DNA of 45,202 nt. Source: a virus. The notes under the pieces were generated by a model. It worked only from the letters and a program-made list of their open reading frames with translations, was not told the DNA's origin and ran no database searches. Below are positions 1 to 45,202 of this stretch, piece by piece. The translations under genes were made by a program, and so were the position numbers. Within the stretch, counting starts at the first letter, position 1, and the number at the start of each line of letters is the position of its first letter. The stretch spans positions 1-45,202 of the IMG/VR virus record IMGVR_UViG_3300009610_000020, one strand, 5' to 3'.

Positions 1-123
1 CACTGGAGAAAAGCTTCTTCAGTTCAGGATTGGCATTGAGGAATGCCGCCGTGAAGCCGTACTCAGATGCCAGAGTCGTGGGGTCAAGTGCTGGAGTCGT
101 CACGAGCTAAACCCCATATTCTG
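1..123. repeat. Terminal direct repeat, left copy (circular join)
   Basis: Bases 1-123 are identical to 45080-45202. The repeat covers the last codons of the NlpC/P60 gene and the first about 100 bases of the next late gene, so a late operon runs through it. An overlap of this size is what an assembler leaves when a circular or circularly permuted genome is closed. A true short terminal repeat is possible but less likely, because it would lie inside coding sequence. Confidence 0.95.
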
Positions 124-1410
124 AAGGACTGAGTGAGCAACACCCATGATGGAGCTTTGAGCATTCTGAGTCTTGAGCCAGTCAGGAGACTGGCGAATGG
201 AGTTCTCAAAGTCAGTAAGAGACATTCCAGTGGGAACGCCTTGGGCGTTCACCTTGTTGAGTGCACCCTGAATCAGTGGAGTATTCACATTGTAGCTACT
301 GTCGGGCTGCTCAAGCAGTTGACTCGCAACCTGCATGTAAGGCTGAGCAATGTCCTGCATCGTTGAACCACCATTGATCTGAGTGGCATAGGCAGGATAG
401 GCAGAGATAGCAGACTGGCGAATGTTCTCCATTGCATCATCACTCGTCATAAGTCCACGAGCAATCATCTGAGCCTGGTTCTTCACTGACTGATCGCTGA
501 CACCAACACCCATCTGAGTGGCGTACTGAGTTATCTGATGCTGGAAAGCACCTGCGGCACCCCCAAGGGTGCCATTGTTCTGAAAGGTGACATAGGTGCC
601 TAGAAGGTTGGACAGCTGACCTTCATCCATGTTACTTATGATCGCAGTCTTGGCTATCGAGCCAAGCTTACCAGCAGGAATAGCCGCACCCATCTGTCCA
701 GCCATCTGCTGAATCTGAATCTGCATGGCAGACAACTTGGCATTATAGGTGGCCGGATCAGTTGACTGCTCCTGAAGAGTCTCACGAGCTGAAGCGCTGT
801 TGTCCTTCCACCAGTTCGTGTTCTTCAGTTCGGCAGTGAACTTGTCAGCAGTCCAACTACCCGACACGGCCTGATTGAACAGACCCTTCAGGTCTGGATT
901 AGAGTTCAGAAACGAGTAGGCGAAACCATACTCGCTGGCAAGCTCCTGAGGACTTAGCTTCGGAGCAACATTGTTGGTGTCAGTATTACTATATGCTCCC
1001 TGGCCAGCAGCATTGGTGACGCCGCCAATGCGGCGTGCACCTACGAACCTCTGTGCATAGTACGACTGAGTGAAGCTGGTCAGCCTGACCTTCTCGCCAG
1101 TTCGAGGAGCCTCAAGCATCATTCCATTACCAGCATACATGGCAACGTGATCAGGCGTCTTACCACCTGGACCAGCGGAGAAGAACACCAAGTCGCCAAC
1201 CTGAAGCTTGTCCATGGATACAGCCTGACCCTGACCGATCTGATCGTAGGTCACACGGGGAATGCTGATACCGAAGTGCTTGTAGATCTGCTGCATGAGA
1301 CCAGAACAGTCAACACCAGAGCTGAGATTAGTTCCACCCCACACGTATGGAGTGCCAATGTACTGCTCGCCAAAAGCGAGCAGATCATCCCCGCTGATAG
1401 CAGCAGCCAT
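100..1410 (-). CDS. Virion NlpC/P60 peptidoglycan hydrolase with C-terminal structural domain
   Basis: 436 residues. Residues 1-130 form an NlpC/P60 cysteine peptidase domain: PYVWGG, then DCSGL with the probable nucleophile Cys35, GDLVFF near 72, and DHVAMY with His88. Such domains cut peptide cross-links in the cell wall. Residues from about 151 to the end are paralogous to the whole next gene (44310-45182), sharing ASEYGF, TADKFTAEL, STDPAT, TMQDIA and TQNAQ. The enzyme is therefore probably a virion protein that opens the wall during DNA entry, rather than the lysis enzyme. The ribosome site GGAGG overlaps the stop codon of the upstream gene. The GTG of the next gene overlaps this stop as GTGA. 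Confidence 0.85.
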   Translation of the reverse strand: MAAAISGDDLLAFGEQYIGTPYVWGGTNLSSGVDCSGLMQQIYKHFGISIPRVTYDQIGQGQAVSMDKLQVGDLVFFSAGPGGKTPDHVAMYAGNGMMLEAPRTGEKVRLTSFTQSYYAQRFVGARRIGGVTNAAGQGAYSNTDTNNVAPKLSPQELASEYGFAYSFLNSNPDLKGLFNQAVSGSWTADKFTAELKNTNWWKDNSASARETLQEQSTDPATYNAKLSAMQIQIQQMAGQMGAAIPAGKLGSIAKTAIISNMDEGQLSNLLGTYVTFQNNGTLGGAAGAFQHQITQYATQMGVGVSDQSVKNQAQMIARGLMTSDDAMENIRQSAISAYPAYATQINGGSTMQDIAQPYMQVASQLLEQPDSSYNVNTPLIQGALNKVNAQGVPTGMSLTDFENSIRQSPDWLKTQNAQSSIMGVAHSVLQNMGFSS

Positions 1411-1413
1411 TGA

Positions 1414-2250
1414 CTAACCTCCGATAGCAGACTTCAAAGCATTCATGTAAGTTGTGGCGGCCTGGTAAGCACCATACTCGGGACTCTTCTCAGCCTGCTG
1501 CATTGCCGCAAAGTTTGCAGCGTCCGAAGATACACCACCACTGGACTTGGTGGTGTCAGTTCCAATGACCTGACCACTCGCATCATAGGTGGTCTGGATA
1601 TTGGAGACTATAGGATTGGCCTTCTCCTTGGCATTCAGGAAGCTCTGGAAGTTGGACACCTCAGAGTCATTCGGTGCACGTCCAAGAAGCTGCTGTGCAG
1701 CCTGGAAGAAGATCGCCTGAGCATCAACCTTGTTGGTCAGGTTGACCTGGTTGACGGTCCTGTTGACTGTGCGAGCCTTGCTCGCTGAGCCGCTGAGGTT
1801 ACTGACATCCTTCGACAGGATATCCCATGGTGTGATGTTGGTACCTGCTGCATGATATGCAGCAGACTGGTTTACCAGTCCAGCCCATGCGTTCGCCAGG
1901 TCAGCATCAGCGGCACCAAGGTAGCTGGAACTTACCAGGCTCATCTTGGCACGGAACTGATTCTGCTCCTGAGGACTCCACTTGTAGTATTGGTTGGCAG
2001 CGTCAGTGACGTTGACATATACCGGCTGGCCGTTGATGCCAGAGCCGAACACTCCCATGTAGGGAACAACAGCACTGGCATCATACGGACCATAAGTGGA
2101 CATAGATCCGGTCTTCTGACCGAACATAGCATTCAGGCTGGTTGTCTGACCCTGACCAAAGTATGCACCAGGGGCAGTAGTCGTGGCAGTCCTAGCAGCA
2201 ATCGCACCGTTGATATTGGTGGGAGTTCCAGGAGCAACAGGTGTAGTCAT
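1414..2250 (-). CDS. Virion-associated protein of unknown role, MTTP family start
   Basis: 278 residues, rich in Ala, Ser, Thr, Asn and Gln, with no membrane segment or enzyme motif. It begins MTTPVAPGTP, like the genes either side (MTTPIPGQQ upstream, MTTPALDPTT across the join). A segment LLGRAPNDSEVSNF near residue 195 resembles a short helical motif that I associate with actinophage minor structural proteins, but I cannot name the family. Its ATG overlaps the stop of the giant upstream gene (TAATG), so the two are translationally coupled. Position between the giant virion protein and the NlpC hydrolase suggests a tail or ejected protein. Confidence 0.75.
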   Translation of the reverse strand: MTTPVAPGTPTNINGAIAARTATTTAPGAYFGQGQTTSLNAMFGQKTGSMSTYGPYDASAVVPYMGVFGSGINGQPVYVNVTDAANQYYKWSPQEQNQFRAKMSLVSSSYLGAADADLANAWAGLVNQSAAYHAAGTNITPWDILSKDVSNLSGSASKARTVNRTVNQVNLTNKVDAQAIFFQAAQQLLGRAPNDSEVSNFQSFLNAKEKANPIVSNIQTTYDASGQVIGTDTTKSSGGVSSDAANFAAMQQAEKSPEYGAYQAATTYMNALKSAIGG

Positions 2251-5200
2251 TACTGCTCCCCAGTGATGCTGTTAGTCAGGCCAGTGCCATCGTAGTGATC
2301 GAACATGTCCTTGCTGAGATACCTGTCATGAAGGGTCTGAAAGTAGGTGTTACCTTCGATCAGCTGCATGACGCCATTCTGGAACTCAGACTTCAGATCA
2401 GCATTGCTCTTGGCGTTGATGTCACCAGACGATGCGGTCTGAGCGGACCTGAAGTTGTAGTTCGTGTTGTCACCAGCGCGCTGAGCAAGCTCGGTCTTGA
2501 TGGTCCCACGAAGATTCAGGTACTGCTGAAGACCAGTGATGTCAGGTCGGTTCTGAAGTTCCTTGGCCGTGGCGATCTGCGTCAGGGCCAGAGCCTGACG
2601 GTCATCCTTGCTAGGGTCGAAGGTATTGTACGCTTCGGTCCATGATGCATTGTAGTAAGGATTGGCAGTCTGACCATCGAGGTTGTACGGATCACTCAGC
2701 GTCTGAACGAAAGCCTTCTTCTGTGCAAGCAGGTCTTCAGCGCCCTTGTCGTTCAGGGTGGTGAGTCCCCGCTGGAACAACTGGGCATTCAGTCCGTTCA
2801 TGAACGCTGTGTATTCCTGCCAACCAGTGTTGGCCTGAGACTTCTTCCATGCGTCAGAGGCAGACATCTTGGTGCGCTGACCTGAGATTACCTGCTGCAT
2901 GTAAGCAGTCTGACTGAAGTCTCCACCGCCCTGATCCCCAATGATCACCCCGGCAAGGTCTGGATACTGATCAATCAGATCCTTGAACTTGTTGGCGGTG
3001 TTCTGCCCGGCCCTGGTGGCCGGGATGCCAGGGATGTTGTTCTGGCTGAGAGACGTGGTGAATGCGTAAGCAGAGTCACCGTACTTGGCATAGAAGTTCT
3101 GATCAGCAGTCTGTGGATTGGCAGCCTGCATGGTCTTGTACTGGTCACGATAGAACTGATACGGGTCCTGGAATGAGACACCGAATGGCAGAACGACAGT
3201 GCCTGAGAAGAGTGCCTTCAGGAACACCATGTTCTCTCCGCGCTTCTTTGCCTCCGCCATGGTGGGCGGAGTCGAACGGAGCCCATTGCGGTACATGTAG
3301 TCCTGCTGCTGCATAGCCTGGAGAGTCATCTGTGAAGCAGTACCATCGTCATTGGACTTGATGATACTGTGAACGATGCCACCCCACAGAACATCACTGT
3401 CATGTGCAGTGATGCCAGTTGGCAGGATTCCAATCTTCTGGAAGAAGTCACCAACCTGAGGCGGAGCCTTCACGGCGAAGTGATTCGCTGCCATCTGAAC
3501 AATTGGACCTTCACCAGGGTTGTACCATGGATCATTCTGGAGTGCGATGTTGAGCGAGTTCAGAGGGATTCGCGCTACTGGAGTAGCGCCAAGACCAAGT
3601 GCATCACTCATATACTTCGGGAGCTGGAACCTGATATAAGTGTCGCTCTTGTCAACGAGAACCTTCTTGCCAGTGGCAGGGTCAATGCTATAACCATTGA
3701 CAATGGGATCATTGTTGTAGGTGTAGGCGTGACCGATGCGAGCGGGAGAAGTGTAAAGCATCCCAGCTCGGGCAAGGGTCTCAGGCTTGGCAGCGAGAAT
3801 GCGACCCCAACGGTTGAATGCCTCTTGCATCGGACCGAAGAACGGTGCAATGAACCTCATCGAGTGAGTGATCTTAGTCTCAAAGTCCATGTTGTAGGTG
3901 AACTTCTTAACATCACGCAAGGCCAACTGCCTTGCCGAGGTGGCAATCTGATCGAGGTGATCATTGCTCAGGTGAGTAAGACCCTGAGCCTCAGCCATCT
4001 TGTACATGTCCTGGACATGGCCCTCATAGAGCTTCGCGAACAGAGGATTACGGGAGAGAACATTTCCAGGAGTCTCAGCCATCATGCGGTACCACTTACT
4101 GATAACCTTGTCGATAGCCTGAATGGTTCCACCACGACCAAGAGCATAGTTGCTGCGCTCACCATTGACAGTGGGACGATATGCCTGCTCAGTCTCACTC
4201 ATCAGCTTTGCGATAGTCGCATCATCCTTGTTGTCAGCGACTGCCTGACGCAGTTCACCGAGCTTAGGACTGGCTACAGGAAGCTGATAGTTGACCTCAC
4301 TGTGGATACGGTCGGCCATTTCGTGAGCCGACATGTTGTCCAGCTGGAGATCCTTGAAATACTGACGACCAGCACCGTTCAGCCACTTCTCAATGTCATT
4401 GACGGAACCGCCCTTGACGGCGATCATGGCAGCAGGGTCAGAGGCTATCTGCCTCTGAACAACGCGAAGCCACGAACCGAGGTGACCACCCTGAGTGGGA
4501 TCAATCTCAACCCACCCAGGATTACCACGAATGCCAGACTGGATGTGGGATGCAGTGCCCCCGAGGGCACTGTCATATGTGCTTCGACCAGAGTTCATAT
4601 CAAGGAACATCTGACCCTGGGCACCTTCACCAGCACCAGCGACAACCTGACCATTGGGGTTGATGACACGCTTGTCAGTCAGCTTTCGACGAGCCTGAGT
4701 AAGGTTCGCCTCAGCAAGCTTGGCACCATCGAGCTGGGATTCGATCTGCTCGATACCCTGCCTGTGGAACAGTGCCATAGTGGCCTGTCGCGCAGCAGTC
4801 TTGTTGGACTGCGGAATGTACGACTGAACAGTGGCAAGGCGAGTCTTTGCCAGTTCAAGGTCATCCTGAAGCTGACTCACGGCAGACTTGTAAGCAATGT
4901 TCTTGGCATCAAAGCCAGTGGCGTCATATAGGAACCTGCTATTGGCGTTGCCAGCCTTTCGGGCTGCCTGACCGTACAAACCCTGCATGGTTCGACTGGC
5001 CATGCTGTGAGCGCCAAGCATTGCAACCTGACCAGCAAGGTCATCAGCAATAGCCCTCGGCCCATAGCCGAGTCGAAGGTGAGCCTGAAACTTCCACAGG
5101 TGGTTGAACAGACCAGAGAAGGACTGGTAACCATCAGCGGCCTTCTGGGCCGCGAGTCCGGGGCGAAGACCAGTAGTAATTCCCTGAGCTGCCTCATCAG

Positions 5201-6980
5201 CGGTCTTGCCACTGCCGAGGAGCTTGTTGAACGCACCAGCATTGTTGCGGAGGAGCTGGTTCATCTTACCGAAGTCCATCACTGGGTGATGGTTCTCCAG
5301 CTGAGAACCGAACACTGGGTGAGTAGCTACGATAGAACCGTCATCCTCAATGTGACTGACGTTGAGTTCAGTGCCACCAGAGGTAGTGATCCTGGAACCA
5401 CCATAGATGTTGGCATTGCCCATGTAGTTGGCTCGGCCCTCATTGAAGACCTGATAGATCTTCTTGGCATTGTCCTCATCGACACCATGCTTGAGGGCAA
5501 GACGCCCGAGCGTCTTCGCCTCAAGGTTCATCAGGATCTGACGCTTGGCCTGATACGGTGCGGAGATGTATTCACCGACAAGCTGACCACGCTCTACATC
5601 ATTGTAGACCTTGGACTCGCGAAGCTCGGCATCAACCTCACGGTACGAGGAAGGGTCGTCTAGCTTGACCCAACCCTTCGGCATGACATTGTTCCACTTG
5701 TCACCAATGAAGTTGACCATGCGAACTGGGCGCACGAAGAAGTTGGAGTACAGCAGGTTCATCGAGTGGGGCGTGATTGCCTTGTTTGCATCCTGGCCGA
5801 TCTTCGCCATGAGCGGAGTGAGACCAGGAGTGAAGTACATTCCCTCCTTCATCTGCCCGGCAATAGCAGCCTGACGACTCAGCTTGCCAGTCTGAGCATC
5901 GATCGCACTGATCTGATCAGAAATGGACTGAAGCTGATTGGCCACTTGGACAGCGCCAGGAGAGTTCGGGTTCGGGAACTTCGGAAGGTTGGCATACAGG
6001 CGATCCCGTGAACCGGTGAGATTCGTGAGCTGAGCAGCAAGCTCAGCATTCTTCGGGGCTATGTTGGCAATGGCGGTCTGGTCGCCCATGGCGACCTTGA
6101 GGACATTGTTGATCTCATCACGGTCAGCAGCATGGGTGAACGCGGCAGCAATGCCAGATGAGTTCCCACCCTGAGTTGCCCACTTCTGACGAGCAGCCCA
6201 AGCGGGAAAGTCAGCACCAAGCTTCTGCTTGTTCGACTCAATATAGTCGCCGAACTTGTTGAAGGTGGAGTTCGTCAGGTTCTTCTCAATGCTGTTGTTG
6301 AATCGACGACCATCGAACGCCGCTTGAGCGGCGTCGATCTGCTCAGGAGTGGAACGAATCACCTTACCAGTGAGACCAATAGCACCCTTGGTCGCGGCAC
6401 CGAGCATCGTCTCATTGGCCGTCTCGATGGACGGCCTGACATAGCCAGCAACCTTGGTCGCCTTAGCAGCCTTGCCAGCAAGGACAAGAGGATCTGCGTA
6501 CCAGCTGAAACCGGCATCAAGACCACCAGACACCCAAGCCTGGACACCGTGATTGTAGTAGTTGGCAACCTGATCAGGGTGATCCCAGATCAGAGTACCG
6601 TCCTTGTTCATGCCAGACTCGAACTTGCCGTTACCCTCAGGGTCCTTGATGAAGTTCGCATAGAGAACCTGACCAGGACTGACATGCTTGGCATCAGTCC
6701 ATGCGCGATCCCAGGTGTCACCAGAGAAGACTGATCCCTGGTTGTTGTTGCTCAGGTCACCAGTCGCCAGAAGGGCAGTCGTCACAGGACGACTGACATA
6801 CTTTGAGTAGATGGCATACATCTTTGAGCCAGCCCACTCGACAGGCTGCTGAAGCCAGTCGGGAACAACACCCTGATTACCTTGCTGAGTAGCCTGATTG
6901 GTGATCGAAGCACGGAGCTGGGACTCATAGGTGTTCTGGAGCTGCTGAGCTGACTGCTGGCCAGGGATCGGCGTGGTCAA
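2250..6980 (-). CDS. Giant virion protein, probable internal/ejection protein
   Basis: About 1,576 residues, the largest gene. I place the start at the TTG at 6980, giving MTTPIPG: GGAGG lies seven bases upstream, the overlap with the previous gene disappears, and the start matches the MTTP of neighbouring genes. An ATG/GTG/TTG-type start at 7025 is also open. The C-terminal half has a conserved-looking helical stretch (FTYNMDFETKITHSMRF, then APFFGPMQEAFNRWG). No peptidase or lysozyme motif was recognised. Podoviruses commonly encode one very large protein that leaves the capsid with the DNA, and size plus location fit that. The role is inferred from position. Confidence 0.8.
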   Translation of the reverse strand: MTTPIPGQQSAQQLQNTYESQLRASITNQATQQGNQGVVPDWLQQPVEWAGSKMYAIYSKYVSRPVTTALLATGDLSNNNQGSVFSGDTWDRAWTDAKHVSPGQVLYANFIKDPEGNGKFESGMNKDGTLIWDHPDQVANYYNHGVQAWVSGGLDAGFSWYADPLVLAGKAAKATKVAGYVRPSIETANETMLGAATKGAIGLTGKVIRSTPEQIDAAQAAFDGRRFNNSIEKNLTNSTFNKFGDYIESNKQKLGADFPAWAARQKWATQGGNSSGIAAAFTHAADRDEINNVLKVAMGDQTAIANIAPKNAELAAQLTNLTGSRDRLYANLPKFPNPNSPGAVQVANQLQSISDQISAIDAQTGKLSRQAAIAGQMKEGMYFTPGLTPLMAKIGQDANKAITPHSMNLLYSNFFVRPVRMVNFIGDKWNNVMPKGWVKLDDPSSYREVDAELRESKVYNDVERGQLVGEYISAPYQAKRQILMNLEAKTLGRLALKHGVDEDNAKKIYQVFNEGRANYMGNANIYGGSRITTSGGTELNVSHIEDDGSIVATHPVFGSQLENHHPVMDFGKMNQLLRNNAGAFNKLLGSGKTADEAAQGITTGLRPGLAAQKAADGYQSFSGLFNHLWKFQAHLRLGYGPRAIADDLAGQVAMLGAHSMASRTMQGLYGQAARKAGNANSRFLYDATGFDAKNIAYKSAVSQLQDDLELAKTRLATVQSYIPQSNKTAARQATMALFHRQGIEQIESQLDGAKLAEANLTQARRKLTDKRVINPNGQVVAGAGEGAQGQMFLDMNSGRSTYDSALGGTASHIQSGIRGNPGWVEIDPTQGGHLGSWLRVVQRQIASDPAAMIAVKGGSVNDIEKWLNGAGRQYFKDLQLDNMSAHEMADRIHSEVNYQLPVASPKLGELRQAVADNKDDATIAKLMSETEQAYRPTVNGERSNYALGRGGTIQAIDKVISKWYRMMAETPGNVLSRNPLFAKLYEGHVQDMYKMAEAQGLTHLSNDHLDQIATSARQLALRDVKKFTYNMDFETKITHSMRFIAPFFGPMQEAFNRWGRILAAKPETLARAGMLYTSPARIGHAYTYNNDPIVNGYSIDPATGKKVLVDKSDTYIRFQLPKYMSDALGLGATPVARIPLNSLNIALQNDPWYNPGEGPIVQMAANHFAVKAPPQVGDFFQKIGILPTGITAHDSDVLWGGIVHSIIKSNDDGTASQMTLQAMQQQDYMYRNGLRSTPPTMAEAKKRGENMVFLKALFSGTVVLPFGVSFQDPYQFYRDQYKTMQAANPQTADQNFYAKYGDSAYAFTTSLSQNNIPGIPATRAGQNTANKFKDLIDQYPDLAGVIIGDQGGGDFSQTAYMQQVISGQRTKMSASDAWKKSQANTGWQEYTAFMNGLNAQLFQRGLTTLNDKGAEDLLAQKKAFVQTLSDPYNLDGQTANPYYNASWTEAYNTFDPSKDDRQALALTQIATAKELQNRPDITGLQQYLNLRGTIKTELAQRAGDNTNYNFRSAQTASSGDINAKSNADLKSEFQNGVMQLIEGNTYFQTLHDRYLSKDMFDHYDGTGLTNSITGEQ

Positions 6981-6981
6981 T

Positions 6982-7176
6982 TTAGCCTCCAGGGTTGTAT
7001 GGCGGGAGCTGGCTCCCGAACACACTGGAAGCTATAGCATTCTGAGCATTGCGAGTCATTGGAATGGAGGCGAGATCATGTGCTACTCGTGGAGTCTGAA
7101 AGGTCAGTGAAGCGAGCGAGCCAAGCTCGTCAGCCCACTGCCCAGGATACAGATAAGGTGGAGACTGCTCAGCCAT
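6982..7176 (-). CDS. Small protein in the late operon, unknown function
   Basis: 64 residues starting MAEQSPPYLYPGQW, rich in Pro, Ala and Ser, with no membrane segment or metal-binding motif. It overlaps the preceding gene by 8 bases. Its last codons contain the GGAGG that serves the TTG start of the giant virion protein, so the two are probably coupled. Accepted as real because it fills the gap in a tightly packed operon. No function assigned. Confidence 0.6.
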   Translation of the reverse strand: MAEQSPPYLYPGQWADELGSLASLTFQTPRVAHDLASIPMTRNAQNAIASSVFGSQLPPYNPGG

Positions 7177-7579
7177 TGGATGCCGCCTTCACATTCCTGA
7201 CCAGGTTGCGCAGTGCCCAAGAGGCATTGTTCTGATTGGCCATGAACTGAAGCACTGGCAGATATGACTGAAGGTTCTTCACATCCTGATTGGACTGATT
7301 GGGGAGTCCCAGACTGGCGAGTCCAGGCCCTGCACCGCTAGCAGCTCCGCTAGTGACTGGTTCTCCAGGCCGCTGAGTGCCAGCTGACATAGGAATGACT
7401 GACGGCCCCCCACTGGGGGCCTGTCCCGAATCCCCAGCCATTGGCGCACCCTGCTGCTGAGCCTGATACGCCTGCTGCTCGCCGTAGTCTGCATTGGGGA
7501 GATCCTGAGTCTTCTGTACATCACCGATATCGGTGCGCTTTGAGAGCGCACCTGGACCTGAGACCTGGTTACTTGCCAC
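7169..7579 (-). CDS. Gln/Gly/Pro-rich late protein, unknown function
   Basis: 136 residues. The first 90 are low in complexity (Gln, Ala, Gly, Pro, Ser) and probably disordered. The last 45 (SNQDVKNLQSYLPVLQF onward) look helical. It overlaps both neighbours by a few bases, as elsewhere in this operon. It could be a small head or internal protein downstream of the portal, but only its position says so. A palindrome CACCGATATCGGTG and an eight-pair hairpin (7532-7552) lie inside it. Confidence 0.65.
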   Translation of the reverse strand: MASNQVSGPGALSKRTDIGDVQKTQDLPNADYGEQQAYQAQQQGAPMAGDSGQAPSGGPSVIPMSAGTQRPGEPVTSGAASGAGPGLASLGLPNQSNQDVKNLQSYLPVLQFMANQNNASWALRNLVRNVKAASNG

Positions 7580-7775
7580 TCATGATCTCCTTGAACTTGC
7601 GGTCAACTTCACGCTGCATCTGATGCTGGAGTGCCATCACGGCACCAGCACCAAAGGCGTTGCTGACTCCATCGAAGAACTGTGCTGTGATATTAAGGCC
7701 GAGTCCGATGAAGGACCACTTGTCATAACGTGCTGGTTTGTATTCGACAACGAAATCAAAGCCTTCATCGTCCAC
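7569..7775 (-). CDS. Small late protein, unknown function
   Basis: 68 residues, MDDEGFDFVVEYKPAR at the start and a basic helical end (QMQREVDRKFKEIMSGK). The middle (FIGLGLNITAQFFDG, AFGAGAVMAL) is mildly hydrophobic but not a clear membrane span. It starts nine bases after the previous stop and overlaps the next gene. Coding status rests on fit to the operon and a plausible composition. Confidence 0.6.
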   Translation of the reverse strand: MDDEGFDFVVEYKPARYDKWSFIGLGLNITAQFFDGVSNAFGAGAVMALQHQMQREVDRKFKEIMSGK

Positions 7776-7784
7776 GGCCCTACC

Positions 7785-7997
7785 TCACTTAGCGAAAGAT
7801 CCGCCACCCATGGTGAGCGGAGTATCAACCTGGATAGTGCTGTTCGGCGCGATAGACGGCGATGGGGAATTGGCCCGAGAAGCACCACGCTGAGAGGTGG
7901 ACTCCAGCGGAGGGGCGATGTGTGGAGCAAGCATGGCACCCTTCAGGGACGACCATGCACCCTCGGGACCGTGGTTAGGAAACATTCCGTCAGACAT
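7785..7997 (-). CDS. Small Pro/Ser-rich late protein, unknown function
   Basis: 70 residues from the ATG at 7997 (MSDGMFPNHGPEGAW). A longer frame from 8033 exists, but 7997 has GAAGGAAG just upstream and gives the short overlap with the previous gene usual here. The C-terminal part (SPSPSIAPNSTIQVDTP) looks disordered. No domain recognised. Confidence 0.6.
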   Translation of the reverse strand: MSDGMFPNHGPEGAWSSLKGAMLAPHIAPPLESTSQRGASRANSPSPSIAPNSTIQVDTPLTMGGGSFAK

Positions 7998-8208
7998 TAG
8001 TCTTCCTTCGGTTAGTGCGAGGCTTGGCCTCAACTTGAATCACCGCACCATGAGGGAACGGTGTATCCTCGGTGGGCTGGATCTCCAGCTCGCCACAGCG
8101 ACCACAGCGGAGATCATCCCCTGGGTCCTGTGGATACTTGTGAAGCTCGCCGGTATGGCAGAACTTACAAATGCCACCGACATAGACTGGTGTGAAACTA
8201 TCACTCAT
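7990..8208 (-). CDS. Small zinc-ribbon protein downstream of portal
   Basis: 72 residues. Two CxxC pairs (CKFC near residue 14 and CGRC near 35), with a His at the first pair (CHTG), form a likely zinc ribbon. The basic tail ends RTNRRKTNV. It overlaps the portal stop as ATGA-type coupling. Many phages carry such small zinc-binding proteins near head genes and their job is unknown. Binding DNA or a virion protein is possible. Confidence 0.75.
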   Translation of the reverse strand: MSDSFTPVYVGGICKFCHTGELHKYPQDPGDDLRCGRCGELEIQPTEDTPFPHGAVIQVEAKPRTNRRKTNV

Positions 8209-10037
8209 CCCGCAGGACCCCTTCGGTTAATGGTTACTCCCATGTTGGGATTGCCACTCGAAGACATTCCTGCAAGGAGTGACATCAGATCTGCACGGCC
8301 GCCAGGACCACGACCAGCCTGCCCCGGCGCGGTGCCCTGAGGCAGTCCTGACTGCTCGAAACCAGGCGGCAGGGCTCCAGGTCCACCCTGTCCCTGATCG
8401 GCCCCCTGAGGGCCCGTAGAAGGCTGTCCTGGCGGTGCTGGTGCTGTCTTTGGTGTGAACGCTGCGAGGATCGCCTCATGCAGAGGCTCACCCTTCTCGC
8501 GAAGCTTGATGATCTGAGCAGCCTCGGTGAGCATCTGCACTGGATCGCCTCCCTGAGAGGCGACTAGTCCAAGCTGCTGCATGTAGGCCATGACGCCCTG
8601 CTTGAGGGAATCACTCAGCTGCTCATTGTCGATCTGCGTTTGCAGCTGCACAATGTCGATGTCCATCGGGAGTTGACGCTGTACAAAGTCGCGAGACACA
8701 AGCTGATCTCCACGGAGCTGGAGGAGAGCGACGATAGCTCGCGCTGGGTCCTGGCCCGCAGCAAATCCATAGGTGATATCGACTGTATGAACACCCTTGA
8801 TGTCCTTCCGTGGAATGTAGGATTCTTCGAATGGTGTTCCGTTGACCATACCACGGATCGTCTTCAGCTCATTGGGCCAAAGCTTCTCGTCCATCTCAAA
8901 GGCAAGCTCGACAGCCACACGCAGTGCTTCGGATGCAACCTGCTGGCCAGTGGTGATGACCATGTTGAAACTACCCATGAGGGCCTGGACACCCTTGCCA
9001 GTGATGATACTGGCATCGATGGAACCAGAACGCGCCTCGTTGTAACGAGTCGCCTTCATCAGTTCCTGCTCATGAAGCTGTTCCTGCTGGAACGCATACT
9101 GAGGCATGTCACGGTTGATGTACTTGACCTTGTCAGGACTGTCAGTCCTGATGATCGCGTCATCACCGAAGGTCATACGCTGTACATCACGAGGAACAGC
9201 GAGAGGTGCACGTACAGCCTTCTCCGTGGCCTCAAGGCCAAGGAGAGCCATCCGACCCTTTGCTAGCTGAACCCAGACGGCATCATCGAATGCACCACGG
9301 ATCTCACGGTCAAAGCCAGGGCGAGTACCGATGGAGATGGTGACCTTGCCCATGGGATTCGGCATGTCACTGATGACAGAGTCAGAGTGGCCAGGGAGAT
9401 ACATGATGATCTGATCAGCGTCAATGTACTTGGCAATCTCGATCTCTCGGGACTCCCAGGAGCCGTCGTTGCCGCCGTTGTTGCCAACCAGAGTTCGCTT
9501 CAGCGCTGGATACTTAGCTACAAGGGTGATCGCCTCTTCATACCACACCTTGGTGTAGGACTTCAGACGCCCGAACAGGTCGAACTCAGGATAGACACCG
9601 ATAGGGTTCTCGACCCTGATAACTGGCATCTTGGCATCAAAGTCCGGCTCTACACAGTAGATGCCCATGCCGTAGGAGTTGTAGCTGTCGCACCACTCAA
9701 CCTGCTTGCCAGAAGGCAAGCCGGAACGCTGTACCCAGTAGTGTGCAATCTTGGTTCGCTTCGCGGAGAACTTCTTGGCAGCAGCGGAAGTGATGACACC
9801 GGAGGAGCAGTTGACCGAAGGCATCACACCCATGGTCTCCGCAATGTCACGTGCGGTCGTGTCGATCAGGTTTGCCACGATGGGCTTAGGCCACGCATCA
9901 GGCATAGCACCCGGCATGATGGTGTCTACGTCGCCAGACCTGATATCACGCAGATCCTTGTTGCGCTGGTCCCTCGACCGTGCGGCAAACCTCAGCTTGG
10001 TAACCTTGTTGGATACCTGATTGATGCTGAGGGCCAT
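8205..10037 (-). CDS. Portal protein
   Basis: 610 residues from the ATG at 10037, which has AAGGA six bases upstream. A TTG two codons earlier is the alternative. The N-terminal half has the portal-like sequence DAWPKPIVANLIDTTARDIA and WCDSYNSYGMGIYCVEPDFD, followed by YPEFDLFGRLKSYTKVWYEE. The C-terminal 120 residues are rich in Gly, Pro and Gln and probably disordered. Portals form the dodecameric ring at one capsid vertex through which DNA enters and leaves. Size and position after the terminase fit. The lysin gene sits between the two, which is unusual. Confidence 0.85.
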   Translation of the reverse strand: MALSINQVSNKVTKLRFAARSRDQRNKDLRDIRSGDVDTIMPGAMPDAWPKPIVANLIDTTARDIAETMGVMPSVNCSSGVITSAAAKKFSAKRTKIAHYWVQRSGLPSGKQVEWCDSYNSYGMGIYCVEPDFDAKMPVIRVENPIGVYPEFDLFGRLKSYTKVWYEEAITLVAKYPALKRTLVGNNGGNDGSWESREIEIAKYIDADQIIMYLPGHSDSVISDMPNPMGKVTISIGTRPGFDREIRGAFDDAVWVQLAKGRMALLGLEATEKAVRAPLAVPRDVQRMTFGDDAIIRTDSPDKVKYINRDMPQYAFQQEQLHEQELMKATRYNEARSGSIDASIITGKGVQALMGSFNMVITTGQQVASEALRVAVELAFEMDEKLWPNELKTIRGMVNGTPFEESYIPRKDIKGVHTVDITYGFAAGQDPARAIVALLQLRGDQLVSRDFVQRQLPMDIDIVQLQTQIDNEQLSDSLKQGVMAYMQQLGLVASQGGDPVQMLTEAAQIIKLREKGEPLHEAILAAFTPKTAPAPPGQPSTGPQGADQGQGGPGALPPGFEQSGLPQGTAPGQAGRGPGGRADLMSLLAGMSSSGNPNMGVTINRRGPAG

Positions 10038-10046
10038 GTGCAATCC

Positions 10047-10868
10047 TTACTTGCCGGTCAGGAGATCCTGATAGTCGGCATAGGAAACAGTGAACGGACC
10101 AGGAACGCCCTTCGAAGTCAGCTTGGCCTCATCCTCGGGGGACTTGATGTGGAGCAGCTTCCGAGGCGCAGTGTCGAGGACCAGGAAGTCACCAGGCCAA
10201 GCGGCTCCCTTGGGGGTCGCCTTGTCAGTCTTGTCAACAGTGATGATCAGCATGTCGGGAACCTTAGTTGAAGTAGTAGCCGGGGGAACAGGCTTGGCAG
10301 GAGTGATCGGACTGGGATACTGGCCGAAGTCTGGAGTATCGGCATAGTCAACATCGGCACCACCGCTGAGGACGGTTCCACCAGTCTGACGGATGTCAGC
10401 ATAGGGAGACCAGTGCCCATTGGACCAGGCTACTGTCTGCCAGAGGAAACCGTATCCGGCCGCATGAGCGGCCTGGATAATCTTGTAACCACCATAGATG
10501 CCGACAAGCTTCTTGTTGATGACTGAGGTGACACCGTCGAAGTAGGCTGAGACTTTGTCCCAGGTGGTGTCCAGGTCTACAGCGAAGTAGATTACGTGAT
10601 CTCCAGGAAGACCAACAGTCTTCCTGTTCGTGACTGCAAGTTCGGCATCCTTGATACCCTGCGACCTGCCCTTGGTGGCATTGCCAGCAGACCCCTCGAA
10701 CACGGTCACAATACCCAGCTTGGCAGCCGCATAGGCTGCAACCTCAGCCTTAGTAATGTTCTTGGTGGGATCTGGGCTGAAGTAGCGAGCTACCCACTTT
10801 GCACCAGTCGCCTTGATCCCGTCCACGTCGGGACGGGCCCATGCGATGTCAATACCCTTGACGGTCAT
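10047..10868 (-). CDS. Endolysin with DUF1906 (glycoside-hydrolase-like) domain
   Basis: 273 residues from the ATG at 10868, which overlaps the terminase stop as TAATG and has AGGATGGGA upstream. A start at 10877 adds three residues. Residues 1-190 match the DUF1906/Rv2525c-like TIM-barrel family: GIDIAW at the start, WVARYFSP, VTVFEGSAGN, YFAVDLD, VGIYGGY, LWQTVAWS and GGADVDYADTPDFGQYP. After a Pro/Thr linker comes a small C-terminal domain of about 75 residues that may bind the cell wall. The probable role is peptidoglycan cleavage at lysis. Its place between terminase and portal, far from the holin-like gene at 33334, is odd. Confidence 0.8.
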   Translation of the reverse strand: MTVKGIDIAWARPDVDGIKATGAKWVARYFSPDPTKNITKAEVAAYAAAKLGIVTVFEGSAGNATKGRSQGIKDAELAVTNRKTVGLPGDHVIYFAVDLDTTWDKVSAYFDGVTSVINKKLVGIYGGYKIIQAAHAAGYGFLWQTVAWSNGHWSPYADIRQTGGTVLSGGADVDYADTPDFGQYPSPITPAKPVPPATTSTKVPDMLIITVDKTDKATPKGAAWPGDFLVLDTAPRKLLHIKSPEDEAKLTSKGVPGPFTVSYADYQDLLTGK

Positions 10869-12826
10869 TAGTCCCATCCTAGTTCGCCACGAGCCATCTG
10901 AGACTGGGCATAGTAGTCAAGGTCAACAGTCATGACCTTCTCTCTGTCACGCAGAGAATGGTAAGGGTTGGCTACGTTGAACATGGTGTCGTTCTCGTCA
11001 ACCAGTTCACGTGCTCGGATCTCAGCAAACCAGAGAGCCATGACAAGGTCGGTCTTGCCCTTGGTCTCCGGAAACCATGTAGTCAGCTGTTCAATGAGTG
11101 CCTTCACTCCCTCCGACCCCGAACGGGTCGGGAGATGAATCAGGTTCTGACCAACCTCATGGGCATCGAACAGCATGCTCATGCTTGCCACACCGAAATC
11201 GACATCCCACTTGTTCTTGCCAGTGAAGTGCTCCTTCAGGAGGCAACCTCTACTACCAAGGAACTGCTTGATATCACGGTTCTGTGTGACCATGAGGTTC
11301 ATGGCGTTCTTCTCGATGCGCCACTCGTTGATCCTGTACCTGACGGTCAGTTCCTTGATCTTGTCAAAGATGTCATCAGGCTTGCAGTGCGACTTGGTCC
11401 ATGCGTCGATGACCCATCGGACACCAGTGTATCTGTCAACAGCCATAACGATCGCTGCACTGTGACCAGTCATTGCGGGATCGAACCCGCCGATGATGTA
11501 GCAACCTTCCATGCCATGTGCACGGTGCCCTGGGGCACCGCCTACGAGAGGGCCGGGCTGGCGCATCCCATCAACGCATCCCACCACCTTCGCAACCGGG
11601 AAAATCGCATCCTCTACCACCTGATCCTGCATATAGACCATAGCCCAGTTGCGAGGGCTCATCTTGCTGCGCTTCTTGGAAAGCGCAGGACCATGCCACA
11701 TGTCGTACAGACCATCAGCGCCCTGTACGGTGTTCTTCCTTGCATTGAGCGAGACTGGAGGCCGGTTAGTCTTTGGCCACAGCGTCACCCAGTCCTCAGG
11801 CTTGTCAGCGAACTCAAGCACAGCAGGCTGAGTCAGGTAAGTCCAAGGGGCCTCATCATCATCGGCATAATACTCGGGCTTCTGGATCTCACTGTAGAGA
11901 TCAACAGGCTGCAACCGAGTGCCCACCAGAAGGAGCTTGCCGCTAGGGATGGCGATACGAGACTGAATCTCATTCTGAATCCAGTCGATCTGCTTGTCAT
12001 AGTCATGGGCATTGCCCATGTCCACACAGTCATCCATGATGATGAGGTCAGCGCGAGATCCGTAGATCTGACCACGGATACCTACAGCACGAACCGTAGG
12101 AGAGGGCTCACCAGAGTCACGACTGTCACCAGAGACATAGATCTCATTGGCAGTCCAACCTGCTGAGTTTGCATCGAAGCCACCTGGAGGGGCGAAGTCC
12201 TGCTGAAGCTTGGAGTAGGCACTGGAGGTTCCAGTAAGGCGGTCCTTGATGGCCCGCAGGAATCGCTTTGCCATGTCCTGAGTCTTGGACACGATGATGA
12301 TACGGATGTTCGGGTCTTCGCAGATCCGATACGTCACATAGTTGATCGTGATCGTGGTGGACTTGGCGTGCTCCGGTGGAGTGTTGACGATGATGACCTC
12401 AGGCTCACCCTTGCGGTATGTCTGGTTCGGGTGAAGGTTCCTAGGCTCACGATCCTCAAGAAGGTCGATCCACTGGAGGTGATGATTGAACAGCACAGTG
12501 TCGAGATAGTCCCGGCAGAACTCCTCAAAGGTAGGCATACCTTCAGATCGTCCCTCAGTGGGATTCATGGCAATGTGCTTGAGCAGGTCCATCTGCTCAC
12601 GGAAGTTCGCATCTGACTTACGCCAGTATTCGTACGTCTTGTAGTGCAGACCAAGGTCTTCCATAGCGCGAGCTACTGGAATGCCCTTCTTGCGATAATC
12701 AAGAACGATCTGCTTGTTACGACCTGCCTGCTGGGTTGAGCCCTTCTTGCCAATGTCTCGACCAGATACCTGACGAGTGTTGTTCTTGTACTTGCCCTCA
12801 GGGGCAAGAGCACGTTTCGTTACCAT
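10868..12826 (-). CDS. terL: Terminase large subunit (DNA packaging ATPase and nuclease)
   Basis: 652 residues. Residues 30-80 resemble a helix-turn-helix (VARAMEDLGLHYKTYEYWRK), as in terminases with a fused DNA-recognition segment. The ATPase has a Walker A-like TPPEHAKST near 149-157 and Walker B LIIMDDCV with Asp265 and Asp266. The nuclease half has GGFDPAMTG near 447 and LVMALWFAEI near 605. It pumps DNA into the prohead and cuts it. No separate small subunit is visible; the N-terminal helix-turn-helix may replace it. It is first in the late operon, with GGGAG six bases before ATG. Confidence 0.92.
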   Translation of the reverse strand: MVTKRALAPEGKYKNNTRQVSGRDIGKKGSTQQAGRNKQIVLDYRKKGIPVARAMEDLGLHYKTYEYWRKSDANFREQMDLLKHIAMNPTEGRSEGMPTFEEFCRDYLDTVLFNHHLQWIDLLEDREPRNLHPNQTYRKGEPEVIIVNTPPEHAKSTTITINYVTYRICEDPNIRIIIVSKTQDMAKRFLRAIKDRLTGTSSAYSKLQQDFAPPGGFDANSAGWTANEIYVSGDSRDSGEPSPTVRAVGIRGQIYGSRADLIIMDDCVDMGNAHDYDKQIDWIQNEIQSRIAIPSGKLLLVGTRLQPVDLYSEIQKPEYYADDDEAPWTYLTQPAVLEFADKPEDWVTLWPKTNRPPVSLNARKNTVQGADGLYDMWHGPALSKKRSKMSPRNWAMVYMQDQVVEDAIFPVAKVVGCVDGMRQPGPLVGGAPGHRAHGMEGCYIIGGFDPAMTGHSAAIVMAVDRYTGVRWVIDAWTKSHCKPDDIFDKIKELTVRYRINEWRIEKNAMNLMVTQNRDIKQFLGSRGCLLKEHFTGKNKWDVDFGVASMSMLFDAHEVGQNLIHLPTRSGSEGVKALIEQLTTWFPETKGKTDLVMALWFAEIRARELVDENDTMFNVANPYHSLRDREKVMTVDLDYYAQSQMARGELGWD

Positions 12827-13043
12827 GTCTGACTCCCATTGCCATTAGTGTGCACTAGTTGCCAAAGAGCGAAGCTCGGCAGTGTATGCACAAGCGATGG
12901 CAGTAACCGGAACAAGAACTATCCGGGGGAATGATTCCCAAATGAAAGAAGGGACCATGAGAGGAGCCCCTTAGGGCTCCCTACCATGCTGAGAATATGG
13001 TACGGATAATACCTTATCAGCCCGGATTATAATGCTATATGTA

Positions 13044-13176
13044 GCAGCCCCTTAAGGGCTGCATTATATGATGATACATTTCTATATATATTGGGAATCC
13101 TAAGGGATTCCCATACAGTATAACACCAGTGTAATTGTTTATCACTTAACCCATTTCCTAGGGGAAATGGATTATA
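13044..13176 (-). promoter_or_regulatory. Candidate late promoter array: -10 boxes abutting hairpins
   Basis: On the minus strand three -10-like boxes are each followed at 0 to 4 bases by a perfect short hairpin. TATAAT at 13171-13176 precedes the hairpin 13151-13170. TATACT at 13117-13122 precedes 13093-13112. TATAAT at 13063-13068 precedes 13044-13062. The stems differ in sequence but share length (7-8 pairs) and 4-5-base loops. They point at the terminase gene about 220-350 bases downstream. No good -35 box is seen, so a helper factor or an AT-rich extended promoter would be needed. Confidence 0.45.
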
Positions 13177-13537
13177 TCGTTCAATGCATTGTTACGAATT
13201 CACAAGATGTACTAGGTTAATGTATAGTAGTATATATACAAGATCTTGTTATCACCCTGTCTAAGTGGTGTTCCGGGACCTTCTGCAACAGCTCCAGGGA
13301 AAATTTTACCTTCAATGTGACGAACATCACACTCCTGGAGGGTCATATGAAGATCATCTACACTCTACGTAACCAGTCATAATCAAAATGTAATACCCTC
13401 CCAGGGGACAGTTTATCCTGAGAAATTAAATTAGACTCACGAGTCCGAGTCCGATCGGAGTTTAAAAATGCCCGGGTTTGTCCTAGTTTGGTCGCGATTA
13501 TATGTACACACATGGAATGAATTGCAAAGGCATTGGA

Positions 13538-13719
13538 ATGTGTGCAAACAATAGCCATGCATAGGCATTCTCTGTGCGTGCACTAATGAATGTGAATAGA
13601 TATGAATTGATTCGTATGTATATGCATGCGTGTGCATTGATATGCTGAGCAGATGATTGATATGGTCAAGCTTCATTCACATATGTGAACGACAATCATG
13701 TATGGGAACCGTGCGTGCA
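13538..13719. other. Candidate replication origin with GTGCGTGCA-like iterons
   Basis: Four related nonamers occur on the plus strand: ATGTGTGCA (13538-13546), GTGCGTGCA (13574-13582), GCGTGTGCA (13628-13636) and GTGCGTGCA (13711-13719). They lie in non-coding DNA next to an AT-rich stretch and a 14-base palindrome at 13676-13689. Iterons beside AT-rich DNA are typical of origins. Spacing is irregular and there is no initiator gene nearby, so this is only a candidate. Confidence 0.3.
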
Positions 13720-13912
13720 CCACCTAGCCCATGGTCACAGTCCGGCAACAGCACTGGACATGCACTCACCACATGTGCTAGCACGCGCAGGCGTGCTCAT
13801 CTATGGACACGTGCACTGATCACCGCTACCATCACGTGACCTGTCCGTGTCCTTGCCGTGCTGTACCCGCGCGTCTGACACGAGGATGGTTGTCATCAGA
13901 AGGAAGCACGGC

Positions 13913-13925
13913 GAACACAGCGAAC
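13913..13925. repeat. 13-base direct repeat, copy 1 (copy 2 at 14313-14325)
   Basis: GAACACAGCGAAC occurs here and again exactly 400 bases downstream at 14313-14325. Both are preceded by ACGG within a few bases. The second copy lies just upstream of the rRNA-like leader, so the repeats may mark two early promoters or a protein-binding site. No -10/-35 pair of good quality is visible at either. Confidence 0.4.
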
Positions 13926-14363
13926 GGTGATCAGCCGCAAGACAGAGGGTTGACTTACTCAGTAACGGTGTGCCAAGCTTTCCTCACCGCCCCACAAGAT
14001 CGCAGCAAGGCTCACTCGCTAACGGCTTCGGCCGGAGTGACCAACTGAGTGAATGAGGGGCACGGGCAGGACAGTGAGATCAGTTGCCACGGTAGGCCAT
14101 ACAGCGCCAAAGGGTAATTCCCGCGGAAGTGCGTCAGTCGAATCGTGGAACCCTCCGAATCTGCCTCAGGTGGTCCATTGGTCCACATGGGATATGAAGC
14201 TGGGCAGTTCCTGTGTCCACCGGCTCTCATGTGCATTCCATAATCACCTGGCAGCTTGACAGCAACACCAAACACTGCAAGACTCGCATCACAGCAAGCC
14301 ACTGGGGCCACGGAACACAGCGAACCTTAAGCGACTGTGTATACGATCCGGATGGACTGCACC

Positions 14364-14422
14364 TTGAGAACTCAATAATGAGCAGCTAGTCATCAATCAT
14401 CCGTGCCCCTTGTGGGGGCACG
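14364..14422 (+). promoter_or_regulatory. rRNA-like antitermination leader (boxA plus GC hairpin)
   Basis: TTGAGAACTCAAT at 14364-14376 matches the boxA region I know from actinobacterial rRNA leaders (mycobacterial TTTGAGAACTCAATAG). It is followed by a perfect GC-rich stem, CGTGCCCC with GGGGCACG (14402-14422), as in rRNA leaders where a GC hairpin lies downstream. In rRNA operons boxA loads NusB/NusE and makes polymerase resist terminators. Here it would let early transcription pass the many hairpins downstream. A weak TGTGTATACG sequence just upstream (about 14336-14345) could be an extended -10. Confidence 0.6.
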
Positions 14423-14695
14423 CAATGAGTGTGACAGAGCCGAAAACCTCAACTGGCCACACGGTCAGCGGCAGAGTAGGCGAACCACTCTAGGTGACTA
14501 GTATTCTCTCTCTTTCCCTGCAAGGGGGATGAGCAGACAGCGAGATCGACTCACCAGTGTGAATCAGTTGTCACCTCTCAACGATGTGGCATAGGAGAAT
14601 CCTGGTGGGAGTCGCAAGACTCAAGAGGCATGAATCACTGTCCGTTCTTCCTCCGGACCACTCAAACGTGTGTGTTGAGTGGTTGGGGAGAGATG

Positions 14696-14887
14696 ATGAA
14701 GTACACAATCAACTGGTCCAAGGGTGGCTACAGCCACACGGTGTACAGTGACAGCTGCAACGGTGCTGTGCATGCTGCTGAGGCCATTTCCAAGGACACT
14801 CGTGTCGTCGCAGTCAACACTGAGACGGGCGCTGAGCGCCTGTACGTTGACGGCCTGATGCAGTGGACGGACAGTGATTTCCTGTGA
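14696..14887 (+). CDS. First early gene, small unknown protein
   Basis: 63 residues starting MKYTINWSKGGYSHTVYS. I chose the second of two adjacent ATG codons because GGGGAG lies at the best distance. A longer frame from 14630 has no ribosome site. The sequence alternates polar and hydrophobic residues, as in a small beta-rich protein, and has no recognised domain. An eight-pair hairpin (CCACTCAA with TTGAGTGG, 14658-14682) sits directly before the ribosome site, the pattern seen before the other early genes. The stop overlaps the next start. Confidence 0.7.
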   Translation: MKYTINWSKGGYSHTVYSDSCNGAVHAAEAISKDTRVVAVNTETGAERLYVDGLMQWTDSDFL

Positions 14888-15204
14888 CTATCGTGTATTA
14901 CGGTGGACGTGAACAGCATCTCGGCAGTGAGCAACTGTACCGGCATGTGAAGGCTATCGACGCCTACAACAGGACCGGCAAGGGTGTGATGGACATCACT
15001 GATGATGTCGCACAGACCATCGCTGCGATGTGGCACTCGCCCAATGGCGAGTCAACCTGGCTGAGCACCCGTGGCATTGTCACGGAAGCCATGACCATCG
15101 GTGACTTCTGCACTGAGAAGGAATACAGTGAGCTGTCCACTGAGGACACGCTGCTGATTGACTATCTTCAGAGCTACATCGAGAACAAGCAGGAGCGGGC
15201 ATGA
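14884..15204 (+). CDS. Early protein of unknown function, 106 residues
   Basis: Starts at a GTG overlapping the previous stop (GTGA). Sequence MTIVYYGGREQHLGSEQLYR, then helical and acidic toward the end (TEDTLLIDYLQSYIENKQ). No metal-binding or catalytic motif was recognised. It is coupled on both sides: its stop overlaps the ATG of the next gene. Early position suggests a host-takeover protein, but nothing in the sequence shows a target. A perfect hairpin, ACTCGCC-CAAT-GGCGAGT (15035-15052), lies within it. Confidence 0.7.
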   Translation: MTIVYYGGREQHLGSEQLYRHVKAIDAYNRTGKGVMDITDDVAQTIAAMWHSPNGESTWLSTRGIVTEAMTIGDFCTEKEYSELSTEDTLLIDYLQSYIENKQERA

Positions 15205-15413
15205 GCAGGACTGTACTGTTTGTGCATCACTGCGACCGGTGTGGGGTGGAGTTCGACCCCAATCCCCACTGGAACACCCCCATGATCGCTTCGCTGAGTT
15301 ACATGGTGAAGCGCAACGGCAGTGGCACCAAGATTCATGGTGAAGAGAAGGAATTCTGTCAGGACTGCTCTGGCAAGTTCCTCAAGTTCATGAAGAGTAA
15401 GCTTGAAGTGTAG
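15201..15413 (+). CDS. Small early zinc-binding protein
   Basis: 70 residues. HHCDRCGVEFDPNPHWN near residue 9 and EFCQDCSGKFLKFM near 51 give two CxxC pairs, a likely zinc ribbon. The basic C-terminus (FMKSKLEV) could touch nucleic acid. It overlaps the previous gene as ATGA. It ends in TAG, which is the first codon of a 58-base repeat that leads into the next gene. Confidence 0.75.
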   Translation: MSRTVLFVHHCDRCGVEFDPNPHWNTPMIASLSYMVKRNGSGTKIHGEEKEFCQDCSGKFLKFMKSKLEV

Positions 15414-15468
15414 GTGAACAGCATGGTTCACACAATGTGTGAGCTGTGTGGTCTACCTAGACCAATCA
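15411..15468 (+). repeat. 58-base leader repeat, copy 1, with tandem hairpins
   Basis: Identical to 16673-16730. It contains the hairpins GTGAAC-AGCATG-GTTCAC (15414-15431), ACAC-AAT-GTGT, and GGTCT-ACCT-AGACC (15450-15463), then leads to GGGAGAGAG and the ATG at 15483. The stop codon TAG of the upstream gene forms its first three bases in both copies although the two upstream genes differ. It therefore behaves as a mobile or recombined leader cassette. Confidence 0.85.
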
Positions 15469-15482
15469 CAAGGGAGAGAGAA

Positions 15483-15908
15483 ATGAACAAGGACATTGCT
15501 GGCCGTTGGGTTGCCGCTCTCAGGAGCGGCGAATACCAGCAGGGTACCACCGAGCTGGAAAACATCTCGTTCGTGGACGGCAAGAGCACGTTCTGCTGTC
15601 TCGGCGTGCTGTCGCACATCGCCTACAGTGAGGGTGTGTGCGATCGGTCGGAAACCGATCGCGGCTACGCTCGCTACACCGACACTTTCGAGGAGTGGCA
15701 GTCATCCATCCTGCCCGTGCCCGTTCGCATCTGGTCGGGTATGCATGACCAGTACGGCACCCTGATCGAGGGTGACAGTCGATCGCTCACCGCCATGAAC
15801 GATGGTGGTGAAGAGTGGGACAAGGAGGCGCACGAGTACGTCATGCTCGGACCCCTGTCCTTCGCTGAGATCGCCGACTATATCGAGGCGAACTGGGAAC
15901 AGCTGTAG
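15483..15908 (+). CDS. Early protein with FCCLGVL motif, paralogue 1 of 3
   Basis: 141 residues from the ATG preceded by GGGAGAGAG. The open frame back to 15414 runs through the leader repeat and is not used here. MNKDIAGRWVAALRSGEYQQ, then FCCLGVLSHIA near residue 37, and a C-terminal LSFAEIADYIEANW. This arrangement is shared with 17582-18004 and the truncated copy at 16731. It belongs to a family that I have seen often in phages but whose function I do not know. The Cys pair could bind metal. An eight- to nine-pair intragenic hairpin lies at 15640-15662. Confidence 0.75.
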   Translation: MNKDIAGRWVAALRSGEYQQGTTELENISFVDGKSTFCCLGVLSHIAYSEGVCDRSETDRGYARYTDTFEEWQSSILPVPVRIWSGMHDQYGTLIEGDSRSLTAMNDGGEEWDKEAHEYVMLGPLSFAEIADYIEANWEQL

Positions 15909-15926
15909 TACATGACCACCTATGGT

Positions 15927-16027
15927 GCTCAGCCTAAGCTGAGCATTGTAGCGGCATCATGTGCCGGACGATGAAGGCTGTAGGTTTGTTCTCAAACCTA
16001 CTCCAATTGCTTTCAGGTAAAGCAATT
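15927..16027 (+). promoter_or_regulatory. Four-hairpin early leader
   Basis: Four perfect hairpins in a row: GCTCAG/CTGAGC (15927-15944), CGGCA/TGCCG (15952-15966), GTAGGTTTG-TTCT-CAAACCTAC (15980-16001, nine pairs) and AATTGCTTT-CAGGT-AAAGCAATT (16005-16027, nine pairs). The last ends two bases before GGGAGAGAG, the ribosome site of the gene at 16040. The sequence differs from the other early leaders, yet the layout of stacked stems then ribosome site is the same. Confidence 0.7.
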
Positions 16028-16039
16028 AGGGAGAGAGAA

Positions 16040-16276
16040 ATGGCCGAAGGGTATATCCCCATCAAGGCAGAGGATCTTCACCCCGGATACGTGGTGCTGA
16101 TTCCTCCGGCCAGTGGTAGGCACCGCACTCGCGGTGCCATTGATGGGTCATCTCACATGACTGTTCGTGAGGTGACCATCGATACCGCTGGGCTGGGGTA
16201 TGTCGAGGTCACGTTCACTGACTGTTCCATGGTCGTGCGACGTGACCTCAGGGTGAACGTGGTGGTCCACCGGTGA
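16040..16276 (+). CDS. Small early protein, beta-rich, unknown function
   Basis: 78 residues from the ATG after GGGAGAGAGAA. MAEGYIPIKAEDLHPGYVVL, then alternating hydrophobic strands (MTVREVTIDTAG, YVEVTFTDCSMVV, LRVNVVVHR) that suggest a small barrel. No catalytic motif recognised. Its stop overlaps the GTG of the next gene. The longer frame from 15959 would run through the leader hairpins and is rejected. Confidence 0.7.
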   Translation: MAEGYIPIKAEDLHPGYVVLIPPASGRHRTRGAIDGSSHMTVREVTIDTAGLGYVEVTFTDCSMVVRRDLRVNVVVHR

Positions 16277-16503
16277 TAACACGTTCGATGGTCACCCTGG
16301 GCAAGCGATGCAACAACGACAAGCGTTGGGTCACCATGAAGGTTGGTGGTCAACGTATTGGTGTCATCGTAAAGTCCAGGAAAAGAAGCACTGAGTATCT
16401 GTGGCGTGAACTGGGCTTCGACACAAAGTGGAGCCGTGCCAGCGGCGACAGTGAGGCGCTTGCACGCCTCCTTCTCCGAATCAATGGGGGACACAGTGGA
16501 TGA
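16273..16503 (+). CDS. Small basic early protein, unknown function
   Basis: 76 residues from a GTG overlapping the previous stop. Rich in Lys and Arg in the first 50 residues (TLGKRCNNDKRWVTMKVGG, KSRKRSTEYLWRELGF), so nucleic-acid binding is possible. The last third is helical (SEALARLLLRING). No recognised domain. It overlaps the next gene by a few bases. Confidence 0.6.
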   Translation: MITRSMVTLGKRCNNDKRWVTMKVGGQRIGVIVKSRKRSTEYLWRELGFDTKWSRASGDSEALARLLLRINGGHSG

Positions 16504-16675
16504 GTTCATCAAGGTTGTTTCTGACGACCTTGAGAGCGTTGAGGCAGCAGAGAAGAAACTCAAGCTGTTGCGTGCTATCCTCATTCGTGAGGGCAAGGAT
16601 GAGATCTTCGAACTGAAGATCCAGCCCAACGACTTCAAGCGAGGCAAGCACTTGATCGCGCTGTACAAGCGCTAG
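16496..16675 (+). CDS. Small helical early protein, unknown function
   Basis: About 59 residues if it starts at the GTG at 16496, which has GGGGGA upstream. An ATG at 16484 without a ribosome site is the alternative. VDEFIKVVSDDLESVEAAEKK and then KLKLLRAILIREGKDEIF form a likely coiled coil or helical hairpin, followed by a basic end (FKRGKHLIALYKR). The stop TAG is the first codon of the second 58-base repeat. Confidence 0.6.
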   Translation: MDEFIKVVSDDLESVEAAEKKLKLLRAILIREGKDEIFELKIQPNDFKRGKHLIALYKR

Positions 16676-16730
16676 GTGAACAGCATGGTTCACACAATGT
16701 GTGAGCTGTGTGGTCTACCTAGACCAATCA
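16673..16730 (+). repeat. 58-base leader repeat, copy 2, joined to a gene fragment
   Basis: Exact copy of 15411-15468, with the same hairpins. In copy 1 the repeat leads to GGGAGAGAG and a start codon. Here it ends abruptly at 16730 and runs straight into the middle of a paralogous gene, so ribosome site and start are missing. That junction shows where a deletion took place. Confidence 0.85.
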
Positions 16731-17015
16731 GGTTTCTGCTGCCTCGGCGTGCTGTCGCACATGGCCATGCAGGAAGGTGTGTGCGAGCGTCGTGTGCTGG
16801 CTAACGACTGGGAAGCATCGTACGGCAACGAGGGTGAGGAAAGCCGCACTGGCCTCATTCCGCTGAGTGTCCAGACGTGGTCTGGACTCAAGAGCGACGA
16901 GGGTGTATTCATGCACCCTGACGGGGATCCCGGGAGCCTGGCCAGCCTGAACGACTACGGCAGCTCGTTCGAGTACATCGCTGACATGATCGAGGAATTC
17001 TGGGAGAGTCTGTAA
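16731..17015 (+). pseudogene. 5'-truncated copy of the FCCLGVL early gene, paralogue 2 of 3
   Basis: Starts in mid-gene at GFCCLGVLSHMAMQEGV and continues to the normal end (FEYIADMIEEFWESL). Compared with 15483-15908 and 17582-18004 it lacks about the first 40-50 codons and the ribosome site. The frame is open upstream into the repeat to a GTG at 16701 (MSCVVYLDQSGFCC), but no ribosome site precedes it. The rest has no stop codon or frameshift, so the deletion is recent or the fragment is still made. Confidence 0.75.
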
Positions 17016-17030
17016 AACCCAATGCATGAG

Positions 17031-17080
17031 TATGGTGCAGGGCCTTGAGCCCTGCGCTGTATCCTTACATTGGTAAGGAT
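17031..17080 (+). promoter_or_regulatory. Intergenic tandem-hairpin element A
   Basis: Follows an ATGCATGAGTATGGT motif. Stem 1 is GCAGGGC-CTTGA-GCCCTGC (17037-17055). Stem 2 is ATCCTTAC-ATTG-GTAAGGAT (17061-17080). The same layout recurs after the next genes (18026, 18658, 19407) with changed but still paired stems. No T-run follows stem 1, so it is not a classical terminator. It could be an RNase cleavage site or a protein-binding RNA element between cistrons. Confidence 0.75.
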
Positions 17081-17084
17081 AACT

Positions 17085-17158
17085 AAGGGAGAGAGCTGTG
17101 GAGTTTGCTCCGCAAACCCACGGCCATTCCTTTCATTGAAAGGAATTGGAATGACTGA
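17085..17158 (+). promoter_or_regulatory. Leader cassette with upstream ORF and hidden ribosome site, copy 1
   Basis: About 74 bases identical to 18711-18784. It holds GGGAGAGAG, a GTG start of a 13-codon ORF, and a hairpin GTTTGC-TCC-GCAAAC extended by GTGG/CCAC. A second hairpin, TTCCTTTC-ATT-GAAAGGAA, has a 3' arm containing the AAAGGAA ribosome site for the ATG at 17151. The upstream ORF stops (TGA) at the loop of that hairpin, so a ribosome ending there would open it. This is a plausible translational switch. Confidence 0.7.
17098..17139 (+). CDS. Leader peptide (upstream ORF), copy 1
   Basis: GTG start, 13 residues MEFAPQTHGHSFH, then TGA. The distance from GGGAG to this GTG is the same as from GGGAG to the true ATG of the neighbouring early genes (for example 15483 and 17582), which supports real initiation here. 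An identical peptide is encoded at 18724-18765 in front of an unrelated gene. The peptide itself may matter less than the ribosome's passage through the hairpin. Confidence 0.5.
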   Translation: MEFAPQTHGHSFH

Positions 17159-17495
17159 CATCGACGTGGCAGCTCTGCGCGCTCAGATTGAGGAGGAGTT
17201 GCGTGCCAAGATCGAGCAGGAGTTCGAGGACCGTGCATCTCAGGCGATGTCCATAACGGACATCTGCACTGAGCGTAACAGCGTGGTGACGACCGTTCAG
17301 AAGATCCTTGACGCTGCTGGCGTCAAGTCCATCAACGGGAACAGTCGCTTCAAGCTGTACGACCGTGGCGAGGTCATGCGTGCCATGATTCACAAGGACC
17401 GTCACCTGCTGGCCTACTACGGTCTGCTTCAGCAGGTTCAGGAGAAGAACGGTCTGCCTGTCACCCCGGACCCCGTCAAGGAGCCCGCTAAGTAG
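17151..17495 (+). CDS. Probable DNA-binding early protein
   Basis: 114 residues from the ATG after AAAGGAATTGGA. The N-terminus is a charged helix (AALRAQIEEELRAKIEQEFE). The middle, SITDICTERNSVVTTVQKIL followed by INGNSRFKLYDRGEVMRAM, looks like a helix-turn-helix with a wing. A Pro-rich tail ends it. It may be an early regulator. A longer frame from 17070 would read through the leader hairpins and is rejected. Confidence 0.65.
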   Translation: MTDIDVAALRAQIEEELRAKIEQEFEDRASQAMSITDICTERNSVVTTVQKILDAAGVKSINGNSRFKLYDRGEVMRAMIHKDRHLLAYYGLLQQVQEKNGLPVTPDPVKEPAK

Positions 17496-17515
17496 AACTG
17501 AAGCGTGAGAGTGAT

Positions 17516-17565
17516 CGAGCTGCATTGGCAGCTCGGTTGCTTCCTCATTTCAGTGTGATCTGAGG
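17516..17565 (+). promoter_or_regulatory. Tandem-hairpin early leader before paralogue 3
   Basis: Stem 1 is CGAGCTGC-ATTG-GCAGCTCG (17516-17535, eight perfect pairs). Stem 2 is CCTCA with TGAGG (17543-17565). GGGAGAGAG and the ATG at 17582 follow. The stem sequences do not resemble the other elements, but order and spacing do, including the ATTG loop shared with 17061-17080. Confidence 0.6.
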
Positions 17566-17581
17566 AGACTGGGAGAGAGAA

Positions 17582-18004
17582 ATGAACAAAGACATTGCTG
17601 ACCGTTGGGTTGCCGCTCTCAGGAGCGGTAAGTATGCCCAGACGCGTGGCTGCCTGGAGGTGGTCAAGGAGGAGGATGACACCCCTGTCGGTTTCTGCTG
17701 CCTCGGCGTGCTGTCGTGCCTTGCCGTCGAAGGGGGCATTGTTGAGCGGACAATCGATGAGCGTGGAGTCGCCGCAAGCTTCCACCCCAAGAACAGCGAC
17801 CCGTACTATGGGTCGATCTCCTTCCTGCCTGGTGTCGTTCGAGACTGGGCAGGAATCAATAGCGATGACGGCAGGTTCGGCGGGGTGAATGACAGCCTCA
17901 CCAGAATGAACGATGGTGAGAAAGAGCTTGACGGTACCATCGTCAACCAGAAGTCCTTCGCTGAGATCGCCGACTTCATCGAGCAGAACTACATGAGTCT
18001 GTAA
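17582..18004 (+). CDS. Early protein with FCCLGVL motif, paralogue 3 of 3
   Basis: 140 residues, MNKDIADRWVAALRSGKYAQ, FCCLGVLSCLAVEGG near residue 38, and C-terminal KSFAEIADFIEQNY. Closely related to 15483-15908, so the family was amplified in tandem. Two Cys in the central motif are conserved in all three copies. Preceded by GGGAGAGAGAA. Function unknown. The intragenic hairpin GCCGCTC-TCAG-GAGCGG seen at 15513 is kept here. Confidence 0.75.
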   Translation: MNKDIADRWVAALRSGKYAQTRGCLEVVKEEDDTPVGFCCLGVLSCLAVEGGIVERTIDERGVAASFHPKNSDPYYGSISFLPGVVRDWAGINSDDGRFGGVNDSLTRMNDGEKELDGTIVNQKSFAEIADFIEQNYMSL

Positions 18005-18025
18005 AACCCAATGCATGAGTATGGT

Positions 18026-18068
18026 GCAGGGCTCAAGGCCCTGCGCTGTATCCTTACATTGGTAAGGA
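18026..18068 (+). promoter_or_regulatory. Intergenic tandem-hairpin element B
   Basis: Stem 1 GCAGGGC-TCAAG-GCCCTGC (18026-18044) and stem 2 TCCTTAC-ATTG-GTAAGGA (18051-18068), after the same ATGCATGAGTATGGT motif as element A. The loop of stem 1 is changed relative to element A while the stem is kept. It precedes AAGGGAGAGAG and the ATG at 18088. Confidence 0.75.
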
Positions 18069-18087
18069 AGAACAAAGGGAGAGAGAA

Positions 18088-18643
18088 ATGAACATAGAGC
18101 GGATCGAGAAGGCTGCTGCTTTCCTGGAGCGGAGACTATACCTCAGCCTCCAACATCCTGACTGGTGAGCCTGGCTGGGACTACAGCGCCTTCAATGGCT
18201 ACAAAAAGGAGTGGGAGAAGTATCTCATCTCCGAGAAGGACATCTGGGAGAGCAGCACTGGCCGTCAGGTTGTCATCGATCATGAGCTTGTGATGGAGGG
18301 CAAAGCCTACACTGTTTTCCATGCACTGAACACTAGCGCTGCTAGCATGTCCACCAAGGTCGCATTCCTGGGTATCTACAGCAAGCTTCCGCCGAAGCCC
18401 AAGTACATCGACGGACGGCTGTACATCAGTGAGGACGGTAAGACTGTCCTCATGTACGCTGAGAAGGCTGGGAACAGCAATCACCCCGGCTTCCACCGTC
18501 TCAACAAGGACGGTAAGGAGTACCTGGGGTTGGTTGGTCACGGCAGCGTACCCTACTATGAGGAGGAGTACGGCAAGCTGACCGAAATCAAGGCCAGCAC
18601 CTACGGTGCCAGTGACAAGCTGGTGCAAGCTTCATTCGTCTGA
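18088..18643 (+). CDS. Early gene read in two frames (+1 frameshift), unknown function
   Basis: The ATG after GGGAGAGAGAA opens MNIERIEKAAAFLERR but stops after 26 codons. The +1 frame is open from about 18098 without any start codon until 18290 and reads like protein (GDYTSASNILTGEPGWDYS, then KKEWEKYLISEKDIWE). The natural product would be ...AAFLE joined to GDYTSASN... with the shift near 18127-18131. Options are a programmed +1 shift, an inactivating one-base insertion, or a sequencing error. Conventional calling from 18290 would lose the first half. The downstream part is beta-rich (LYISEDGKTVLMYAE). Confidence 0.6.
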
Positions 18644-18657
18644 TGCATGAGTATGGT

Positions 18658-18703
18658 GCAGGGCTTAAGGCCCTGCGCTGTATCCTTACATCAGAGAGAT
18701 GTA
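18658..18703 (+). promoter_or_regulatory. Intergenic tandem-hairpin element C
   Basis: Stem 1 GCAGGGC-TTAAG-GCCCTGC (18658-18676). Stem 2 is here a different helix, TACATC-AGAGA-GATGTA (18687-18703), in the position of ATCCTTAC/GTAAGGAT in elements A and B. It is followed by the second leader cassette. Confidence 0.75.
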
Positions 18704-18710
18704 TGGAATC

Positions 18711-18784
18711 AAGGGAGAGAGCTGTGGAGTTTGCTCCGCAAACCCACGGCCATTCCTTTCATTGAAAGGAATTGGAATGACTGA
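18711..18784 (+). promoter_or_regulatory. Leader cassette with upstream ORF and hidden ribosome site, copy 2
   Basis: Identical to 17085-17158 over about 74 bases, ending inside the first codons of the gene (ATGACTGA). Here it precedes a gene unrelated to the one behind copy 1, so the cassette is exchanged as a unit and is under constraint or recent copying. Upstream ORF 18724-18765, switch hairpin about 18752-18770, gene start 18777. Confidence 0.7.
18724..18765 (+). CDS. Leader peptide (upstream ORF), copy 2
   Basis: Same 13-residue peptide MEFAPQTHGHSFH as at 17098, starting at GTG after GGGAGAGAGCT and ending at a TGA in the loop region of the hairpin that contains the AAAGGAA ribosome site. 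Confidence 0.5.
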   Translation: MEFAPQTHGHSFH

Positions 18785-19391
18785 GTTCAACCGGCCCAAT
18801 GTCCTGCGCGTGCTAGCTGACGTGCTGGAGGAGGAGGCTGGAAACGACGCTGCGAAGGTTGCCGGTTTCAACATGGCCTCCTTTGTGAAGACCCCTCAGG
18901 CTGGCTCATTCCGAGAGGATGAGACTGAGATGGTCCTGGAGTCGGGCATGAGCCCGACCCTCTGTGGTACTCAGCTGTGTGTGGCTGGGTTCGCCACGCT
19001 GGCGCGGGGCTGGAAGTTCAAGTTCACCAAGCGCACTCCATACATGTATGGCGACTACTTTCTCACCAACACCACTTACATCAACCCTCAGGGGGTTGAG
19101 CAGAATGGTGAGCCGGACTGGGAGCTTGAGGGACGCCTGCACATGGGCATCTCCTCAACCAGCGCTGCCTATCTCTTCTATGCCACATTCGACGATGGCG
19201 AGACTGCCATCGAGATGCTGGAGGAGATGGTCAGGCTGAACCGTGACCTCACCCATGAGGAGATCTCAGAAATCAACATCGCCGGTCGCAAGCGTGCCGA
19301 TCCTAGCTATGGGGAGCCGTACGACTACCCTGACGAGGATGAGGATGAGTATGAGGACAGCGATTACTGCTGCTCCTACTGCAATCCCTGA
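18777..19391 (+). CDS. Early protein with CGTQLCVAGFATL motif, paralogue 1 of 2
   Basis: 204 residues from the ATG after AAAGGAATTGGA. LRVLADVLEEE near the start, CGTQLCVAGFATLA near residue 62, DDGETAIEMLEEMV near 140, and an acidic tail rich in Asp, Glu and Tyr that ends in CCSYCNP. The order of motifs is shared with 19476-20201. The paired Cys of the central motif and the Cys-rich end could bind metal. Family and function unknown. It may be an inhibitor that mimics nucleic acid with its acidic tail, which is only a guess. Confidence 0.7.
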   Translation: MTEFNRPNVLRVLADVLEEEAGNDAAKVAGFNMASFVKTPQAGSFREDETEMVLESGMSPTLCGTQLCVAGFATLARGWKFKFTKRTPYMYGDYFLTNTTYINPQGVEQNGEPDWELEGRLHMGISSTSAAYLFYATFDDGETAIEMLEEMVRLNRDLTHEEISEINIAGRKRADPSYGEPYDYPDEDEDEYEDSDYCCSYCNP

Positions 19392-19406
19392 TGCATGAGC
19401 ATGGTT

Positions 19407-19452
19407 CAGCGCCCTTAGGCGCTGGGCTGTGTCCCTACATCAGAGAGATGTA
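19407..19452 (+). promoter_or_regulatory. Intergenic tandem-hairpin element D (compensatory changes)
   Basis: Stem 1 is CAGCGCC-CTTA-GGCGCTG (19407-19424). Compared with GCAGGGC/GCCCTGC of elements A-C both arms have changed together, which is direct covariation. Stem 2 TACATC-AGAGA-GATGTA (19436-19452) is as in element C. The same ATGCATGAGCATGGT motif precedes it. It is followed by GGGAGAGAG and ATG 19476. Confidence 0.8.
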
Positions 19453-19475
19453 CGGAAGAGATACTGGGAGAGAGA

Positions 19476-20201
19476 ATGACTGACGCTCAAGAGGGTATCG
19501 TCACCTTCAAGCCGACTCCTCAGGTTGCCCGTCTGCGTGTTCTGGCGGACATCCTTGAGGAGAAGGAGAAGGCCGAAACGCTCAAGATCAAGTCTGCCTT
19601 CTACATGGGCGACTGGATGTCTGTGCCGCTGTGGTACGGTCCTGACAATGGGAGCGATGACAAGACCGTTTTCGAGGGTGAGGAGTTCATCCTCAAGACT
19701 GCTTCTCAGGCTTCAGAGTGTGGTACTCAGCTGTGTGTGGCTGGGTTTGCCACCCTGGAGGCTGGCTACAGCGTCAAGTACGCCAAGGCTAAGCAGGAGA
19801 TGTATGGTGGGCACATTTCCCACTACATCAGTGCGACATACTTCGACCCGAAGGGTGAAGCCCTTCCCAAGGGCGTTCGGCCTTCCTGGGAGCTGATCGG
19901 TGCCGAGGTGCTTGGCCTGAACCCGTATCACGCTCACGTGCTGTTCTTCAGCACGGAGGACGATGGCGAGCAGGCCATCGAAATCCTCACCAAGCTTGCG
20001 CTTGGCGTCGAGATCACTGACGATGAGTGGCTTCAGTACAAGCGGAACCACAACATCGACAACATGTACGAGGGGTACGCGGAGGCCGACTGGAGTGGTC
20101 CGTACGCTGGTGACCGTTATGCTTGTCAGCGGGACTGGGAGGAGAACGGTGACGAGGAGGACTGGGAGGAGAGGTGCAACTGCGGTTGCATGGATGACTA
20201 G
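19476..20201 (+). CDS. Early protein with CGTQLCVAGFATL motif, paralogue 2 of 2
   Basis: 241 residues. RLRVLADILEEKEKAETLK near the start, ECGTQLCVAGFATLEAG near residue 82, EDDGEQAIEILTKLALG near 160, and an acidic, aromatic tail ending ERCNCGCMDD. Related to 18777-19391 over the whole length but well diverged. ATG follows GGGAGAGAG. The Cys-rich C-terminus recurs in both, so metal binding is possible. Confidence 0.7.
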   Translation: MTDAQEGIVTFKPTPQVARLRVLADILEEKEKAETLKIKSAFYMGDWMSVPLWYGPDNGSDDKTVFEGEEFILKTASQASECGTQLCVAGFATLEAGYSVKYAKAKQEMYGGHISHYISATYFDPKGEALPKGVRPSWELIGAEVLGLNPYHAHVLFFSTEDDGEQAIEILTKLALGVEITDDEWLQYKRNHNIDNMYEGYAEADWSGPYAGDRYACQRDWEENGDEEDWEERCNCGCMDD

Positions 20202-20213
20202 TAGGTAAAAGTT

Positions 20214-20233
20214 CCAGCGTCTTCGGACGCTGG
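20214..20233 (+). terminator. UUCG-capped hairpin, probable terminator
   Basis: CCAGCGTC-TTCG-GACGCTGG, eight perfect pairs closed by the very stable UUCG loop, 13 bases after the stop of the gene at 19476-20201. The following GCTTTAAGT is only weakly T-rich. It ends the block of repeated early cistrons and comes directly before a structured leader. Confidence 0.6.
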
Positions 20234-20241
20234 GCTTTAAG

Positions 20242-20352
20242 TCAGGCTGTCTAATGCAATCCGGCTGGTCAAGAGAAGGTTCTCTCCCGTCTCTTGACTC
20301 AGTTCGCTCAGATTGAGCGAACGTCTCCCCGGGGAGTAAAGGGACAGCCTGG
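20242..20352 (+). ncRNA. Multibranched structured leader RNA
   Basis: An outer helix of nine perfect pairs (CAGGCTGTC 20243-20251 with GACAGCCTG 20343-20351, extendable by G-U pairs) encloses three hairpins. These are GTCAAGAGA/TCTCTTGAC (20268-20298), GTTCGCTCA-GAT-TGAGCGAAC (20302-20322) and the palindrome CTCCCCGGGGAG (20325-20336). Twenty-five bases after the outer helix closes comes AAAGGAGG and the ATG at 20378. It therefore has the size and place of a riboswitch-like or protein-binding leader. I recognise no known RNA family. Confidence 0.6.
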
Positions 20353-20377
20353 CCTATGGCTCAGCGAAAGGAGGATA

Positions 20378-20842
20378 ATGGCAGTACCTGTTAAAGAGAT
20401 TAACCTGGTGGTTAAGGTACTGAACGATCCCGAGTTCGACGGTTGGACGGAGAAGGATCTAGCCACCAAAATCGTCGAGGCGATTAACCAAGAGAGAGAG
20501 AACACTAAACGATTCGTCGTTGTCGCTTCGCTGAAGTGGCCCCACGACGATGACCACCACATGTGGGCTGCTGGTCCGTTTAACACGGAACGACAAGCCG
20601 AACAGGTTGGTGAAAAGTTCTCTCATGACCCTTATACGAAACGTGGCGAGGGCAGGTGGAAAGTCGTTCCGATCCTTTCTCCGGCTGTCAATCCGGCACG
20701 TACAGCCTGGGACACCATTCGTCCTGCTGTCAGCGGTGAGCCCTGCTGTTCCCTGCATCACGGCTGGATCAAGGATGACCTTGACCGGTGGACATGGCTC
20801 CGGCCCCCAGGAGGGGCCGATCACTGGAGAGAAGGTTGGTAA
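20378..20842 (+). CDS. Early protein behind structured leader, unknown function
   Basis: 154 residues from the ATG preceded by AAAGGAGG, the strongest ribosome site of the region. MAVPVKEINLVVKVLN, then a region with WPHDDDHHMWAAGPF near residue 50 that resembles a small alpha/beta fold (FVVVASLKWP, TERQAEQVGEKF). The C-terminal half is Pro- and Trp-rich. The His/Asp cluster may bind metal. The longer frame from 20294 would run through the structured leader and is rejected. Stop overlaps the next ATG (TAATG). Confidence 0.7.
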   Translation: MAVPVKEINLVVKVLNDPEFDGWTEKDLATKIVEAINQERENTKRFVVVASLKWPHDDDHHMWAAGPFNTERQAEQVGEKFSHDPYTKRGEGRWKVVPILSPAVNPARTAWDTIRPAVSGEPCCSLHHGWIKDDLDRWTWLRPPGGADHWREGW

Positions 20843-21024
20843 TGTCCATCACTGGACTCTGGCAGAAGATGAAGTGTGGTACCTGCCTCCATACGAGGCA
20901 AGACCATCTCACCAAGCACATCAGGAACATTCCCCATCAGGGTGGCTGTCGTCAGCTCACCTGCCGCTGCACCAAGTACCAGGAAGTTGAGAGCATTGGG
21001 AATCAAGATCACACTGAAGAGTGA
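20842..21024 (+). CDS. Small zinc-binding protein
   Basis: 60 residues MSITGLWQKMKCGTCLHTRQ, then CRQLTCRC near residue 36. CGTC plus CxC and several His (HTRQDH, KHIRN) suggest one zinc site. Starts at the ATG overlapping the previous stop. Related in style to the next gene, which also has a CxxC and a CxC pair. Confidence 0.65.
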   Translation: MSITGLWQKMKCGTCLHTRQDHLTKHIRNIPHQGGCRQLTCRCTKYQEVESIGNQDHTEE

Positions 21025-21037
21025 TGCGCCGAAGTCG

Positions 21038-21148
21038 ATGCACTGCGCTAACTGTGGCCATGCCGACTATGAGCACAAGCGTCGCGGAGTTCTCACTCCC
21101 GGCAGGGAGTGCAACGACTGTCCTTGCCAGTTCTACCGTGAGCACTGA
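21038..21148 (+). CDS. Very small zinc-ribbon protein
   Basis: 36 residues MHCANCGHADYEHKRRGVL, then ECNDCPCQFYREH. CxxC, a His, then CxxCxC give a compact zinc ribbon of a kind common among actinophage small proteins. The ribosome site is weak (GAAG), so the start is uncertain, but the Cys pattern supports coding. Confidence 0.55.
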   Translation: MHCANCGHADYEHKRRGVLTPGRECNDCPCQFYREH

Positions 21149-21151
21149 CCA

Positions 21152-21256
21152 ATGAGCATTGTCTCTCTGTACTGCTACGTTGGTCTTGGCATGTTCATTG
21201 GCGCACTTGTGTGCGCCGTACTGGTGGTCATTGATGGAAACAGGACTGATCAATGA
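21152..21256 (+). CDS. Single-span membrane micro-protein
   Basis: 34 residues. Residues 2-27 (SIVSLYCYVGLGMFIGALV and on) form one hydrophobic span. A short polar tail DGNRTDQ follows. It starts three bases after the previous stop, and its own stop overlaps the next ATG (ATGA), so it is part of a coupled chain. It may be a membrane-acting early protein, for instance for superinfection control. That is inference from topology only. Confidence 0.5.
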   Translation: MSIVSLYCYVGLGMFIGALVCAVLVVIDGNRTDQ

Positions 21257-21618
21257 AGGTAGATGAGCTTCAGATAGGCAAGACCTACCATCCCACTGGC
21301 ATGGCGTTCGGCCCGAATGAACGTCGCACTGTTGTGTTCAAGGGCAGCAGCCTTACTGTTGCCACCAATGAGCATGGTAATGAGATGGTCATCCGTCACA
21401 ACACTCCAAACGATTCGGTTGACTATATCGAGGTGAAGAAGTTCTTCCAGGTCGCTGGAGAGTACATGTACGGGGACAGCAGCTTCAGGTACAAGATCAT
21501 CGAAGTCAATAATGACAGGCGACTCGCTGCCGCTTCTGTCCATGATATTGATGGACGCATCACCCGCTACTGCGGATTCTCCTCCACCCAGTTCGACGCT
21601 ATGTCCAAGGTCAACTGA
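21253..21618 (+). CDS. Early protein of unknown function, 121 residues
   Basis: MKVDELQIGKTYHPTGMAFG followed by alternating strands (RTVVFKGSSLTVATNE, DSVDYIEVKKFFQVAG, RYKIIEVNNDRRLAAA) suggests a small all-beta protein. No catalytic residues recognised. Overlaps the gene before (ATGA) and the gene after (TGATG). Confidence 0.7.
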   Translation: MKVDELQIGKTYHPTGMAFGPNERRTVVFKGSSLTVATNEHGNEMVIRHNTPNDSVDYIEVKKFFQVAGEYMYGDSSFRYKIIEVNNDRRLAAASVHDIDGRITRYCGFSSTQFDAMSKVN

Positions 21619-21833
21619 TGGTCGAACCCCGAGTGAAGCTCAGGTTCGCGATCGACCATGGAAACTGGGCTGCTAACCTGCTGGACAAGTGTGACTACGA
21701 GATTGTCTACCTTGACCCAAACCTGTACTCGTACGATCAGCGATGGGTTGTACGCGTCTTTCGTAAAGGTAATGAGTGGCTGGAGCTTTGGTGTGATGAA
21801 GACTTCAGCAACAAGACCCTGATCGAGCTTTGA
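21618..21833 (+). CDS. Small early protein, unknown function
   Basis: 71 residues MVEPRVKLRFAIDHGNWAAN, then YEIVYLDPNLYSYDQRW and WLELWCDEDF. Acidic and aromatic, with a mixed alpha/beta pattern. It is the last gene of the first plus-strand block and ends eight bases before a strong bidirectional terminator. Confidence 0.65.
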   Translation: MVEPRVKLRFAIDHGNWAANLLDKCDYEIVYLDPNLYSYDQRWVVRVFRKGNEWLELWCDEDFSNKTLIEL

Positions 21834-21840
21834 TAGTGGA

Positions 21841-21860
21841 GCAGGGGCTAAGGCCCCTGC
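21841..21860. terminator. Bidirectional terminator between converging genes
   Basis: GCAGGGGC-TAAG-GCCCCTGC, eight perfect pairs, between the plus gene ending at 21833 and the minus gene ending at 21885. No long T-run on either side, but the position between convergent genes supports termination. Confidence 0.65.
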
Positions 21861-21884
21861 CTCGCTACCTCACTTCAATGAGGA

Positions 21885-22283
21885 CTATGCCCATTCAAAT
21901 CCCTTGCCATACACCCAGTAGATGTCAGCATCTAGCTGATCCCCCTGGCTGTCAGCCATGGTGAACACCTTCACCTTCCGGGTGCTGTCGTAGGCGGAAT
22001 AGGTTGACAGGGGATTCGTCACAAGGTGAACCCTGTTGTCCTTCATCTTGTATGTCAGCTCAAGCAGGACGCGACGGACACGATCATCAAAGTCAGCCTT
22101 GGCCTTGACGGCAAGAGCCTTCTTGTCCCTCTCTCCCTGCTTGCGTCGCTCCTCGATAGTGGCAGCCAACTGGTCTGCCTGATCCTGACGCTTGCGACGT
22201 GCAGCACGGACACGCTGACGGATAGCGTGAGCCTCCGCAAGCTGCTTGGTTTCCTCTTCAGTAAAGTAGACCTGTTCGGTCAT
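21885..22283 (-). CDS. Coiled-coil protein beside sigma-like factor, unknown function
   Basis: 132 residues. Residues 1-70 form a highly charged helix (EEETKQLAEAHAIRQRVRA, then RRKRQDQADQLAATIEERR). The second half is beta-like (RVHLVTNPLSTYSAYD, KVFTMADSQGD, IYWVYGKGFEWA). GAAGGA lies seven bases before ATG. The stop of the sigma-like gene is three bases upstream, so they are co-transcribed. Confidence 0.7.
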   Translation of the reverse strand: MTEQVYFTEEETKQLAEAHAIRQRVRAARRKRQDQADQLAATIEERRKQGERDKKALAVKAKADFDDRVRRVLLELTYKMKDNRVHLVTNPLSTYSAYDSTRKVKVFTMADSQGDQLDADIYWVYGKGFEWA

Positions 22284-22286
22284 CTG

Positions 22287-22952
22287 TCATCCTTCATAGA
22301 GATGGCTCTGTGCGGCCCTGGAGGCCGCATTGGACTGTACTGTACGCCTCTCTGGTACCTCTACATCAGACGGCCCTGAGAGGAGCTTAGACAGGGCCCT
22401 GACGGCCCTGTTGATAGTAGTGGGAACGCTGTTGAGACTGATCTCCAGCATGTCCGCCACTTCCTGACTATCATACCCGTACTTGAAGACGCCTACGATG
22501 ATGTTGTAGTTGCGCTCATCCAGCTTTTCAAGTCCAGCCTTGACATCGATCAGGCTGGTGATCCGATCACCCGTTGCCTCGATCCTCTGGGATCGAATGG
22601 TGTTGTGGTAGTCGGTCTGTGAACTTTCCCAGTTCTCATACTCGAACACATCTTCGAGGAGAATCTTCAATTGCTTGACGCTGTAACCGACGAGATCATC
22701 AGGAGAGTAGCCGAGCTTTGCAGCCTTCAGACCGTTGGCGTAAGTCATTGCCTTCTGCTTCATCACAAAGGCTAGAGTCCTCTCGCCTCCCTCTTCTGCG
22801 TCATAGCGTCGCACGGTTTCCTTGTTCTCAAGGAGCCAGATCCACAGTTCACCTTCAATGTCAGCAGCTTCCGCGTAGCCAGGGAATAGACGTGCAGTAT
22901 TGGAAGCTGCTGACTTGATGGTGGTCTTAAGTCGCTCAATGTCAATGGTCAA
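22287..22952 (-). CDS. Sigma-factor-like DNA-binding protein
   Basis: 221 residues from a TTG with AAGGA upstream. The N-terminal third (ARLFPGYAEAADIEGELW) resembles sigma region 2 variants of actinophages. Residues about 145-195 hold a region-4-like helix-turn-helix (LEKLDERNYNIIVGVFKYG, SQEVADMLEISLNSVPTTI). It could redirect host RNA polymerase, for example to the odd late promoters at 13044-13176 that lack -35 boxes. It lies on the opposite strand from the surrounding early genes. Confidence 0.7.
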   Translation of the reverse strand: MTIDIERLKTTIKSAASNTARLFPGYAEAADIEGELWIWLLENKETVRRYDAEEGGERTLAFVMKQKAMTYANGLKAAKLGYSPDDLVGYSVKQLKILLEDVFEYENWESSQTDYHNTIRSQRIEATGDRITSLIDVKAGLEKLDERNYNIIVGVFKYGYDSQEVADMLEISLNSVPTTINRAVRALSKLLSGPSDVEVPERRTVQSNAASRAAQSHLYEG

Positions 22953-23136
22953 GGTGAAAATTCCTTACATGCTCATCGAAATCCATTCCAATGGTGGAAA
23001 GAGTTTCAAATCCGGATTCGTAATATATCCAAGTCCCACAGACCTCACACCTGACGCCCATCTCACTTCGGGCTGAGACCGTTGCGTCCGGAATTACTGG
23101 CTCAGTAGAGGTGGCCACGCCAGCGAAACCTTCCAT
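22942..23136 (-). CDS. Small zinc-finger protein
   Basis: Up to 64 residues. The core RCEVCGTWIYYESGF near residue 29 with HVRNFHLDH at the end gives a C2H2-like pattern. The start is uncertain: ATG 23136 overlaps the phosphoesterase by 35 bases, while an ATG at 23061 would give 39 residues that still contain the finger. Stop overlaps the TTG of the sigma-like gene. Confidence 0.55.
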   Translation of the reverse strand: MEGFAGVATSTEPVIPDATVSARSEMGVRCEVCGTWIYYESGFETLSTIGMDFDEHVRNFHLDH

Positions 23137-23860
23137 TAGGAGCGGTGATCAGTGTCGGATAGGTGACTCCGTTGTCAATCTCCAGGAGTCCGAATCCCTG
23201 ACACCAGTTGATGAAGCCGTCCTTGACATAGCCGATCTGCTTAACATCCATGGCGTGACCGACATTCATCCCAAAGAAGTGTGTCTGGTCAAAGCCGACC
23301 GCTTGAGCGGTCGTCACCAGGATGGGAGTGTGAGTATGGCCAGTGATGACGCTCATTCCATGCTGCTTGATCCGCTCCAGCTCATACTTGCCAGGAACCG
23401 AGCTGTAGGCTCGCTCATGGCCGTGCAGAACAAGCGTATCCGGGGAAAGAAGGAAGGGCCGCCGTTCGTAGGAGATCCCCAGTCCTGGCATCCCCAGCTG
23501 CTCGTCCAGCCGAGAGGAGCGAAGCCCTGAAAGGGCGGGAGCGTACTGGTTGACGTACTTCTCGAACCGCTCATCATGGTTGCCAGCCTTGACATGAATC
23601 TCAGCGTTGGGACATGCCTTCCTGATCTCAATGAGCATGTCAGTGCAGCCATCAAGGGACGCCTGAAGCGTCCCGGCGTACTCACCATGCTGAGCCTTGG
23701 TCCACGACGAGACTTCTGGCAGGTCGATCAGGTCACCGATCTGGACAACCTTGTCAGGCTTATAGCTTCGGGCGACTCTCAGGAGTCGCTTGAAGAAGGC
23801 CATATCAGTGTACGGAAACTGAAGATCAGGCCAGACCATCACCCTCTGGGTAGTATTCAT
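23102..23860 (-). CDS. Metallophosphoesterase
   Basis: 252 residues from the ATG at 23860. A longer frame to 24037 would run through the divergent gene and is rejected. The calcineurin-like metal ligands are all present in order: DLQFPYTD near residue 12 (a variant of DxH), GDLIDLPE near 41, GNHDER near 94, LHGHE near 145 and GHTHTP near 170. Such enzymes hydrolyse phosphodiesters or phosphomonoesters of nucleotides, nucleic acids or proteins. The substrate is unknown. No ribosome site precedes the ATG; a TATACT box six bases upstream suggests a leaderless mRNA. Confidence 0.85.
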   Translation of the reverse strand: MNTTQRVMVWPDLQFPYTDMAFFKRLLRVARSYKPDKVVQIGDLIDLPEVSSWTKAQHGEYAGTLQASLDGCTDMLIEIRKACPNAEIHVKAGNHDERFEKYVNQYAPALSGLRSSRLDEQLGMPGLGISYERRPFLLSPDTLVLHGHERAYSSVPGKYELERIKQHGMSVITGHTHTPILVTTAQAVGFDQTHFFGMNVGHAMDVKQIGYVKDGFINWCQGFGLLEIDNGVTYPTLITAPNGRFRWRGHLY

Positions 23861-23866
23861 GCAGAT

Positions 23867-23872
23867 AGTATA
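23867..23872 (-). promoter_or_regulatory. -10 box for leaderless phosphoesterase transcript
   Basis: TATACT on the minus strand ends six bases before the ATG at 23860, so transcription would begin at or next to the start codon. No Shine-Dalgarno sequence is present. The -35 region (TTCGTT at an 18-base spacer) is poor. Leaderless mRNAs are common in actinobacteria. The divergent gene starts only 27 bases away. Confidence 0.5.
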
Positions 23873-23887
23873 GCACATGGAGGAGTT

Positions 23888-24070
23888 GTGAACGAAAAAC
23901 AGATCGACCGCATGTGCAGGAAGAAGACCAGGTACAAGGGCGAACTTGATGCCAAGCTGGGAATCCTCCATGCTGAGAAGTTCAGAGACAATGAGGTTCA
24001 CAGGTACTACCAATGTCCCATTTGTCACGGTTACCACATTACATCCAAGAAGAGGAGCGGAAGGCGTTGA
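23888..24070 (+). CDS. Small basic zinc-binding protein
   Basis: 60 residues from a GTG with GGAGGAG just upstream. Lys/Arg-rich start (MNEKQIDRMCRKKTRYKGE), then YQCPICHGYHITSKKRSGRR, a CxxC-H-H knuckle with a basic end that suggests nucleic-acid binding. It diverges from the phosphoesterase with only 27 bases between starts. The stop overlaps the TTG of the next gene. Confidence 0.65.
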   Translation: MNEKQIDRMCRKKTRYKGELDAKLGILHAEKFRDNEVHRYYQCPICHGYHITSKKRSGRR

Positions 24071-24375
24071 AGAATTACTTCAAGCGCACATGTCACCTGT
24101 GTGACAATGAGATCGATGTTGGTGTTGATGTGGGCAGGTACATGTCACACTACGTACATCTCGGATGCAAGATCGACGAGATCACTCCAACGTCTGTCAC
24201 TGTGATAGATGGTGAGGTGACTCCAGAGATAATCCCTGCCCAGAGGGGCAGGGAACCTGACCTGATGAAGCAGTTCATCTCGCCGAGACGGAGTAGTCGA
24301 GGTGCTGGTCTTGCTCTCCCAGAGCGACAGCGCAACTACAGAGCGGGACTTCCTGAGAACGTTACCAAACTGTAA
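24067..24375 (+). CDS. Zinc-binding protein, unknown function
   Basis: About 102 residues if started at the TTG at 24067, which overlaps the previous stop and has GGAGCGGAAGG upstream. An ATG at 24013 is the alternative. The motif TCHLCDNEIDVGVDVGRY and then HYVHLGCK puts CxxC with His and Cys about 20 residues later, as in small treble-clef or HNH-like folds. The rest is basic and disordered (SPRRSSRGAGLALPERQ). Confidence 0.6.
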   Translation: MKNYFKRTCHLCDNEIDVGVDVGRYMSHYVHLGCKIDEITPTSVTVIDGEVTPEIIPAQRGREPDLMKQFISPRRSSRGAGLALPERQRNYRAGLPENVTKL

Positions 24376-24671
24376 CCTAAAAGTACCATGATCCATTTGA
24401 CAGCCTTCTGGGCTGTCGTTACACTTAGTCTTATCGGTTTGTGTTGGTGGCCACGACCCCAAGGGAGTGGCCGATACATGATGATGAATGGAACGGCCCC
24501 CAAAGGGCCGTAGATAATGACATAAGTGAAAAGGGTTAAGGACAATAATAGGCAGCCTAAGGGCTGCCTTACTTATGTCATGGGTTTAAATCTGTCATCA
24601 GTTAATAGAGCCTCCCTAGGGGTCGGCTCTTTCCCCCGGATCGATTTTCCCTTTAAGGGGACATTGGAAAC
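24376..24671 (+). promoter_or_regulatory. AT-rich intergenic region with stacked hairpins
   Basis: No gene. Hairpins: GACAGCC-TTCTG-GGCTGTC (24399-24417), a likely terminator of the upstream genes; CGGCCC-CCAAA-GGGCCG (24494-24510); and a nested structure in which ATGACATAAGT (24517-24527) pairs with ACTTATGTCAT (24571-24581) around GGCAGCC-TAAG-GGCTGCC (24551-24568). AAGGGG precedes the WhiB start. It resembles the AT-rich hairpin region at 12960-13260 and may hold the middle promoter. Confidence 0.55.
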
Positions 24672-25322
24672 ATGGATACAAATGAAATGATTCCAGCCCC
24701 TGAGGGCTGGACTAATGATGCTGCTTGTTTGAATAGACCTTATGAATGGTTTGAAATTCCTGACGGTCTTCAGAGTAAAGCATCCGGAACTGCCAGGAAG
24801 TTGCTCATGAAAGGGCAGCAAATCTGTCTTTCGTGCCAGGTTAGTGAGCAGTGCGAGGCAACAGCTGGTGAGGAGGAATTCAAATGGACCATTCGTGGCG
24901 GTCGATGGCCGACCGGTCTCGCTCTCACTGGCCAGGGCAATCCCAAGCCCATGACTCCGTCAGTCTTTGTCACTGGCTACTGTGATCGTGGACATGACAG
25001 AGCTGACGTTGGAGTCCTGTCGGATGGTCGCTGCGTTGCCTGCCGTGAGAACTACCGTGCCCGAGATCTGGAGCGGCAGCGTCTGGCGTACCACGGATTG
25101 CCCACGAGAGAGGACCTGAGCGCCCGTGTGCGGGCCGTATGGGAGTACGCTGACCAATGCCCCCAGGGGCATGATTTGGGGCCGGTAGAGGACCGTACAG
25201 GGCCGTGGTGTGACACTTGCCCGATCACTCCTCAGGAGCTGAAGCTTCGCAAGGAAGCCACTCGACGCCGCAACAGGAGAGCGGCCAAGAAGGCCGCTGC
25301 ACAAGCTATAATGTGTGAATGA
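24672..25322 (+). CDS. WhiB-family regulator fused to two zinc ribbons
   Basis: 216 residues. Residues 15-85 are WhiB-like: Cys19, then CLSCQVSEQC with Cys52, Cys55 and Cys61 as iron-sulphur ligands, and WTIRGGRWPTG in place of the usual G-[VI]-W-G-G turn. After residue 100 two similar modules follow, CDRGHDRADVGVLSDGRC with VAC, and CPQGHDLGPVEDRTGPWC with DTC: each is CxxGHD, a spacer, then CxxC. The end is basic (RRRNRRAAKKAAA). WhiB proteins bind the host sigma factor and DNA, so this may steer host polymerase. The double ribbon extension is unusual. Confidence 0.8.
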   Translation: MDTNEMIPAPEGWTNDAACLNRPYEWFEIPDGLQSKASGTARKLLMKGQQICLSCQVSEQCEATAGEEEFKWTIRGGRWPTGLALTGQGNPKPMTPSVFVTGYCDRGHDRADVGVLSDGRCVACRENYRARDLERQRLAYHGLPTREDLSARVRAVWEYADQCPQGHDLGPVEDRTGPWCDTCPITPQELKLRKEATRRRNRRAAKKAAAQAIMCE

Positions 25323-26146
25323 TCCCTAGCCACCTGAGTTACAGCACGCTCACACAGTGGAAGAGTTGCGCCAAGGCTTACGAGCTTGGTAAGATTGTCG
25401 AAGCACCAGCGAAACCAGCTGTGTACTTCGCTGGAGGTAGCGCAGTCCATGCAGCCATCGAGGACCATGATCGTGGAGATCGTGTGATGGGCACATGGGA
25501 GAGCTACTTCTACCCAGAGATATCCGCTGGAATGGAAGACCATGCGGGAGTATACTGGGACACAACCAAGTGGTTGACCGGTGGTTCGCAGGATAGTCCT
25601 GAAACCCCAGAGGACTGGCTTACCATCGGTCCCACTTGTGTTGCCAACTGGATCGAGTTCACCAAGAAGTTTGCGGTAGCCAGTGTTGAACGGGACGTGA
25701 CAACGTTCCTGCCTGGTTGCCCAGTGCCTATCAAGGGTTTCATTGACAGGGTCGGGGTCCATGAGGACCACGGCAACATGATCGTTGACATCAAGTCAGG
25801 TCGCAACAAGCCTAAGGATTCGTTGCAGCTTGGCGTCTATCACGCACTCATGCTTCACAAGGATGGATGGGCACCCGATTGGGGTGCCCACTTCATGGCT
25901 CGTGAGGGCAGGATCATCGGTAAGCCAGTTGATCTCAGGGTTTACACACCTGAACACATTGGTAAGATGTTCGGTGACCTGTACCAGGAGATGATTGATG
26001 CGGAGAAGGCTGACAATTACCCTCCGAATCGTCAGTTCACATGCAAGTGGTGTACTCAGCAAGACAACTGTCTGACATATAGCGGTCAGACAAAGCAGGC
26101 GAAGCACTATGATCCCTACTATCGACAGGGCAGGGTGGCTTTCTGA
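25319..26146 (+). CDS. RecB/Cas4-like PD-(D/E)XK nuclease with iron-sulphur cysteines
   Basis: 275 residues. Catalytic set in order: His44 (SAVHAAIE), Asp143 (GFIDRV), Asp157-Ile-Lys159 (VDIKSGR), and Gln170 with Tyr174 (QLGVYH). Four cysteines, Cys17 (KSCAKAYEL) and Cys242, Cys245, Cys251 (CKWCTQQDNC), match the iron-sulphur layout of Cas4 and AddB-type nucleases. It probably degrades or trims DNA ends in recombination or takes apart host DNA. Start ATG overlaps the WhiB stop region. No integrase or CRISPR array is nearby. Confidence 0.85.
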   Translation: MIPSHLSYSTLTQWKSCAKAYELGKIVEAPAKPAVYFAGGSAVHAAIEDHDRGDRVMGTWESYFYPEISAGMEDHAGVYWDTTKWLTGGSQDSPETPEDWLTIGPTCVANWIEFTKKFAVASVERDVTTFLPGCPVPIKGFIDRVGVHEDHGNMIVDIKSGRNKPKDSLQLGVYHALMLHKDGWAPDWGAHFMAREGRIIGKPVDLRVYTPEHIGKMFGDLYQEMIDAEKADNYPPNRQFTCKWCTQQDNCLTYSGQTKQAKHYDPYYRQGRVAF

Positions 26147-26307
26147 TGGCTCACTATCGAACCATGGTTGATCTGTTCACTGAGGATGACCTCGATGATC
26201 CGAGTAGTTTCTTCAGTCAGGCACTGTACTATGGTGACAAGCATCAGGACTTCTGGCTTCAGGCGAATGAGTCAGTGACAGAGATTATCGAAAGGGATTG
26301 TGACTAA
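26146..26307 (+). CDS. Small acidic protein, unknown function
   Basis: 53 residues MAHYRTMVDLFTEDDLDDPS, then FSQALYYGDKHQDFWLQANE. Its ATG overlaps the nuclease stop (TGATG) and its stop is followed at once by the GTG of the next gene. Strongly acidic. No domain recognised. Confidence 0.6.
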   Translation: MAHYRTMVDLFTEDDLDDPSSFFSQALYYGDKHQDFWLQANESVTEIIERDCD

Positions 26308-26625
26308 GTGAGCACGGTAGAGTTCGGGTGGCAGATCCGCCCGTTCGAGTACATTCACCTGTCAGTTGACTCCAGTCAGCTCGACACTGTGAACGATGAA
26401 CTTCTCGTGAAGCTCGCTGAGATGCACGCAAGTGGTAGTGATACCATTGGTAAGGCGATTCGTCCTACTGCACCTGTCGCCAATCCTCAGCGCACCACGG
26501 TAAGCAATGAGACTCCTCAGAGTCTCATTGAGAATGAACTGGGCGGTAAGGTGATCAGTGAGAGTGCACCTGAGCGCCCCTGGGATCGTCCCAAGCCCGC
26601 TACTGCGGGCTCTCTGTTCGACTAA
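26308..26625 (+). CDS. Protein of unknown function, 105 residues
   Basis: Starts at GTG directly after the previous stop. Residues 1-50 look folded (VEFGWQIRPFEYIHLSVDS, ELLVKLAEMHASG). The rest is Pro/Thr/Ser-rich and probably flexible (RPTAPVANPQRTTVSN). Could be an accessory of the adjacent nuclease or of the protein at 26649, but no motif supports this. Confidence 0.6.
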   Translation: MSTVEFGWQIRPFEYIHLSVDSSQLDTVNDELLVKLAEMHASGSDTIGKAIRPTAPVANPQRTTVSNETPQSLIENELGGKVISESAPERPWDRPKPATAGSLFD

Positions 26626-26648
26626 TCAGAACTAGAAAAGAGAATTGA

Positions 26649-27095
26649 ATGACTGACAGCGTTTCCCTCGGTGGCCAGTTCGAGAAGCTTCCGAAGATTG
26701 AGCTGACCAAGGTGGGCGACTTCGTTGACCACTACATCAGTGCAGTCAAGGAGGTTCAGCAGAAGGACCCGGTCTCTAAGATCGCGAAGTTCTGGGCTCC
26801 GAAGTACATGGGCAAGAACCGTCCTGTTGGGCAGGACGAGATGGTGCCCGGCAAGGAGAGCGAGTACCGTCCCGTCATGGACATCGTCCTTGAGCTGGAT
26901 GAGAAGTTCTCCGCGTACTGCACTGGTGACCTGCTCAAGAAGCTGAAGGCTGCTGCTGGTGAGGTTGGCAACAGCATCGACGTTGGTGCCCGTGTCGGTA
27001 TCCGGCTGGATGACCTGATTCAGGGTCCGGTCGGTTCCCCCAAGAAGATCCACACCGTCAAGTATGTCCCGCCGGTTCCGAGTGTCAAGCTCTAA
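26649..27095 (+). CDS. Abundant middle protein, possible single-strand DNA-binding protein
   Basis: 148 residues from the ATG at 26649. VMDIVLELDEKFSAYCTGDL, VGARVGIRLDDLIQG and KIHTVKYVPPVPSVKL near the end could be strands of an OB fold, and the gene sits with nuclease, helicase and primase. Codon choice is notably regular and GC-ending compared with neighbours, which can indicate high expression. Family not recognised for certain; no acidic C-terminal tail, so the SSB call is tentative. Confidence 0.45.
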   Translation: MTDSVSLGGQFEKLPKIELTKVGDFVDHYISAVKEVQQKDPVSKIAKFWAPKYMGKNRPVGQDEMVPGKESEYRPVMDIVLELDEKFSAYCTGDLLKKLKAAAGEVGNSIDVGARVGIRLDDLIQGPVGSPKKIHTVKYVPPVPSVKL

Positions 27096-27198
27096 CCGTC
27101 GCCCTGAAGGCAAGGATTCCCTTGTCTCCTGCTCCATCCTGGTCGCATCTGCGATCCTTGTTATAGCACTCACAGCATTCGCCATCCTGGCGATCTGA
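27082..27198 (+). CDS. Single-span membrane micro-protein
   Basis: 38 residues from a GTG 14 bases before the end of the previous gene: MSSSNRRPEGKDSLVSCS and then an unbroken hydrophobic stretch (ILVASAILVIALTAFAILAI) to the end. The polar basic head and hydrophobic end suggest insertion with the head in the cytoplasm. It is the only frame consistent with such a stretch here. Confidence 0.5.
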   Translation: MSSSNRRPEGKDSLVSCSILVASAILVIALTAFAILAI

Positions 27199-27213
27199 AC
27201 AGAGGAACACAGA

Positions 27214-27456
27214 ATGACCATGAGTTTGAACTACGTCGATGGTCTCCCTGAGGATGTTGTGGCCCTCATGCAGGACAATGAGGATGATGGCGCGGAACTG
27301 TTCCGTGTTGTCGTCGAGTTCACCGAACTGGTGGGCGAGGAGGAGCGCAAGGAAATGCGTCAGTGGCTGTCTCACGGGATCTCCACCGAGCTTGACCTTC
27401 GCATCAACGGGTTCGTCAACTTCTTTACCAAGGTCCTCGGCGACATCGGCATCTGA
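27214..27456 (+). CDS. Small acidic helical protein, unknown function
   Basis: 80 residues MTMSLNYVDGLPEDVVALMQ, then AELFRVVVEFTELVGEEER and INGFVNFFTKVLGDIGI. Acidic amphipathic helices. A start two codons later is possible. AGAGGAACA lies upstream. It is closed by a strong hairpin ten bases after the stop. Confidence 0.65.
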   Translation: MTMSLNYVDGLPEDVVALMQDNEDDGAELFRVVVEFTELVGEEERKEMRQWLSHGISTELDLRINGFVNFFTKVLGDIGI

Positions 27457-27465
27457 CATATTGTG

Positions 27466-27485
27466 GGGGCGGCCTCGGCCGCCCC
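27466..27485 (+). terminator. GC hairpin, probable terminator
   Basis: GGGGCGGC-CTCG-GCCGCCCC, eight G-C pairs with a stable CUCG loop, followed by TGCTTTGATGGG. It comes ten bases after a stop codon and before the ribosome site of the next gene, so it may also act as an intercistronic RNA stem. Confidence 0.55.
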
Positions 27486-27503
27486 TGCTTTGATGGGAGA
27501 ACA

Positions 27504-27725
27504 ATGAACATTCAGTTCAATCCATCGTCTATTATTGATTTCGATTACTCATGGATTAACAATAGTCTCACGGCTTCCATTGGCGGCAATGACATAATCG
27601 AGATCTCTCCCGTCGAACACCATGAGGTTGACTATCTAAAGATCGATATCAGGTTGGATTTCGAAAAATTCATCGCAGTGAAGTTCACTGAGTGGATAAC
27701 GGAGACGGGACGAACCTATGAATGA
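27504..27725 (+). CDS. Small protein of unknown function
   Basis: 73 residues MNIQFNPSSIIDFDYSWINN, with strands near the end (YLKIDIRLDFEKFIAVKF). GGGAGAACA precedes ATG. It uses more A/T-ending and rare codons (ATA, AAA, TCG) than its neighbours, which may mean later acquisition. Confidence 0.6.
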   Translation: MNIQFNPSSIIDFDYSWINNSLTASIGGNDIIEISPVEHHEVDYLKIDIRLDFEKFIAVKFTEWITETGRTYE

Positions 27726-27936
27726 CGCTGAAACTGTTGACCAGTACGACATGCTCAAGCGTGTGTTCGATGTGCTTGAGATTGCGTATGAAGAGTGGGA
27801 AAGTTCGGCTGGCAGTGGTGCCATAAATAATGTTGACAGCCGCGTTCACAAGCAGTCTCTCGACGTGACCATGAAGGGCATGGCTCTTGAGTTCTGGTTC
27901 AGTGACGGCAAGTTCAGTCACATCTACAACGAGTAG
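27718..27936 (+). CDS. Small acidic protein, unknown function
   Basis: 72 residues MNDAETVDQYDMLKRVFDVL, then EWESSAGSGAINNVDSRVHK and ALEFWFSDGKFSHIY. Overlaps the previous gene by 8 bases. No domain recognised. It ends ten bases before the helicase start. Confidence 0.6.
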   Translation: MNDAETVDQYDMLKRVFDVLEIAYEEWESSAGSGAINNVDSRVHKQSLDVTMKGMALEFWFSDGKFSHIYNE

Positions 27937-27946
27937 TGAGGTCTGA

Positions 27947-28786
27947 TTGAAGACTCTACGCAGGAGTGTTGGTCGTGGGCTCGCTGCTGGCGAGCCCCTT
28001 CCGTCTCCGTATCCTATCTTCGATGCGGGCCGTGCTCACATCAGGCGTGGCGCACTGACCATGATCGCTGGTCCGCCTGGATCAATGAAGACCATTCTCA
28101 CTCTCAATATCGTTGAGAAGGTCAACGTTCCCACTCTGTACTTCTCGTCCGACTCCGATGATTTCACCATGGCCAGTCGAGTGCTGGCCATGAAGTCCGG
28201 GGAAACGACAGAGACCACGGAGGAGTGGACTCGCTCCAATGTCATTCAGGCTCAGCGTATTCTGAAGTCCTTCGACCACGTGAGGTGGTCGTTCCATTCC
28301 AGTCCTTCGCTGGAGCACATGGAACTGAAGGCTGATGCTTACGCTGAGATCAACGGTGAGTATCCTCACCTTGTTGTTATTGACATCCTGATGGATGTTG
28401 ACTTCGAAGGTGCCGGAGAGCAGAACTACTGGGCTCTCATGGCTGAGCTGAAGGTGCTTGCACGCAAGTGGATGAGCGCCATCCTGGTTGTTCATCACAC
28501 CAGTGAGAGCGTGAAGGGTGAGCCTTGTCCTCCAAGGTCAGCAATCATGGGCAAGGCGAATCAGTTGCCTGCTCTTATTCTCACTCTGGATGGCAACTCG
28601 ATTGCTGGATACCTGAATATTGCCATTGTGAAGAACAGGTTCGGCCCTCAGGATCCAACGGGCAAGACCTTCATGAAGATGAGAGCTGAAGCACAGTGCA
28701 CCAGAATCATGGAGATGGTTGAGTCGGTCGAGGGTAAGGTGTACATTCCATTTCCCGCCAAGGAGATACAATGGGGACCGGCGTAG
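27947..28786 (+). CDS. DnaB/RecA-like replicative ATPase (helicase)
   Basis: 279 residues from a TTG with GAGG upstream. Walker A AGPPGSMKT at 41-49, Walker B HLVVIDILMD with Asp146, and VVHHTSE with His183 and His184, the sensor-like motif of KaiC/DnaB-type ATPases. It lacks a DnaB N-terminal domain, so it is a RecA-core-only protein. It probably unwinds DNA at forks or loads strands together with the primase downstream. Its stop overlaps the next start. Confidence 0.8.
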   Translation: MKTLRRSVGRGLAAGEPLPSPYPIFDAGRAHIRRGALTMIAGPPGSMKTILTLNIVEKVNVPTLYFSSDSDDFTMASRVLAMKSGETTETTEEWTRSNVIQAQRILKSFDHVRWSFHSSPSLEHMELKADAYAEINGEYPHLVVIDILMDVDFEGAGEQNYWALMAELKVLARKWMSAILVVHHTSESVKGEPCPPRSAIMGKANQLPALILTLDGNSIAGYLNIAIVKNRFGPQDPTGKTFMKMRAEAQCTRIMEMVESVEGKVYIPFPAKEIQWGPA

Positions 28787-29019
28787 CCGAGATGATTTTC
28801 AAGGAGCCTCCAGAGAACTGGAACCTTGAACAGTTCGACAACTACATTCAGCGTCTCATCGCCCTATATCGTCCTGTTGCCTTCTTCATGAAGATGCAGG
28901 ATGAGGGTAAGTTCAACATGGCTGAGGCTCTGTTCGAAAAGATCTGGTTGTTCCGTGATGCACGACACGCCAAGTTCCCGAACGCTCGCGACCAGTGGAT
29001 GCTAGTGGAGGAGTTCTGA
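28771..29019 (+). CDS. Small protein coupled to helicase, unknown function
   Basis: 82 residues MGTGVAEMIFKEPPENWNLE, then a long amphipathic helix region (NYIQRLIALYRPVAFFMKM, MAEALFEKIWLFRDARH). Overlaps the helicase by 16 bases, with GGAGA before ATG. Helical build and coupling suggest a partner or loader of the helicase. This is inferred from position. Confidence 0.65.
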   Translation: MGTGVAEMIFKEPPENWNLEQFDNYIQRLIALYRPVAFFMKMQDEGKFNMAEALFEKIWLFRDARHAKFPNARDQWMLVEEF

Positions 29020-29231
29020 TGTCTCGATACCGTGAGTGGGATGAGGCCCGTGAGGCTGCCCATGGGGGCAGCGGACCGAAGTGTCCCGAGTGCAATGCGA
29101 CTTTCACTGATGAGTCTCAGCGGCTCGTCCGACTGTGGGTTGGTTACAAGTGGGCCAAGATTCCCACTCCGATCAAGTCCAAGATCCAGCAGATCCAGTG
29201 TCACATCTGCGGTGCGGTAACATTCCCGTGA
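29019..29231 (+). CDS. Zinc-ribbon protein
   Basis: 70 residues MSRYREWDEAREAAHGG, with PKCPECNATFTDE near residue 20 and IQCHICGAVTFP at the end: two CxxC pairs about 40 residues apart. I use the ATG overlapping the previous stop. An intragenic hairpin GCTGCCC-ATGG-GGGCAGC lies at 29055-29072. Confidence 0.7.
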   Translation: MSRYREWDEAREAAHGGSGPKCPECNATFTDESQRLVRLWVGYKWAKIPTPIKSKIQQIQCHICGAVTFP

Positions 29232-29410
29232 GTACCAATCGATACATGCACCTGCTTGAGCAGGTGGACAGGTTCTCTTCTGCCATAGCCAAGCATGCTC
29301 ACCACAACTGCTCATGCGCTGACAACCGGATATGCAAGGATGCAGAGAACACTCTTCGTCTTGCACTGGAGCGCACGCAGAGACAGATCGCCAAGGAGCA
29401 AAGTGAATGA
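29228..29410 (+). CDS. Small Cys/His-containing helical protein
   Basis: 60 residues from a GTG overlapping the previous stop (GTGA). MSTNRYMHLLEQVDRFSS, then HHNCSCADNRICKDAE and a helix LRLALERTQRQIAKEQ. CxC, a downstream Cys and His residues could bind a metal. Short, tightly coupled, unknown role. Confidence 0.6.
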   Translation: MSTNRYMHLLEQVDRFSSAIAKHAHHNCSCADNRICKDAENTLRLALERTQRQIAKEQSE

Positions 29411-29451
29411 TGCAGTAGTGTTGTCGCCTGACAATCCTCGTGAGGTCTGCA

Positions 29452-29802
29452 TTGAGCCGAGCTAAGGTGAAGGGCACCGAGGCAGAGACTGACATTGTCA
29501 ACTTCCTGATCGAAGAGGGATTCGAGTTCGCCGAGAGGCGAACCACCCAGGGCAAGAATGATCGTGGGGACATCAATGTCAGTCCTGATGTGGTGATCGA
29601 GGTCAAGAACCAGAAGACCATGACACTGGCTGCCTGGCTTGATGAAGCCATCAAGGAGTCGGAGACGGCAAATGCTTGGCTTGGTGTAACCTGGCACAAG
29701 CGCCCAAGGCGCGGGCATCCCCGCGACTGGTATGTTACGATGGATGGTGCACTGTTCACGGCGGTGCTTCAGATGCTGAAGGAAGACGGAAGGATTCGAT
29801 GA
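29452..29802 (+). CDS. Hjc-like Holliday junction resolvase (PD-(D/E)XK)
   Basis: 116 residues if begun at the TTG at 29452, which has GAGG at the right distance. A GTG at 29440 is the alternative. Catalytic pattern: Glu10 (GTEAETDIV), Asp40 (RGDINV), Glu50-Val-Lys52 (IEVKNQK). C-terminal GVTWHKRPRRGHPRDWYVTM matches the actinophage resolvase-like family. It would cut branched DNA from replication or recombination before packaging. Its stop overlaps the RNA ligase start. Confidence 0.8.
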   Translation: MSRAKVKGTEAETDIVNFLIEEGFEFAERRTTQGKNDRGDINVSPDVVIEVKNQKTMTLAAWLDEAIKESETANAWLGVTWHKRPRRGHPRDWYVTMDGALFTAVLQMLKEDGRIR

Positions 29803-30359
29803 CCATTCAGTTTGAGGGTTGGCCCAAGACAACCCGCTTCAAGGATGTTGTGTACACCGAGAAGATCGATGGCACTAATGCAGCAATCGTCATTGATATT
29901 GATGGTGACGAATTCGGTGCGCAGTCTCGCAAGCGAATGATCACTCCCGACAACGACAACTACGGTTTTGCTGGCTGGGCGTACAAGAACCAGATCGAAT
30001 TGTCTGATCTCTTTGGACATGGTCGGTTCTTCGGGGAATGGTGGGGTAAGGGAATCAACCGTGGCTACGGTATTGACGACCGTCGTTTCTCAGTGTTCAA
30101 CACTGGCCGGTGGGCTGCCGACACTGGCAGCATGGACCCTATCGAGATTGGTGGAGTCCTGGTTGGCCCAGTTCCAGTGCTGGATGTCCACACGCTGGAC
30201 TTCGACCTGATCGACCATCTGATGCAGGATCTGAGGGATGATGGCTCCAAGGCCGCCCCTGGCTTCATGAAGCCTGAAGGTCTCTGTGTCTATGACACCC
30301 AGGCTGGTCGTGTCAAGAAGGTCACCTTCGAGTTCTCGAACGGAAAGTGGGACAAGTGA
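29799..30359 (+). CDS. RNA ligase (Rnl2-like nucleotidyltransferase)
   Basis: 186 residues from the ATG overlapping the resolvase stop. Nucleotidyltransferase motifs: EKIDGTNAAI with the AMP-accepting Lys22 (motif I), FFGEWWGKGINRGY near 75 (motif III), KPEGLCVY near 155 (motif IV) and VKKVTFE near 172 (motif V). Short length and motif forms fit RNA ligases better than DNA ligases. It may reseal tRNAs cut by host anticodon nucleases, which suits a phage carrying its own tRNAs. No polynucleotide kinase is visible. Confidence 0.8.
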   Translation: MTIQFEGWPKTTRFKDVVYTEKIDGTNAAIVIDIDGDEFGAQSRKRMITPDNDNYGFAGWAYKNQIELSDLFGHGRFFGEWWGKGINRGYGIDDRRFSVFNTGRWAADTGSMDPIEIGGVLVGPVPVLDVHTLDFDLIDHLMQDLRDDGSKAAPGFMKPEGLCVYDTQAGRVKKVTFEFSNGKWDK

Positions 30360-30565
30360 AGTATCTCAGCGTTGACTACGAAACCTGGGGATCAAGCGTC
30401 AATGTTCCCGTCTGGCCTGGAGGCGAGACGGAGAACCTATTCATCAAGTGGAAGGAGTCCGGTCTGGATGAGGACTTCGATACACTCGCTGACTGGATTC
30501 GTGACGATGTGGCCGGTGAGATCGAACTCGACATCACCGATGCACGAATCGTCGAGGCAGGCTGA
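30356..30565 (+). CDS. Small acidic protein, unknown function
   Basis: 69 residues from a GTG overlapping the ligase stop. MKYLSVDYETWGSSVNV, then ESGLDEDFDTLADWIRD and EIELDITDARIVEAG. The opening YLSVDYETWG resembles the first motif of an exonuclease-type fold, but the remaining motifs are absent, so no activity is claimed. Strongly acidic. Confidence 0.6.
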   Translation: MKYLSVDYETWGSSVNVPVWPGGETENLFIKWKESGLDEDFDTLADWIRDDVAGEIELDITDARIVEAG

Positions 30566-30574
30566 ACGGTAGTC

Positions 30575-30604
30575 GAGGGGAGGACAACGATGATCCTCCC
30601 CTCT
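30575..30604 (+). promoter_or_regulatory. Ten-pair hairpin covering an orphan ribosome site before primase
   Basis: GAGGGGAGGA (30575-30584) pairs perfectly with TCCTCCCCTC (30594-30603) across a nine-base loop that contains ATG. The 5' arm includes the only good Shine-Dalgarno sequence near the primase zinc-domain ORF, but the ATG it serves (30590) is in another frame. The stem may therefore act as terminator, translation block or processing site. Confidence 0.55.
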
Positions 30605-30624
30605 TCCAGATCTCTCCCATTCTC

Positions 30625-30978
30625 GTGCACTATGGTGCACAGGAACTTGAGGAGAACCGGGGATGGAAGGCAATACGCTGTCCATTTCACCCGGATCGTG
30701 ACGCGTCAGCGTCAGTGAGCACGCTGCTTCAACTGTTTGTTTGCCATTCCTGCGGCCTCAAGGGCCGCGCTGAACATCTCATCATGACCAGGGAGGGAGT
30801 GTCTTTTGCGGATGCTGTCAGTAGAGCAGAGGCGATTGCTGGAAGAGGCGACCATGGAGTACATGGATCATCTTCACGTCGCTCTGCCGTATCTCGAAAA
30901 GCGAGGTATCACGGAGGAAGCCGCAAGGCGCGCCGCCCTGGGAGTCGTCGTAAATCCAGTGAAGGGTCACGAGACTAA
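30625..30978 (+). CDS. DNA primase, CHC2 zinc-binding part
   Basis: 117 residues from a GTG with no ribosome site. The frame upstream still reads like protein (DDPPLFQISPILVHYGAQ), so a non-standard start or upstream initiation is possible. CHC2 zinc ligands: Cys19 and His22 (RCPFHPD), Cys40 and Cys43 (VCHSCGLKG), then EGVSFADAVSRAEAIAG. After residue about 75 it becomes Arg/Ser-rich and loses resemblance to primase, where the +1 frame takes over (30806-31444). The functional domain is therefore 30625 to about 30850. Confidence 0.75.
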   Translation: MHYGAQELEENRGWKAIRCPFHPDRDASASVSTLLQLFVCHSCGLKGRAEHLIMTREGVSFADAVSRAEAIAGRGDHGVHGSSSRRSAVSRKARYHGGSRKARRPGSRRKSSEGSRD

Positions 30979-31444
30979 GACTGGCAGGCTTGCCATTCCT
31001 TATCTCACTGACGCTGGGCCAGTGAACATGACATTCCGTTGCATCGTGGATCATGTCTGCAAGGAGATCTCTGGTCATTCCAAGTATGTTCGCCTCTCTG
31101 GATTCGAAACTAACCTTTATGGAGTGCAGTCATACGAGGGCGCAGGTGCCCATATAAGCCTCTGTGAGGGCGAGCTGGATGCCCTGGTACTCCAGATGCT
31201 TGGAGAGCCCGCTATGGGCGTTCCAGGGGCCAACAACTGGCAGCCTCACTGGCGTGACATCCTCATGGATTTCAGTCAGGTGTATGTCTTCAGTGATGGT
31301 GATGTGCCTGGGCAGGAATTCTTTGAGCATGTTAGAATGAAGTGCGACCAGGCGATCAACGTTCCCATGCCAGACGGTCACGATGTCAACTCAGCATATC
31401 TGGCCTATGGGCCAGACTTCCTCTTGAGAAAGATCCGGGAATAG
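30806..31444 (+). CDS. DNA primase, TOPRIM catalytic part
   Basis: 212 residues from a TTG with GGGAGGGAG upstream. YLEKRGITEEAARRA near residue 29, SLCEGELDAL near 118 with the TOPRIM Glu121, and VFSDGDVPGQEF near 161 with Asp164 and Asp166. Lies in the +1 frame of the zinc-domain ORF and overlaps it by about 170 bases. Either two polypeptides associate, with this one started independently, or a +1 frameshift joins them. Makes primers for replication, working with the ATPase at 27947. Confidence 0.8.
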   Translation: MRMLSVEQRRLLEEATMEYMDHLHVALPYLEKRGITEEAARRAALGVVVNPVKGHETKTGRLAIPYLTDAGPVNMTFRCIVDHVCKEISGHSKYVRLSGFETNLYGVQSYEGAGAHISLCEGELDALVLQMLGEPAMGVPGANNWQPHWRDILMDFSQVYVFSDGDVPGQEFFEHVRMKCDQAINVPMPDGHDVNSAYLAYGPDFLLRKIRE

Positions 31445-31445
31445 A

Positions 31446-31676
31446 ATGACCTACGCCTATATCGTCGTCAATGGGTATCAGCCCATGGGCACTGATGGTG
31501 ACTGCATGGAGATCATTGGTGTTGCTCTCAGTGAGAGCAAGGCTGATGACATCCTGACCGAGAAGACCAGTATCCTGAACGGAAACTGGACCGACTTTCA
31601 CACTGTATTCCAGGCCAACAATCCCGACATGGAATACGATTCCTACTACATCGAGATGCATGAGGTGTCCGAGTGA
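31446..31676 (+). CDS. Small protein of unknown function
   Basis: 76 residues MTYAYIVVNGYQPMGTDGDC, then EIIGVALSESKADDILTEK and YYIEMHEVSE. The build resembles small phage alpha/beta proteins with AYIV/EIIGVA strands. The stop overlaps the next GTG. Contains the hairpin TTGCTCTC-AGT-GAGAGCAA (31522-31540). Confidence 0.65.
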   Translation: MTYAYIVVNGYQPMGTDGDCMEIIGVALSESKADDILTEKTSILNGNWTDFHTVFQANNPDMEYDSYYIEMHEVSE

Positions 31677-31975
31677 CCACGAAGAAGATCATTCGTGAGG
31701 TTGAGTATTACGACAATGAGCCTGGTGAGCTTGCCATGAGCGAGCGAGCCATTCTTACTGCCGTAACTGAGCGCAAGTTCACGTACAGCCAGGAGCTTCA
31801 CGCCACCATGGGTGAGTTCGAGGATGCCATTCAGGGTGCGGCTGTTCAGTCCATCTATGACATCTTCGACCGCAAGACTGTTGTCCTTGATGACAGTGAT
31901 GGTGGCTACTTTGCTGTCCCTGGATACAACATCAAGTCGGCTCGGGTCTATGTCATTGACAGTCTGGATGTGTGA
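31673..31975 (+). CDS. Protein of unknown function, 100 residues
   Basis: From a GTG overlapping the previous stop. MTTKKIIREVEYYDNEPGEL, YSQELHATMGEFEDAIQGA and FAVPGYNIKSARVYVIDSL. Mixed alpha/beta, acidic, no motif recognised. Confidence 0.65.
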   Translation: MTTKKIIREVEYYDNEPGELAMSERAILTAVTERKFTYSQELHATMGEFEDAIQGAAVQSIYDIFDRKTVVLDDSDGGYFAVPGYNIKSARVYVIDSLDV

Positions 31976-31977
31976 GC

Positions 31978-32130
31978 ATGGCACTGCAAGTACCGGACTA
32001 TCCCGATGGTTATCTGAAGGAACTCTGGTTTGTGATCCAGCGGCGTAAGGCCGCTGGCCTCAAGGTCGATGACACTCAGGAGTCCGAGATCAAGGCCGAG
32101 ATGATTCACCGAGGATTCATCAAGGAGTGA
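31978..32130 (+). CDS. Small protein of unknown function
   Basis: 50 residues MALQVPDYPDGYLKELWFVI, then QRRKAAGLKVDDTQESEIK and a basic/acidic end. Two bases separate it from the previous stop and one from the next start. Contains CCAGCGGC-GTAAG-GCCGCTGG (32037-32057), an eight-pair stem. Confidence 0.55.
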   Translation: MALQVPDYPDGYLKELWFVIQRRKAAGLKVDDTQESEIKAEMIHRGFIKE

Positions 32131-32131
32131 G

Positions 32132-32338
32132 ATGGGCCTGTTCAGGAAGAACAAGTTCAACGACAACGAGTACATCAAGTTCCGCAATGCCTTCTCTGCT
32201 GTGAGTGACTTCAAGCTCATCATTGCTCGTGACCTGATTCGTACCACCAACAGTGGTACGTTCACCATGGAGTACATGCAGGCGGTTGCTGATGAGATGG
32301 ACGCTCGTGGTCTAAGCAAGGGCACAGGAGCTGAGTAA
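32132..32338 (+). CDS. Small basic protein, unknown function
   Basis: 68 residues MGLFRKNKFNDNEYIKFRNA, then FKLIIARDLIRTTNSGTFT. Basic N-terminus, helical middle. Its stop overlaps the next ATG (TAATG). Confidence 0.6.
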   Translation: MGLFRKNKFNDNEYIKFRNAFSAVSDFKLIIARDLIRTTNSGTFTMEYMQAVADEMDARGLSKGTGAE

Positions 32339-32523
32339 TGGCAGCTAGCGGAATTCGGGTGAAGTTCATCCTGAAGGACGCTGGACGTTTCGCGACCGCG
32401 ACCTATGAGAATGCAACACCTCAGATGGTCGCGGTCGAGTTGCGTATCAGCACAGCAATCAAGACGGATCAGGGTATGGTTCAGACCAGTGACATCACAG
32501 ACTTTCAGATTCTCACAGCATGA
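32338..32523 (+). CDS. Small beta-rich protein, unknown function
   Basis: 61 residues MAASGIRVKFILKDAGRFAT, then MVAVELRISTAIKTDQGMVQ and FQILTA. Alternating strands, no Cys. Coupled on both sides by overlapping start and stop codons. Confidence 0.6.
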   Translation: MAASGIRVKFILKDAGRFATATYENATPQMVAVELRISTAIKTDQGMVQTSDITDFQILTA

Positions 32524-32960
32524 GCTGTGCAGAAGGGTCATGGTGCCCAGTGTGTGACGACGACAGGGAGAATGACAGCATGGATCAGGACCAGGTAGAT
32601 GACCTGTGGATTCGCTATCTTGAGGACTGCGACATTCCTCTCGGAGTAAGCCTCGGCGATGAGCCGAGATACATTGATGGCAGCGACACCGAGTTTGCTG
32701 TCGAGGCCATCGCCGCTACGATTGATGCAGGCATTCTCTGGCCTCCGATTCTTATGTCTCCTGAAGAGGCTGAGAAGTTCGAGATCAAGATGCCTGGGCC
32801 GAAGAAGAAGTTTCTCTGGCTGGGCAAGAGTTACAGTATAGCTAGTTGTTATGGCTGGCGAGTGTTCATGCATCCTCAGCGGTTTGAGGCGAACACTCGC
32901 GACGACAGCGAACGCATCACACTGTTTGACGATGGGACATGGAGTTATGGCATCTGGTAA
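32520..32960 (+). CDS. Protein of unknown function with N-terminal Cys pair
   Basis: 146 residues. WCPVCDDDRENDSMDQDQVD at the start, then WPPILMSPEEAEKFEIKMPG and YGWRVFMHPQRFEAN. ATG overlaps the previous stop; a second ATG at 32580 would remove the Cys pair. No domain recognised. Acidic overall. Confidence 0.6.
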   Translation: MSCAEGSWCPVCDDDRENDSMDQDQVDDLWIRYLEDCDIPLGVSLGDEPRYIDGSDTEFAVEAIAATIDAGILWPPILMSPEEAEKFEIKMPGPKKKFLWLGKSYSIASCYGWRVFMHPQRFEANTRDDSERITLFDDGTWSYGIW

Positions 32961-33126
32961 TAGAGGTGTAGTCGAGTCTCCCAAGTGTAATCACAGCGAT
33001 GCTGGTGGGAATCTCATCGTGTGGAGTGACCGCTTTGCGTGCGACGAGCCCTGTGGCGAGTGGCACATCCGCTGCACTCGATGCAACAAGGCAGTCTATG
33101 GCTGCATCTTGGAGGGAACAAAGTGA
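32947..33126 (+). CDS. Small zinc-binding protein
   Basis: 59 residues from an ATG that overlaps the end of the previous gene. SPKCNHSDAGGNLIVW, then CDEPCGEWHIRCTRCNKAVYG: two Cys clusters typical of a zinc ribbon. Stop overlaps the next GTG. Confidence 0.65.
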   Translation: MASGNRGVVESPKCNHSDAGGNLIVWSDRFACDEPCGEWHIRCTRCNKAVYGCILEGTK

Positions 33127-33290
33127 GCTACTACAAGTTCGAAGTACATGGCAACGAGGATGATAATGATCCCGATGTGTCATTCTTCGAGACTGACAGC
33201 GAGTCAATGATGGCTGCATCGCACCTGATTGACCTTCTAAATAATCTCGACAATGATGAGCGGATCATTGTGACTGCTCACATCTTCTAG
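33123..33290 (+). CDS. Last plus-strand gene, small acidic protein
   Basis: 55 residues from a GTG with GGAGGGAACAAA upstream. MSYYKFEVHGNEDDNDPDV, then MMAASHLIDLLNNLDNDER and IIVTAHIF. Acidic alpha/beta mini-protein, role unknown. The terminator begins 13 bases after the stop. Confidence 0.65.
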   Translation: MSYYKFEVHGNEDDNDPDVSFFETDSESMMAASHLIDLLNNLDNDERIIVTAHIF

Positions 33291-33302
33291 GCAAAACAAA
33301 GA

Positions 33303-33326
33303 AGCCCCCTCCGCAAGGAGGGGGCT
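33303..33326. terminator. Strong bidirectional terminator
   Basis: AGCCCCCTCC-GCAA-GGAGGGGGCT, ten perfect pairs with a GNRA loop, followed on the plus strand by ATTTGC and on the minus strand by TCTTTGTTTTGCC. It separates the end of the plus-strand middle genes (33290) from the end of the minus-strand late operon (33334). Confidence 0.9.
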
Positions 33327-33333
33327 ATTTGCA

Positions 33334-33540
33334 TTACAGGATCCTATCAGTTCCGAGCCATTTGCTAACGGCGGGAATCTGACTTACCTTTGTCACTATT
33401 GCTGCTATTGCTATCGTTCCTGCCCACACACCGGCAGTCGTATCGACCCCCAGCTTGCCCACGAGTTCTGGCACAAAAGGTGCCAGCGCTACCAAGGCCG
33501 CGAATGATGTATGGACAGTTCGGGTCCAGGGGATTTTCAA
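33334..33540 (-). CDS. Holin-like protein with two membrane spans
   Basis: 68 residues from a TTG (MKIPWTRTVHTSF). Two hydrophobic segments, ALVALAPFVPELVG near residue 14 and AGVWAGTIAIAAIVTKV near 36, joined by a short turn, and a charged end KWLGTDRIL. Length and topology fit small class II holins that open the membrane for the lysin. It is the last late gene, while the lysin is near the operon's start. Confidence 0.6.
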   Translation of the reverse strand: MKIPWTRTVHTSFAALVALAPFVPELVGKLGVDTTAGVWAGTIAIAAIVTKVSQIPAVSKWLGTDRIL

Positions 33541-33592
33541 CTCGCTGCACTCCAGCTCCTAAGCGTTTTTGCAAAAAACGATGAGACGTGAT

Positions 33593-33853
33593 CTAGTCAG
33601 CACTAGACCACTGCCTGATACGTTCGATTTCCACGGCTGTTTCCAGATCAATGATACCACTGACCGACAGTCCGAAGACGTGCTGCATTCCCCGGATGTG
33701 CGCTCGCGTGAAGTCGTCCATGATGCCGCTCTCAGGGCAGCGCAATACGCGCTGCACATGCTTCACAGCATCGATGTCGAACTCTCTGGTGGGAGTATGA
33801 ACGATGTCCCGGTTGAACCATGTGGGCTTTTCCAGCTCCGGAAGGTCTGTCAT
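33593..33853 (-). CDS. Peptidoglycan-binding-like (PGBD) single-domain protein
   Basis: 86 residues. VKHVQRVLRCPESGIMDDFT and then IRGMQHVFGLSVSGIIDLET repeat the pattern of PG_binding_1 domains (xxVQxxLG...G.....T...I..FQ...GL...G..D..T). Usually this domain is fused to hydrolases. Here it stands alone between the coiled-coil membrane protein and the holin, so it may target a lysis or virion partner to the wall. ATG overlaps the previous stop (TGATG). Confidence 0.65.
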   Translation of the reverse strand: MTDLPELEKPTWFNRDIVHTPTREFDIDAVKHVQRVLRCPESGIMDDFTRAHIRGMQHVFGLSVSGIIDLETAVEIERIRQWSSAD

Positions 33854-34134
33854 CAGACCCCCATATGGGAAGCGACAGCCTCAACCCTGGCAGTCAGCGT
33901 GGCGATGTCAGCTCGCTGAGTAACAAGGCCCTCAAGGGCCTCTACCTTGGATATGAGCCTGACAATGGCAGCATCCTTCTCCTTCTCCCTGGTTTCCAGT
34001 TCGGCAATCCTGGACTGGAGGAGCTGATTGACACTGGCCAGGCTGGATAGTGCGTTCTGTCGGCCAGCCACAGCACCGACGAGGGCACCTACGACGGTGG
34101 AGACGAGAGCAATGATGGTCGATGCGGAATCCAT
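33853..34134 (-). CDS. Membrane-anchored coiled-coil protein, lysis-cassette candidate
   Basis: 93 residues from the ATG at 34134 after GGAGAACA. A frame to 34281 also opens but lacks a ribosome site. Residues 5-25 (TIIALVSTVVGALVGAVAG) form a membrane span. Residues 30-85 are a coiled coil (LLQSRIAELETREKEKDAA, LISKVEALEGLV). This could be a holin or spanin-like lysis helper, or a virion protein that enters the membrane. Position next to the holin-like gene favours lysis. Confidence 0.6.
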   Translation of the reverse strand: MDSASTIIALVSTVVGALVGAVAGRQNALSSLASVNQLLQSRIAELETREKEKDAAIVRLISKVEALEGLVTQRADIATLTARVEAVASHMGV

Positions 34135-34141
34135 TGTTCTC

Positions 34142-36244
34142 CTAGTCCACCGGAGCGGATGTAGTTGGCGGAAGCGGAGGAACTGTGTCAGCGACGGTTC
34201 GAAGGTCGAGCTTGAGGTAGCCACCGTAGTTCTCCTGGTTGGGGCCAGGAGGCCCCAACATAACAAACTGGTAGTTGTCAACGATTACCAGAGTCGAAAC
34301 GTTATTGACAAGGTCCTGGAAATTCACAGTGTCCTGGCGCTGACACATGGTCCGAATAGCATTAAGCGTATCCAGTGCATACATGTCGTCGCCGAGTGGA
34401 TTGCCAGCCTTGTCCTGCTCATTGTTGAAGCACAGGAACCACTTACTGATGAGCCTCTGCCTGGTTACACCAGGAAGGGCCTTGATCTGCCAGCCGTTCA
34501 TCTCAGCACCGAGGGTTGAATCAGTGAGACTGCGATTCAGAATGAACCTCAGCTTTATCCAGTCCTGCTGACCCGGAGGTGTAGGAGTAGCAACATCACC
34601 AGAGCCGGGCTCAACAGAGCCCGTATAGGTGATATAACTGGTCTCACCGCCACCATCGTCAATCAGTGAGACTGAGAGGTTTCCCTGGAGTGCAGGTGCA
34701 CGGACACTGAAATACTTGAACAGCTTAGGCTCAAGGGTATTGAACCTGCACCTACCAGTAATCAGGTATCCAGTGGAGATGAGGTGATTTGCGTGCTCAA
34801 TCCACAGGAGAGACTGAGTGGAACTATTCGGGATGATGGTAGTGTAAATGATCCTGCCAGTCTGTGAGACTGTCAGATCAAATATGGGCTGTTCAGTGGT
34901 TGGTGCATAGTTCCATCGAGTGTAAGCATTTGTGGTGAAACCAGTGACATTGTCAGTATTGACAGTTCCAAGGTCAATGCAGAATGTTCCCCATGCACCA
35001 TCATGCTGAGGCTGGGAGCTGTAAGTTCCCACATAGGCTAGCGTTCCAGAGAACGCTATACCCCTACATCCATTGGTCTGCCCTGGAATCTTCGGAAAGT
35101 TGAAGATCAGTGGACCGTAGCTGATTCCACTGGAACTGGCATTGGCAATGCGAACACCAAGATCAGAGGCAATGACAATGTATGTACCAACGTAGAATGC
35201 AATGTCATTGATCTGCTCCCCAAAAGGGAGCTGCGCAATCTCAACCATACCATTGATAGTAGTGGTTGGACTGCTTGAATAGGTTGTCTTGTAGATGTAT
35301 CCCTGAGCACCATCATTTGCACTGATGTACACAGCATCAGGTCCAGCAGTCATGCTGGTGATGATCTGCCCCTGAGGGGCAACAGCAACCGGGGTCGGAA
35401 GTGCAGCCCTTGCACCAGTAGTGTTAAGCTGATACAGGTTTCCACCAGAGGCCAGCAGAAGCTGACCCTTGAGAAATGCGATGGTCTTGGTGAGATGGGT
35501 ACCATCACCAGCATAGATGTTGGTAGCAGTACCAGCCTCAGTCACGGACCACACACCGTCATTGCCACCAGTGACGCTCTGGTCCTGGTAGACAAACACG
35601 ACGTTGCCACCCTGCATACCACCACCAGTGTAGGCGATGCCACCAGTGATGCCGAAGTTGTGAGTAGCTTCAGTTGCGAGAGCGGTCGTGTGAGTGATGG
35701 TGATATCACTGGCTCCGATGGTCGCCAGATAGACACTGTGTCCACGGGCGATCCACAGACCGTCAGCACCAGCCGAAGTGGTGAAGCCCTGAACGTAACT
35801 GTTGTACGAGAACCCTGAATCCAGTGAAGCAGGATACACAGAGGATACGTTAGTCTCCCCAAGGAGACTAATCTGACTGTAGTCACTGAAGGGATCGATA
35901 CCAAGACTCGTGTCGTACCGAGTGTTCTTGGTCAGCAGGTAGGTGTTCTGAGTGTCGGGGTCCTGATAGACAATCCCAGCACCACCATTGAACTCCGACT
36001 GAGACCGAAGCCACCACTGGCTGAGGGAATACTCGCCAGGGTCCTTGTAGTTGTCGAACTGTTCCTTACGCTGTTCCACCGGAGACTCAACGTCTGGACG
36101 CTGGTCATTGGTGGCGGACAGGAGAGGATACCCGCCAATGGCGAAGTCATACTCATTGTCCTGAAGCTGATACTGGCCAGCCTGCTGGGCTGTCCTACCC
36201 GAAATCTTCTGAGGGATTCGGTTGTTCATGGAATAGAAACCCAT
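34142..36244 (-). CDS. Large tail protein, propeller-like
   Basis: 700 residues; AGGAGG eight bases before ATG. The N-terminus (MGFYSMNNRIPQKISGR) is followed by many similar strands with Asp/Gly/Trp turns (DGLWIARGHSVYLATIG, GVWSVTEAGTATNIYAG, GAWGTFCIDLGTV), as in beta-propellers. The C-terminal 150 residues differ (LISKWFLCFNNEQDKAGNP) and may bind the portal or adaptor. After the adaptor and fibre genes of a podovirus, this fits the tail nozzle/tube position. Sequence alone does not prove it. Confidence 0.65.
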   Translation of the reverse strand: MGFYSMNNRIPQKISGRTAQQAGQYQLQDNEYDFAIGGYPLLSATNDQRPDVESPVEQRKEQFDNYKDPGEYSLSQWWLRSQSEFNGGAGIVYQDPDTQNTYLLTKNTRYDTSLGIDPFSDYSQISLLGETNVSSVYPASLDSGFSYNSYVQGFTTSAGADGLWIARGHSVYLATIGASDITITHTTALATEATHNFGITGGIAYTGGGMQGGNVVFVYQDQSVTGGNDGVWSVTEAGTATNIYAGDGTHLTKTIAFLKGQLLLASGGNLYQLNTTGARAALPTPVAVAPQGQIITSMTAGPDAVYISANDGAQGYIYKTTYSSSPTTTINGMVEIAQLPFGEQINDIAFYVGTYIVIASDLGVRIANASSSGISYGPLIFNFPKIPGQTNGCRGIAFSGTLAYVGTYSSQPQHDGAWGTFCIDLGTVNTDNVTGFTTNAYTRWNYAPTTEQPIFDLTVSQTGRIIYTTIIPNSSTQSLLWIEHANHLISTGYLITGRCRFNTLEPKLFKYFSVRAPALQGNLSVSLIDDGGGETSYITYTGSVEPGSGDVATPTPPGQQDWIKLRFILNRSLTDSTLGAEMNGWQIKALPGVTRQRLISKWFLCFNNEQDKAGNPLGDDMYALDTLNAIRTMCQRQDTVNFQDLVNNVSTLVIVDNYQFVMLGPPGPNQENYGGYLKLDLRTVADTVPPLPPTTSAPVD

Positions 36245-36256
36245 GTCCGTCCCTCC

Positions 36257-37582
36257 TTAGGCGATGCGGGTGAAGGTCATCCAGGAAACATCATTGACTC
36301 GCAGCACCGAACCTGCGACGTTGCAGAACCAGAGCAGACCGCCGACACCAGCACCAGTGACGGTGAGGATCGCGGACATGTCGATGACGTGAGCAGTTCC
36401 GACAGTGGTCCCGAAGACCGGGGCGATGCCGCTACCTGACTGGGTGTTGAGGTTGGTCACGGTTGGGTCGGCAGGGCCAATGAACGACTGATTGCTAGTG
36501 GCACTGATGGTGCCACTACTCATGCCGATCTGCACACCAATACCAGAGCCACCACTGAGGGCCTGATAGGAGATGTGAGCAGTGACCTTCCATGTACCAA
36601 CACTCAGGGGAGCCTGAAGGTTCGGGTCGATGGTAGCGATCGTGCTGCTTCGAGTACCACTACCAGTCGCCAGAGCAGTGATGCTCCGACCAATACCAGT
36701 CATGGTGATGTTGTTGAAGGTGGCATTTCCATTGGCATCAACAGAAGTGTTGGTGACACCATTGAGCTTGCCAGTGAAGTAGTTCGCAGTGCTGCCAGAT
36801 GGAAGGTCAACCTCAAGGCCACCACCCGAAGTGGTGGTCGGAGTGAGCATGAAGCCATTCGCAGCACCAGTGTACGATGCAGTAAACTGACCGGTGGCAG
36901 TGACAGTCAGCCTGTTCGAACCATTATTCTGGAGAACCAGAAGGTTCGATGTAGCAGTTGGAGCAGAAGGATTGACCTGAAGAAAGTTCTGATTGGTATT
37001 GTCAGCCGAGGTGAGCAGCAGCGAACCGGTGTTACTCACACCGAGAACGTTGGTGCTAGCCTCATTCTGGATGACCAGGTTAGAAACAGTCTGACCAGTG
37101 CTCGCCTGAATAGTAAGAGGGCGAACGCCGATCGGGTTACTGACACCAAGACTGAGACTTGGAATGGTACCACTGAAGCTTGGATTGACAAAGGTCTTGT
37201 TGGTCAGAGTCTGAGTATCGGTCGTACCAACGACCGAAGATCCAGCACCAAGACCATGAACACCCATCGAACTGTTTACGTGAGCGTTGTCCTCATTGAA
37301 GTCACGAGCAGAGCTGACATGCCGAATGGCAGCACCAACGTTGTGCGATGCAGCAGACGTGCCGTCAACGGCACGAGTCACCGTGAAGACAGAACCTGCG
37401 ACAGCAGTGACATCACACAGTTCCTCAATACTGTCACCATAGTCAATTGCAATGGTGAATGGAGTATTAACAGGGTAACCGATGGGTGCAGACGCGAGAG
37501 GAATAGAGACAGCTGAGCTGCTGATATTACTCTGAAGGGTGTTCGGCTGTGCGACAGAAGAGAAGAAGCGAGACTGAGTCAT
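36257..37582 (-). CDS. Tail fibre or receptor-binding protein
   Basis: 441 residues. Residues 60-110 carry a virion-attachment type sequence (FTVTRAVDGTSAASHNVGA, RHVSSARDFNEDNAH), followed by TDTQTLTNKTFVNPSFSGT, a phrase common in phage fibres. The long middle is Ser/Thr/Asn/Gly-rich repeat-like beta structure. The last 130 residues (KVTAHISYQALSGGSGIG, DVSWMTFTRIA) look like a globular C1q/TNF-like tip. ATG overlaps the adaptor stop (ATGA). Confidence 0.75.
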   Translation of the reverse strand: MTQSRFFSSVAQPNTLQSNISSSAVSIPLASAPIGYPVNTPFTIAIDYGDSIEELCDVTAVAGSVFTVTRAVDGTSAASHNVGAAIRHVSSARDFNEDNAHVNSSMGVHGLGAGSSVVGTTDTQTLTNKTFVNPSFSGTIPSLSLGVSNPIGVRPLTIQASTGQTVSNLVIQNEASTNVLGVSNTGSLLLTSADNTNQNFLQVNPSAPTATSNLLVLQNNGSNRLTVTATGQFTASYTGAANGFMLTPTTTSGGGLEVDLPSGSTANYFTGKLNGVTNTSVDANGNATFNNITMTGIGRSITALATGSGTRSSTIATIDPNLQAPLSVGTWKVTAHISYQALSGGSGIGVQIGMSSGTISATSNQSFIGPADPTVTNLNTQSGSGIAPVFGTTVGTAHVIDMSAILTVTGAGVGGLLWFCNVAGSVLRVNDVSWMTFTRIA

Positions 37583-38493
37583 GAACTGAACACCTGGTAT
37601 TCGGGGTAAAGGTCCCTGAGGTAGTCCTGCTCCTCATTGAGACGGCGATAGTAAAGATTCCAGAAGTAGTTAGCGGCATTGGTGGCTGCACCAGCAGGCA
37701 CAAGAGGCGAACGCTCGGTGGATTCAACCGCCTTCTGCTGAAGGCGGGCAGGCTCATAGGCTGCAAGGATGCGAGCTACGGTTCCGTAGACAACCACATC
37801 AACAGTTCGGTCGAAGAATCCAGTAGTCGTAGCATAGTCGTCGCTGTTGTTGACAAGGATGTCTGGTGACTTGGTGTACACCATGAGAATGGTTCGACCT
37901 GGAACAATGAAGTCCATGATCTGAAGAGACTTGCCAGTAGCTGAACCATCAACGGCAGTGGTTGATGCTTGGGGATTGAATCGCCAGGTCTGAGACGGAA
38001 ACCATACACGAGAAGGACCGATGGTATCAACAGTCACACGATAGACCTGCTCGACATCAGCGGGAATCGGATACTCGTACCGAGCGGCAACCTTGTTAAA
38101 CTCGTATGTACTGAACACGTACAGACTTGGATACATTGCCTGAATGGTGTTGTTGATCTCTTCCTTGATCCTGGATCGTGGAAAGTCCGGGTTGGCAATG
38201 ATGATAGAGTTCGCCGCATGAGCGGCGGCAGTTGTTCCATAGACTCCACGACCGTTGACACCAGCAGCAACCTCAGCAGTGCCGGATTGAATGTCATAGC
38301 TTGAGAGAAGCAGAAGCTCGTCTTCAATCTCAGTGACGCCACGAGAGAGTGACTTGGTGGTGGACAGATCAACAGTCATACTGGTGTCAGTTGCCAACAT
38401 GGGAACGGTCAGCCAGGTGATCTGTTCCTGGTTCTTGGTGTAACCAGCAAGGGTTTGCTTGACCCTGTCGGTGATTTGACTGTATGTCGGCAC
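37579..38493 (-). CDS. Head-tail adaptor / tail tubular A-like protein
   Basis: 304 residues from a GTG with AGGAG upstream. Helical features include SRIKEEINNTIQAMYPSLY near residue 102 and VVVYGTVARILAAYEPARL near 235, with YEYPIPADVEQVYRVTVDT between. The end, YFWNLYYRRLNEEQDYLRD, is helical. This pattern (N-terminal helix bundle, central strands, C-terminal helices) fits podovirus adaptor proteins that sit under the portal. Assignment is by pattern and neighbours. Confidence 0.65.
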   Translation of the reverse strand: MPTYSQITDRVKQTLAGYTKNQEQITWLTVPMLATDTSMTVDLSTTKSLSRGVTEIEDELLLLSSYDIQSGTAEVAAGVNGRGVYGTTAAAHAANSIIIANPDFPRSRIKEEINNTIQAMYPSLYVFSTYEFNKVAARYEYPIPADVEQVYRVTVDTIGPSRVWFPSQTWRFNPQASTTAVDGSATGKSLQIMDFIVPGRTILMVYTKSPDILVNNSDDYATTTGFFDRTVDVVVYGTVARILAAYEPARLQQKAVESTERSPLVPAGAATNAANYFWNLYYRRLNEEQDYLRDLYPEYQVFSS

Positions 38494-38503
38494 TGATTAT
38501 CTC

Positions 38504-38953
38504 CTAGGCTACCTGAGTCGCGATGATGCTTGCCCCATAGATGGAGCCAGCAGTACCAGCGGCGACAGTCGCAATGACGATGGCAACAGAACCGCCAAGC
38601 TGAATCTGATATGGACCGAAGTTGGAGCTTCCAGTACCAGTACCATTGGCGAGACGAGTAGTAGTGCTGCCAGCAGTAAGTGTTAGATTCATCTGGTCGC
38701 TTGCGGCGACCGTCCCACCAACAGTGGTGGTCACCCGAATCTCATACAGACCAGCCGGAAGGCTGGCAGATGGAATCTGAGCGATGGTAGCAACAGCACC
38801 AGGGCTAGTGACTGGAACTGAGTTGTTAACCGAACTGGTATCGGCGAGCGGGACAGTGACGACATTGCCACTAATGGGACTTGCGGCACTTCCAATATTG
38901 GTACCGTCAGGATTGACAGCTACAACGGTTTGTCCTGCGCGAGCTACGGTCAT
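38504..38953 (-). CDS. Beta-rich virion protein, unknown role
   Basis: 149 residues, very rich in Ala, Thr, Ser, Val and Gly with few charges. LPAGLYEIRVTTTVGGTVAA near residue 66 and FGPYQIQLGGSVAIVIATV near 112 are typical of small beta-sandwich or jelly-roll capsid/fibre modules. ATG overlaps the previous stop (ATGA). Confidence 0.65.
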   Translation of the reverse strand: MTVARAGQTVVAVNPDGTNIGSAASPISGNVVTVPLADTSSVNNSVPVTSPGAVATIAQIPSASLPAGLYEIRVTTTVGGTVAASDQMNLTLTAGSTTTRLANGTGTGSSNFGPYQIQLGGSVAIVIATVAAGTAGSIYGASIIATQVA

Positions 38954-39291
38954 GTAAGGCTCCCGATCACATTCTCAGAGTCGAAAGCTTTCCCAGTTCT
39001 CTGGGAGATCTCGACAGCATCACGGATATTCTTGGTCCGGGTGGATGAAGGGTTGATTCCCTGCGCCTTGGCGGCGCGGTACTCATCCAGTTCCTTGTCC
39101 CATGCTTTCGATGCAACAAGATTGGCAATGGGTGCGACCTGGAGGTTCTTCGATCGCATGCATTCACCGAAGGTGTAGTGAGACTTGGTGATACATGCGG
39201 AAGTGCAGTTCATGCCAGGCTTCTTGTGTCCGTGCAGGATGCTGGCCATCTGCGCCTCCATGGGCGGGCAGTCACGCGCTACATAGGTCAC
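38950..39291 (-). CDS. Late protein with conserved Cys/His segment, unknown function
   Basis: 113 residues from a GTG (GTGA overlap) with GAGGA upstream. GHKKPGMNCTSACITKSHYT then FGECMRSKN near residue 22, followed by KAWDKELDEYRAAKAQGINP. The same kind of sequence occurs widely in uncultured phages near capsid genes, with unknown job. Cys at 29, 33 and about 44 with His could bind zinc. Confidence 0.65.
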   Translation of the reverse strand: MTYVARDCPPMEAQMASILHGHKKPGMNCTSACITKSHYTFGECMRSKNLQVAPIANLVASKAWDKELDEYRAAKAQGINPSSTRTKNIRDAVEISQRTGKAFDSENVIGSLT

Positions 39292-39500
39292 TCGTTCCTC
39301 GCGATGGCAGCATTAGCATGCATGACAGCCTCGTCCACCTTGGTCAGAGCAGACGAAAGCTCACGACTGGTCGGACATAGCGAGACAAGGAACTTCGACA
39401 GGTCGAGCCCAGCGGCTCGAATCTTCTCGTATCGCTCAGCCTGGTTGCCCTTTGGGGCATGGTAGGTGAAGCGGTTCTCAAGCCCAAGCACATCAGTCAT
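39288..39500 (-). CDS. acb2: Acb2-like cyclic-nucleotide sponge (anti-CBASS)
   Basis: 70 residues. FTYHAPKGNQAERYEKIR near residue 11 and SRELSSALTKVDEAVMHANA running to ANAAIARNE at the end match the Acb2 (Acb2/Tad1 hairpin) family as I remember it, almost phrase by phrase. Acb2 proteins form hexamers that bind cyclic di- and trinucleotides and so silence CBASS defence signalling. The gene is buried in the head-gene cluster, overlapping both neighbours, so it is expressed late unless an internal promoter exists. Identity is strong from motif; activity is inferred. Confidence 0.85.
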   Translation of the reverse strand: MTDVLGLENRFTYHAPKGNQAERYEKIRAAGLDLSKFLVSLCPTSRELSSALTKVDEAVMHANAAIARNE

Positions 39501-39774
39501 TATCGCCTACAGAGTTGGTCGCATAGATGCCCTGTCGCATCGGATCATGGGCGCACCCCAAGTCCGCCTGTACATGCCGAGAGATGACTTCGAAGAGACC
39601 GGTCTCCAGGATGCCCTTCTCGTTGTTCTGCGCGACGATGGTGCTGTTACCGCCAGGACCATTGCCCCAGCAGCAGGAGCACGGACAGTCAGGACCACAA
39701 GTGCAGTTGCCGGGGGCGCAGACACAGGCTGGATTACCTGGAGTCTTCGCGGGATCATAAGTCATGTAGCCCAT
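39493..39774 (-). CDS. Cysteine-rich late protein
   Basis: 93 residues. Between residues 17 and 35 there are eight cysteines (CVCAPGNCTCGPDCPCSCC), like a metallothionein or a metal-cluster knot. The second half (GLFEVISRHVQADLGC) is helical with one more Cys. It follows the basic head protein (TAATG overlap) and overlaps the Acb2-like gene by 8 bases. Could store metal in the virion or be a disulphide-linked structural piece; unknown. Confidence 0.65.
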   Translation of the reverse strand: MGYMTYDPAKTPGNPACVCAPGNCTCGPDCPCSCCWGNGPGGNSTIVAQNNEKGILETGLFEVISRHVQADLGCAHDPMRQGIYATNSVGDND

Positions 39775-39953
39775 TACTTGCCGCCCTTCTTTCCCTTGGC
39801 TGCCATTTTGGCCATCTTGTCATTACCATACTTCTTGCGTCCAGCCGCAGCAGCAATTGCCGCGCCCTTCTTGCCTCCCCCGGCAGCCTTGGCGACAGCA
39901 GCAAAGCGGCCACCCTGACCGAGAGGAGCCTTCTTGTCAGGCTTCGCAGCCAT
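39774..39953 (-). CDS. Small Lys/Ala/Gly-rich basic head protein
   Basis: 59 residues MAAKPDKKAPLGQGGRFAAV, then AAGRKKYGNDKMAKMAAKG. The GRFAAV...GRKKYG...K pattern is shared by small basic proteins near capsid genes of many actinophages. GGAGAACC precedes ATG and the stop overlaps the next ATG. High positive charge suggests DNA contact inside the head. Confidence 0.7.
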   Translation of the reverse strand: MAAKPDKKAPLGQGGRFAAVAKAAGGGKKGAAIAAAAGRKKYGNDKMAKMAAKGKKGGK

Positions 39954-39961
39954 GGTTCTCC

Positions 39962-40810
39962 TTATGCCTGTCCGTAGTTTGTACGGATCGAACGGAATGG
40001 GTACTGGAGACTGGAGTAGATGACCGAACCTGAACCGTCTCCACGAGTGAGCATACAGAATCGGACGTTACCTGAGTCGAGATCACCTGGAGTGACAGTG
40101 AACCCGAACTTGGAGCCAGAGGTACGGTATGTTCCCGGAGCTGCATACAGCGACGGGTCACCCTCATTGGCTGTAGCAGGAGTGCCAGTACCGGAACTTG
40201 CATAGCGGACAATGGTCGTGCCGACCACTACGCCCATGTCAATGAACTGAGTACCAACAGGCTGGTACATGAATGATGGTTCCCACTCAACAAAGTCACC
40301 GACCACAGCGGGCTGATCAACCTCAAGCCCTGGAATCGGAAGCCACAGCCCAGCAGTATTGGCAAGGCTGCTGTTGCCAGCAGTAAGATAGCCAACATGC
40401 TTGTTGATGAAAGCATTGGCTTGAACGTCAGTGTGGGTCAGGACCACGACAGGCCCCGTGTATCCATTGATCTCTGTGATTGCCACGGAACCATCCGGAA
40501 CTAGTATGAAGTTAGCAGCGGTCACAAGACCGCTAGCTATCAGGTCGGCTCGGTCCTGATCGGACACGATGTGCTCATAGCCACCACGGTAATAGCGGAG
40601 ACCATTGGGAAGTTCAACGGTCGGGGCTCCAGGCCCCGTACCGGTGTAGAGAAGTTCATCAGTGTATGAGCCGTACCGGAAGATCTCCCAGACATCATGA
40701 GATGTCTCCTGGATTGTCTCGGCACGATCGATCCTGTAACGCTCCATCAGAGGGTTCCAGGCGAAAGGGGCCTCACTGACAGTTGGATTAGTGAACAGCC
40801 AAGTAGACAC
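39962..40810 (-). CDS. Head-associated protein, unknown function
   Basis: 282 residues from a GTG with GGGG upstream. The first 90 residues include WEIFRYGSYTDELLYTG and YYRGGYEHIVSDQDRADLI, a short module seen at the base of actinophage head or tail fibres. The rest is beta-rich (FILVPDGSVAITEINGYTG, FGFTVTPGDLDSGNVRFCM). Two genes below the capsid gene, so probably a capsid accessory or fibre. Confidence 0.65.
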   Translation of the reverse strand: MSTWLFTNPTVSEAPFAWNPLMERYRIDRAETIQETSHDVWEIFRYGSYTDELLYTGTGPGAPTVELPNGLRYYRGGYEHIVSDQDRADLIASGLVTAANFILVPDGSVAITEINGYTGPVVVLTHTDVQANAFINKHVGYLTAGNSSLANTAGLWLPIPGLEVDQPAVVGDFVEWEPSFMYQPVGTQFIDMGVVVGTTIVRYASSGTGTPATANEGDPSLYAAPGTYRTSGSKFGFTVTPGDLDSGNVRFCMLTRGDGSGSVIYSSLQYPFRSIRTNYGQA

Positions 40811-40825
40811 TGAGGCCCCATTTCA

Positions 40826-41155
40826 TTAGACGGAAGTACCGAGACTCTTCCAATCGGAAATACCATCGGAGTAGATCTCGGCAGAACCAATAGCACCAGC
40901 CGAACCAACCGCAAAGTTGGAGGCGGAACCATTGATGGTGTCGGCACCCGAGCGAGCCAGCTGAACCACGTTGGTGGCAGTGGCATCACGCCGGATGATG
41001 TAGCTACGACCAGCCGGAACACTGGCCGCAAGAGGAACAGTAATGACTACAGTCGCAGCGCCAGGCGAAACGAACAGAACGTAGTCATTGGCAGTGAGAG
41101 TGGTAGCGGCAGTTGCAGACCGAGTGGTCCACGAGATGTCGTCATCTCCAGACAT
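40826..41155 (-). CDS. Small beta-rich protein next to capsid, possible decoration protein
   Basis: 109 residues; AAAGGA five bases before ATG. TLTANDYVLFVSPGAATVV, then GRSYIIRRDATATNVVQLA and AEIYSDGISDWKSLGTSV. This is a compact all-beta module similar to those in fibre tips and decoration proteins. Directly downstream of the capsid gene, a usual place for decoration or head-fibre genes. Confidence 0.65.
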   Translation of the reverse strand: MSGDDDISWTTRSATAATTLTANDYVLFVSPGAATVVITVPLAASVPAGRSYIIRRDATATNVVQLARSGADTINGSASNFAVGSAGAIGSAEIYSDGISDWKSLGTSV

Positions 41156-41181
41156 GGAGATCCTTTCAGGTCATTGACAGA

Positions 41182-41201
41182 GGGGGCCCCGAAGGGCCCC
41201 C
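41182..41201 (-). terminator. GC hairpin after the capsid gene
   Basis: Read on the minus strand: GGGGGCCC-TTCG-GGGCCCCC, eight G-C pairs with the stable UUCG loop, eight bases after the capsid stop. No T-run follows, so it probably reduces rather than stops read-through, or protects capsid mRNA from 3' decay. Confidence 0.55.
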
Positions 41202-41208
41202 ATCACTA

Positions 41209-42180
41209 TCAGGTGGAGTGGATCGAGCTGGTGGTCTGCTCCAGGATCAGAGCCTGCGGACGGTACAGAGACCAACCCGCAACGCCGTACCAGCCAAGAG
41301 GCTGGAAACGGGTCAGCTTGTCAACAACCGGACCGCGAATGGTGTGGAACTCCTCCGCAACGGCCTCAGCAAGAGCCTGCTGACCCATCAGGTAGGTGTT
41401 GAACACACGGGTCGGAGTGGTGCCAGCGTTCACGGTGTTGATGCAGCGAGGGGTCTCAATGAAGACAGCACCCTCGTACTCACCGATCTCACCGGCCCAG
41501 ATGTTGTCAGCCGAAGAGTAGATCATCGGGAGACGCCAACCAGCGTTACCAGTCTCAGCCCGAAGGTCAAGGGAGACCTCAGGGTGAATGAACCGGGTGT
41601 ACATGGTGCCCTTGTTCGGGTGAACGAACTGGGCACGCATCTTCGCAACACCCATGCGGGCGATGTCAGAGCCGTAGTAGTCGAACTGCTGGATCGCATT
41701 CACGGTACCGGTGTTGTACAGCGGCACCGCCTGAGCGGCTGCCGAAGCAGAACCGTTACGCCGAATGGTCTGAGTACCAGCAGCCAGGACGTTCTGAACA
41801 ACCAGGTCGATCGAGTCAACGAGGTTCCAGGCGACCTGGTTAACCAGACCAGCGGTGACATCAGTGAAGCTGAACAGGTCCAGCTTGTTGGAAACGAGGA
41901 TCGCGTTACCGTACTCGTTCAGAGTGACGGAGACGGTGGTAGGGTTACCGGCCGCAACAGCGTCCGGGTCAACCAGCTCGTTAAGAGGAGTGATCTGCTG
42001 CGCCAGGTCGGCATACAGCTCGAACACGACAGAGGAACCGGGCATGGCCTGCTGCACGGGGCGCTTGTCGGCGACCATACGGAACATGGGCTGAGCACGC
42101 AGGGCGAACTCAAGAGCACGGTCGTAGGTAGTCTGGACAAGATTCGCAAGTGCAGCAGTCCCGGTAAAGGCGTTAGCCAT
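41209..42180 (-). CDS. Major capsid protein, N4-gp56 family
   Basis: 323 residues; AAGGAT before ATG. TYDRALEFALRAQPMFRMV near residue 17, then GSSVVFELYADLAQQITPL near 48 (the family's v-F-..y..L...L.E pattern), LNEYGNAILVSNKLDLFSF near 87 and VHPNKGTMYTRFIHPEVSL near 185. These fit the HK97-fold N4-gp56 capsid family. The scaffold gene lies directly upstream. Codons are regular and GC-ending, as in a highly expressed gene. Confidence 0.85.
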   Translation of the reverse strand: MANAFTGTAALANLVQTTYDRALEFALRAQPMFRMVADKRPVQQAMPGSSVVFELYADLAQQITPLNELVDPDAVAAGNPTTVSVTLNEYGNAILVSNKLDLFSFTDVTAGLVNQVAWNLVDSIDLVVQNVLAAGTQTIRRNGSASAAAQAVPLYNTGTVNAIQQFDYYGSDIARMGVAKMRAQFVHPNKGTMYTRFIHPEVSLDLRAETGNAGWRLPMIYSSADNIWAGEIGEYEGAVFIETPRCINTVNAGTTPTRVFNTYLMGQQALAEAVAEEFHTIRGPVVDKLTRFQPLGWYGVAGWSLYRPQALILEQTTSSIHST

Positions 42181-42205
42181 TTACGTTATCCTTCATAGGG
42201 GACGA

Positions 42206-42691
42206 TTAACGGAGATTCTGGAAATTGGCAATCAGCTCCTGAACACTCGTCGCCTGATTGACACCGCGCTGGACATCTTCAAGTCCAGTAGCAGGACGCC
42301 CCTCATTACCAGCATTGGTCAGCTGCTTGAACAGGTTCTCCTGACCAGCGGTAAGGACGGGAGCCGCAGGCGGCACATCCTCAGTCTCAGTGAGTTCATT
42401 GGTGCTGCCAACACCGAAGGCAGTCTTTACTTCAGTGACCCAAGACTTGATTGCCTCCGGGTCTGCGTCACCCTTGTACAGCTTCGCTGCACTCTTGGGC
42501 ACGCCAAGGTCTTCGAACACCGATGTCATTTCGTAAGCCTTCTGCTTAGCAAGCACGTCTGCAAGCTGACGCTTCAGCTCATCGTTGTTCTTCTGAACGC
42601 TCTCAGCCCAGCTTCGCAGGCCCTTAGGAGTGTTGTCCTGGTTCAGGTTCTCGTCGTTCAGATTCGGGTCGAAACCCCACGGGTCAGTCAT
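42206..42691 (-). CDS. Scaffolding protein
   Basis: 161 residues from the ATG at 42691, eight bases after GGGAG. An ATG two codons earlier is too close to the ribosome site. Acidic N-terminus (PWGFDPNLNDENLNQD), coiled coil (VQKNNDELKRQLADVLAKQ), flexible middle (ETEDVPPAAPVLTAGQ) and a short helical C-terminus (VQELIANFQNLR) that would contact the capsid. Typical for scaffold proteins and located directly upstream of the capsid gene. Confidence 0.75.
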   Translation of the reverse strand: MTDPWGFDPNLNDENLNQDNTPKGLRSWAESVQKNNDELKRQLADVLAKQKAYEMTSVFEDLGVPKSAAKLYKGDADPEAIKSWVTEVKTAFGVGSTNELTETEDVPPAAPVLTAGQENLFKQLTNAGNEGRPATGLEDVQRGVNQATSVQELIANFQNLR

Positions 42692-42818
42692 GACCATTGC
42701 TCCCAGTTTCTATTTCAAGGTTAATCGAACGCCATCTTCAGGACCCTGGGGAGAATCCCTTGAAGCTCGCTCTACCGGTCGAGAATACTCTTCGGGGGCC
42801 GGTCGATCCCTAAGAGAG

Positions 42819-42897
42819 TGCTGCAACTAGGACTCGAACCTAGCATGCAATTGCAGGCGATTTACAGTCGCCCTGAGTCACCCGACTCACTTGCAGC
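42819..42897 (-). tRNA. tRNA-Tyr (anticodon GTA)
   Basis: 79 bases. Acceptor GCTGCAA/TTGCAGC, D stem GAGT/ACTC, anticodon stem GGCGA/TCGCC around CTGTAAA, variable region of about 12 bases, T arm CTAGG-TTCGAGT-CCTAG. No encoded CCA. The D loop is short, so modification or slight decay is possible. Confidence 0.88.
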
Positions 42898-42932
42898 GCG
42901 CCCCACTTGCCGTACACTTGATCCCAATATCT

Positions 42933-42966
42933 TGGGAGTGGTGGGAATCGAACCCACGTGGGCAGC
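42933..42966 (-). pseudogene. tRNA remnant (T arm and 3' acceptor half)
   Basis: On the minus strand GTGGG-TTCGATT-CCCAC (42941-42957) is a perfect T arm, followed by CACTCCC and A as a 3' acceptor end. No matching 5' half is present: just upstream lies the end of tRNA-Asn. It therefore looks like a fifth tRNA whose 5' half was deleted. A short stem TCCCAA-TATC-TTGGGA follows. Confidence 0.6.
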
Positions 42967-43037
42967 TTCCGATCCAGGACTCGAACCTGGAACCCAGTGA
43001 TTAACAATCACTTGCTCTGCCAATTGAGCTAATCGGA
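42967..43037 (-). tRNA. tRNA-Asn (anticodon GTT)
   Basis: 71 bases. Acceptor TCCGATT/GATCGGA with one G-U pair, D arm CTCA/GAGC-like, anticodon stem AGTGA/TCACT around TTGTTAA, T arm CCAGG-TTCGAGT-CCTGG. No encoded CCA. Confidence 0.9.
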
Positions 43038-43044
43038 AATGGTG

Positions 43045-43115
43045 CTCCAGGACAAGGATTCGAACCTCAACTACTTGGTCCAGAGCCAAGCGTTCTTCCG
43101 TTAAACTATCCTGGA
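43045..43115 (-). tRNA. tRNA-Gln (anticodon CTG)
   Basis: 71 bases. Acceptor TCCAGGA/TCCTGGA fully paired, anticodon stem CTTGG/CCAAG around CTCTGGA, T arm with loop TTCGAAT. Two G-U pairs in the T stem. No encoded CCA. Reads CAG codons. Confidence 0.88.
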
Positions 43116-43118
43116 TCA

Positions 43119-43143
43119 GCCCATGTGTCATACGGCCATGGGC
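43119..43143 (-). other. Hairpin between tRNA-Pro and tRNA-Gln
   Basis: GCCCATG (43119-43125) pairs with CATGGGC (43137-43143), seven perfect pairs with an 11-base loop, just upstream of tRNA-Gln in the transcript. A second small stem, CCTCA/TGAGG, lies near 43165-43178. Possibly RNase sites for tRNA release. The stretch holds no gene. Confidence 0.5.
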
Positions 43144-43182
43144 GACCGTGCAGCCGAAACTGCCTCCTCACGAGTGAGGCCG

Positions 43183-43255
43183 TCTGGAGTGTGAGGATCG
43201 AACTCACCGCCTTCCGCTTCCAAAGCGGACGACACACCATTGCGTCTTACTCCAG
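43183..43255 (-). tRNA. tRNA-Pro (anticodon TGG)
   Basis: 73 bases. Acceptor CTGGAGT/ACTCCAG fully paired, D stem GACG/TGTC with one G-U pair, anticodon stem TCCGC/GCGGA around TTTGGAA, T arm GTGAG-TTCGATC-CTCAC. No encoded CCA. Reads CCA and probably other CCN codons. Confidence 0.88.
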
Positions 43256-43259
43256 TTGT

Positions 43260-43322
43260 GCAGCCCCTGAGGGCTGCCTTACTAGCTGAGCTGTCCAGTG
43301 CAGGTTTAAATCGTAAACCTGC
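43260..43322 (-). promoter_or_regulatory. Two hairpins ahead of the tRNA cluster
   Basis: GCAGCCC-CTGA-GGGCTGC (43260-43277) and GCAGGTTTA-AATCG-TAAACCTGC (43300-43322, nine perfect pairs) lie between the end of the 326-residue virion gene and the first tRNA. They could terminate or process the upstream late mRNA so that tRNAs are released. Confidence 0.5.
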
Positions 43323-43332
43323 TGGGTCAACT

Positions 43333-44313
43333 TTAGGAAAGCTGCCCCCCACCATGGCGACTGAGACCACCTGATGCGGCACCATAAGTGCCGCTCACAT
43401 TGGCTCGCTGCCACGATGCAAGACGCTGCTGGAACTGTGCAGCATCGATGTCATTACCTGAACCAGCGGTGCCAGAACCAGGCTGGAATACAGCCTGCTC
43501 CTCTTGTCCAAAGGTATAGTTCTGACCATACTGCTGCGCAGTCTGCTGAAACTGTGCGAACTCCTGAGAGATCTGCGAGTACCCCTGAGCTGCCTGAGCC
43601 TGAGTGAAACCAGCCTGAGCTAGCCTGGTCGCATATCCCTGATCGAAAGTGAGACCACGGGCGAGAGCTTCACTGCCAATCGCAGCAGTGTTCGCCTGCT
43701 GCTGGAGCAGCGGCGCGGCCTTGGTGGGATCAAGGAAGTAAGCCGTCAGGTCACCTGAACTCAGTCCCATCTGCTGAAGGGCTTGAGTGTACTGCGGTGA
43801 CGCAGTCACGGTGGCCTGAGACGCCATCTGAATCCTTGAGTTCATCTCAGTGGGACTGATGTCATTCGCAATGAAGTTGGTGAAATCATCAGTCGAGTCG
43901 TAGAATCCCTTGGGCAGGCCAGCAGCCTGCATAGACTGACGATACGCATCCTCAGTGGCAATGTAATCAGCCGGGGAAAGAACAGGCAGACCAGCCTTGA
44001 GACGTGCCTGATTGGCTGCAAAGCGTTGCTTATAGGCGCTCGTATTCTGAAGCAGAATGGAGATCGTGTCTGCACTGTAGCCATTCTGGATGTAGCTGAG
44101 AATGTCAGGTGCTAGACTCGACAGCCCATAGCTGTCGAACAGGCTCGTCAGTGCAGTGTAAGCGTCCCTATCGGTTCCGGTGAGACCATTGACAGTTCCG
44201 ATCGGAGTGGCACCTACAGGGGTTCCACTGATGGAACCCATGCTGTTGCCTGGAGTGCCAGAGGTGGAACCGGTAGCACTATTGCCACCACCAGCGATGA
44301 TGGGAGTTTTCAT
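43333..44313 (-). CDS. Virion protein of unknown role, 326 residues
   Basis: Gly/Ser-rich head (MKTPIIAGGGNSATGSTSG), then a helical body: DAYTALTSLFDSYGLSSLA near residue 50, YIATEDAYRQSMQAAGLPK near 115, Gln/Ala-rich helices (AQAGFTQAQAAQGYSQISQ) near 235, and a Gly/Ser tail. ATG overlaps the previous stop (ATGA). Composition resembles internal or ejected virion proteins. It is the last gene before the tRNAs. Confidence 0.7.
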   Translation of the reverse strand: MKTPIIAGGGNSATGSTSGTPGNSMGSISGTPVGATPIGTVNGLTGTDRDAYTALTSLFDSYGLSSLAPDILSYIQNGYSADTISILLQNTSAYKQRFAANQARLKAGLPVLSPADYIATEDAYRQSMQAAGLPKGFYDSTDDFTNFIANDISPTEMNSRIQMASQATVTASPQYTQALQQMGLSSGDLTAYFLDPTKAAPLLQQQANTAAIGSEALARGLTFDQGYATRLAQAGFTQAQAAQGYSQISQEFAQFQQTAQQYGQNYTFGQEEQAVFQPGSGTAGSGNDIDAAQFQQRLASWQRANVSGTYGAASGGLSRHGGGQLS

Positions 44314-45182
44314 GTGGTCATCCCAAAGTCCGTCAGCACCTTATGTGCTGTAGCCATCACTGAGTCTTGTGCGTTCTGGGTTTGCAGCCAACGAGGGTCC
44401 TGCCTCAGGGTGTTTTCAAACTGCCACAGCGGCTGAGAACCCGGATCACCAGTCGTAGGGTCTTTGTAGTTCAGCGCAGACTTGATGGTCGGATCGAACA
44501 GGCTGAGCGTCTGAGGATTAACCTCAAGAATGTTTGCCATCTGAGTCATATATGGTGAGGCGATGTCCTGCATAGTCATGCCTGAATCGATCTGCTTTGA
44601 ATACTGCGAATACTGAGACTTGGCCTGAGCGGTGATGCCAGCCTGAAGGTCGGCGTAAGTGGATGTGCCCTTCTCGATCTTGTCAACCTGAGACTGATAC
44701 CAGCTGTCCGACATCGTGACACCCATCGAGTAGGCATACTGGAGGCCGTTGCTGTACTGCGTCTCCGCATCCCCGGACATCTTGCCGTTCGCCAGTTTAG
44801 CGAACTGGCCACCGTAATACTTGGCCTGATCATCAGTCCAGCCCTTAGCTGCAAGAGCGTAGGATAGTGCACCGAGCTGATCAGTAGTGAGAGTAGCACC
44901 AATAGATGCCATGAGCTGCTTTGCATGAGTCGTGGCCTGAGCCAGATCCTGCTTCGCAGTGGCAGGATCTGTGCTTACCTCGACGAGCCACTTTCGCTCA
45001 TCTGCACTGGTACCCTTGTACCACTTGGTATTCTGTAGCTCAGCGGTAAACTTGTCAGCAGTCCACTGACCATTTACCGCACTGGAGAAAAGCTTCTTCA
45101 GTTCAGGATTGGCATTGAGGAATGCCGCCGTGAAGCCGTACTCAGATGCCAGAGTCGTGGGGTCAAGTGCTGGAGTCGTCAC
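44310..45182 (-). CDS. Virion protein paralogous to the NlpC/P60 protein's C-terminal part
   Basis: 290 residues from a GTG overlapping the stop of the hydrolase gene across the circular join (GTGA). MTTPALDPTTLASEYGF at the start, TADKFTAELQNTKWYKG near residue 40, TMQDIASPYMTQMANILEV near 203 and RWLQTQNAQDSVMATAHKV near 265. The hydrolase's residues 151-436 show the same motifs in the same order, so one arose from the other by duplication, with gain or loss of the enzyme domain. The last 103 bases of the feature repeat bases 1-103 of the window. Confidence 0.8.
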   Translation of the reverse strand: MTTPALDPTTLASEYGFTAAFLNANPELKKLFSSAVNGQWTADKFTAELQNTKWYKGTSADERKWLVEVSTDPATAKQDLAQATTHAKQLMASIGATLTTDQLGALSYALAAKGWTDDQAKYYGGQFAKLANGKMSGDAETQYSNGLQYAYSMGVTMSDSWYQSQVDKIEKGTSTYADLQAGITAQAKSQYSQYSKQIDSGMTMQDIASPYMTQMANILEVNPQTLSLFDPTIKSALNYKDPTTGDPGSQPLWQFENTLRQDPRWLQTQNAQDSVMATAHKVLTDFGMTT

Positions 45183-45202
45183 GAGCTAAACCCCATATTC
45201 TG
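45080..45202. repeat. Terminal direct repeat, right copy
   Basis: Identical to bases 1-123. Joining the ends at this overlap restores the overlapping GTGA junction between the hydrolase gene and the gene at 44310-45182, which supports circular closure at the correct place. Confidence 0.95.

What the first reader, a model, noticed from the sequence alone, without database searches (positions are those of the whole stretch)
15909..19475. Repeated, covarying tandem-hairpin elements between early genes
After successive early genes (17031-17080, 18026-18068, 18658-18703, 19407-19452) the same layout recurs: ATGCATGAG[T/C]ATGGT, stem 1, a CTGT[A/G]TCC linker, stem 2, then GGGAGAGAG and a start codon. 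Stem 1 changes from GCAGGGC/GCCCTGC to CAGCGCC/GGCGCTG with both arms altered together, and stem 2 changes from ATCCTTAC/GTAAGGAT to TACATC/GATGTA. Leaders at 15411, 15927 and 17516 have different sequences but the same two-or-more-stems-then-ribosome-site plan. There are no T-runs, so these are not plain terminators. They may be RNase III-type processing sites that give each cistron its own mRNA, or binding sites for a phage RNA-binding protein.
Basis: partly seen in the sequence, partly recalled or inferred. Interest (0 to 1): 0.78.

Follow-up and report, generated by a model that had tools for sequence, protein, structure and literature searches.

The report
Phage mRNA-cutting hairpins interchangeable with ribozymes
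Between nearly all early genes of this Streptomyces-phage relative sits a conserved, switch-like RNA hairpin that, in close relatives, is replaced by a self-cutting hammerhead ribozyme, which suggests that these hairpins are places where one long viral message is cut into single-gene messages.

Summary
The repeated elements are real, and larger than described. The window is a Beephvirinae-like podovirus (relatives of Streptomyces phages Immanuel3, Manuel and FlowerPower). Relatives support the helix strongly (15 of 23 pairs with changes on both sides in class A). A second class (UGACCA...CGGCAUCA; window copy at 15908) has the same plan. Covariance models place 116 of 117 elements just after an upstream ORF and 112 of 117 before a ribosome site. 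In close relatives the same slots hold type II hammerhead ribozymes (all seven in L007), and one pair of phages has a ribozyme/hairpin swap between the same two genes. The slot therefore most likely exists for endonucleolytic cutting into single-gene mRNAs, as at T7 early RNase III sites. Whether host RNase III cuts the hairpins or they cut themselves is untested. No Rfam family matches them.

The parts
17019..17080 (+). Class A element, copy 1: P1 17019-17026/17066-17073, P2 17030-17043/17049-17062, alternative P3 17061-17068/17073-17080
   Evidence: alignment A1 and pair counts; class A model R1 74.1 bits
18008..18068 (+). Class A element, copy 2: P1 18008-18015/18055-18062, P2 18019-18032/18038-18051, P3 18051-18057/18062-18068
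   Evidence: R1 75.3 bits
18640..18703 (+). Class A element, copy 3: P1 18640-18647/18687-18694, P2 18651-18664/18670-18683, P3 18687-18692/18698-18703
   Evidence: R1 69.7 bits
19388..19452 (+). Class A element, copy 4: P1 19388-19395/19436-19443, P2 19399-19412/19419-19432, P3 19436-19441/19447-19452
   Evidence: R1 76.8 bits
17494..17563 (+).
   Evidence: R1 49.7 bits, E 1.1e-11, not among the sequences the model was built from
15908..15973 (+).
   Evidence: R2 55 bits, E 4e-11 (a member of its alignment A2)
15411..15470 (+). Leader of gene 15483 with the same plan (TAGGT/ACCTA lower stem, TTCACAC/GTGTGAG upper stem, GGTCT/AGACC alternative)
   Evidence: sequence and fold; a similar leader in L005 6845-6914 scores 46.7 bits with R1; no model hit for this copy itself
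16676..16733 (+). Exact duplicate of the 15411 leader, before a 5'-truncated paralogue
   Evidence: 58 of 58 identical
21819..21888 (+). Weaker class A-like element at the end of the early gene block, with no + strand early gene after it
   Evidence: R1 30.5 bits, E 1e-5; sequence
17087..17095 (+). GGGAGAGAG ribosome-site motif; further copies at 15472, 16029, 17571, 18077, 18713 and 19466
   Evidence: recurs in homologous early regions of relatives

Best explanation
Each element is an intercistronic mRNA-cutting site of the phage's early polycistronic transcript. As the transcript emerges, the strand at the upstream stop codon (P1a) pairs across P2 with P1b and makes a ~25-bp imperfect hairpin with a fixed weak point (core: U·Y, G-C, A·C, G·U in class A; CC/GG with a CA bulge and A·C in class C). 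An endonuclease, most likely host RNase III, cuts at or near that core. The upstream mRNA would keep P2 as a 3'-terminal hairpin. On the downstream piece the freed strand refolds into P3, a 5'-terminal hairpin just ahead of GGGAGAGAG and the next gene, which would release the products and could shield the 5' end from RNase J. In relatives the same job is done by type II hammerhead ribozymes, which cut between the stem III and stem I hairpins. Shown by computation: structure, covariation, position, strand, P1/P3 exclusivity, ribozyme-for-hairpin exchange. Inferred: that cutting happens, the cut position, RNase III as agent, end protection.
For: Helix: 91.9% of cells paired, 15 of 23 pairs with double changes, covariation 0.621 vs 0.191 shuffled (class A); 94.7% and 0.590 vs 0.170 (class C). 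RNA sense: conserved U·G (14/14) and G·U (13/14) pairs. Placement: 116/117 elements follow an upstream ORF end, 112/117 precede an SD and ORF, on the early strand. P3: 14/14 and 30/30 elements; -8.84 vs -3.38 and -7.66 vs -2.74 kcal/mol with the tail shuffled. Slot function: type II hammerheads in seven L007 slots; 15 distinct copies with 100% pairing and covariation 0.684; L009/L011 swap between the same genes, flanking proteins 95% and 82% identical; L007 uses hammerheads before homologues of window genes 15483, 17151, 18777/19476 and 18131. Precedent: clustered type II hammerheads in prophages, proposed to make single-gene mRNAs and active in vitro and in E. coli (PMC3088659); T7 R1.1 with a 4/5 internal loop (PMC6121014; T7 folds); S. 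[quoted passage not shown]
Against: No transcript ends or cleavage data. RNase III sites need little sequence conservation, yet class C keeps UGACCA/GGCAUCA and class A keeps UGAG/CC almost unchanged. The TGA of UGACCA is the upstream stop codon in 23 of 40 cases but not in the rest, and class C members were first collected by that motif, so its invariance is partly by selection. T7 sites show no obvious P3 (by eye). The end-of-operon copy (21819) has no downstream gene. The exact two-sided swap rests on one clean pair plus one looser pair.
Confidence: 0.55

Rival explanations
1. The hairpins are themselves self-cleaving ribozymes of one or more undescribed classes: the conserved core is the active site, and they were exchanged for hammerheads because both cut without protein.
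For: Same slot as hammerheads and a direct swap; cores far more conserved than the stems (A15, C53, G14-C54 invariant in class A; UGACCA/GGCAUCA in class C); a P1/P3 exchange would make cutting irreversible.
Against: One imperfect hairpin is a small scaffold for a ribozyme; no match to any Rfam ribozyme family; several sequence classes would each need to be a ribozyme; RNase III already explains a hairpin of this shape.
Confidence: 0.17
2. The elements are not cut. They are binding sites for a phage or host RNA-binding protein, or a switch read by the ribosome terminating at the upstream stop codon, that tunes translation or stability of the next cistron.
For: P1a lies at the upstream stop codon, the two folds are near-isoenergetic in the window copies, and the conserved cores could be protein contacts.
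Against: The ribosome site GGGAGAGAG lies outside both folds; a pure binding site would not be expected to be exchangeable with a self-cleaving ribozyme; no candidate RNA-binding protein was found.
Confidence: 0.15
3. Stabilising hairpins or Rho-dependent terminators: the hairpins mark or protect 3' ends made by termination, and downstream genes use their own promoters.
For: A copy at the end of the operon without a downstream gene (21819); strong P2 stems.
Against: No U-run; no promoter-like sites within 14-22 kb, all five found lie at 13.1-13.9 kb, although the scan covers only sigma-70 types; hammerheads in the same slots imply read-through RNA.
Confidence: 0.08
4. Recombination linkers: short repeats conserved because they help early genes to be shuffled; the structure is incidental.
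For: Identical or near-identical leaders around paralogous genes; the 15411 leader is duplicated at 16676 before a truncated paralogue.
Against: Compensatory changes with diverged sequence cannot be explained by sequence identity for recombination, and a hammerhead in the slot destroys the identity.
Confidence: 0.03

Closest known systems
T7 early-region RNase III processing sites (R0.3, R0.5, R1, R1.1, R1.3)
   Same: One imperfect hairpin (lower stem, internal loop, upper stem) between early cistrons just ahead of the next ribosome site; T7 leaders of genes 0.3, 0.5 and 1.3 fold the same way here; R1.1 has a 4/5 internal loop (PMC6121014).
   Different: Conserved core sequences, lower stem tied to the stop codon, an alternative P3 hairpin exclusive with P1, and natural replacement by hammerheads. 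RNase III cutting not tested.
Type II hammerhead ribozymes in phages and prophages (Rfam RF02276; PMC3088659)
   Same: Same slot, same position relative to stop codon and ribosome site; hairpins on both sides of the cut; repeated along one early operon.
   Different: The window elements lack the hammerhead core (CUGANGA, GAAA, GUC) and its three-way junction. Only relatives carry true hammerheads.
S. coelicolor rpsO-pnp intercistronic hairpin cut by RNase III/AbsB (PMC10126417)
   Same: Streptomyces intercistronic hairpin with an internal loop at which RNase III cuts.
   Different: A single host element, no repeated array, no alternative hairpin mentioned in the passages read.
Cluster K mycobacteriophage start-associated sequences, SAS/ESAS (PMC3203893)
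   Same: Repeated ribosome-site-like motif next to start codons of non-structural genes, about half with imperfect 17-bp inverted repeats upstream.
   Different: Sequence GGGATAGGAGCCC; the inverted repeats follow a sequence consensus and are not described as covarying RNA; no hammerhead exchange in the passages read.

Membership tests
T7-type RNase III processing site | Lies between cistrons of an early operon, ahead of the next ribosome site | tested here: met
   116/117 after an ORF end, 112/117 before SD and ORF
T7-type RNase III processing site | Imperfect hairpin of about two helical turns with an internal loop or mismatch | tested here: met
   25-bp helix with conserved A·C and U·Y mismatches; bulge and A·C in class C
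T7-type RNase III processing site | Cut by RNase III in vivo or in vitro | not testable with these tools
   no biochemical or RNA-seq data
Hammerhead ribozyme, type II | Core CUGANGA / GAAA / GUC around a three-way junction, in the window elements | tested here: not met
   no Rfam match in window 14600-20400; no core motif by eye
Hammerhead ribozyme, type II | Same core in the slots of relatives | tested here: met
   RF02276 at 26.7-34.6 bits in L007, below the gathering score of 37; core bases kept and all 17 pairs formed in 15 copies
Hammerhead ribozyme, type II | Self-cleavage of the copies in relatives | not testable with these tools
   not assayed; other phage type II hammerheads are active (PMC3088659)
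Intrinsic terminator | G+C-rich hairpin followed by a U-run | tested here: not met
   no terminator-like + strand site at the elements
Ribosome-site-sequestering leader or riboswitch | Ribosome site paired in one of two alternative folds | tested here: not met
   GGGAGAGAG lies outside P1, P2 and P3 in the copies inspected; no Rfam riboswitch
Cluster K SAS/ESAS | 13-bp GGGATAGGAGCCC at start codons | tested here: not met
   motif here is GGGAGAGAG
New self-cleaving ribozyme class | Protein-free self-cleavage | not testable with these tools
   not assayed

The most novel reading that the evidence does not exclude
Class A and class C hairpins are new families of small self-cleaving ribozyme built on one imperfect hairpin, with a P1/P3 exchange that makes cutting irreversible, and evolutionarily interchangeable with type II hammerheads at the same sites in one phage group.
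Probability: 0.15. Interest if true: 0.93.

Novelty: new variant of a known kind. Interest (0 to 1): 0.7.

Why it matters
It ties an undescribed, covarying RNA family in cultured Streptomyces phages to hammerhead ribozymes at the same sites. This is a natural exchange experiment on what phage hammerheads are for, a question left open when type II hammerheads were found beside phage genes in 2011 (PMC3088659). Cultured phages and hosts exist (Manuel on S. lividans, Immanuel3 on S. griseus), and an rnc-null S. coelicolor has been made (PMC10126417), so both the cutting and its agent can be tested. If the hairpins cut themselves, they would be a new ribozyme class.

Tried and rejected
Plain terminators: no U-run at the elements. 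Rfam families: none at gathering score in the window apart from tRNAs, none in nine relatives; relaxed searches gave only weak, chance-like matches outside the hammerheads of L007 and L363. DNA similarity of the early region to phage records: none, so relatives were reached through terL. Exact search for the class A motif in IMG/VR: none. Gene 17151 as a query for relatives: none. A loose SD pattern scan was unspecific. A first duplex-energy test of P1 with wide flanks had a high background (-16.3 vs -12.4 kcal/mol) and was replaced by alignment-based counts. I first took the tails of the hammerheads as P3-like refolding hairpins, but the known loop I/tail pseudoknot of type II hammerheads (PMC3088659) explains them as well, so this is not claimed. 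Seven class C pattern hits in contigs with little or no similarity to this phage group do not fold into the element and are chance. The class C model found nothing in three host genomes, which is uninformative without a positive control. Recombination linkers as the primary function: rejected on covariation.
Full report
WHAT THE WINDOW IS. The window is a whole IMG/VR virus record of 45,202 bases. Its terminase is 60-80% identical to that of 29 Streptomyces phage records of the Immanuel3/Manuel/FlowerPower group (Beephvirinae; FlowerPower is in actinobacteriophage cluster BF), and up to 92% identical to metagenome contigs. Early genes run rightward from about 14.7 to 21.8 kb. Sigma-K-like and metallophosphoesterase genes (minus strand) and replication genes follow.

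CHECK OF THE OBSERVATION. GGGAGAGAG occurs seven times on the early strand, always at a leader, although the motif with one mismatch is no commoner in the window than expected by chance. The same motif recurs four to eight times in the early regions of several relatives. The description needs the corrections given under the observation check; the main ones are that a lower stem (P1) was missed and that stem 2 competes with it.

ANATOMY, CLASS A. Fourteen elements (four from the window) align with one helix in a single register: eight pairs of P1, a core (U·Y, G-C, A·C, G·U) and P2. Of 322 cells, 91.9% are paired; 15 of 23 pairs show changes on both sides; the covariation score is 0.621 against 0.191 in shuffles and at most 0.138 when the partner strand is slid. 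The A and the C of the mismatch, the G-C before it and a U·G pair in P2 never vary. G·U-type pairs conserved on this strand would be A·C on the other, so selection acts on the RNA of the early strand. A covariance model finds further copies, including 17494-17563 in the window (E 1e-11) and a weaker one at the end of the early gene block, 21819-21888 (E 1e-5).

ANATOMY, CLASS C. Thirty-three elements, including window 15908-15971, share UGACCA ... GGCAUCA flanked by variable P1 and P2. Counts: 94.7% paired, covariation 0.590 against 0.170. In the middle of P2 there is a defined mismatch, G·G or U·U in 24 of 31. The UGA is the upstream stop codon in 23 of 40. These sequences were first collected with that motif, so its invariance is partly imposed; the pairing statistics are not. 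The model finds up to nine copies in one contig, all in early orientation at E below 1e-3.

THE SWITCH. Downstream of P2 every class A (14/14) and class C (30/30) sequence can form P3, whose arm or loop generally includes the 3' strand of P1. Its energy with the real tail is -8.84 (A) and -7.66 (C) kcal/mol against -3.38 and -2.74 with shuffled tails. Tails swapped between class C sequences do nearly as well (-6.43), because the tail (GCCG) is itself conserved in that class. In the window copies the long hairpin and the P2+P3 form differ by about 0-2 kcal/mol in predicted energy. The long hairpin is complete before P3 can be, so it should form first during transcription (inference).

POSITION. 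Of 117 model hits at E of 1e-3 or below on the early strand, 116 begin at the end of an upstream ORF and 112 are followed within 90 bases by a ribosome site and an ORF. Cultured phages Immanuel3, FlowerPower, Manuel, WRightOn, Stella, Kumquat, Abafar and JXY1 carry hairpin leaders of this kind, many of them model hits.

THE HAMMERHEADS. In L007 (terminase 88% identical to the window) all seven GGGAGAGAG slots are preceded by a type II hammerhead: the Rfam model gives 26.7-34.6 bits, below its gathering score of 37, with E from 2e-4 to 0.024. All core bases are present. Fifteen distinct copies from six loci (L007, L009, L012, L013, L014, L081) pair 100% with a covariation score of 0.684. L009 and L011 have a hammerhead and a hairpin, respectively, between the same two genes (flanking proteins 95% and 82% identical), and even share the CAGCGCTTCGGCGCTG hairpin. 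L007 uses hammerheads before homologues of window genes 15483, 17151, 18777/19476 and 18131. A pattern scan shows such hammerheads are common in viral contigs generally, whereas class C is confined to this phage group once chance hits are removed.

HOW IT MOST LIKELY WORKS. Hammerheads do one known thing: they cut. Clustered type II hammerheads in prophages were proposed to cut long transcripts into single-gene mRNAs, and one triple set self-cleaves in vitro and in E. coli (PMC3088659). Elements that take their place at the same stop-codon/ribosome-site slot most likely also mark a cut. The hairpin form matches T7 early RNase III sites (R1.1 with a 4/5 internal loop, PMC6121014). Streptomyces RNase III cuts beside an internal loop in its own rpsO-pnp intercistronic hairpin (PMC10126417). 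A cut at the core would leave P2 at the 3' end of the upstream mRNA and let P3 form at the 5' end of the downstream mRNA, the same geometry as a hammerhead cut between stems III and I. RNase J prefers 5'-monophosphate ends, which RNase III makes (PMC12096830), so a 5' hairpin would be useful. Shown: structure, covariation, placement, competition, exchange. Inferred: the cut, its position, RNase III, protection.

LIMITS. No transcript data exist here. Self-cleavage is not excluded; the conserved cores make it a serious rival (0.17). The two-sided exchange rests on one clean pair and one looser pair. Other hairpin classes in the same slots (for example L011 5820, L025 5614, L014 8404) were recognised by eye only and not modelled.

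NOVELTY. No Rfam family matches, and no description turned up in the papers searched, which exclude most subscription journals. The kind of function (intercistronic processing) is known; the RNA family, its P1/P3 exchange and its interchange with hammerheads appear new.

Noticed in passing
window 17087-17158 and 18713-18784: After GGGAGAGAG both leaders carry an identical 59-base stretch with a 13-codon GTG uORF (VEFAPQTHGHSFH) whose stop lies in the loop of a hairpin that also holds the likely ribosome site of the next gene: looks like leader-peptide or translational-coupling control.
   Followed up: partly
window 16676-17015: Exact 58-base duplicate of the 15411 leader joined to a 5'-truncated paralogue of genes 15483/17582, a likely recombination scar.
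   Followed up: partly
window 18088-18643: Early gene apparently interrupted by a frameshift: the frame from the start at 18088 ends at 18168, while the frame homologous to L007 runs from about 18131.
   Followed up: partly
window 20200-20380: Very stable multi-hairpin RNA (z = -6.8) between gene 19476 and the next gene, which starts at about 20378; weak partial similarity in L005.
   Followed up: partly
window 29676-30359: RNA ligase gene (phrog_548) in a phage with tRNA genes and multiple presumed RNA cleavage sites; role unknown.
   Followed up: no
L363 (Streptomyces iakyrus contig) and L362 (Phycicoccus jejuensis contig): Three type II hammerhead pattern matches with nearly the same spacing in contigs of two genera; L363 also has a ctRNA hit below gathering score, suggesting a shared mobile element.
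   Followed up: no
L207 9982-10015 (phage Manuel): Weak CRISPR-DR29 match (26 bits, gathering 39, E 0.027) in an early leader hairpin; probably chance.
   Followed up: no

Follow-up and report, generated by a model that had tools for sequence, protein, structure and literature searches.

What is the same 74-nt segment doing in front of two unrelated genes of one virus? The question arises from IMG/VR record IMGVR_UViG_3300009610_000020, a bacterial virus whose positions 1 to 45,202 make up the stretch analysed here (the window; all features below lie on its plus strand). An earlier, sequence-only reading had reported that 17085-17158 and 18711-18784 are identical, and this was borne out; the two segments are an exact repeat. 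In each, the ribosome site GGGAGAGAG is accompanied by a GTG that starts a 13-codon ORF and by a hairpin that masks the Shine-Dalgarno sequence (SD) of the real gene. The repeat also continues upstream in a diverged form that had been missed (17022-17070 versus 18643-18691), and this diverged part is a portion of the leader found before most genes here. The cassette was sought in other phages, as had been suggested; no further copy was found in phage records, IMG/VR or bacterial genomes, exact searches returned only the two copies, and three IMG/VR matches were judged by their context to be chance.

The cassette interrupts the leaders of two unrelated genes

A family scan agreed that the genes behind the two copies are unrelated: the first (17151-17495, 114 aa) matches phrog_12569 weakly, and the second (18777-19391, 204 aa) matches phrog_889. 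Both are families without assigned function. Orthologues of both genes in two relatives, L004 and L017, lack a 55-nt insert (17096-17150) that separates GGGAGAGAG from the ATG in the two start-associated leaders of the window; in the insert-free orthologues, at L004 3698 and 5995 and also in L017, GGGAGAGA abuts the ATG. These orthologues begin at the same place, confirming ATG 17151 and ATG 18777 as the real starts. The main frame runs open across the cassette, in ORFs 17070-17495 and 18699-19391; a coding N-terminal extension was rejected, because the orthologues start at residues matching 17151 and 18777 and because no in-frame start codon lies at ribosome-site distance. Neither searches of IMG/VR and phages for proteins related to that of the 17151 gene nor searches of bacterial genomes for sigma-factor relatives yielded a lead.

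A start-associated site is followed by a 13-codon ORF

The sites at 17087-17095 and 18713-18721 belong to a start-associated sequence. Strict sites of this kind number 143 at 23 loci. Some of the loci analysed overlap (L015 is the contig of L004) or look near-identical (L010/L021, L022/L025, L008/L012/L014). At 138 of the sites an ORF 40 or more codons long begins 10-20 nt downstream; the remaining five, the cassette GTG among them, have a start codon in the customary position too, and a start codon lies 10-20 nt from the first base of the site in all 143. The start codons of the 138 ORFs are ATG (125) or TTG (13), with no GTG.

In copy 1, the GTG at 17098-17100 opens GTGGAGTTTGCTCCGCAAACCCACGGCCATTCCTTTCATTGA, which reads MEFAPQTHGHSFH* and ends at 17139; the same ORF is read directly at 18724-18765. 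Counted from the first A of AAGGGAGAGAG, its GTG lies at offset 13, and the sibling modes are 13 and 14, so the spacing does match that of sibling genes. Because nearly all such sites start ORFs and the cassette GTG stands at the modal distance, initiation there is plausible. In random sequence, the chance of finding a start codon at offset 13 or 14 is roughly 9% (an arithmetic estimate), and the upstream ORF alone is thus not significant; because the copies are identical, there is no covariation and no codon-level or comparative sign of selection on the 13 codons. Three histidine codons fall within the last six, and a histidine-sensing leader peptide would be speculation. An analogous but unrelated arrangement occurs at L004 5255-5319, where GGGAGA is followed by a 7-codon TTG ORF and then by a hairpin with the next ribosome site as its 3' arm.

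The insert is predicted to fold into two stable hairpins

Hairpin 1 (17096-17123), which the earlier reading had missed, is predicted to form 12 bp with a bulged A and a TCC loop, and holds the GTG of the upstream ORF within its 5' arm. Hairpin 2 (17124-17149) follows directly; its 3' arm, GAAAGGAA, is the real gene's ribosome site, as had been described, and the SD itself, AAGGA at 17140-17144 by direct reading, has a predicted mean unpaired probability of 0.18. The placement of the TGA in the loop region was roughly right, in that the codon starts at the last loop base and extends two bases into the 3' arm. In copy 2 the identical sequences lie at 18722-18749 and 18750-18775. The predicted folding energy of the 55-nt insert is -26.6 kcal/mol, whereas shuffled versions average -11.7 (z -5.5) and none of 1000 is as stable, which indicates more structure than chance; the 86-nt stretches fold less exceptionally, with z only -2.1 and -2.5. 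The predicted preferred fold varies with the length folded and differs between the two copies, and GGGAGAGAG is itself predicted to be partly paired in the cassettes (mean unpaired 0.39 and 0.24).

In copy 1, blocking the 5' arm of hairpin 2 raised the predicted mean unpaired probability of the SD from 0.18 to 0.85, whereas in copy 2 the SD remained paired (0.23 to 0.24). The proposal that translation of the short ORF controls the cassette genes is only partly supported: the modal GTG, the masking of the SD by hairpin 2, its predicted release in copy 1 and the analogue in L004 speak for it, while the pairing of the GTG in hairpin 1, the partial pairing of GGGAGAGAG, the lack of GTG among the other start-associated ORFs and the unreleased SD of copy 2 speak against it.

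Most early genes carry a covarying pseudoknot leader

Nearly all small early genes here are preceded by their own folded RNA leader. Model matches reveal eight copies in the window of a covarying pseudoknot RNA, an element shared with Streptomyces phages of the subfamily Beephvirinae; its first strand often overlaps the stop codon of the preceding gene. Upstream of the cassettes lie the leaders of the 17151 gene (17017-17077, 49.9 bits) and the 18777 gene (18638-18698, 53.2 bits); these two and the leader of the cassette-free 19476 gene (19386-19447, 54.2 bits) were used in the model. Leaders not used in it precede the 18088 gene (18006-18066, 50.2 bits), the 17582 gene (17496-17557, 39.7 bits) and the 15483 gene (15408-15464, 38.4 bits). 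An orphan copy of the last, a repeat lacking GGGAGAGAG, stands before a truncated gene (16670-16726, 38.6 bits), and a weaker match adjoins a minus-strand gene (21821-21882, 26.2 bits). In the leader of the 17151 gene, P1a (17019-17024, CCAATG) pairs with P1b (17068-17073, CATTGG), P2 spans 17030-17062, and P3 joins 17063-17067 to 17074-17078.

Leaders were parsed in 82 of 112 non-redundant cases, leaving 30 that were not parsed; 63 of the 82 were kept for alignment choice (at least 0.65 against swapped controls, with a joint of 2-11 nt), 36 of these were aligned, and 11 were dropped for having the P1 strand in another register or long P3 loops (mostly TCAC type), to give 25 rows. On these rows, which were partly chosen for pairing, P1 was 95.3% paired (16.5-48% in slid controls), with both sides changed in six of six pairs; P2 was 89.5% paired, and the two helices covary as RNA, with such two-sided changes in 17 of 17 counted pairs. 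A less biased comparison, own against swapped upstream strand, gave 12.5 versus 8.4; in this comparison, 12 of the 82 leaders outscored less than half of the swapped controls assigned to them. The P3 test, which gave 4.08 versus 2.71, used all eight window matches together with 20 of 29 and 60 of 79 from two other model scans; partial, antisense and weak (<28 bits) matches were dropped, one 26.2-bit window match was kept, and 13 of the 88 matches lacked a ribosome site within 60 nt. The model had no match in 22 control loci (289 kb).

No column of the alignment is invariant, which disfavours a ribozyme with a large conserved core. Against Rfam 15 the element gave no non-tRNA match at gathering, with weak unrelated matches only at E<=5 or 0.5; a known Rfam element in the window was rejected, there being no match. 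The leader looks like a previously undescribed RNA fold, for which a related virus has hammerhead-like ribozymes instead.

Relatives hold hammerhead-like ribozymes in the same slots

In L017, seven type II hammerhead-like matches occupy the same leader slots, spanning model positions 1-66 at E 2e-4 to 0.023 and 26.7-34.6 bits, none of them at gathering; CUGANGA and CGAAAC are present in the six alignments shown, and by sequence match these leaders have the catalytic core and three stems of a type II hammerhead. L103 and L106 have two matches each, and another relative has both kinds, pseudoknots and hammerhead-like ribozymes. All hammerhead matches fall under the Rfam gathering cut-off (26.7-34.7 versus 37 bits). 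Relatives L017, L102, L103 and L106 hold them between stop codon and ribosome site, whereas the window's own leaders are not hammerheads and have another fold without an Rfam match; no RF02276 match (CUGAUGA and GAAA core) was found in the window leaders at gathering, and no hammerhead match in 14600-22000 at E<=5. Because relatives fill its slot with hammerhead-like ribozymes, the most likely role of the pseudoknot leader is to process the RNA or insulate each gene; we infer a putative per-gene module of that kind, gated by upstream ribosomes.

How the insert may act

The best explanation of the cassette, offered tentatively, is that the insert provides initiation coupled to the GTG ORF within a scheme of one pseudoknot leader per gene. 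Ribosomes brought by GGGAGAGAG would initiate at the GTG at some rate; translation of the short ORF, ending at the TGA at 17139, would melt both hairpins, and ribosomes would reinitiate at, or pass on to, the SD and the ATG 11 nt downstream. The insert would in this way convert direct, high-rate initiation into lower, translation-coupled initiation, and the cassette would act within the broader arrangement of one pseudoknot leader per early gene, usually sited at the stop codon of the gene before.

It is possible, if somewhat doubtful, that structure is all that matters, the hairpins burying the near-start and the SD so as to lower or delay initiation or to protect the 5' region of the message, with the 13 codons incidental. 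Both GTG and SD are paired in the predicted fold, and ORF-free extra tandem hairpins occur upstream of GGGAGAGAG elsewhere (window 16028, L004 5171-5235 and L106 8720). Those hairpins, however, precede the ribosome site, whereas the hairpins of the cassette and of L004 5255-5319 lie between site and gene, and in the cassette a start codon stands at the modal spacing.

We consider it unlikely that the insert is a recombination scar without regulatory purpose, in which the end of a foreign leader (hairpins, SD and ATGACTGA) was joined behind an existing GGGAGAGAG and copied to the second gene by exchange between near-identical leaders. The region is rich in partial duplications and broken genes (the truncated copy at 16673, the frameshift at 18088, repeat families D2-D10), and no relative with the insert was found in IMG/VR or bacterial genomes; as the copies are identical, such an event would be recent. 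A scar would nevertheless have to include an exceptionally stable double hairpin (z -5.5) and a well-spaced SD, kept identical before two different genes.

A two-state switch, in which the pyrimidine arm of hairpin 2 pairs with either the downstream SD or the upstream GGGAGAGAG and translation of the upstream ORF is unneeded, is very improbable: minimum-energy folds do join the arm to GGGAG in copy 1 (86 nt) and copy 2, and freeing either site costs only 1.7-2.2 kcal/mol in copy 1, but any purine-rich SD could pair with such an arm, the cost rises to 5.6-7.0 kcal/mol in copy 2, the preferred fold depends on the length folded, and no ligand or protein is indicated.

Comparison with known systems and significance

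Cluster K mycobacteriophages have Start-Associated Sequences (SAS) and extended SAS, described by Pope et al. (2011, PMC3203893) as a short repeat with the 13-bp consensus GGGATAGGAGCCC directly before the starts of right-arm, non-structural genes; some are preceded by inverted repeats, for which that study found scant evidence of RNA hairpins. The sites studied here likewise lie a few bases ahead of the starts of non-structural genes, but their sequence is different (AAGGGAGAGAG or AAGGGGAGAGA; GGGAGAGAG in the window), and, unlike those inverted repeats as there described, the upstream element here covaries as RNA and holds a pseudoknot. The cassette resembles the leader-ORF translational coupling and reinitiation outlined in part of PMC4833913, having a short ORF with its own ribosome site that ends at an SD-hiding hairpin; it differs from that outline in that the putative ORF was inserted after a start-associated site and duplicated before two unrelated genes. 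Perreault et al. (2011, PMC3088659) describe type II hammerheads, among them a cluster close to ardA in a part of Agrobacterium DNA that contains phage genes, and call the purpose of one tandem phage arrangement unknown.

The duplicated double hairpin may let a tiny upstream ORF control two genes. A broader scheme, speculative and on balance unlikely, is that Beephvirinae-like phages place one RNA module per early gene, anchored on the preceding stop codon, with type II hammerhead and pseudoknot interchangeable; termination of upstream ribosomes would gate whether the next gene is cleaved, protected or initiated, and the gating ribosome of the cassette, as a derived form, would come from the 13-codon ORF. 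If true, a phage group that includes cultured Streptomyces phages would use exchangeable RNA modules to cut or insulate its early transcripts one gene at a time, and tandem phage hammerheads would gain a natural, testable role. Having no Rfam entry, and with pairing evidence for each of its three helices, the pseudoknot would then be a new RNA family, and the cassette a natural case of a short ORF placed within a leader, retuning single genes.

Anatomy of the cassette and its insert

The window is an IMG/VR virus record whose ends are identical over 123 bases, so that the genome is probably circularised, and its terminase is ~64% identical to those of Streptomyces phages of the subfamily Beephvirinae, e.g. 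Manuel, Immanuel3 and WRightOn. The cassette occurs among small rightward genes (14.6-21.9 kb), and everything the sequence-only reading had described in it (74-nt identity at 17085-17158 and 18711-18784, a 13-codon ORF, a hairpin and the spacing) is present. Overlooked in that reading was that 17096-17150 of copy 1 forms two hairpins back to back; the first, CTGTGG.GTTTGC-TCC-GCAAACCCACGG, holds the GTG of the 13-codon ORF, and the second, CCATTCCTTTC-ATT-GAAAGGAA(T)TGG, holds the Shine-Dalgarno sequence AAGGA of the gene that follows. In stability, the fold of this 55-nt segment exceeds the mean of shuffled sequences by 5.5 standard deviations, and none of 1000 shuffles equals it.

By comparison with related leaders, the segment is an insertion. 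At the sibling gene at 19476, GGGAGAGAGA lies immediately 5' of ATGACTGA with no insert between, and in two related viruses, L004 (IMGVR_UViG_3300025504_000001) and L017 (IMGVR_UViG_3300025928_000033), GGGAGAGA lies immediately 5' of the ATG in the orthologues of both cassette genes (17151 and 18777), whose proteins begin at the same place. The search of other phages proposed in the sequence-only reading yielded no third cassette copy: there was none in IMG/VR (exact patterns), in 50,697 phage records (blastn) or in the species genomes of 84,980 bacteria and archaea (exact pattern).

Initiation at the upstream GTG and control of the downstream gene

Across 23 loci, the start-associated site AAGGGG?AGAGA was counted 143 times on the leader strand; as some loci are near-identical, these counts are not independent. 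At 138 sites an ORF of 40 codons or more starts at an offset of 10-20 nt, the offset being 13 or 14 in 115 of them. The remaining five comprised both cassette copies (GTG at 13), one short ORF each in loci L091 and L096, and window position 18075, where an ATG opens 26 codons of a frameshifted gene. From this pattern across loci, initiation is predicted at the cassette GTG; against it, none of the other start-associated ORFs uses GTG, and the cassette GTG is base-paired in the predicted fold. At 18088-18643 a normal leader precedes a broken frame, with 26 codons in frame 0 followed by the homologous body in frame +1; a pseudogene, a frameshift site or an error of assembly may explain it.

In ViennaRNA folds, blocking the 5' arm of hairpin 2, as a ribosome would, raised the mean unpaired probability of AAGGA from 0.18 to 0.85 in copy 1, whereas in copy 2 it went from 0.23 to 0.24, apparently because the downstream coding sequence pairs with AAGGA. 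By this crude folding test, the proposal that ribosomes on the upstream ORF open the hairpin therefore fits copy 1 and is unsupported for copy 2. Predicted folds also allow the hairpin 2 arm to pair alternatively with GGGAG. L004 carries an analogue of unrelated sequence and the same layout: GGGAGA, a 7-codon TTG ORF (ending at 5287), a hairpin TCTCCC-GAA-GGGAGA, and an ATG at 5317.

A covarying pseudoknot precedes most genes

In the leaders of most genes, two hairpins lie 5' of GGGAGAGAG, the long P2 and the short P3, and the P3 loop is complementary to a strand 5' of P2 (CCAATG/CATTGG at 17017; CTGAT/ATCAG at 18638 and 19386). Between the leaders at 17017 and 18638, P2 is nearly identical and the cassette identical, whereas both strands of P1 differ with pairing preserved. 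For the 82 non-redundant leaders that were parsed, a leader's own upstream strand reached a score of 12.5, versus 8.4 for strands swapped between leaders; at least 95% of swaps were beaten in 28, and fewer than half in 12. A cruder pairing test found at least 4 complementary bases in 50 of 91 leaders versus 20.9 for swaps (maximum 32, 300 rounds), and P3 stems averaged 4.08 versus 2.71 when swapped (maximum 3.44, 500 rounds). In a 25-row alignment partly selected for pairing, P1 was 95.3% paired, with 6 of 6 pairs changed on both sides (slid registers, 16.5-48%), and P2 was 89.5% paired, with 11 of 11 counted pairs so changed. The aligned pseudoknots share no invariant base, which would favour recognition by shape, by a nuclease or as a block to one, over a ribozyme core.

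With a covariance model built on P1 and P2, the window gave 8 matches, every one of them on the plus strand and 5 outside the model-building set, whereas 22 control loci (289 kb) gave none; Rfam had no match for the element. The start-associated site lay within 20 nt of 75 of 88 strong full-length matches. Where an upstream ORF was clear (84 matches), its stop codon lay within 10 nt of the element start in 71 and overlapped P1a, one strand of P1, in 33. At 16673-17015, a second copy of the 15411-15468 leader (58/58 bases identical), without GGGAGAGAG, is joined to an N-terminally truncated paralogue.

Hammerhead-like and tRNA-like elements occupy the same position

In L017, which shares 73% sigma-factor identity with the window, seven type II hammerhead-like ribozymes occur at 12900-17100, one per intergenic leader, with scores (26.7-34.6 bits, E 2e-4 to 0.023) under the curated 37 bits but alignments covering the full model. 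They lie immediately 3' of stop codons and 5' of the AGGGAGAGAG / GGGAGAGAG start site, with an extra hairpin between in one leader; the locus has only one, partial (34 nt), pseudoknot-model match. The set recurs in L102, a contig near-identical to it (6 Rfam matches at E<=0.1; 7 cores by pattern). L106 and L103 each combine two hammerheads with pseudoknot-type leaders on the same contig, each with one weak full-length model match (20.9 bits); a CTGAAT/ATTCAG pairing was seen by eye upstream of L106 7247. In L004, a tRNA-like element with T-arm GGGAAGTTCAACTCTTCCC within a GTCCGG/CCGGAC stem is repeated in two leaders (3607-3670 and 5121-5175, by eye), with no Rfam tRNA match at gathering. From the leader types at orthologous genes, one gene family therefore carries a pseudoknot, hammerhead or tRNA-like leader in different phages, the slot being exchangeable.

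Other structures were seen in leaders. On the minus strand of L101, a stretch of a 125,690-base contig (IMGVR_UViG_3300048837_000975; 130-4418 of the reverse complement), six hammerhead II-like cores fall within ~4.4 kb, by eye apparently one per intergenic gap between stop codon and next gene; L101 gave no match to the Beephvirinae leader model. Another long leader, at 6352-6513 of the reverse complement of L006, has a 12-bp outer stem GGATGCACAGGG/CCCTGTGCATCC enclosing inner structure 5' of a AAGGGGAGAG site; similar leaders in L008, L009, L010, L011 and L013 place this type in several Streptomyces phages. Leaders at L004 5171-5235, L106 8720 and window 15992-16027 hold short hairpins in series, of the form GTTGGTTTC-GCA-GAAACCAAC, with near-identical hairpins recurring in different phages.

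Relation to known systems and proposed mechanism

Judged from the available passages of PMC3203893, the closest described system is the SAS/ESAS of cluster K mycobacteriophages, which shares the position of the window leaders but differs in sequence and RNA structure. Clustered hammerheads around ardA are already known in Agrobacterium, according to passages of PMC3088659. The words hairpin, repeat, terminator and 'ribosome binding' are absent from the available passages of the paper on phage Abafar, of the same subfamily (PMC11536984), and no description of such leaders was found in the open-licence PMC literature, a collection that includes only a minority of subscription papers and no bioRxiv preprint.

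Anatomy, insertion, covariation and module exchange are observed, and the most likely mechanism built on them would be as follows. The leader would separate or protect each gene's message, P1a would be covered by the terminating ribosome of the previous gene, and the start-associated site would drive strong initiation at every gene. For two of the genes, the insert would redirect that initiation to the 13-codon ORF and would make them dependent on unfolding or reinitiation.

Follow-up and report, generated by a model that had tools for sequence, protein, structure and literature searches.

The early region of the 45.2-kb virus record IMGVR_UViG_3300009610_000020 (positions 1 to 45,202, the whole stretch analyzed here and referred to as the window) carries on its + strand a gene at 20378 to 20842 that encodes a 154-amino-acid protein of PHROG 3965, a family of unknown function, preceded by a long, structured sequence. 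The terminase of the window resembles those of Streptomyces phages of the subfamily Beephvirinae, and a sigma-like or HTH gene, a phosphoesterase, an exonuclease, and DnaB have homologs in the Beephvirinae phage Manuel. An initial annotation, made from sequence alone, had described a multibranched leader RNA at 20242 to 20352, and its observation was confirmed: every helix it named is present. These are an outer helix (20243 to 20251 with 20343 to 20351, extended to 12 pairs, 20241 to 20252 with 20342 to 20353, in the minimum free energy [MFE] fold), hairpin 1 (20268 to 20276 with 20290 to 20298, a 9-bp stem with a 13-nt loop), hairpin 2 (20302 to 20310 with 20314 to 20322, 9 bp with the loop GAT), the 12-base palindrome CTCCCCGGGGAG at 20325 to 20336, and AAAGGAGGATAATG before the ATG at 20378. 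The 126-nt stretch from 20235 to 20360 folds at -59.1 kcal/mol, compared to -38.6 +/- 3.4 kcal/mol for 200 shuffled sequences (z = -6.0), none of which was as stable. In a 120-nt scan of both strands, only three stretches scored higher after correction for GC content: the leaders of two other early genes (18641 and 17021) and one stretch in coding sequence (16081).

The boundaries originally proposed were too narrow. The UUCG hairpin upstream, which had been set apart as terminator-like, and the sequence up to the Shine-Dalgarno (SD) belong to the same conserved element, which spans about 20212 to 20377. This hairpin, hairpin A, comprises a 5' arm, X (CCAGCGTC, 20214 to 20221), the UUCG loop (20222 to 20225), and a 3' arm, X' (GACGCTGGGCT, 20226 to 20236). 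Support for the terminator label is weak, since no U-tract terminator was called at this hairpin, whose tail is GCTTTAAG. A third segment, X'' (GGCTCAGCG, 20358 to 20366), can pair with X' (20228 to 20236) and is followed by the gene's own SD, AAAGGAGGA, at 20367 to 20375. An Rfam search, which had been proposed as the means of naming the element or supporting its novelty, gave no family reaching its gathering score and only weak, chance-level hits; no riboswitch class and no c4 model matched. The core shared with a related viral contig (L001, below) resembled a twister ribozyme, but neither twister nor any other small ribozyme family appeared at E <= 5. A promoter reading of TCTAAT likewise found no support.

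Most other early genes of the window have a different start signal. The fold scan revealed several strongly structured intergenic stretches between 15.9 and 20.3 kb; these are leaders of other early genes and end in GGGAGAGAG shortly before the start codon. Eight of nine + strand copies of the motif GGGAGAGA in the window lie 2 to 3 nt before a start codon, at 14686 to 14693, 15472 to 15479, 16029 to 16036, 17087 to 17094, 17571 to 17578, 18077 to 18084, 18713 to 18720, and 19466 to 19473. The Beephvirinae have the same arrangement: in 11 genomes, 81 of 102 gaps of 55 nt or more end in GGGAGAG. Between 15414 and 19480 of the window, and in the early regions of Manuel and JXY1, a family of two-hairpin leaders (AUGGU[hairpin]GCUGU, a second hairpin, and GGGAGAGAG-AUG) stands before most early genes and recurs across the Beephvirinae, with no Rfam hit. 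One leader sequence is duplicated (15414 to 15470 and 16676 to 16730), and the gene after the second copy looks like a truncated paralog. Two identical stretches after GGGAGAGAGCT (17098 to 17139 and 18724 to 18765) hold a GTG-started frame of 13 codons (MEFAPQTHGHSFH) over a perfect hairpin, followed by a second SD and ATG, a possible leader peptide.

Homologs of the element were found by several routes. Direct DNA and protein searches of phage records with the region and the gene gave nothing, and no relative of the gene was found in genome contigs. Short core patterns (GGNGAGTAAAGGGAC and GTCTAATNNNATCCGNCT) searched over viral contigs returned 42 and 29 stretches, among which only the contig L001 was a homolog. 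L001 keeps the gene (64% identity) and the core of the fold (GTCTAATNNNATCCG at 20249 to 20263 and the segment with GGGAGTAAAGGGACAG at 20330 to 20347 of the window) without the two inserted 9-bp hairpins, and its outer helix has different bases that still pair. Just upstream of the L001 core (L001, 2735 to 2808), two 9- to 10-bp hairpins with 3-nt loops are enclosed by a CCCAACCC/GGGTTGGG helix, like the hairpins inserted inside the window's element. The Beephvirinae have an element at the end of the early array, before AAAGGAGGA, in 29 records of the phage collection, the same 29 that hold a neighboring gene used as a marker, and in further viral contigs; in the scan with GAGGTGNCTCTCTCCCC, 2 of 11 stretches (L099 and L102) were chance hits and were dropped. 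The upstream neighbor gene of L001 is homologous to the gene just upstream of Manuel's element (33% identity, E = 6e-17), which links the two sets. The Manuel gene whose product begins MAVP was considered as the homolog of the window gene, but comparison showed that it is not, so orthology rests on the covariance model, on synteny (a downstream reversed gene pair is shared with Manuel), and on L001. R4-like phages have a weak relative of the gene; two of their regions were retrieved but not searched for a leader.

A covariance model built only from 11 distinct Beephvirinae-type sequences finds the window element at 20212 to 20374, the syntenic place (E = 2e-6 to 7e-6), as well as those of L120 (E = 6e-9 to 2e-8) and L116/L117 (E = 4e-4 to 2e-3), and finds nothing at E <= 1 in 290 kb of 16 other loci. 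The sequence alignment left out sequences identical to a row already used (JPandJE, WRightOn, Kumquat, Abafar, and L107) and five that repeat phages or contigs already in the set (L106, L100, L101, L103, and L104). Caution is warranted because reverse complements of true members score 35.8 bits, as much as the window (36.1 bits), L001 is not significant by the model (E = 0.14), and a per-record search gave no hit for L001 or for the record of L116. One outcome named in advance as counting against a regulatory leader, retention of the gene with loss of the pairing, does occur: the related contigs L118 and L119 keep a homolog of the gene and the start motifs but have no leader in front, and their records (38 kb and 13 kb) show no complement of the motif on the coding strand. 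L001, however, keeps both the gene and the core.

The element has two alternative folds. In the rod state, X' pairs with X'', and the former loop of hairpin A, with neighboring bases, pairs with the own SD. Covariation analysis of homologs, which the initial annotation had suggested as a check, supported this fold: in the 11 distinct elements, 95.5% of 330 cells pair, with 19 double-change cells at six pairs and a covariation of 0.260, compared to 0.149 +/- 0.013 for shuffled alignments (0 of 500 as high), while sliding the partner by 1 to 3 columns drops pairing to at most 53.5%. Hairpin A alone pairs in 90.9% of cells but has only one doubly changed pair, and the SD side of the loop-SD pairing does not vary. 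In 13 of 13 sequences (the 11 plus the window and L001) cut at or near the SD, the rod is the MFE fold and the hairpin A state lies 1.4 to 6.8 kcal/mol above it, with the SD less paired overall; in the unconstrained ensemble, the last five bases of the window's SD, GAGGA, are paired with a probability of 0.90 to 0.99. With longer flanks, Percastrophe, Treat, and JPandJE fold with hairpin A formed rather than as the rod, so the balance is close in that group.

In the Beephvirinae, the long stem varies and covaries, but its loop, CUCUCUCCCC, is invariant and is complementary to the start motif (GGGAGAGAG/GGGGAGAG). This 10-mer occurs once on the early strand of Manuel and of JXY1. Among the annotated starts of Manuel, the GGGAGAG-type early genes take most of the top places as predicted targets of the loop (-16.5 to -22.8 kcal/mol), while the element's own gene scores -10.5. 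A few starts outside the array (27047, 32271, and 11811) also score as targets; the gene at 27047, in the rightward part and two genes before the annotated holin, has a GGGAGAGAGAGAG start motif and scores -21.0. The start motif pairs poorly with a 16S tail (-8.9) but well with the loop (-19.7), and the own SD does the reverse (-15.8 and -8.6, respectively).

In the window, the loop of hairpin 1 shows UUCUCUCCC, and its segment TTCTCTCCC at 20280 to 20288 is complementary to GGGAGAGA. Against 18 starts that we chose between 14.6 and 21.7 kb, the mean score was -17.3 for the eight with the start motif and -7.9 for the ten others, the own gene scored -7.5, and none of 1,000 shuffled loops was as good; for the Manuel loop, 1 of 1,000 was. 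L001 (ACUCUCCC), L120, and L116 show equivalent loops, although that of L120 is only weakly significant (22 and 28 of 1,000 shuffles as good in two runs), and for L116 the figure is 4 of 1,000. Both motif and loop are low-complexity purine/pyrimidine tracts: the 8-mer TCTCTCCC occurs four times on the window + strand (about one expected), the other three copies lying in coding sequence or opposite a gene, so the evidence lies in its place and not its rarity. The loops are predicted to remain unpaired (0.78 to 0.99; mean of 0.78 for the window loop), whereas the start motifs are only about half open in their predicted leaders (mean unpaired probability of 0.50 in 81).

A parallel was found in unrelated mycobacteriophages. 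Cluster K phages carry the start-associated sequence (SAS), a lineage-specific motif (GGGATAGGAGCCC, 13 bp) wider than the SD core that is repeated just before early/nonstructural genes (PMC3203893, PMC11373665, PMC12699233). The window motif, GGGAGAGA(G), is not the SAS but resembles it in being repeated a few nucleotides before early-gene starts and wider than the SD core. Papers from 2011, 2024, and 2025 call the role of the SAS unknown or unproven, and several K1 phages have one reversed copy (PMC3203893); ESAS repeats were judged not to pair as RNA. We found no connection drawn there between the reversed copy and a hairpin loop or antisense pairing. In our analysis, this copy lies in the loop of a long hairpin in Adephagia and Anaya and in six more Anayavirus sequences, 8 of the 12 elements read. 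In Adephagia it lies at 58,682, between genes 92 and 93, where late transcription is said to appear to begin (PMC11373665), and none of 1,000 shuffled loops paired as well. The Adephagia and Beephvirinae loops are specific to their own motifs. Support from the stem is modest (93.0% of cells pair, with two doubly changed pairs). Ekdilam, Shandong1, Keshu, and Pixie, which belong to other genera, lack the reversed copy at the homologous place, and TM4 and Pixie, which have SAS, show no intergenic anti-SAS in the parts searched, the one match of 8 nt or more being an 8-mer in or at coding sequence of TM4. Related elements occur in 140 phage records, most of which were not read individually.

The initial annotation's reading of the region as a riboswitch-like or protein-sensing leader was partly supported. 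Homologs, covariation, and alternative folds that cover or free the SD favor a cis-regulatory leader RNA before a well-initiated early gene, but the evidence points to RNA pairing and not to sensing, although no ligand or protein was tested. The model we favor, with a confidence no better than even, is that the region is a conserved leader RNA of Beephvirinae-like phages with two jobs. Its long stem would present a loop that pairs with the ribosome-binding sites of most other early genes, in trans or on the same long transcript, to lower early-gene translation as early transcripts accumulate. For its own gene it would be a bistable switch, in which hairpin A, which can form first during transcription, leaves the own SD fairly free, while the usually more stable rod opens hairpin A, whose loop region then covers the SD. 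The conserved, covarying structure, the specific complementarity of the loop, and the two alternative folds rest on computation; that the RNA is made, that the loop pairs in the cell, that pairing represses, and the order of folding are our inferences. We saw no expression or functional data for this phage group (a term search of the Abafar paper, PMC11536984, found no RNA-seq), and nothing was tested in cells. If correct, the model would explain why the motif is conserved beyond what ribosome pairing needs and would show a way for a phage to turn off a whole set of its own genes with one RNA.

Other explanations were considered. A cis-only translational switch, in which the pyrimidine loop binds a protein or ligand and matches the start motif by coincidence, is possible but doubtful: the alternative folds covering the own SD, the covarying rod, the low complexity of loop and motif, and the weak significance of the L120 loop are consistent with it, but the loop discriminates start-motif genes from others, is invariant where the stems vary, and has a counterpart with a different motif in an unrelated phage group. 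Recognition of the loop by a phage or host protein in autoregulation, which would also suit a structured leader with a conserved loop and is consistent with the idea of the initial annotation, seems less likely still, since nothing specific points to a protein and the complementarity would stay unexplained. A terminator combined with an mRNA processing or stability element, with hairpins marking RNase cut sites or protecting ends, as other structured leaders of the same region may do, is unlikely. Structured leaders stand before many early genes and hairpin A is GC rich with a UUCG loop, but the absence of a called terminator weighs against this view, which does not explain the invariant loop, X'', or the SD pairing. 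DNA-level palindromes (an operator, origin, or recombination site) with no RNA role are the least likely, despite the several inverted repeats here and the perfect hairpins near the L001 core, because stems covary rather than keep their sequence, loop orientation and strand are fixed, and the element precedes the same type of SD.

Among known systems, the closest is the c4 antisense RNA of phages P1 and P7 (PMC12197685), a phage RNA whose loops pair around a ribosome-binding site of a phage gene. The window loop shares that complementarity, although processing of the RNA and repression by pairing were not assayed. c4 has one target, ant, in an immunity system; here the loop would match about eight genes per phage, a one-to-many form, and the RNA is also the leader of another gene with an alternative fold. 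C-rich-loop small RNAs of Gram-positive bacteria likewise direct a pyrimidine loop against the SDs of many mRNAs but are host encoded and are not a phage leader matched to a phage-specific start motif. Translational riboswitches share the two exclusive folds, one covering the SD, but the conserved part here is an exposed, antisense-like loop. Literature searches on antisense RNA and SAS, limited to open-license papers, returned no report of an anti-SAS RNA. A broader and more tentative hypothesis is that actinobacterial phages of at least two unrelated groups independently use a one-to-many self-antisense system, in which a phage-specific start motif marks a set of early genes and a single hairpin RNA with the complementary loop shuts their translation down, in Adephagia from the place where late transcription begins and in the Streptomyces phages from a bistable leader that also switches its own gene. 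This would give the first mechanism for start-associated sequences. Elsewhere in the window, an AT-rich noncoding stretch at 12960 to 13180 carries several short inverted repeats and may be a terminator cluster or an origin.
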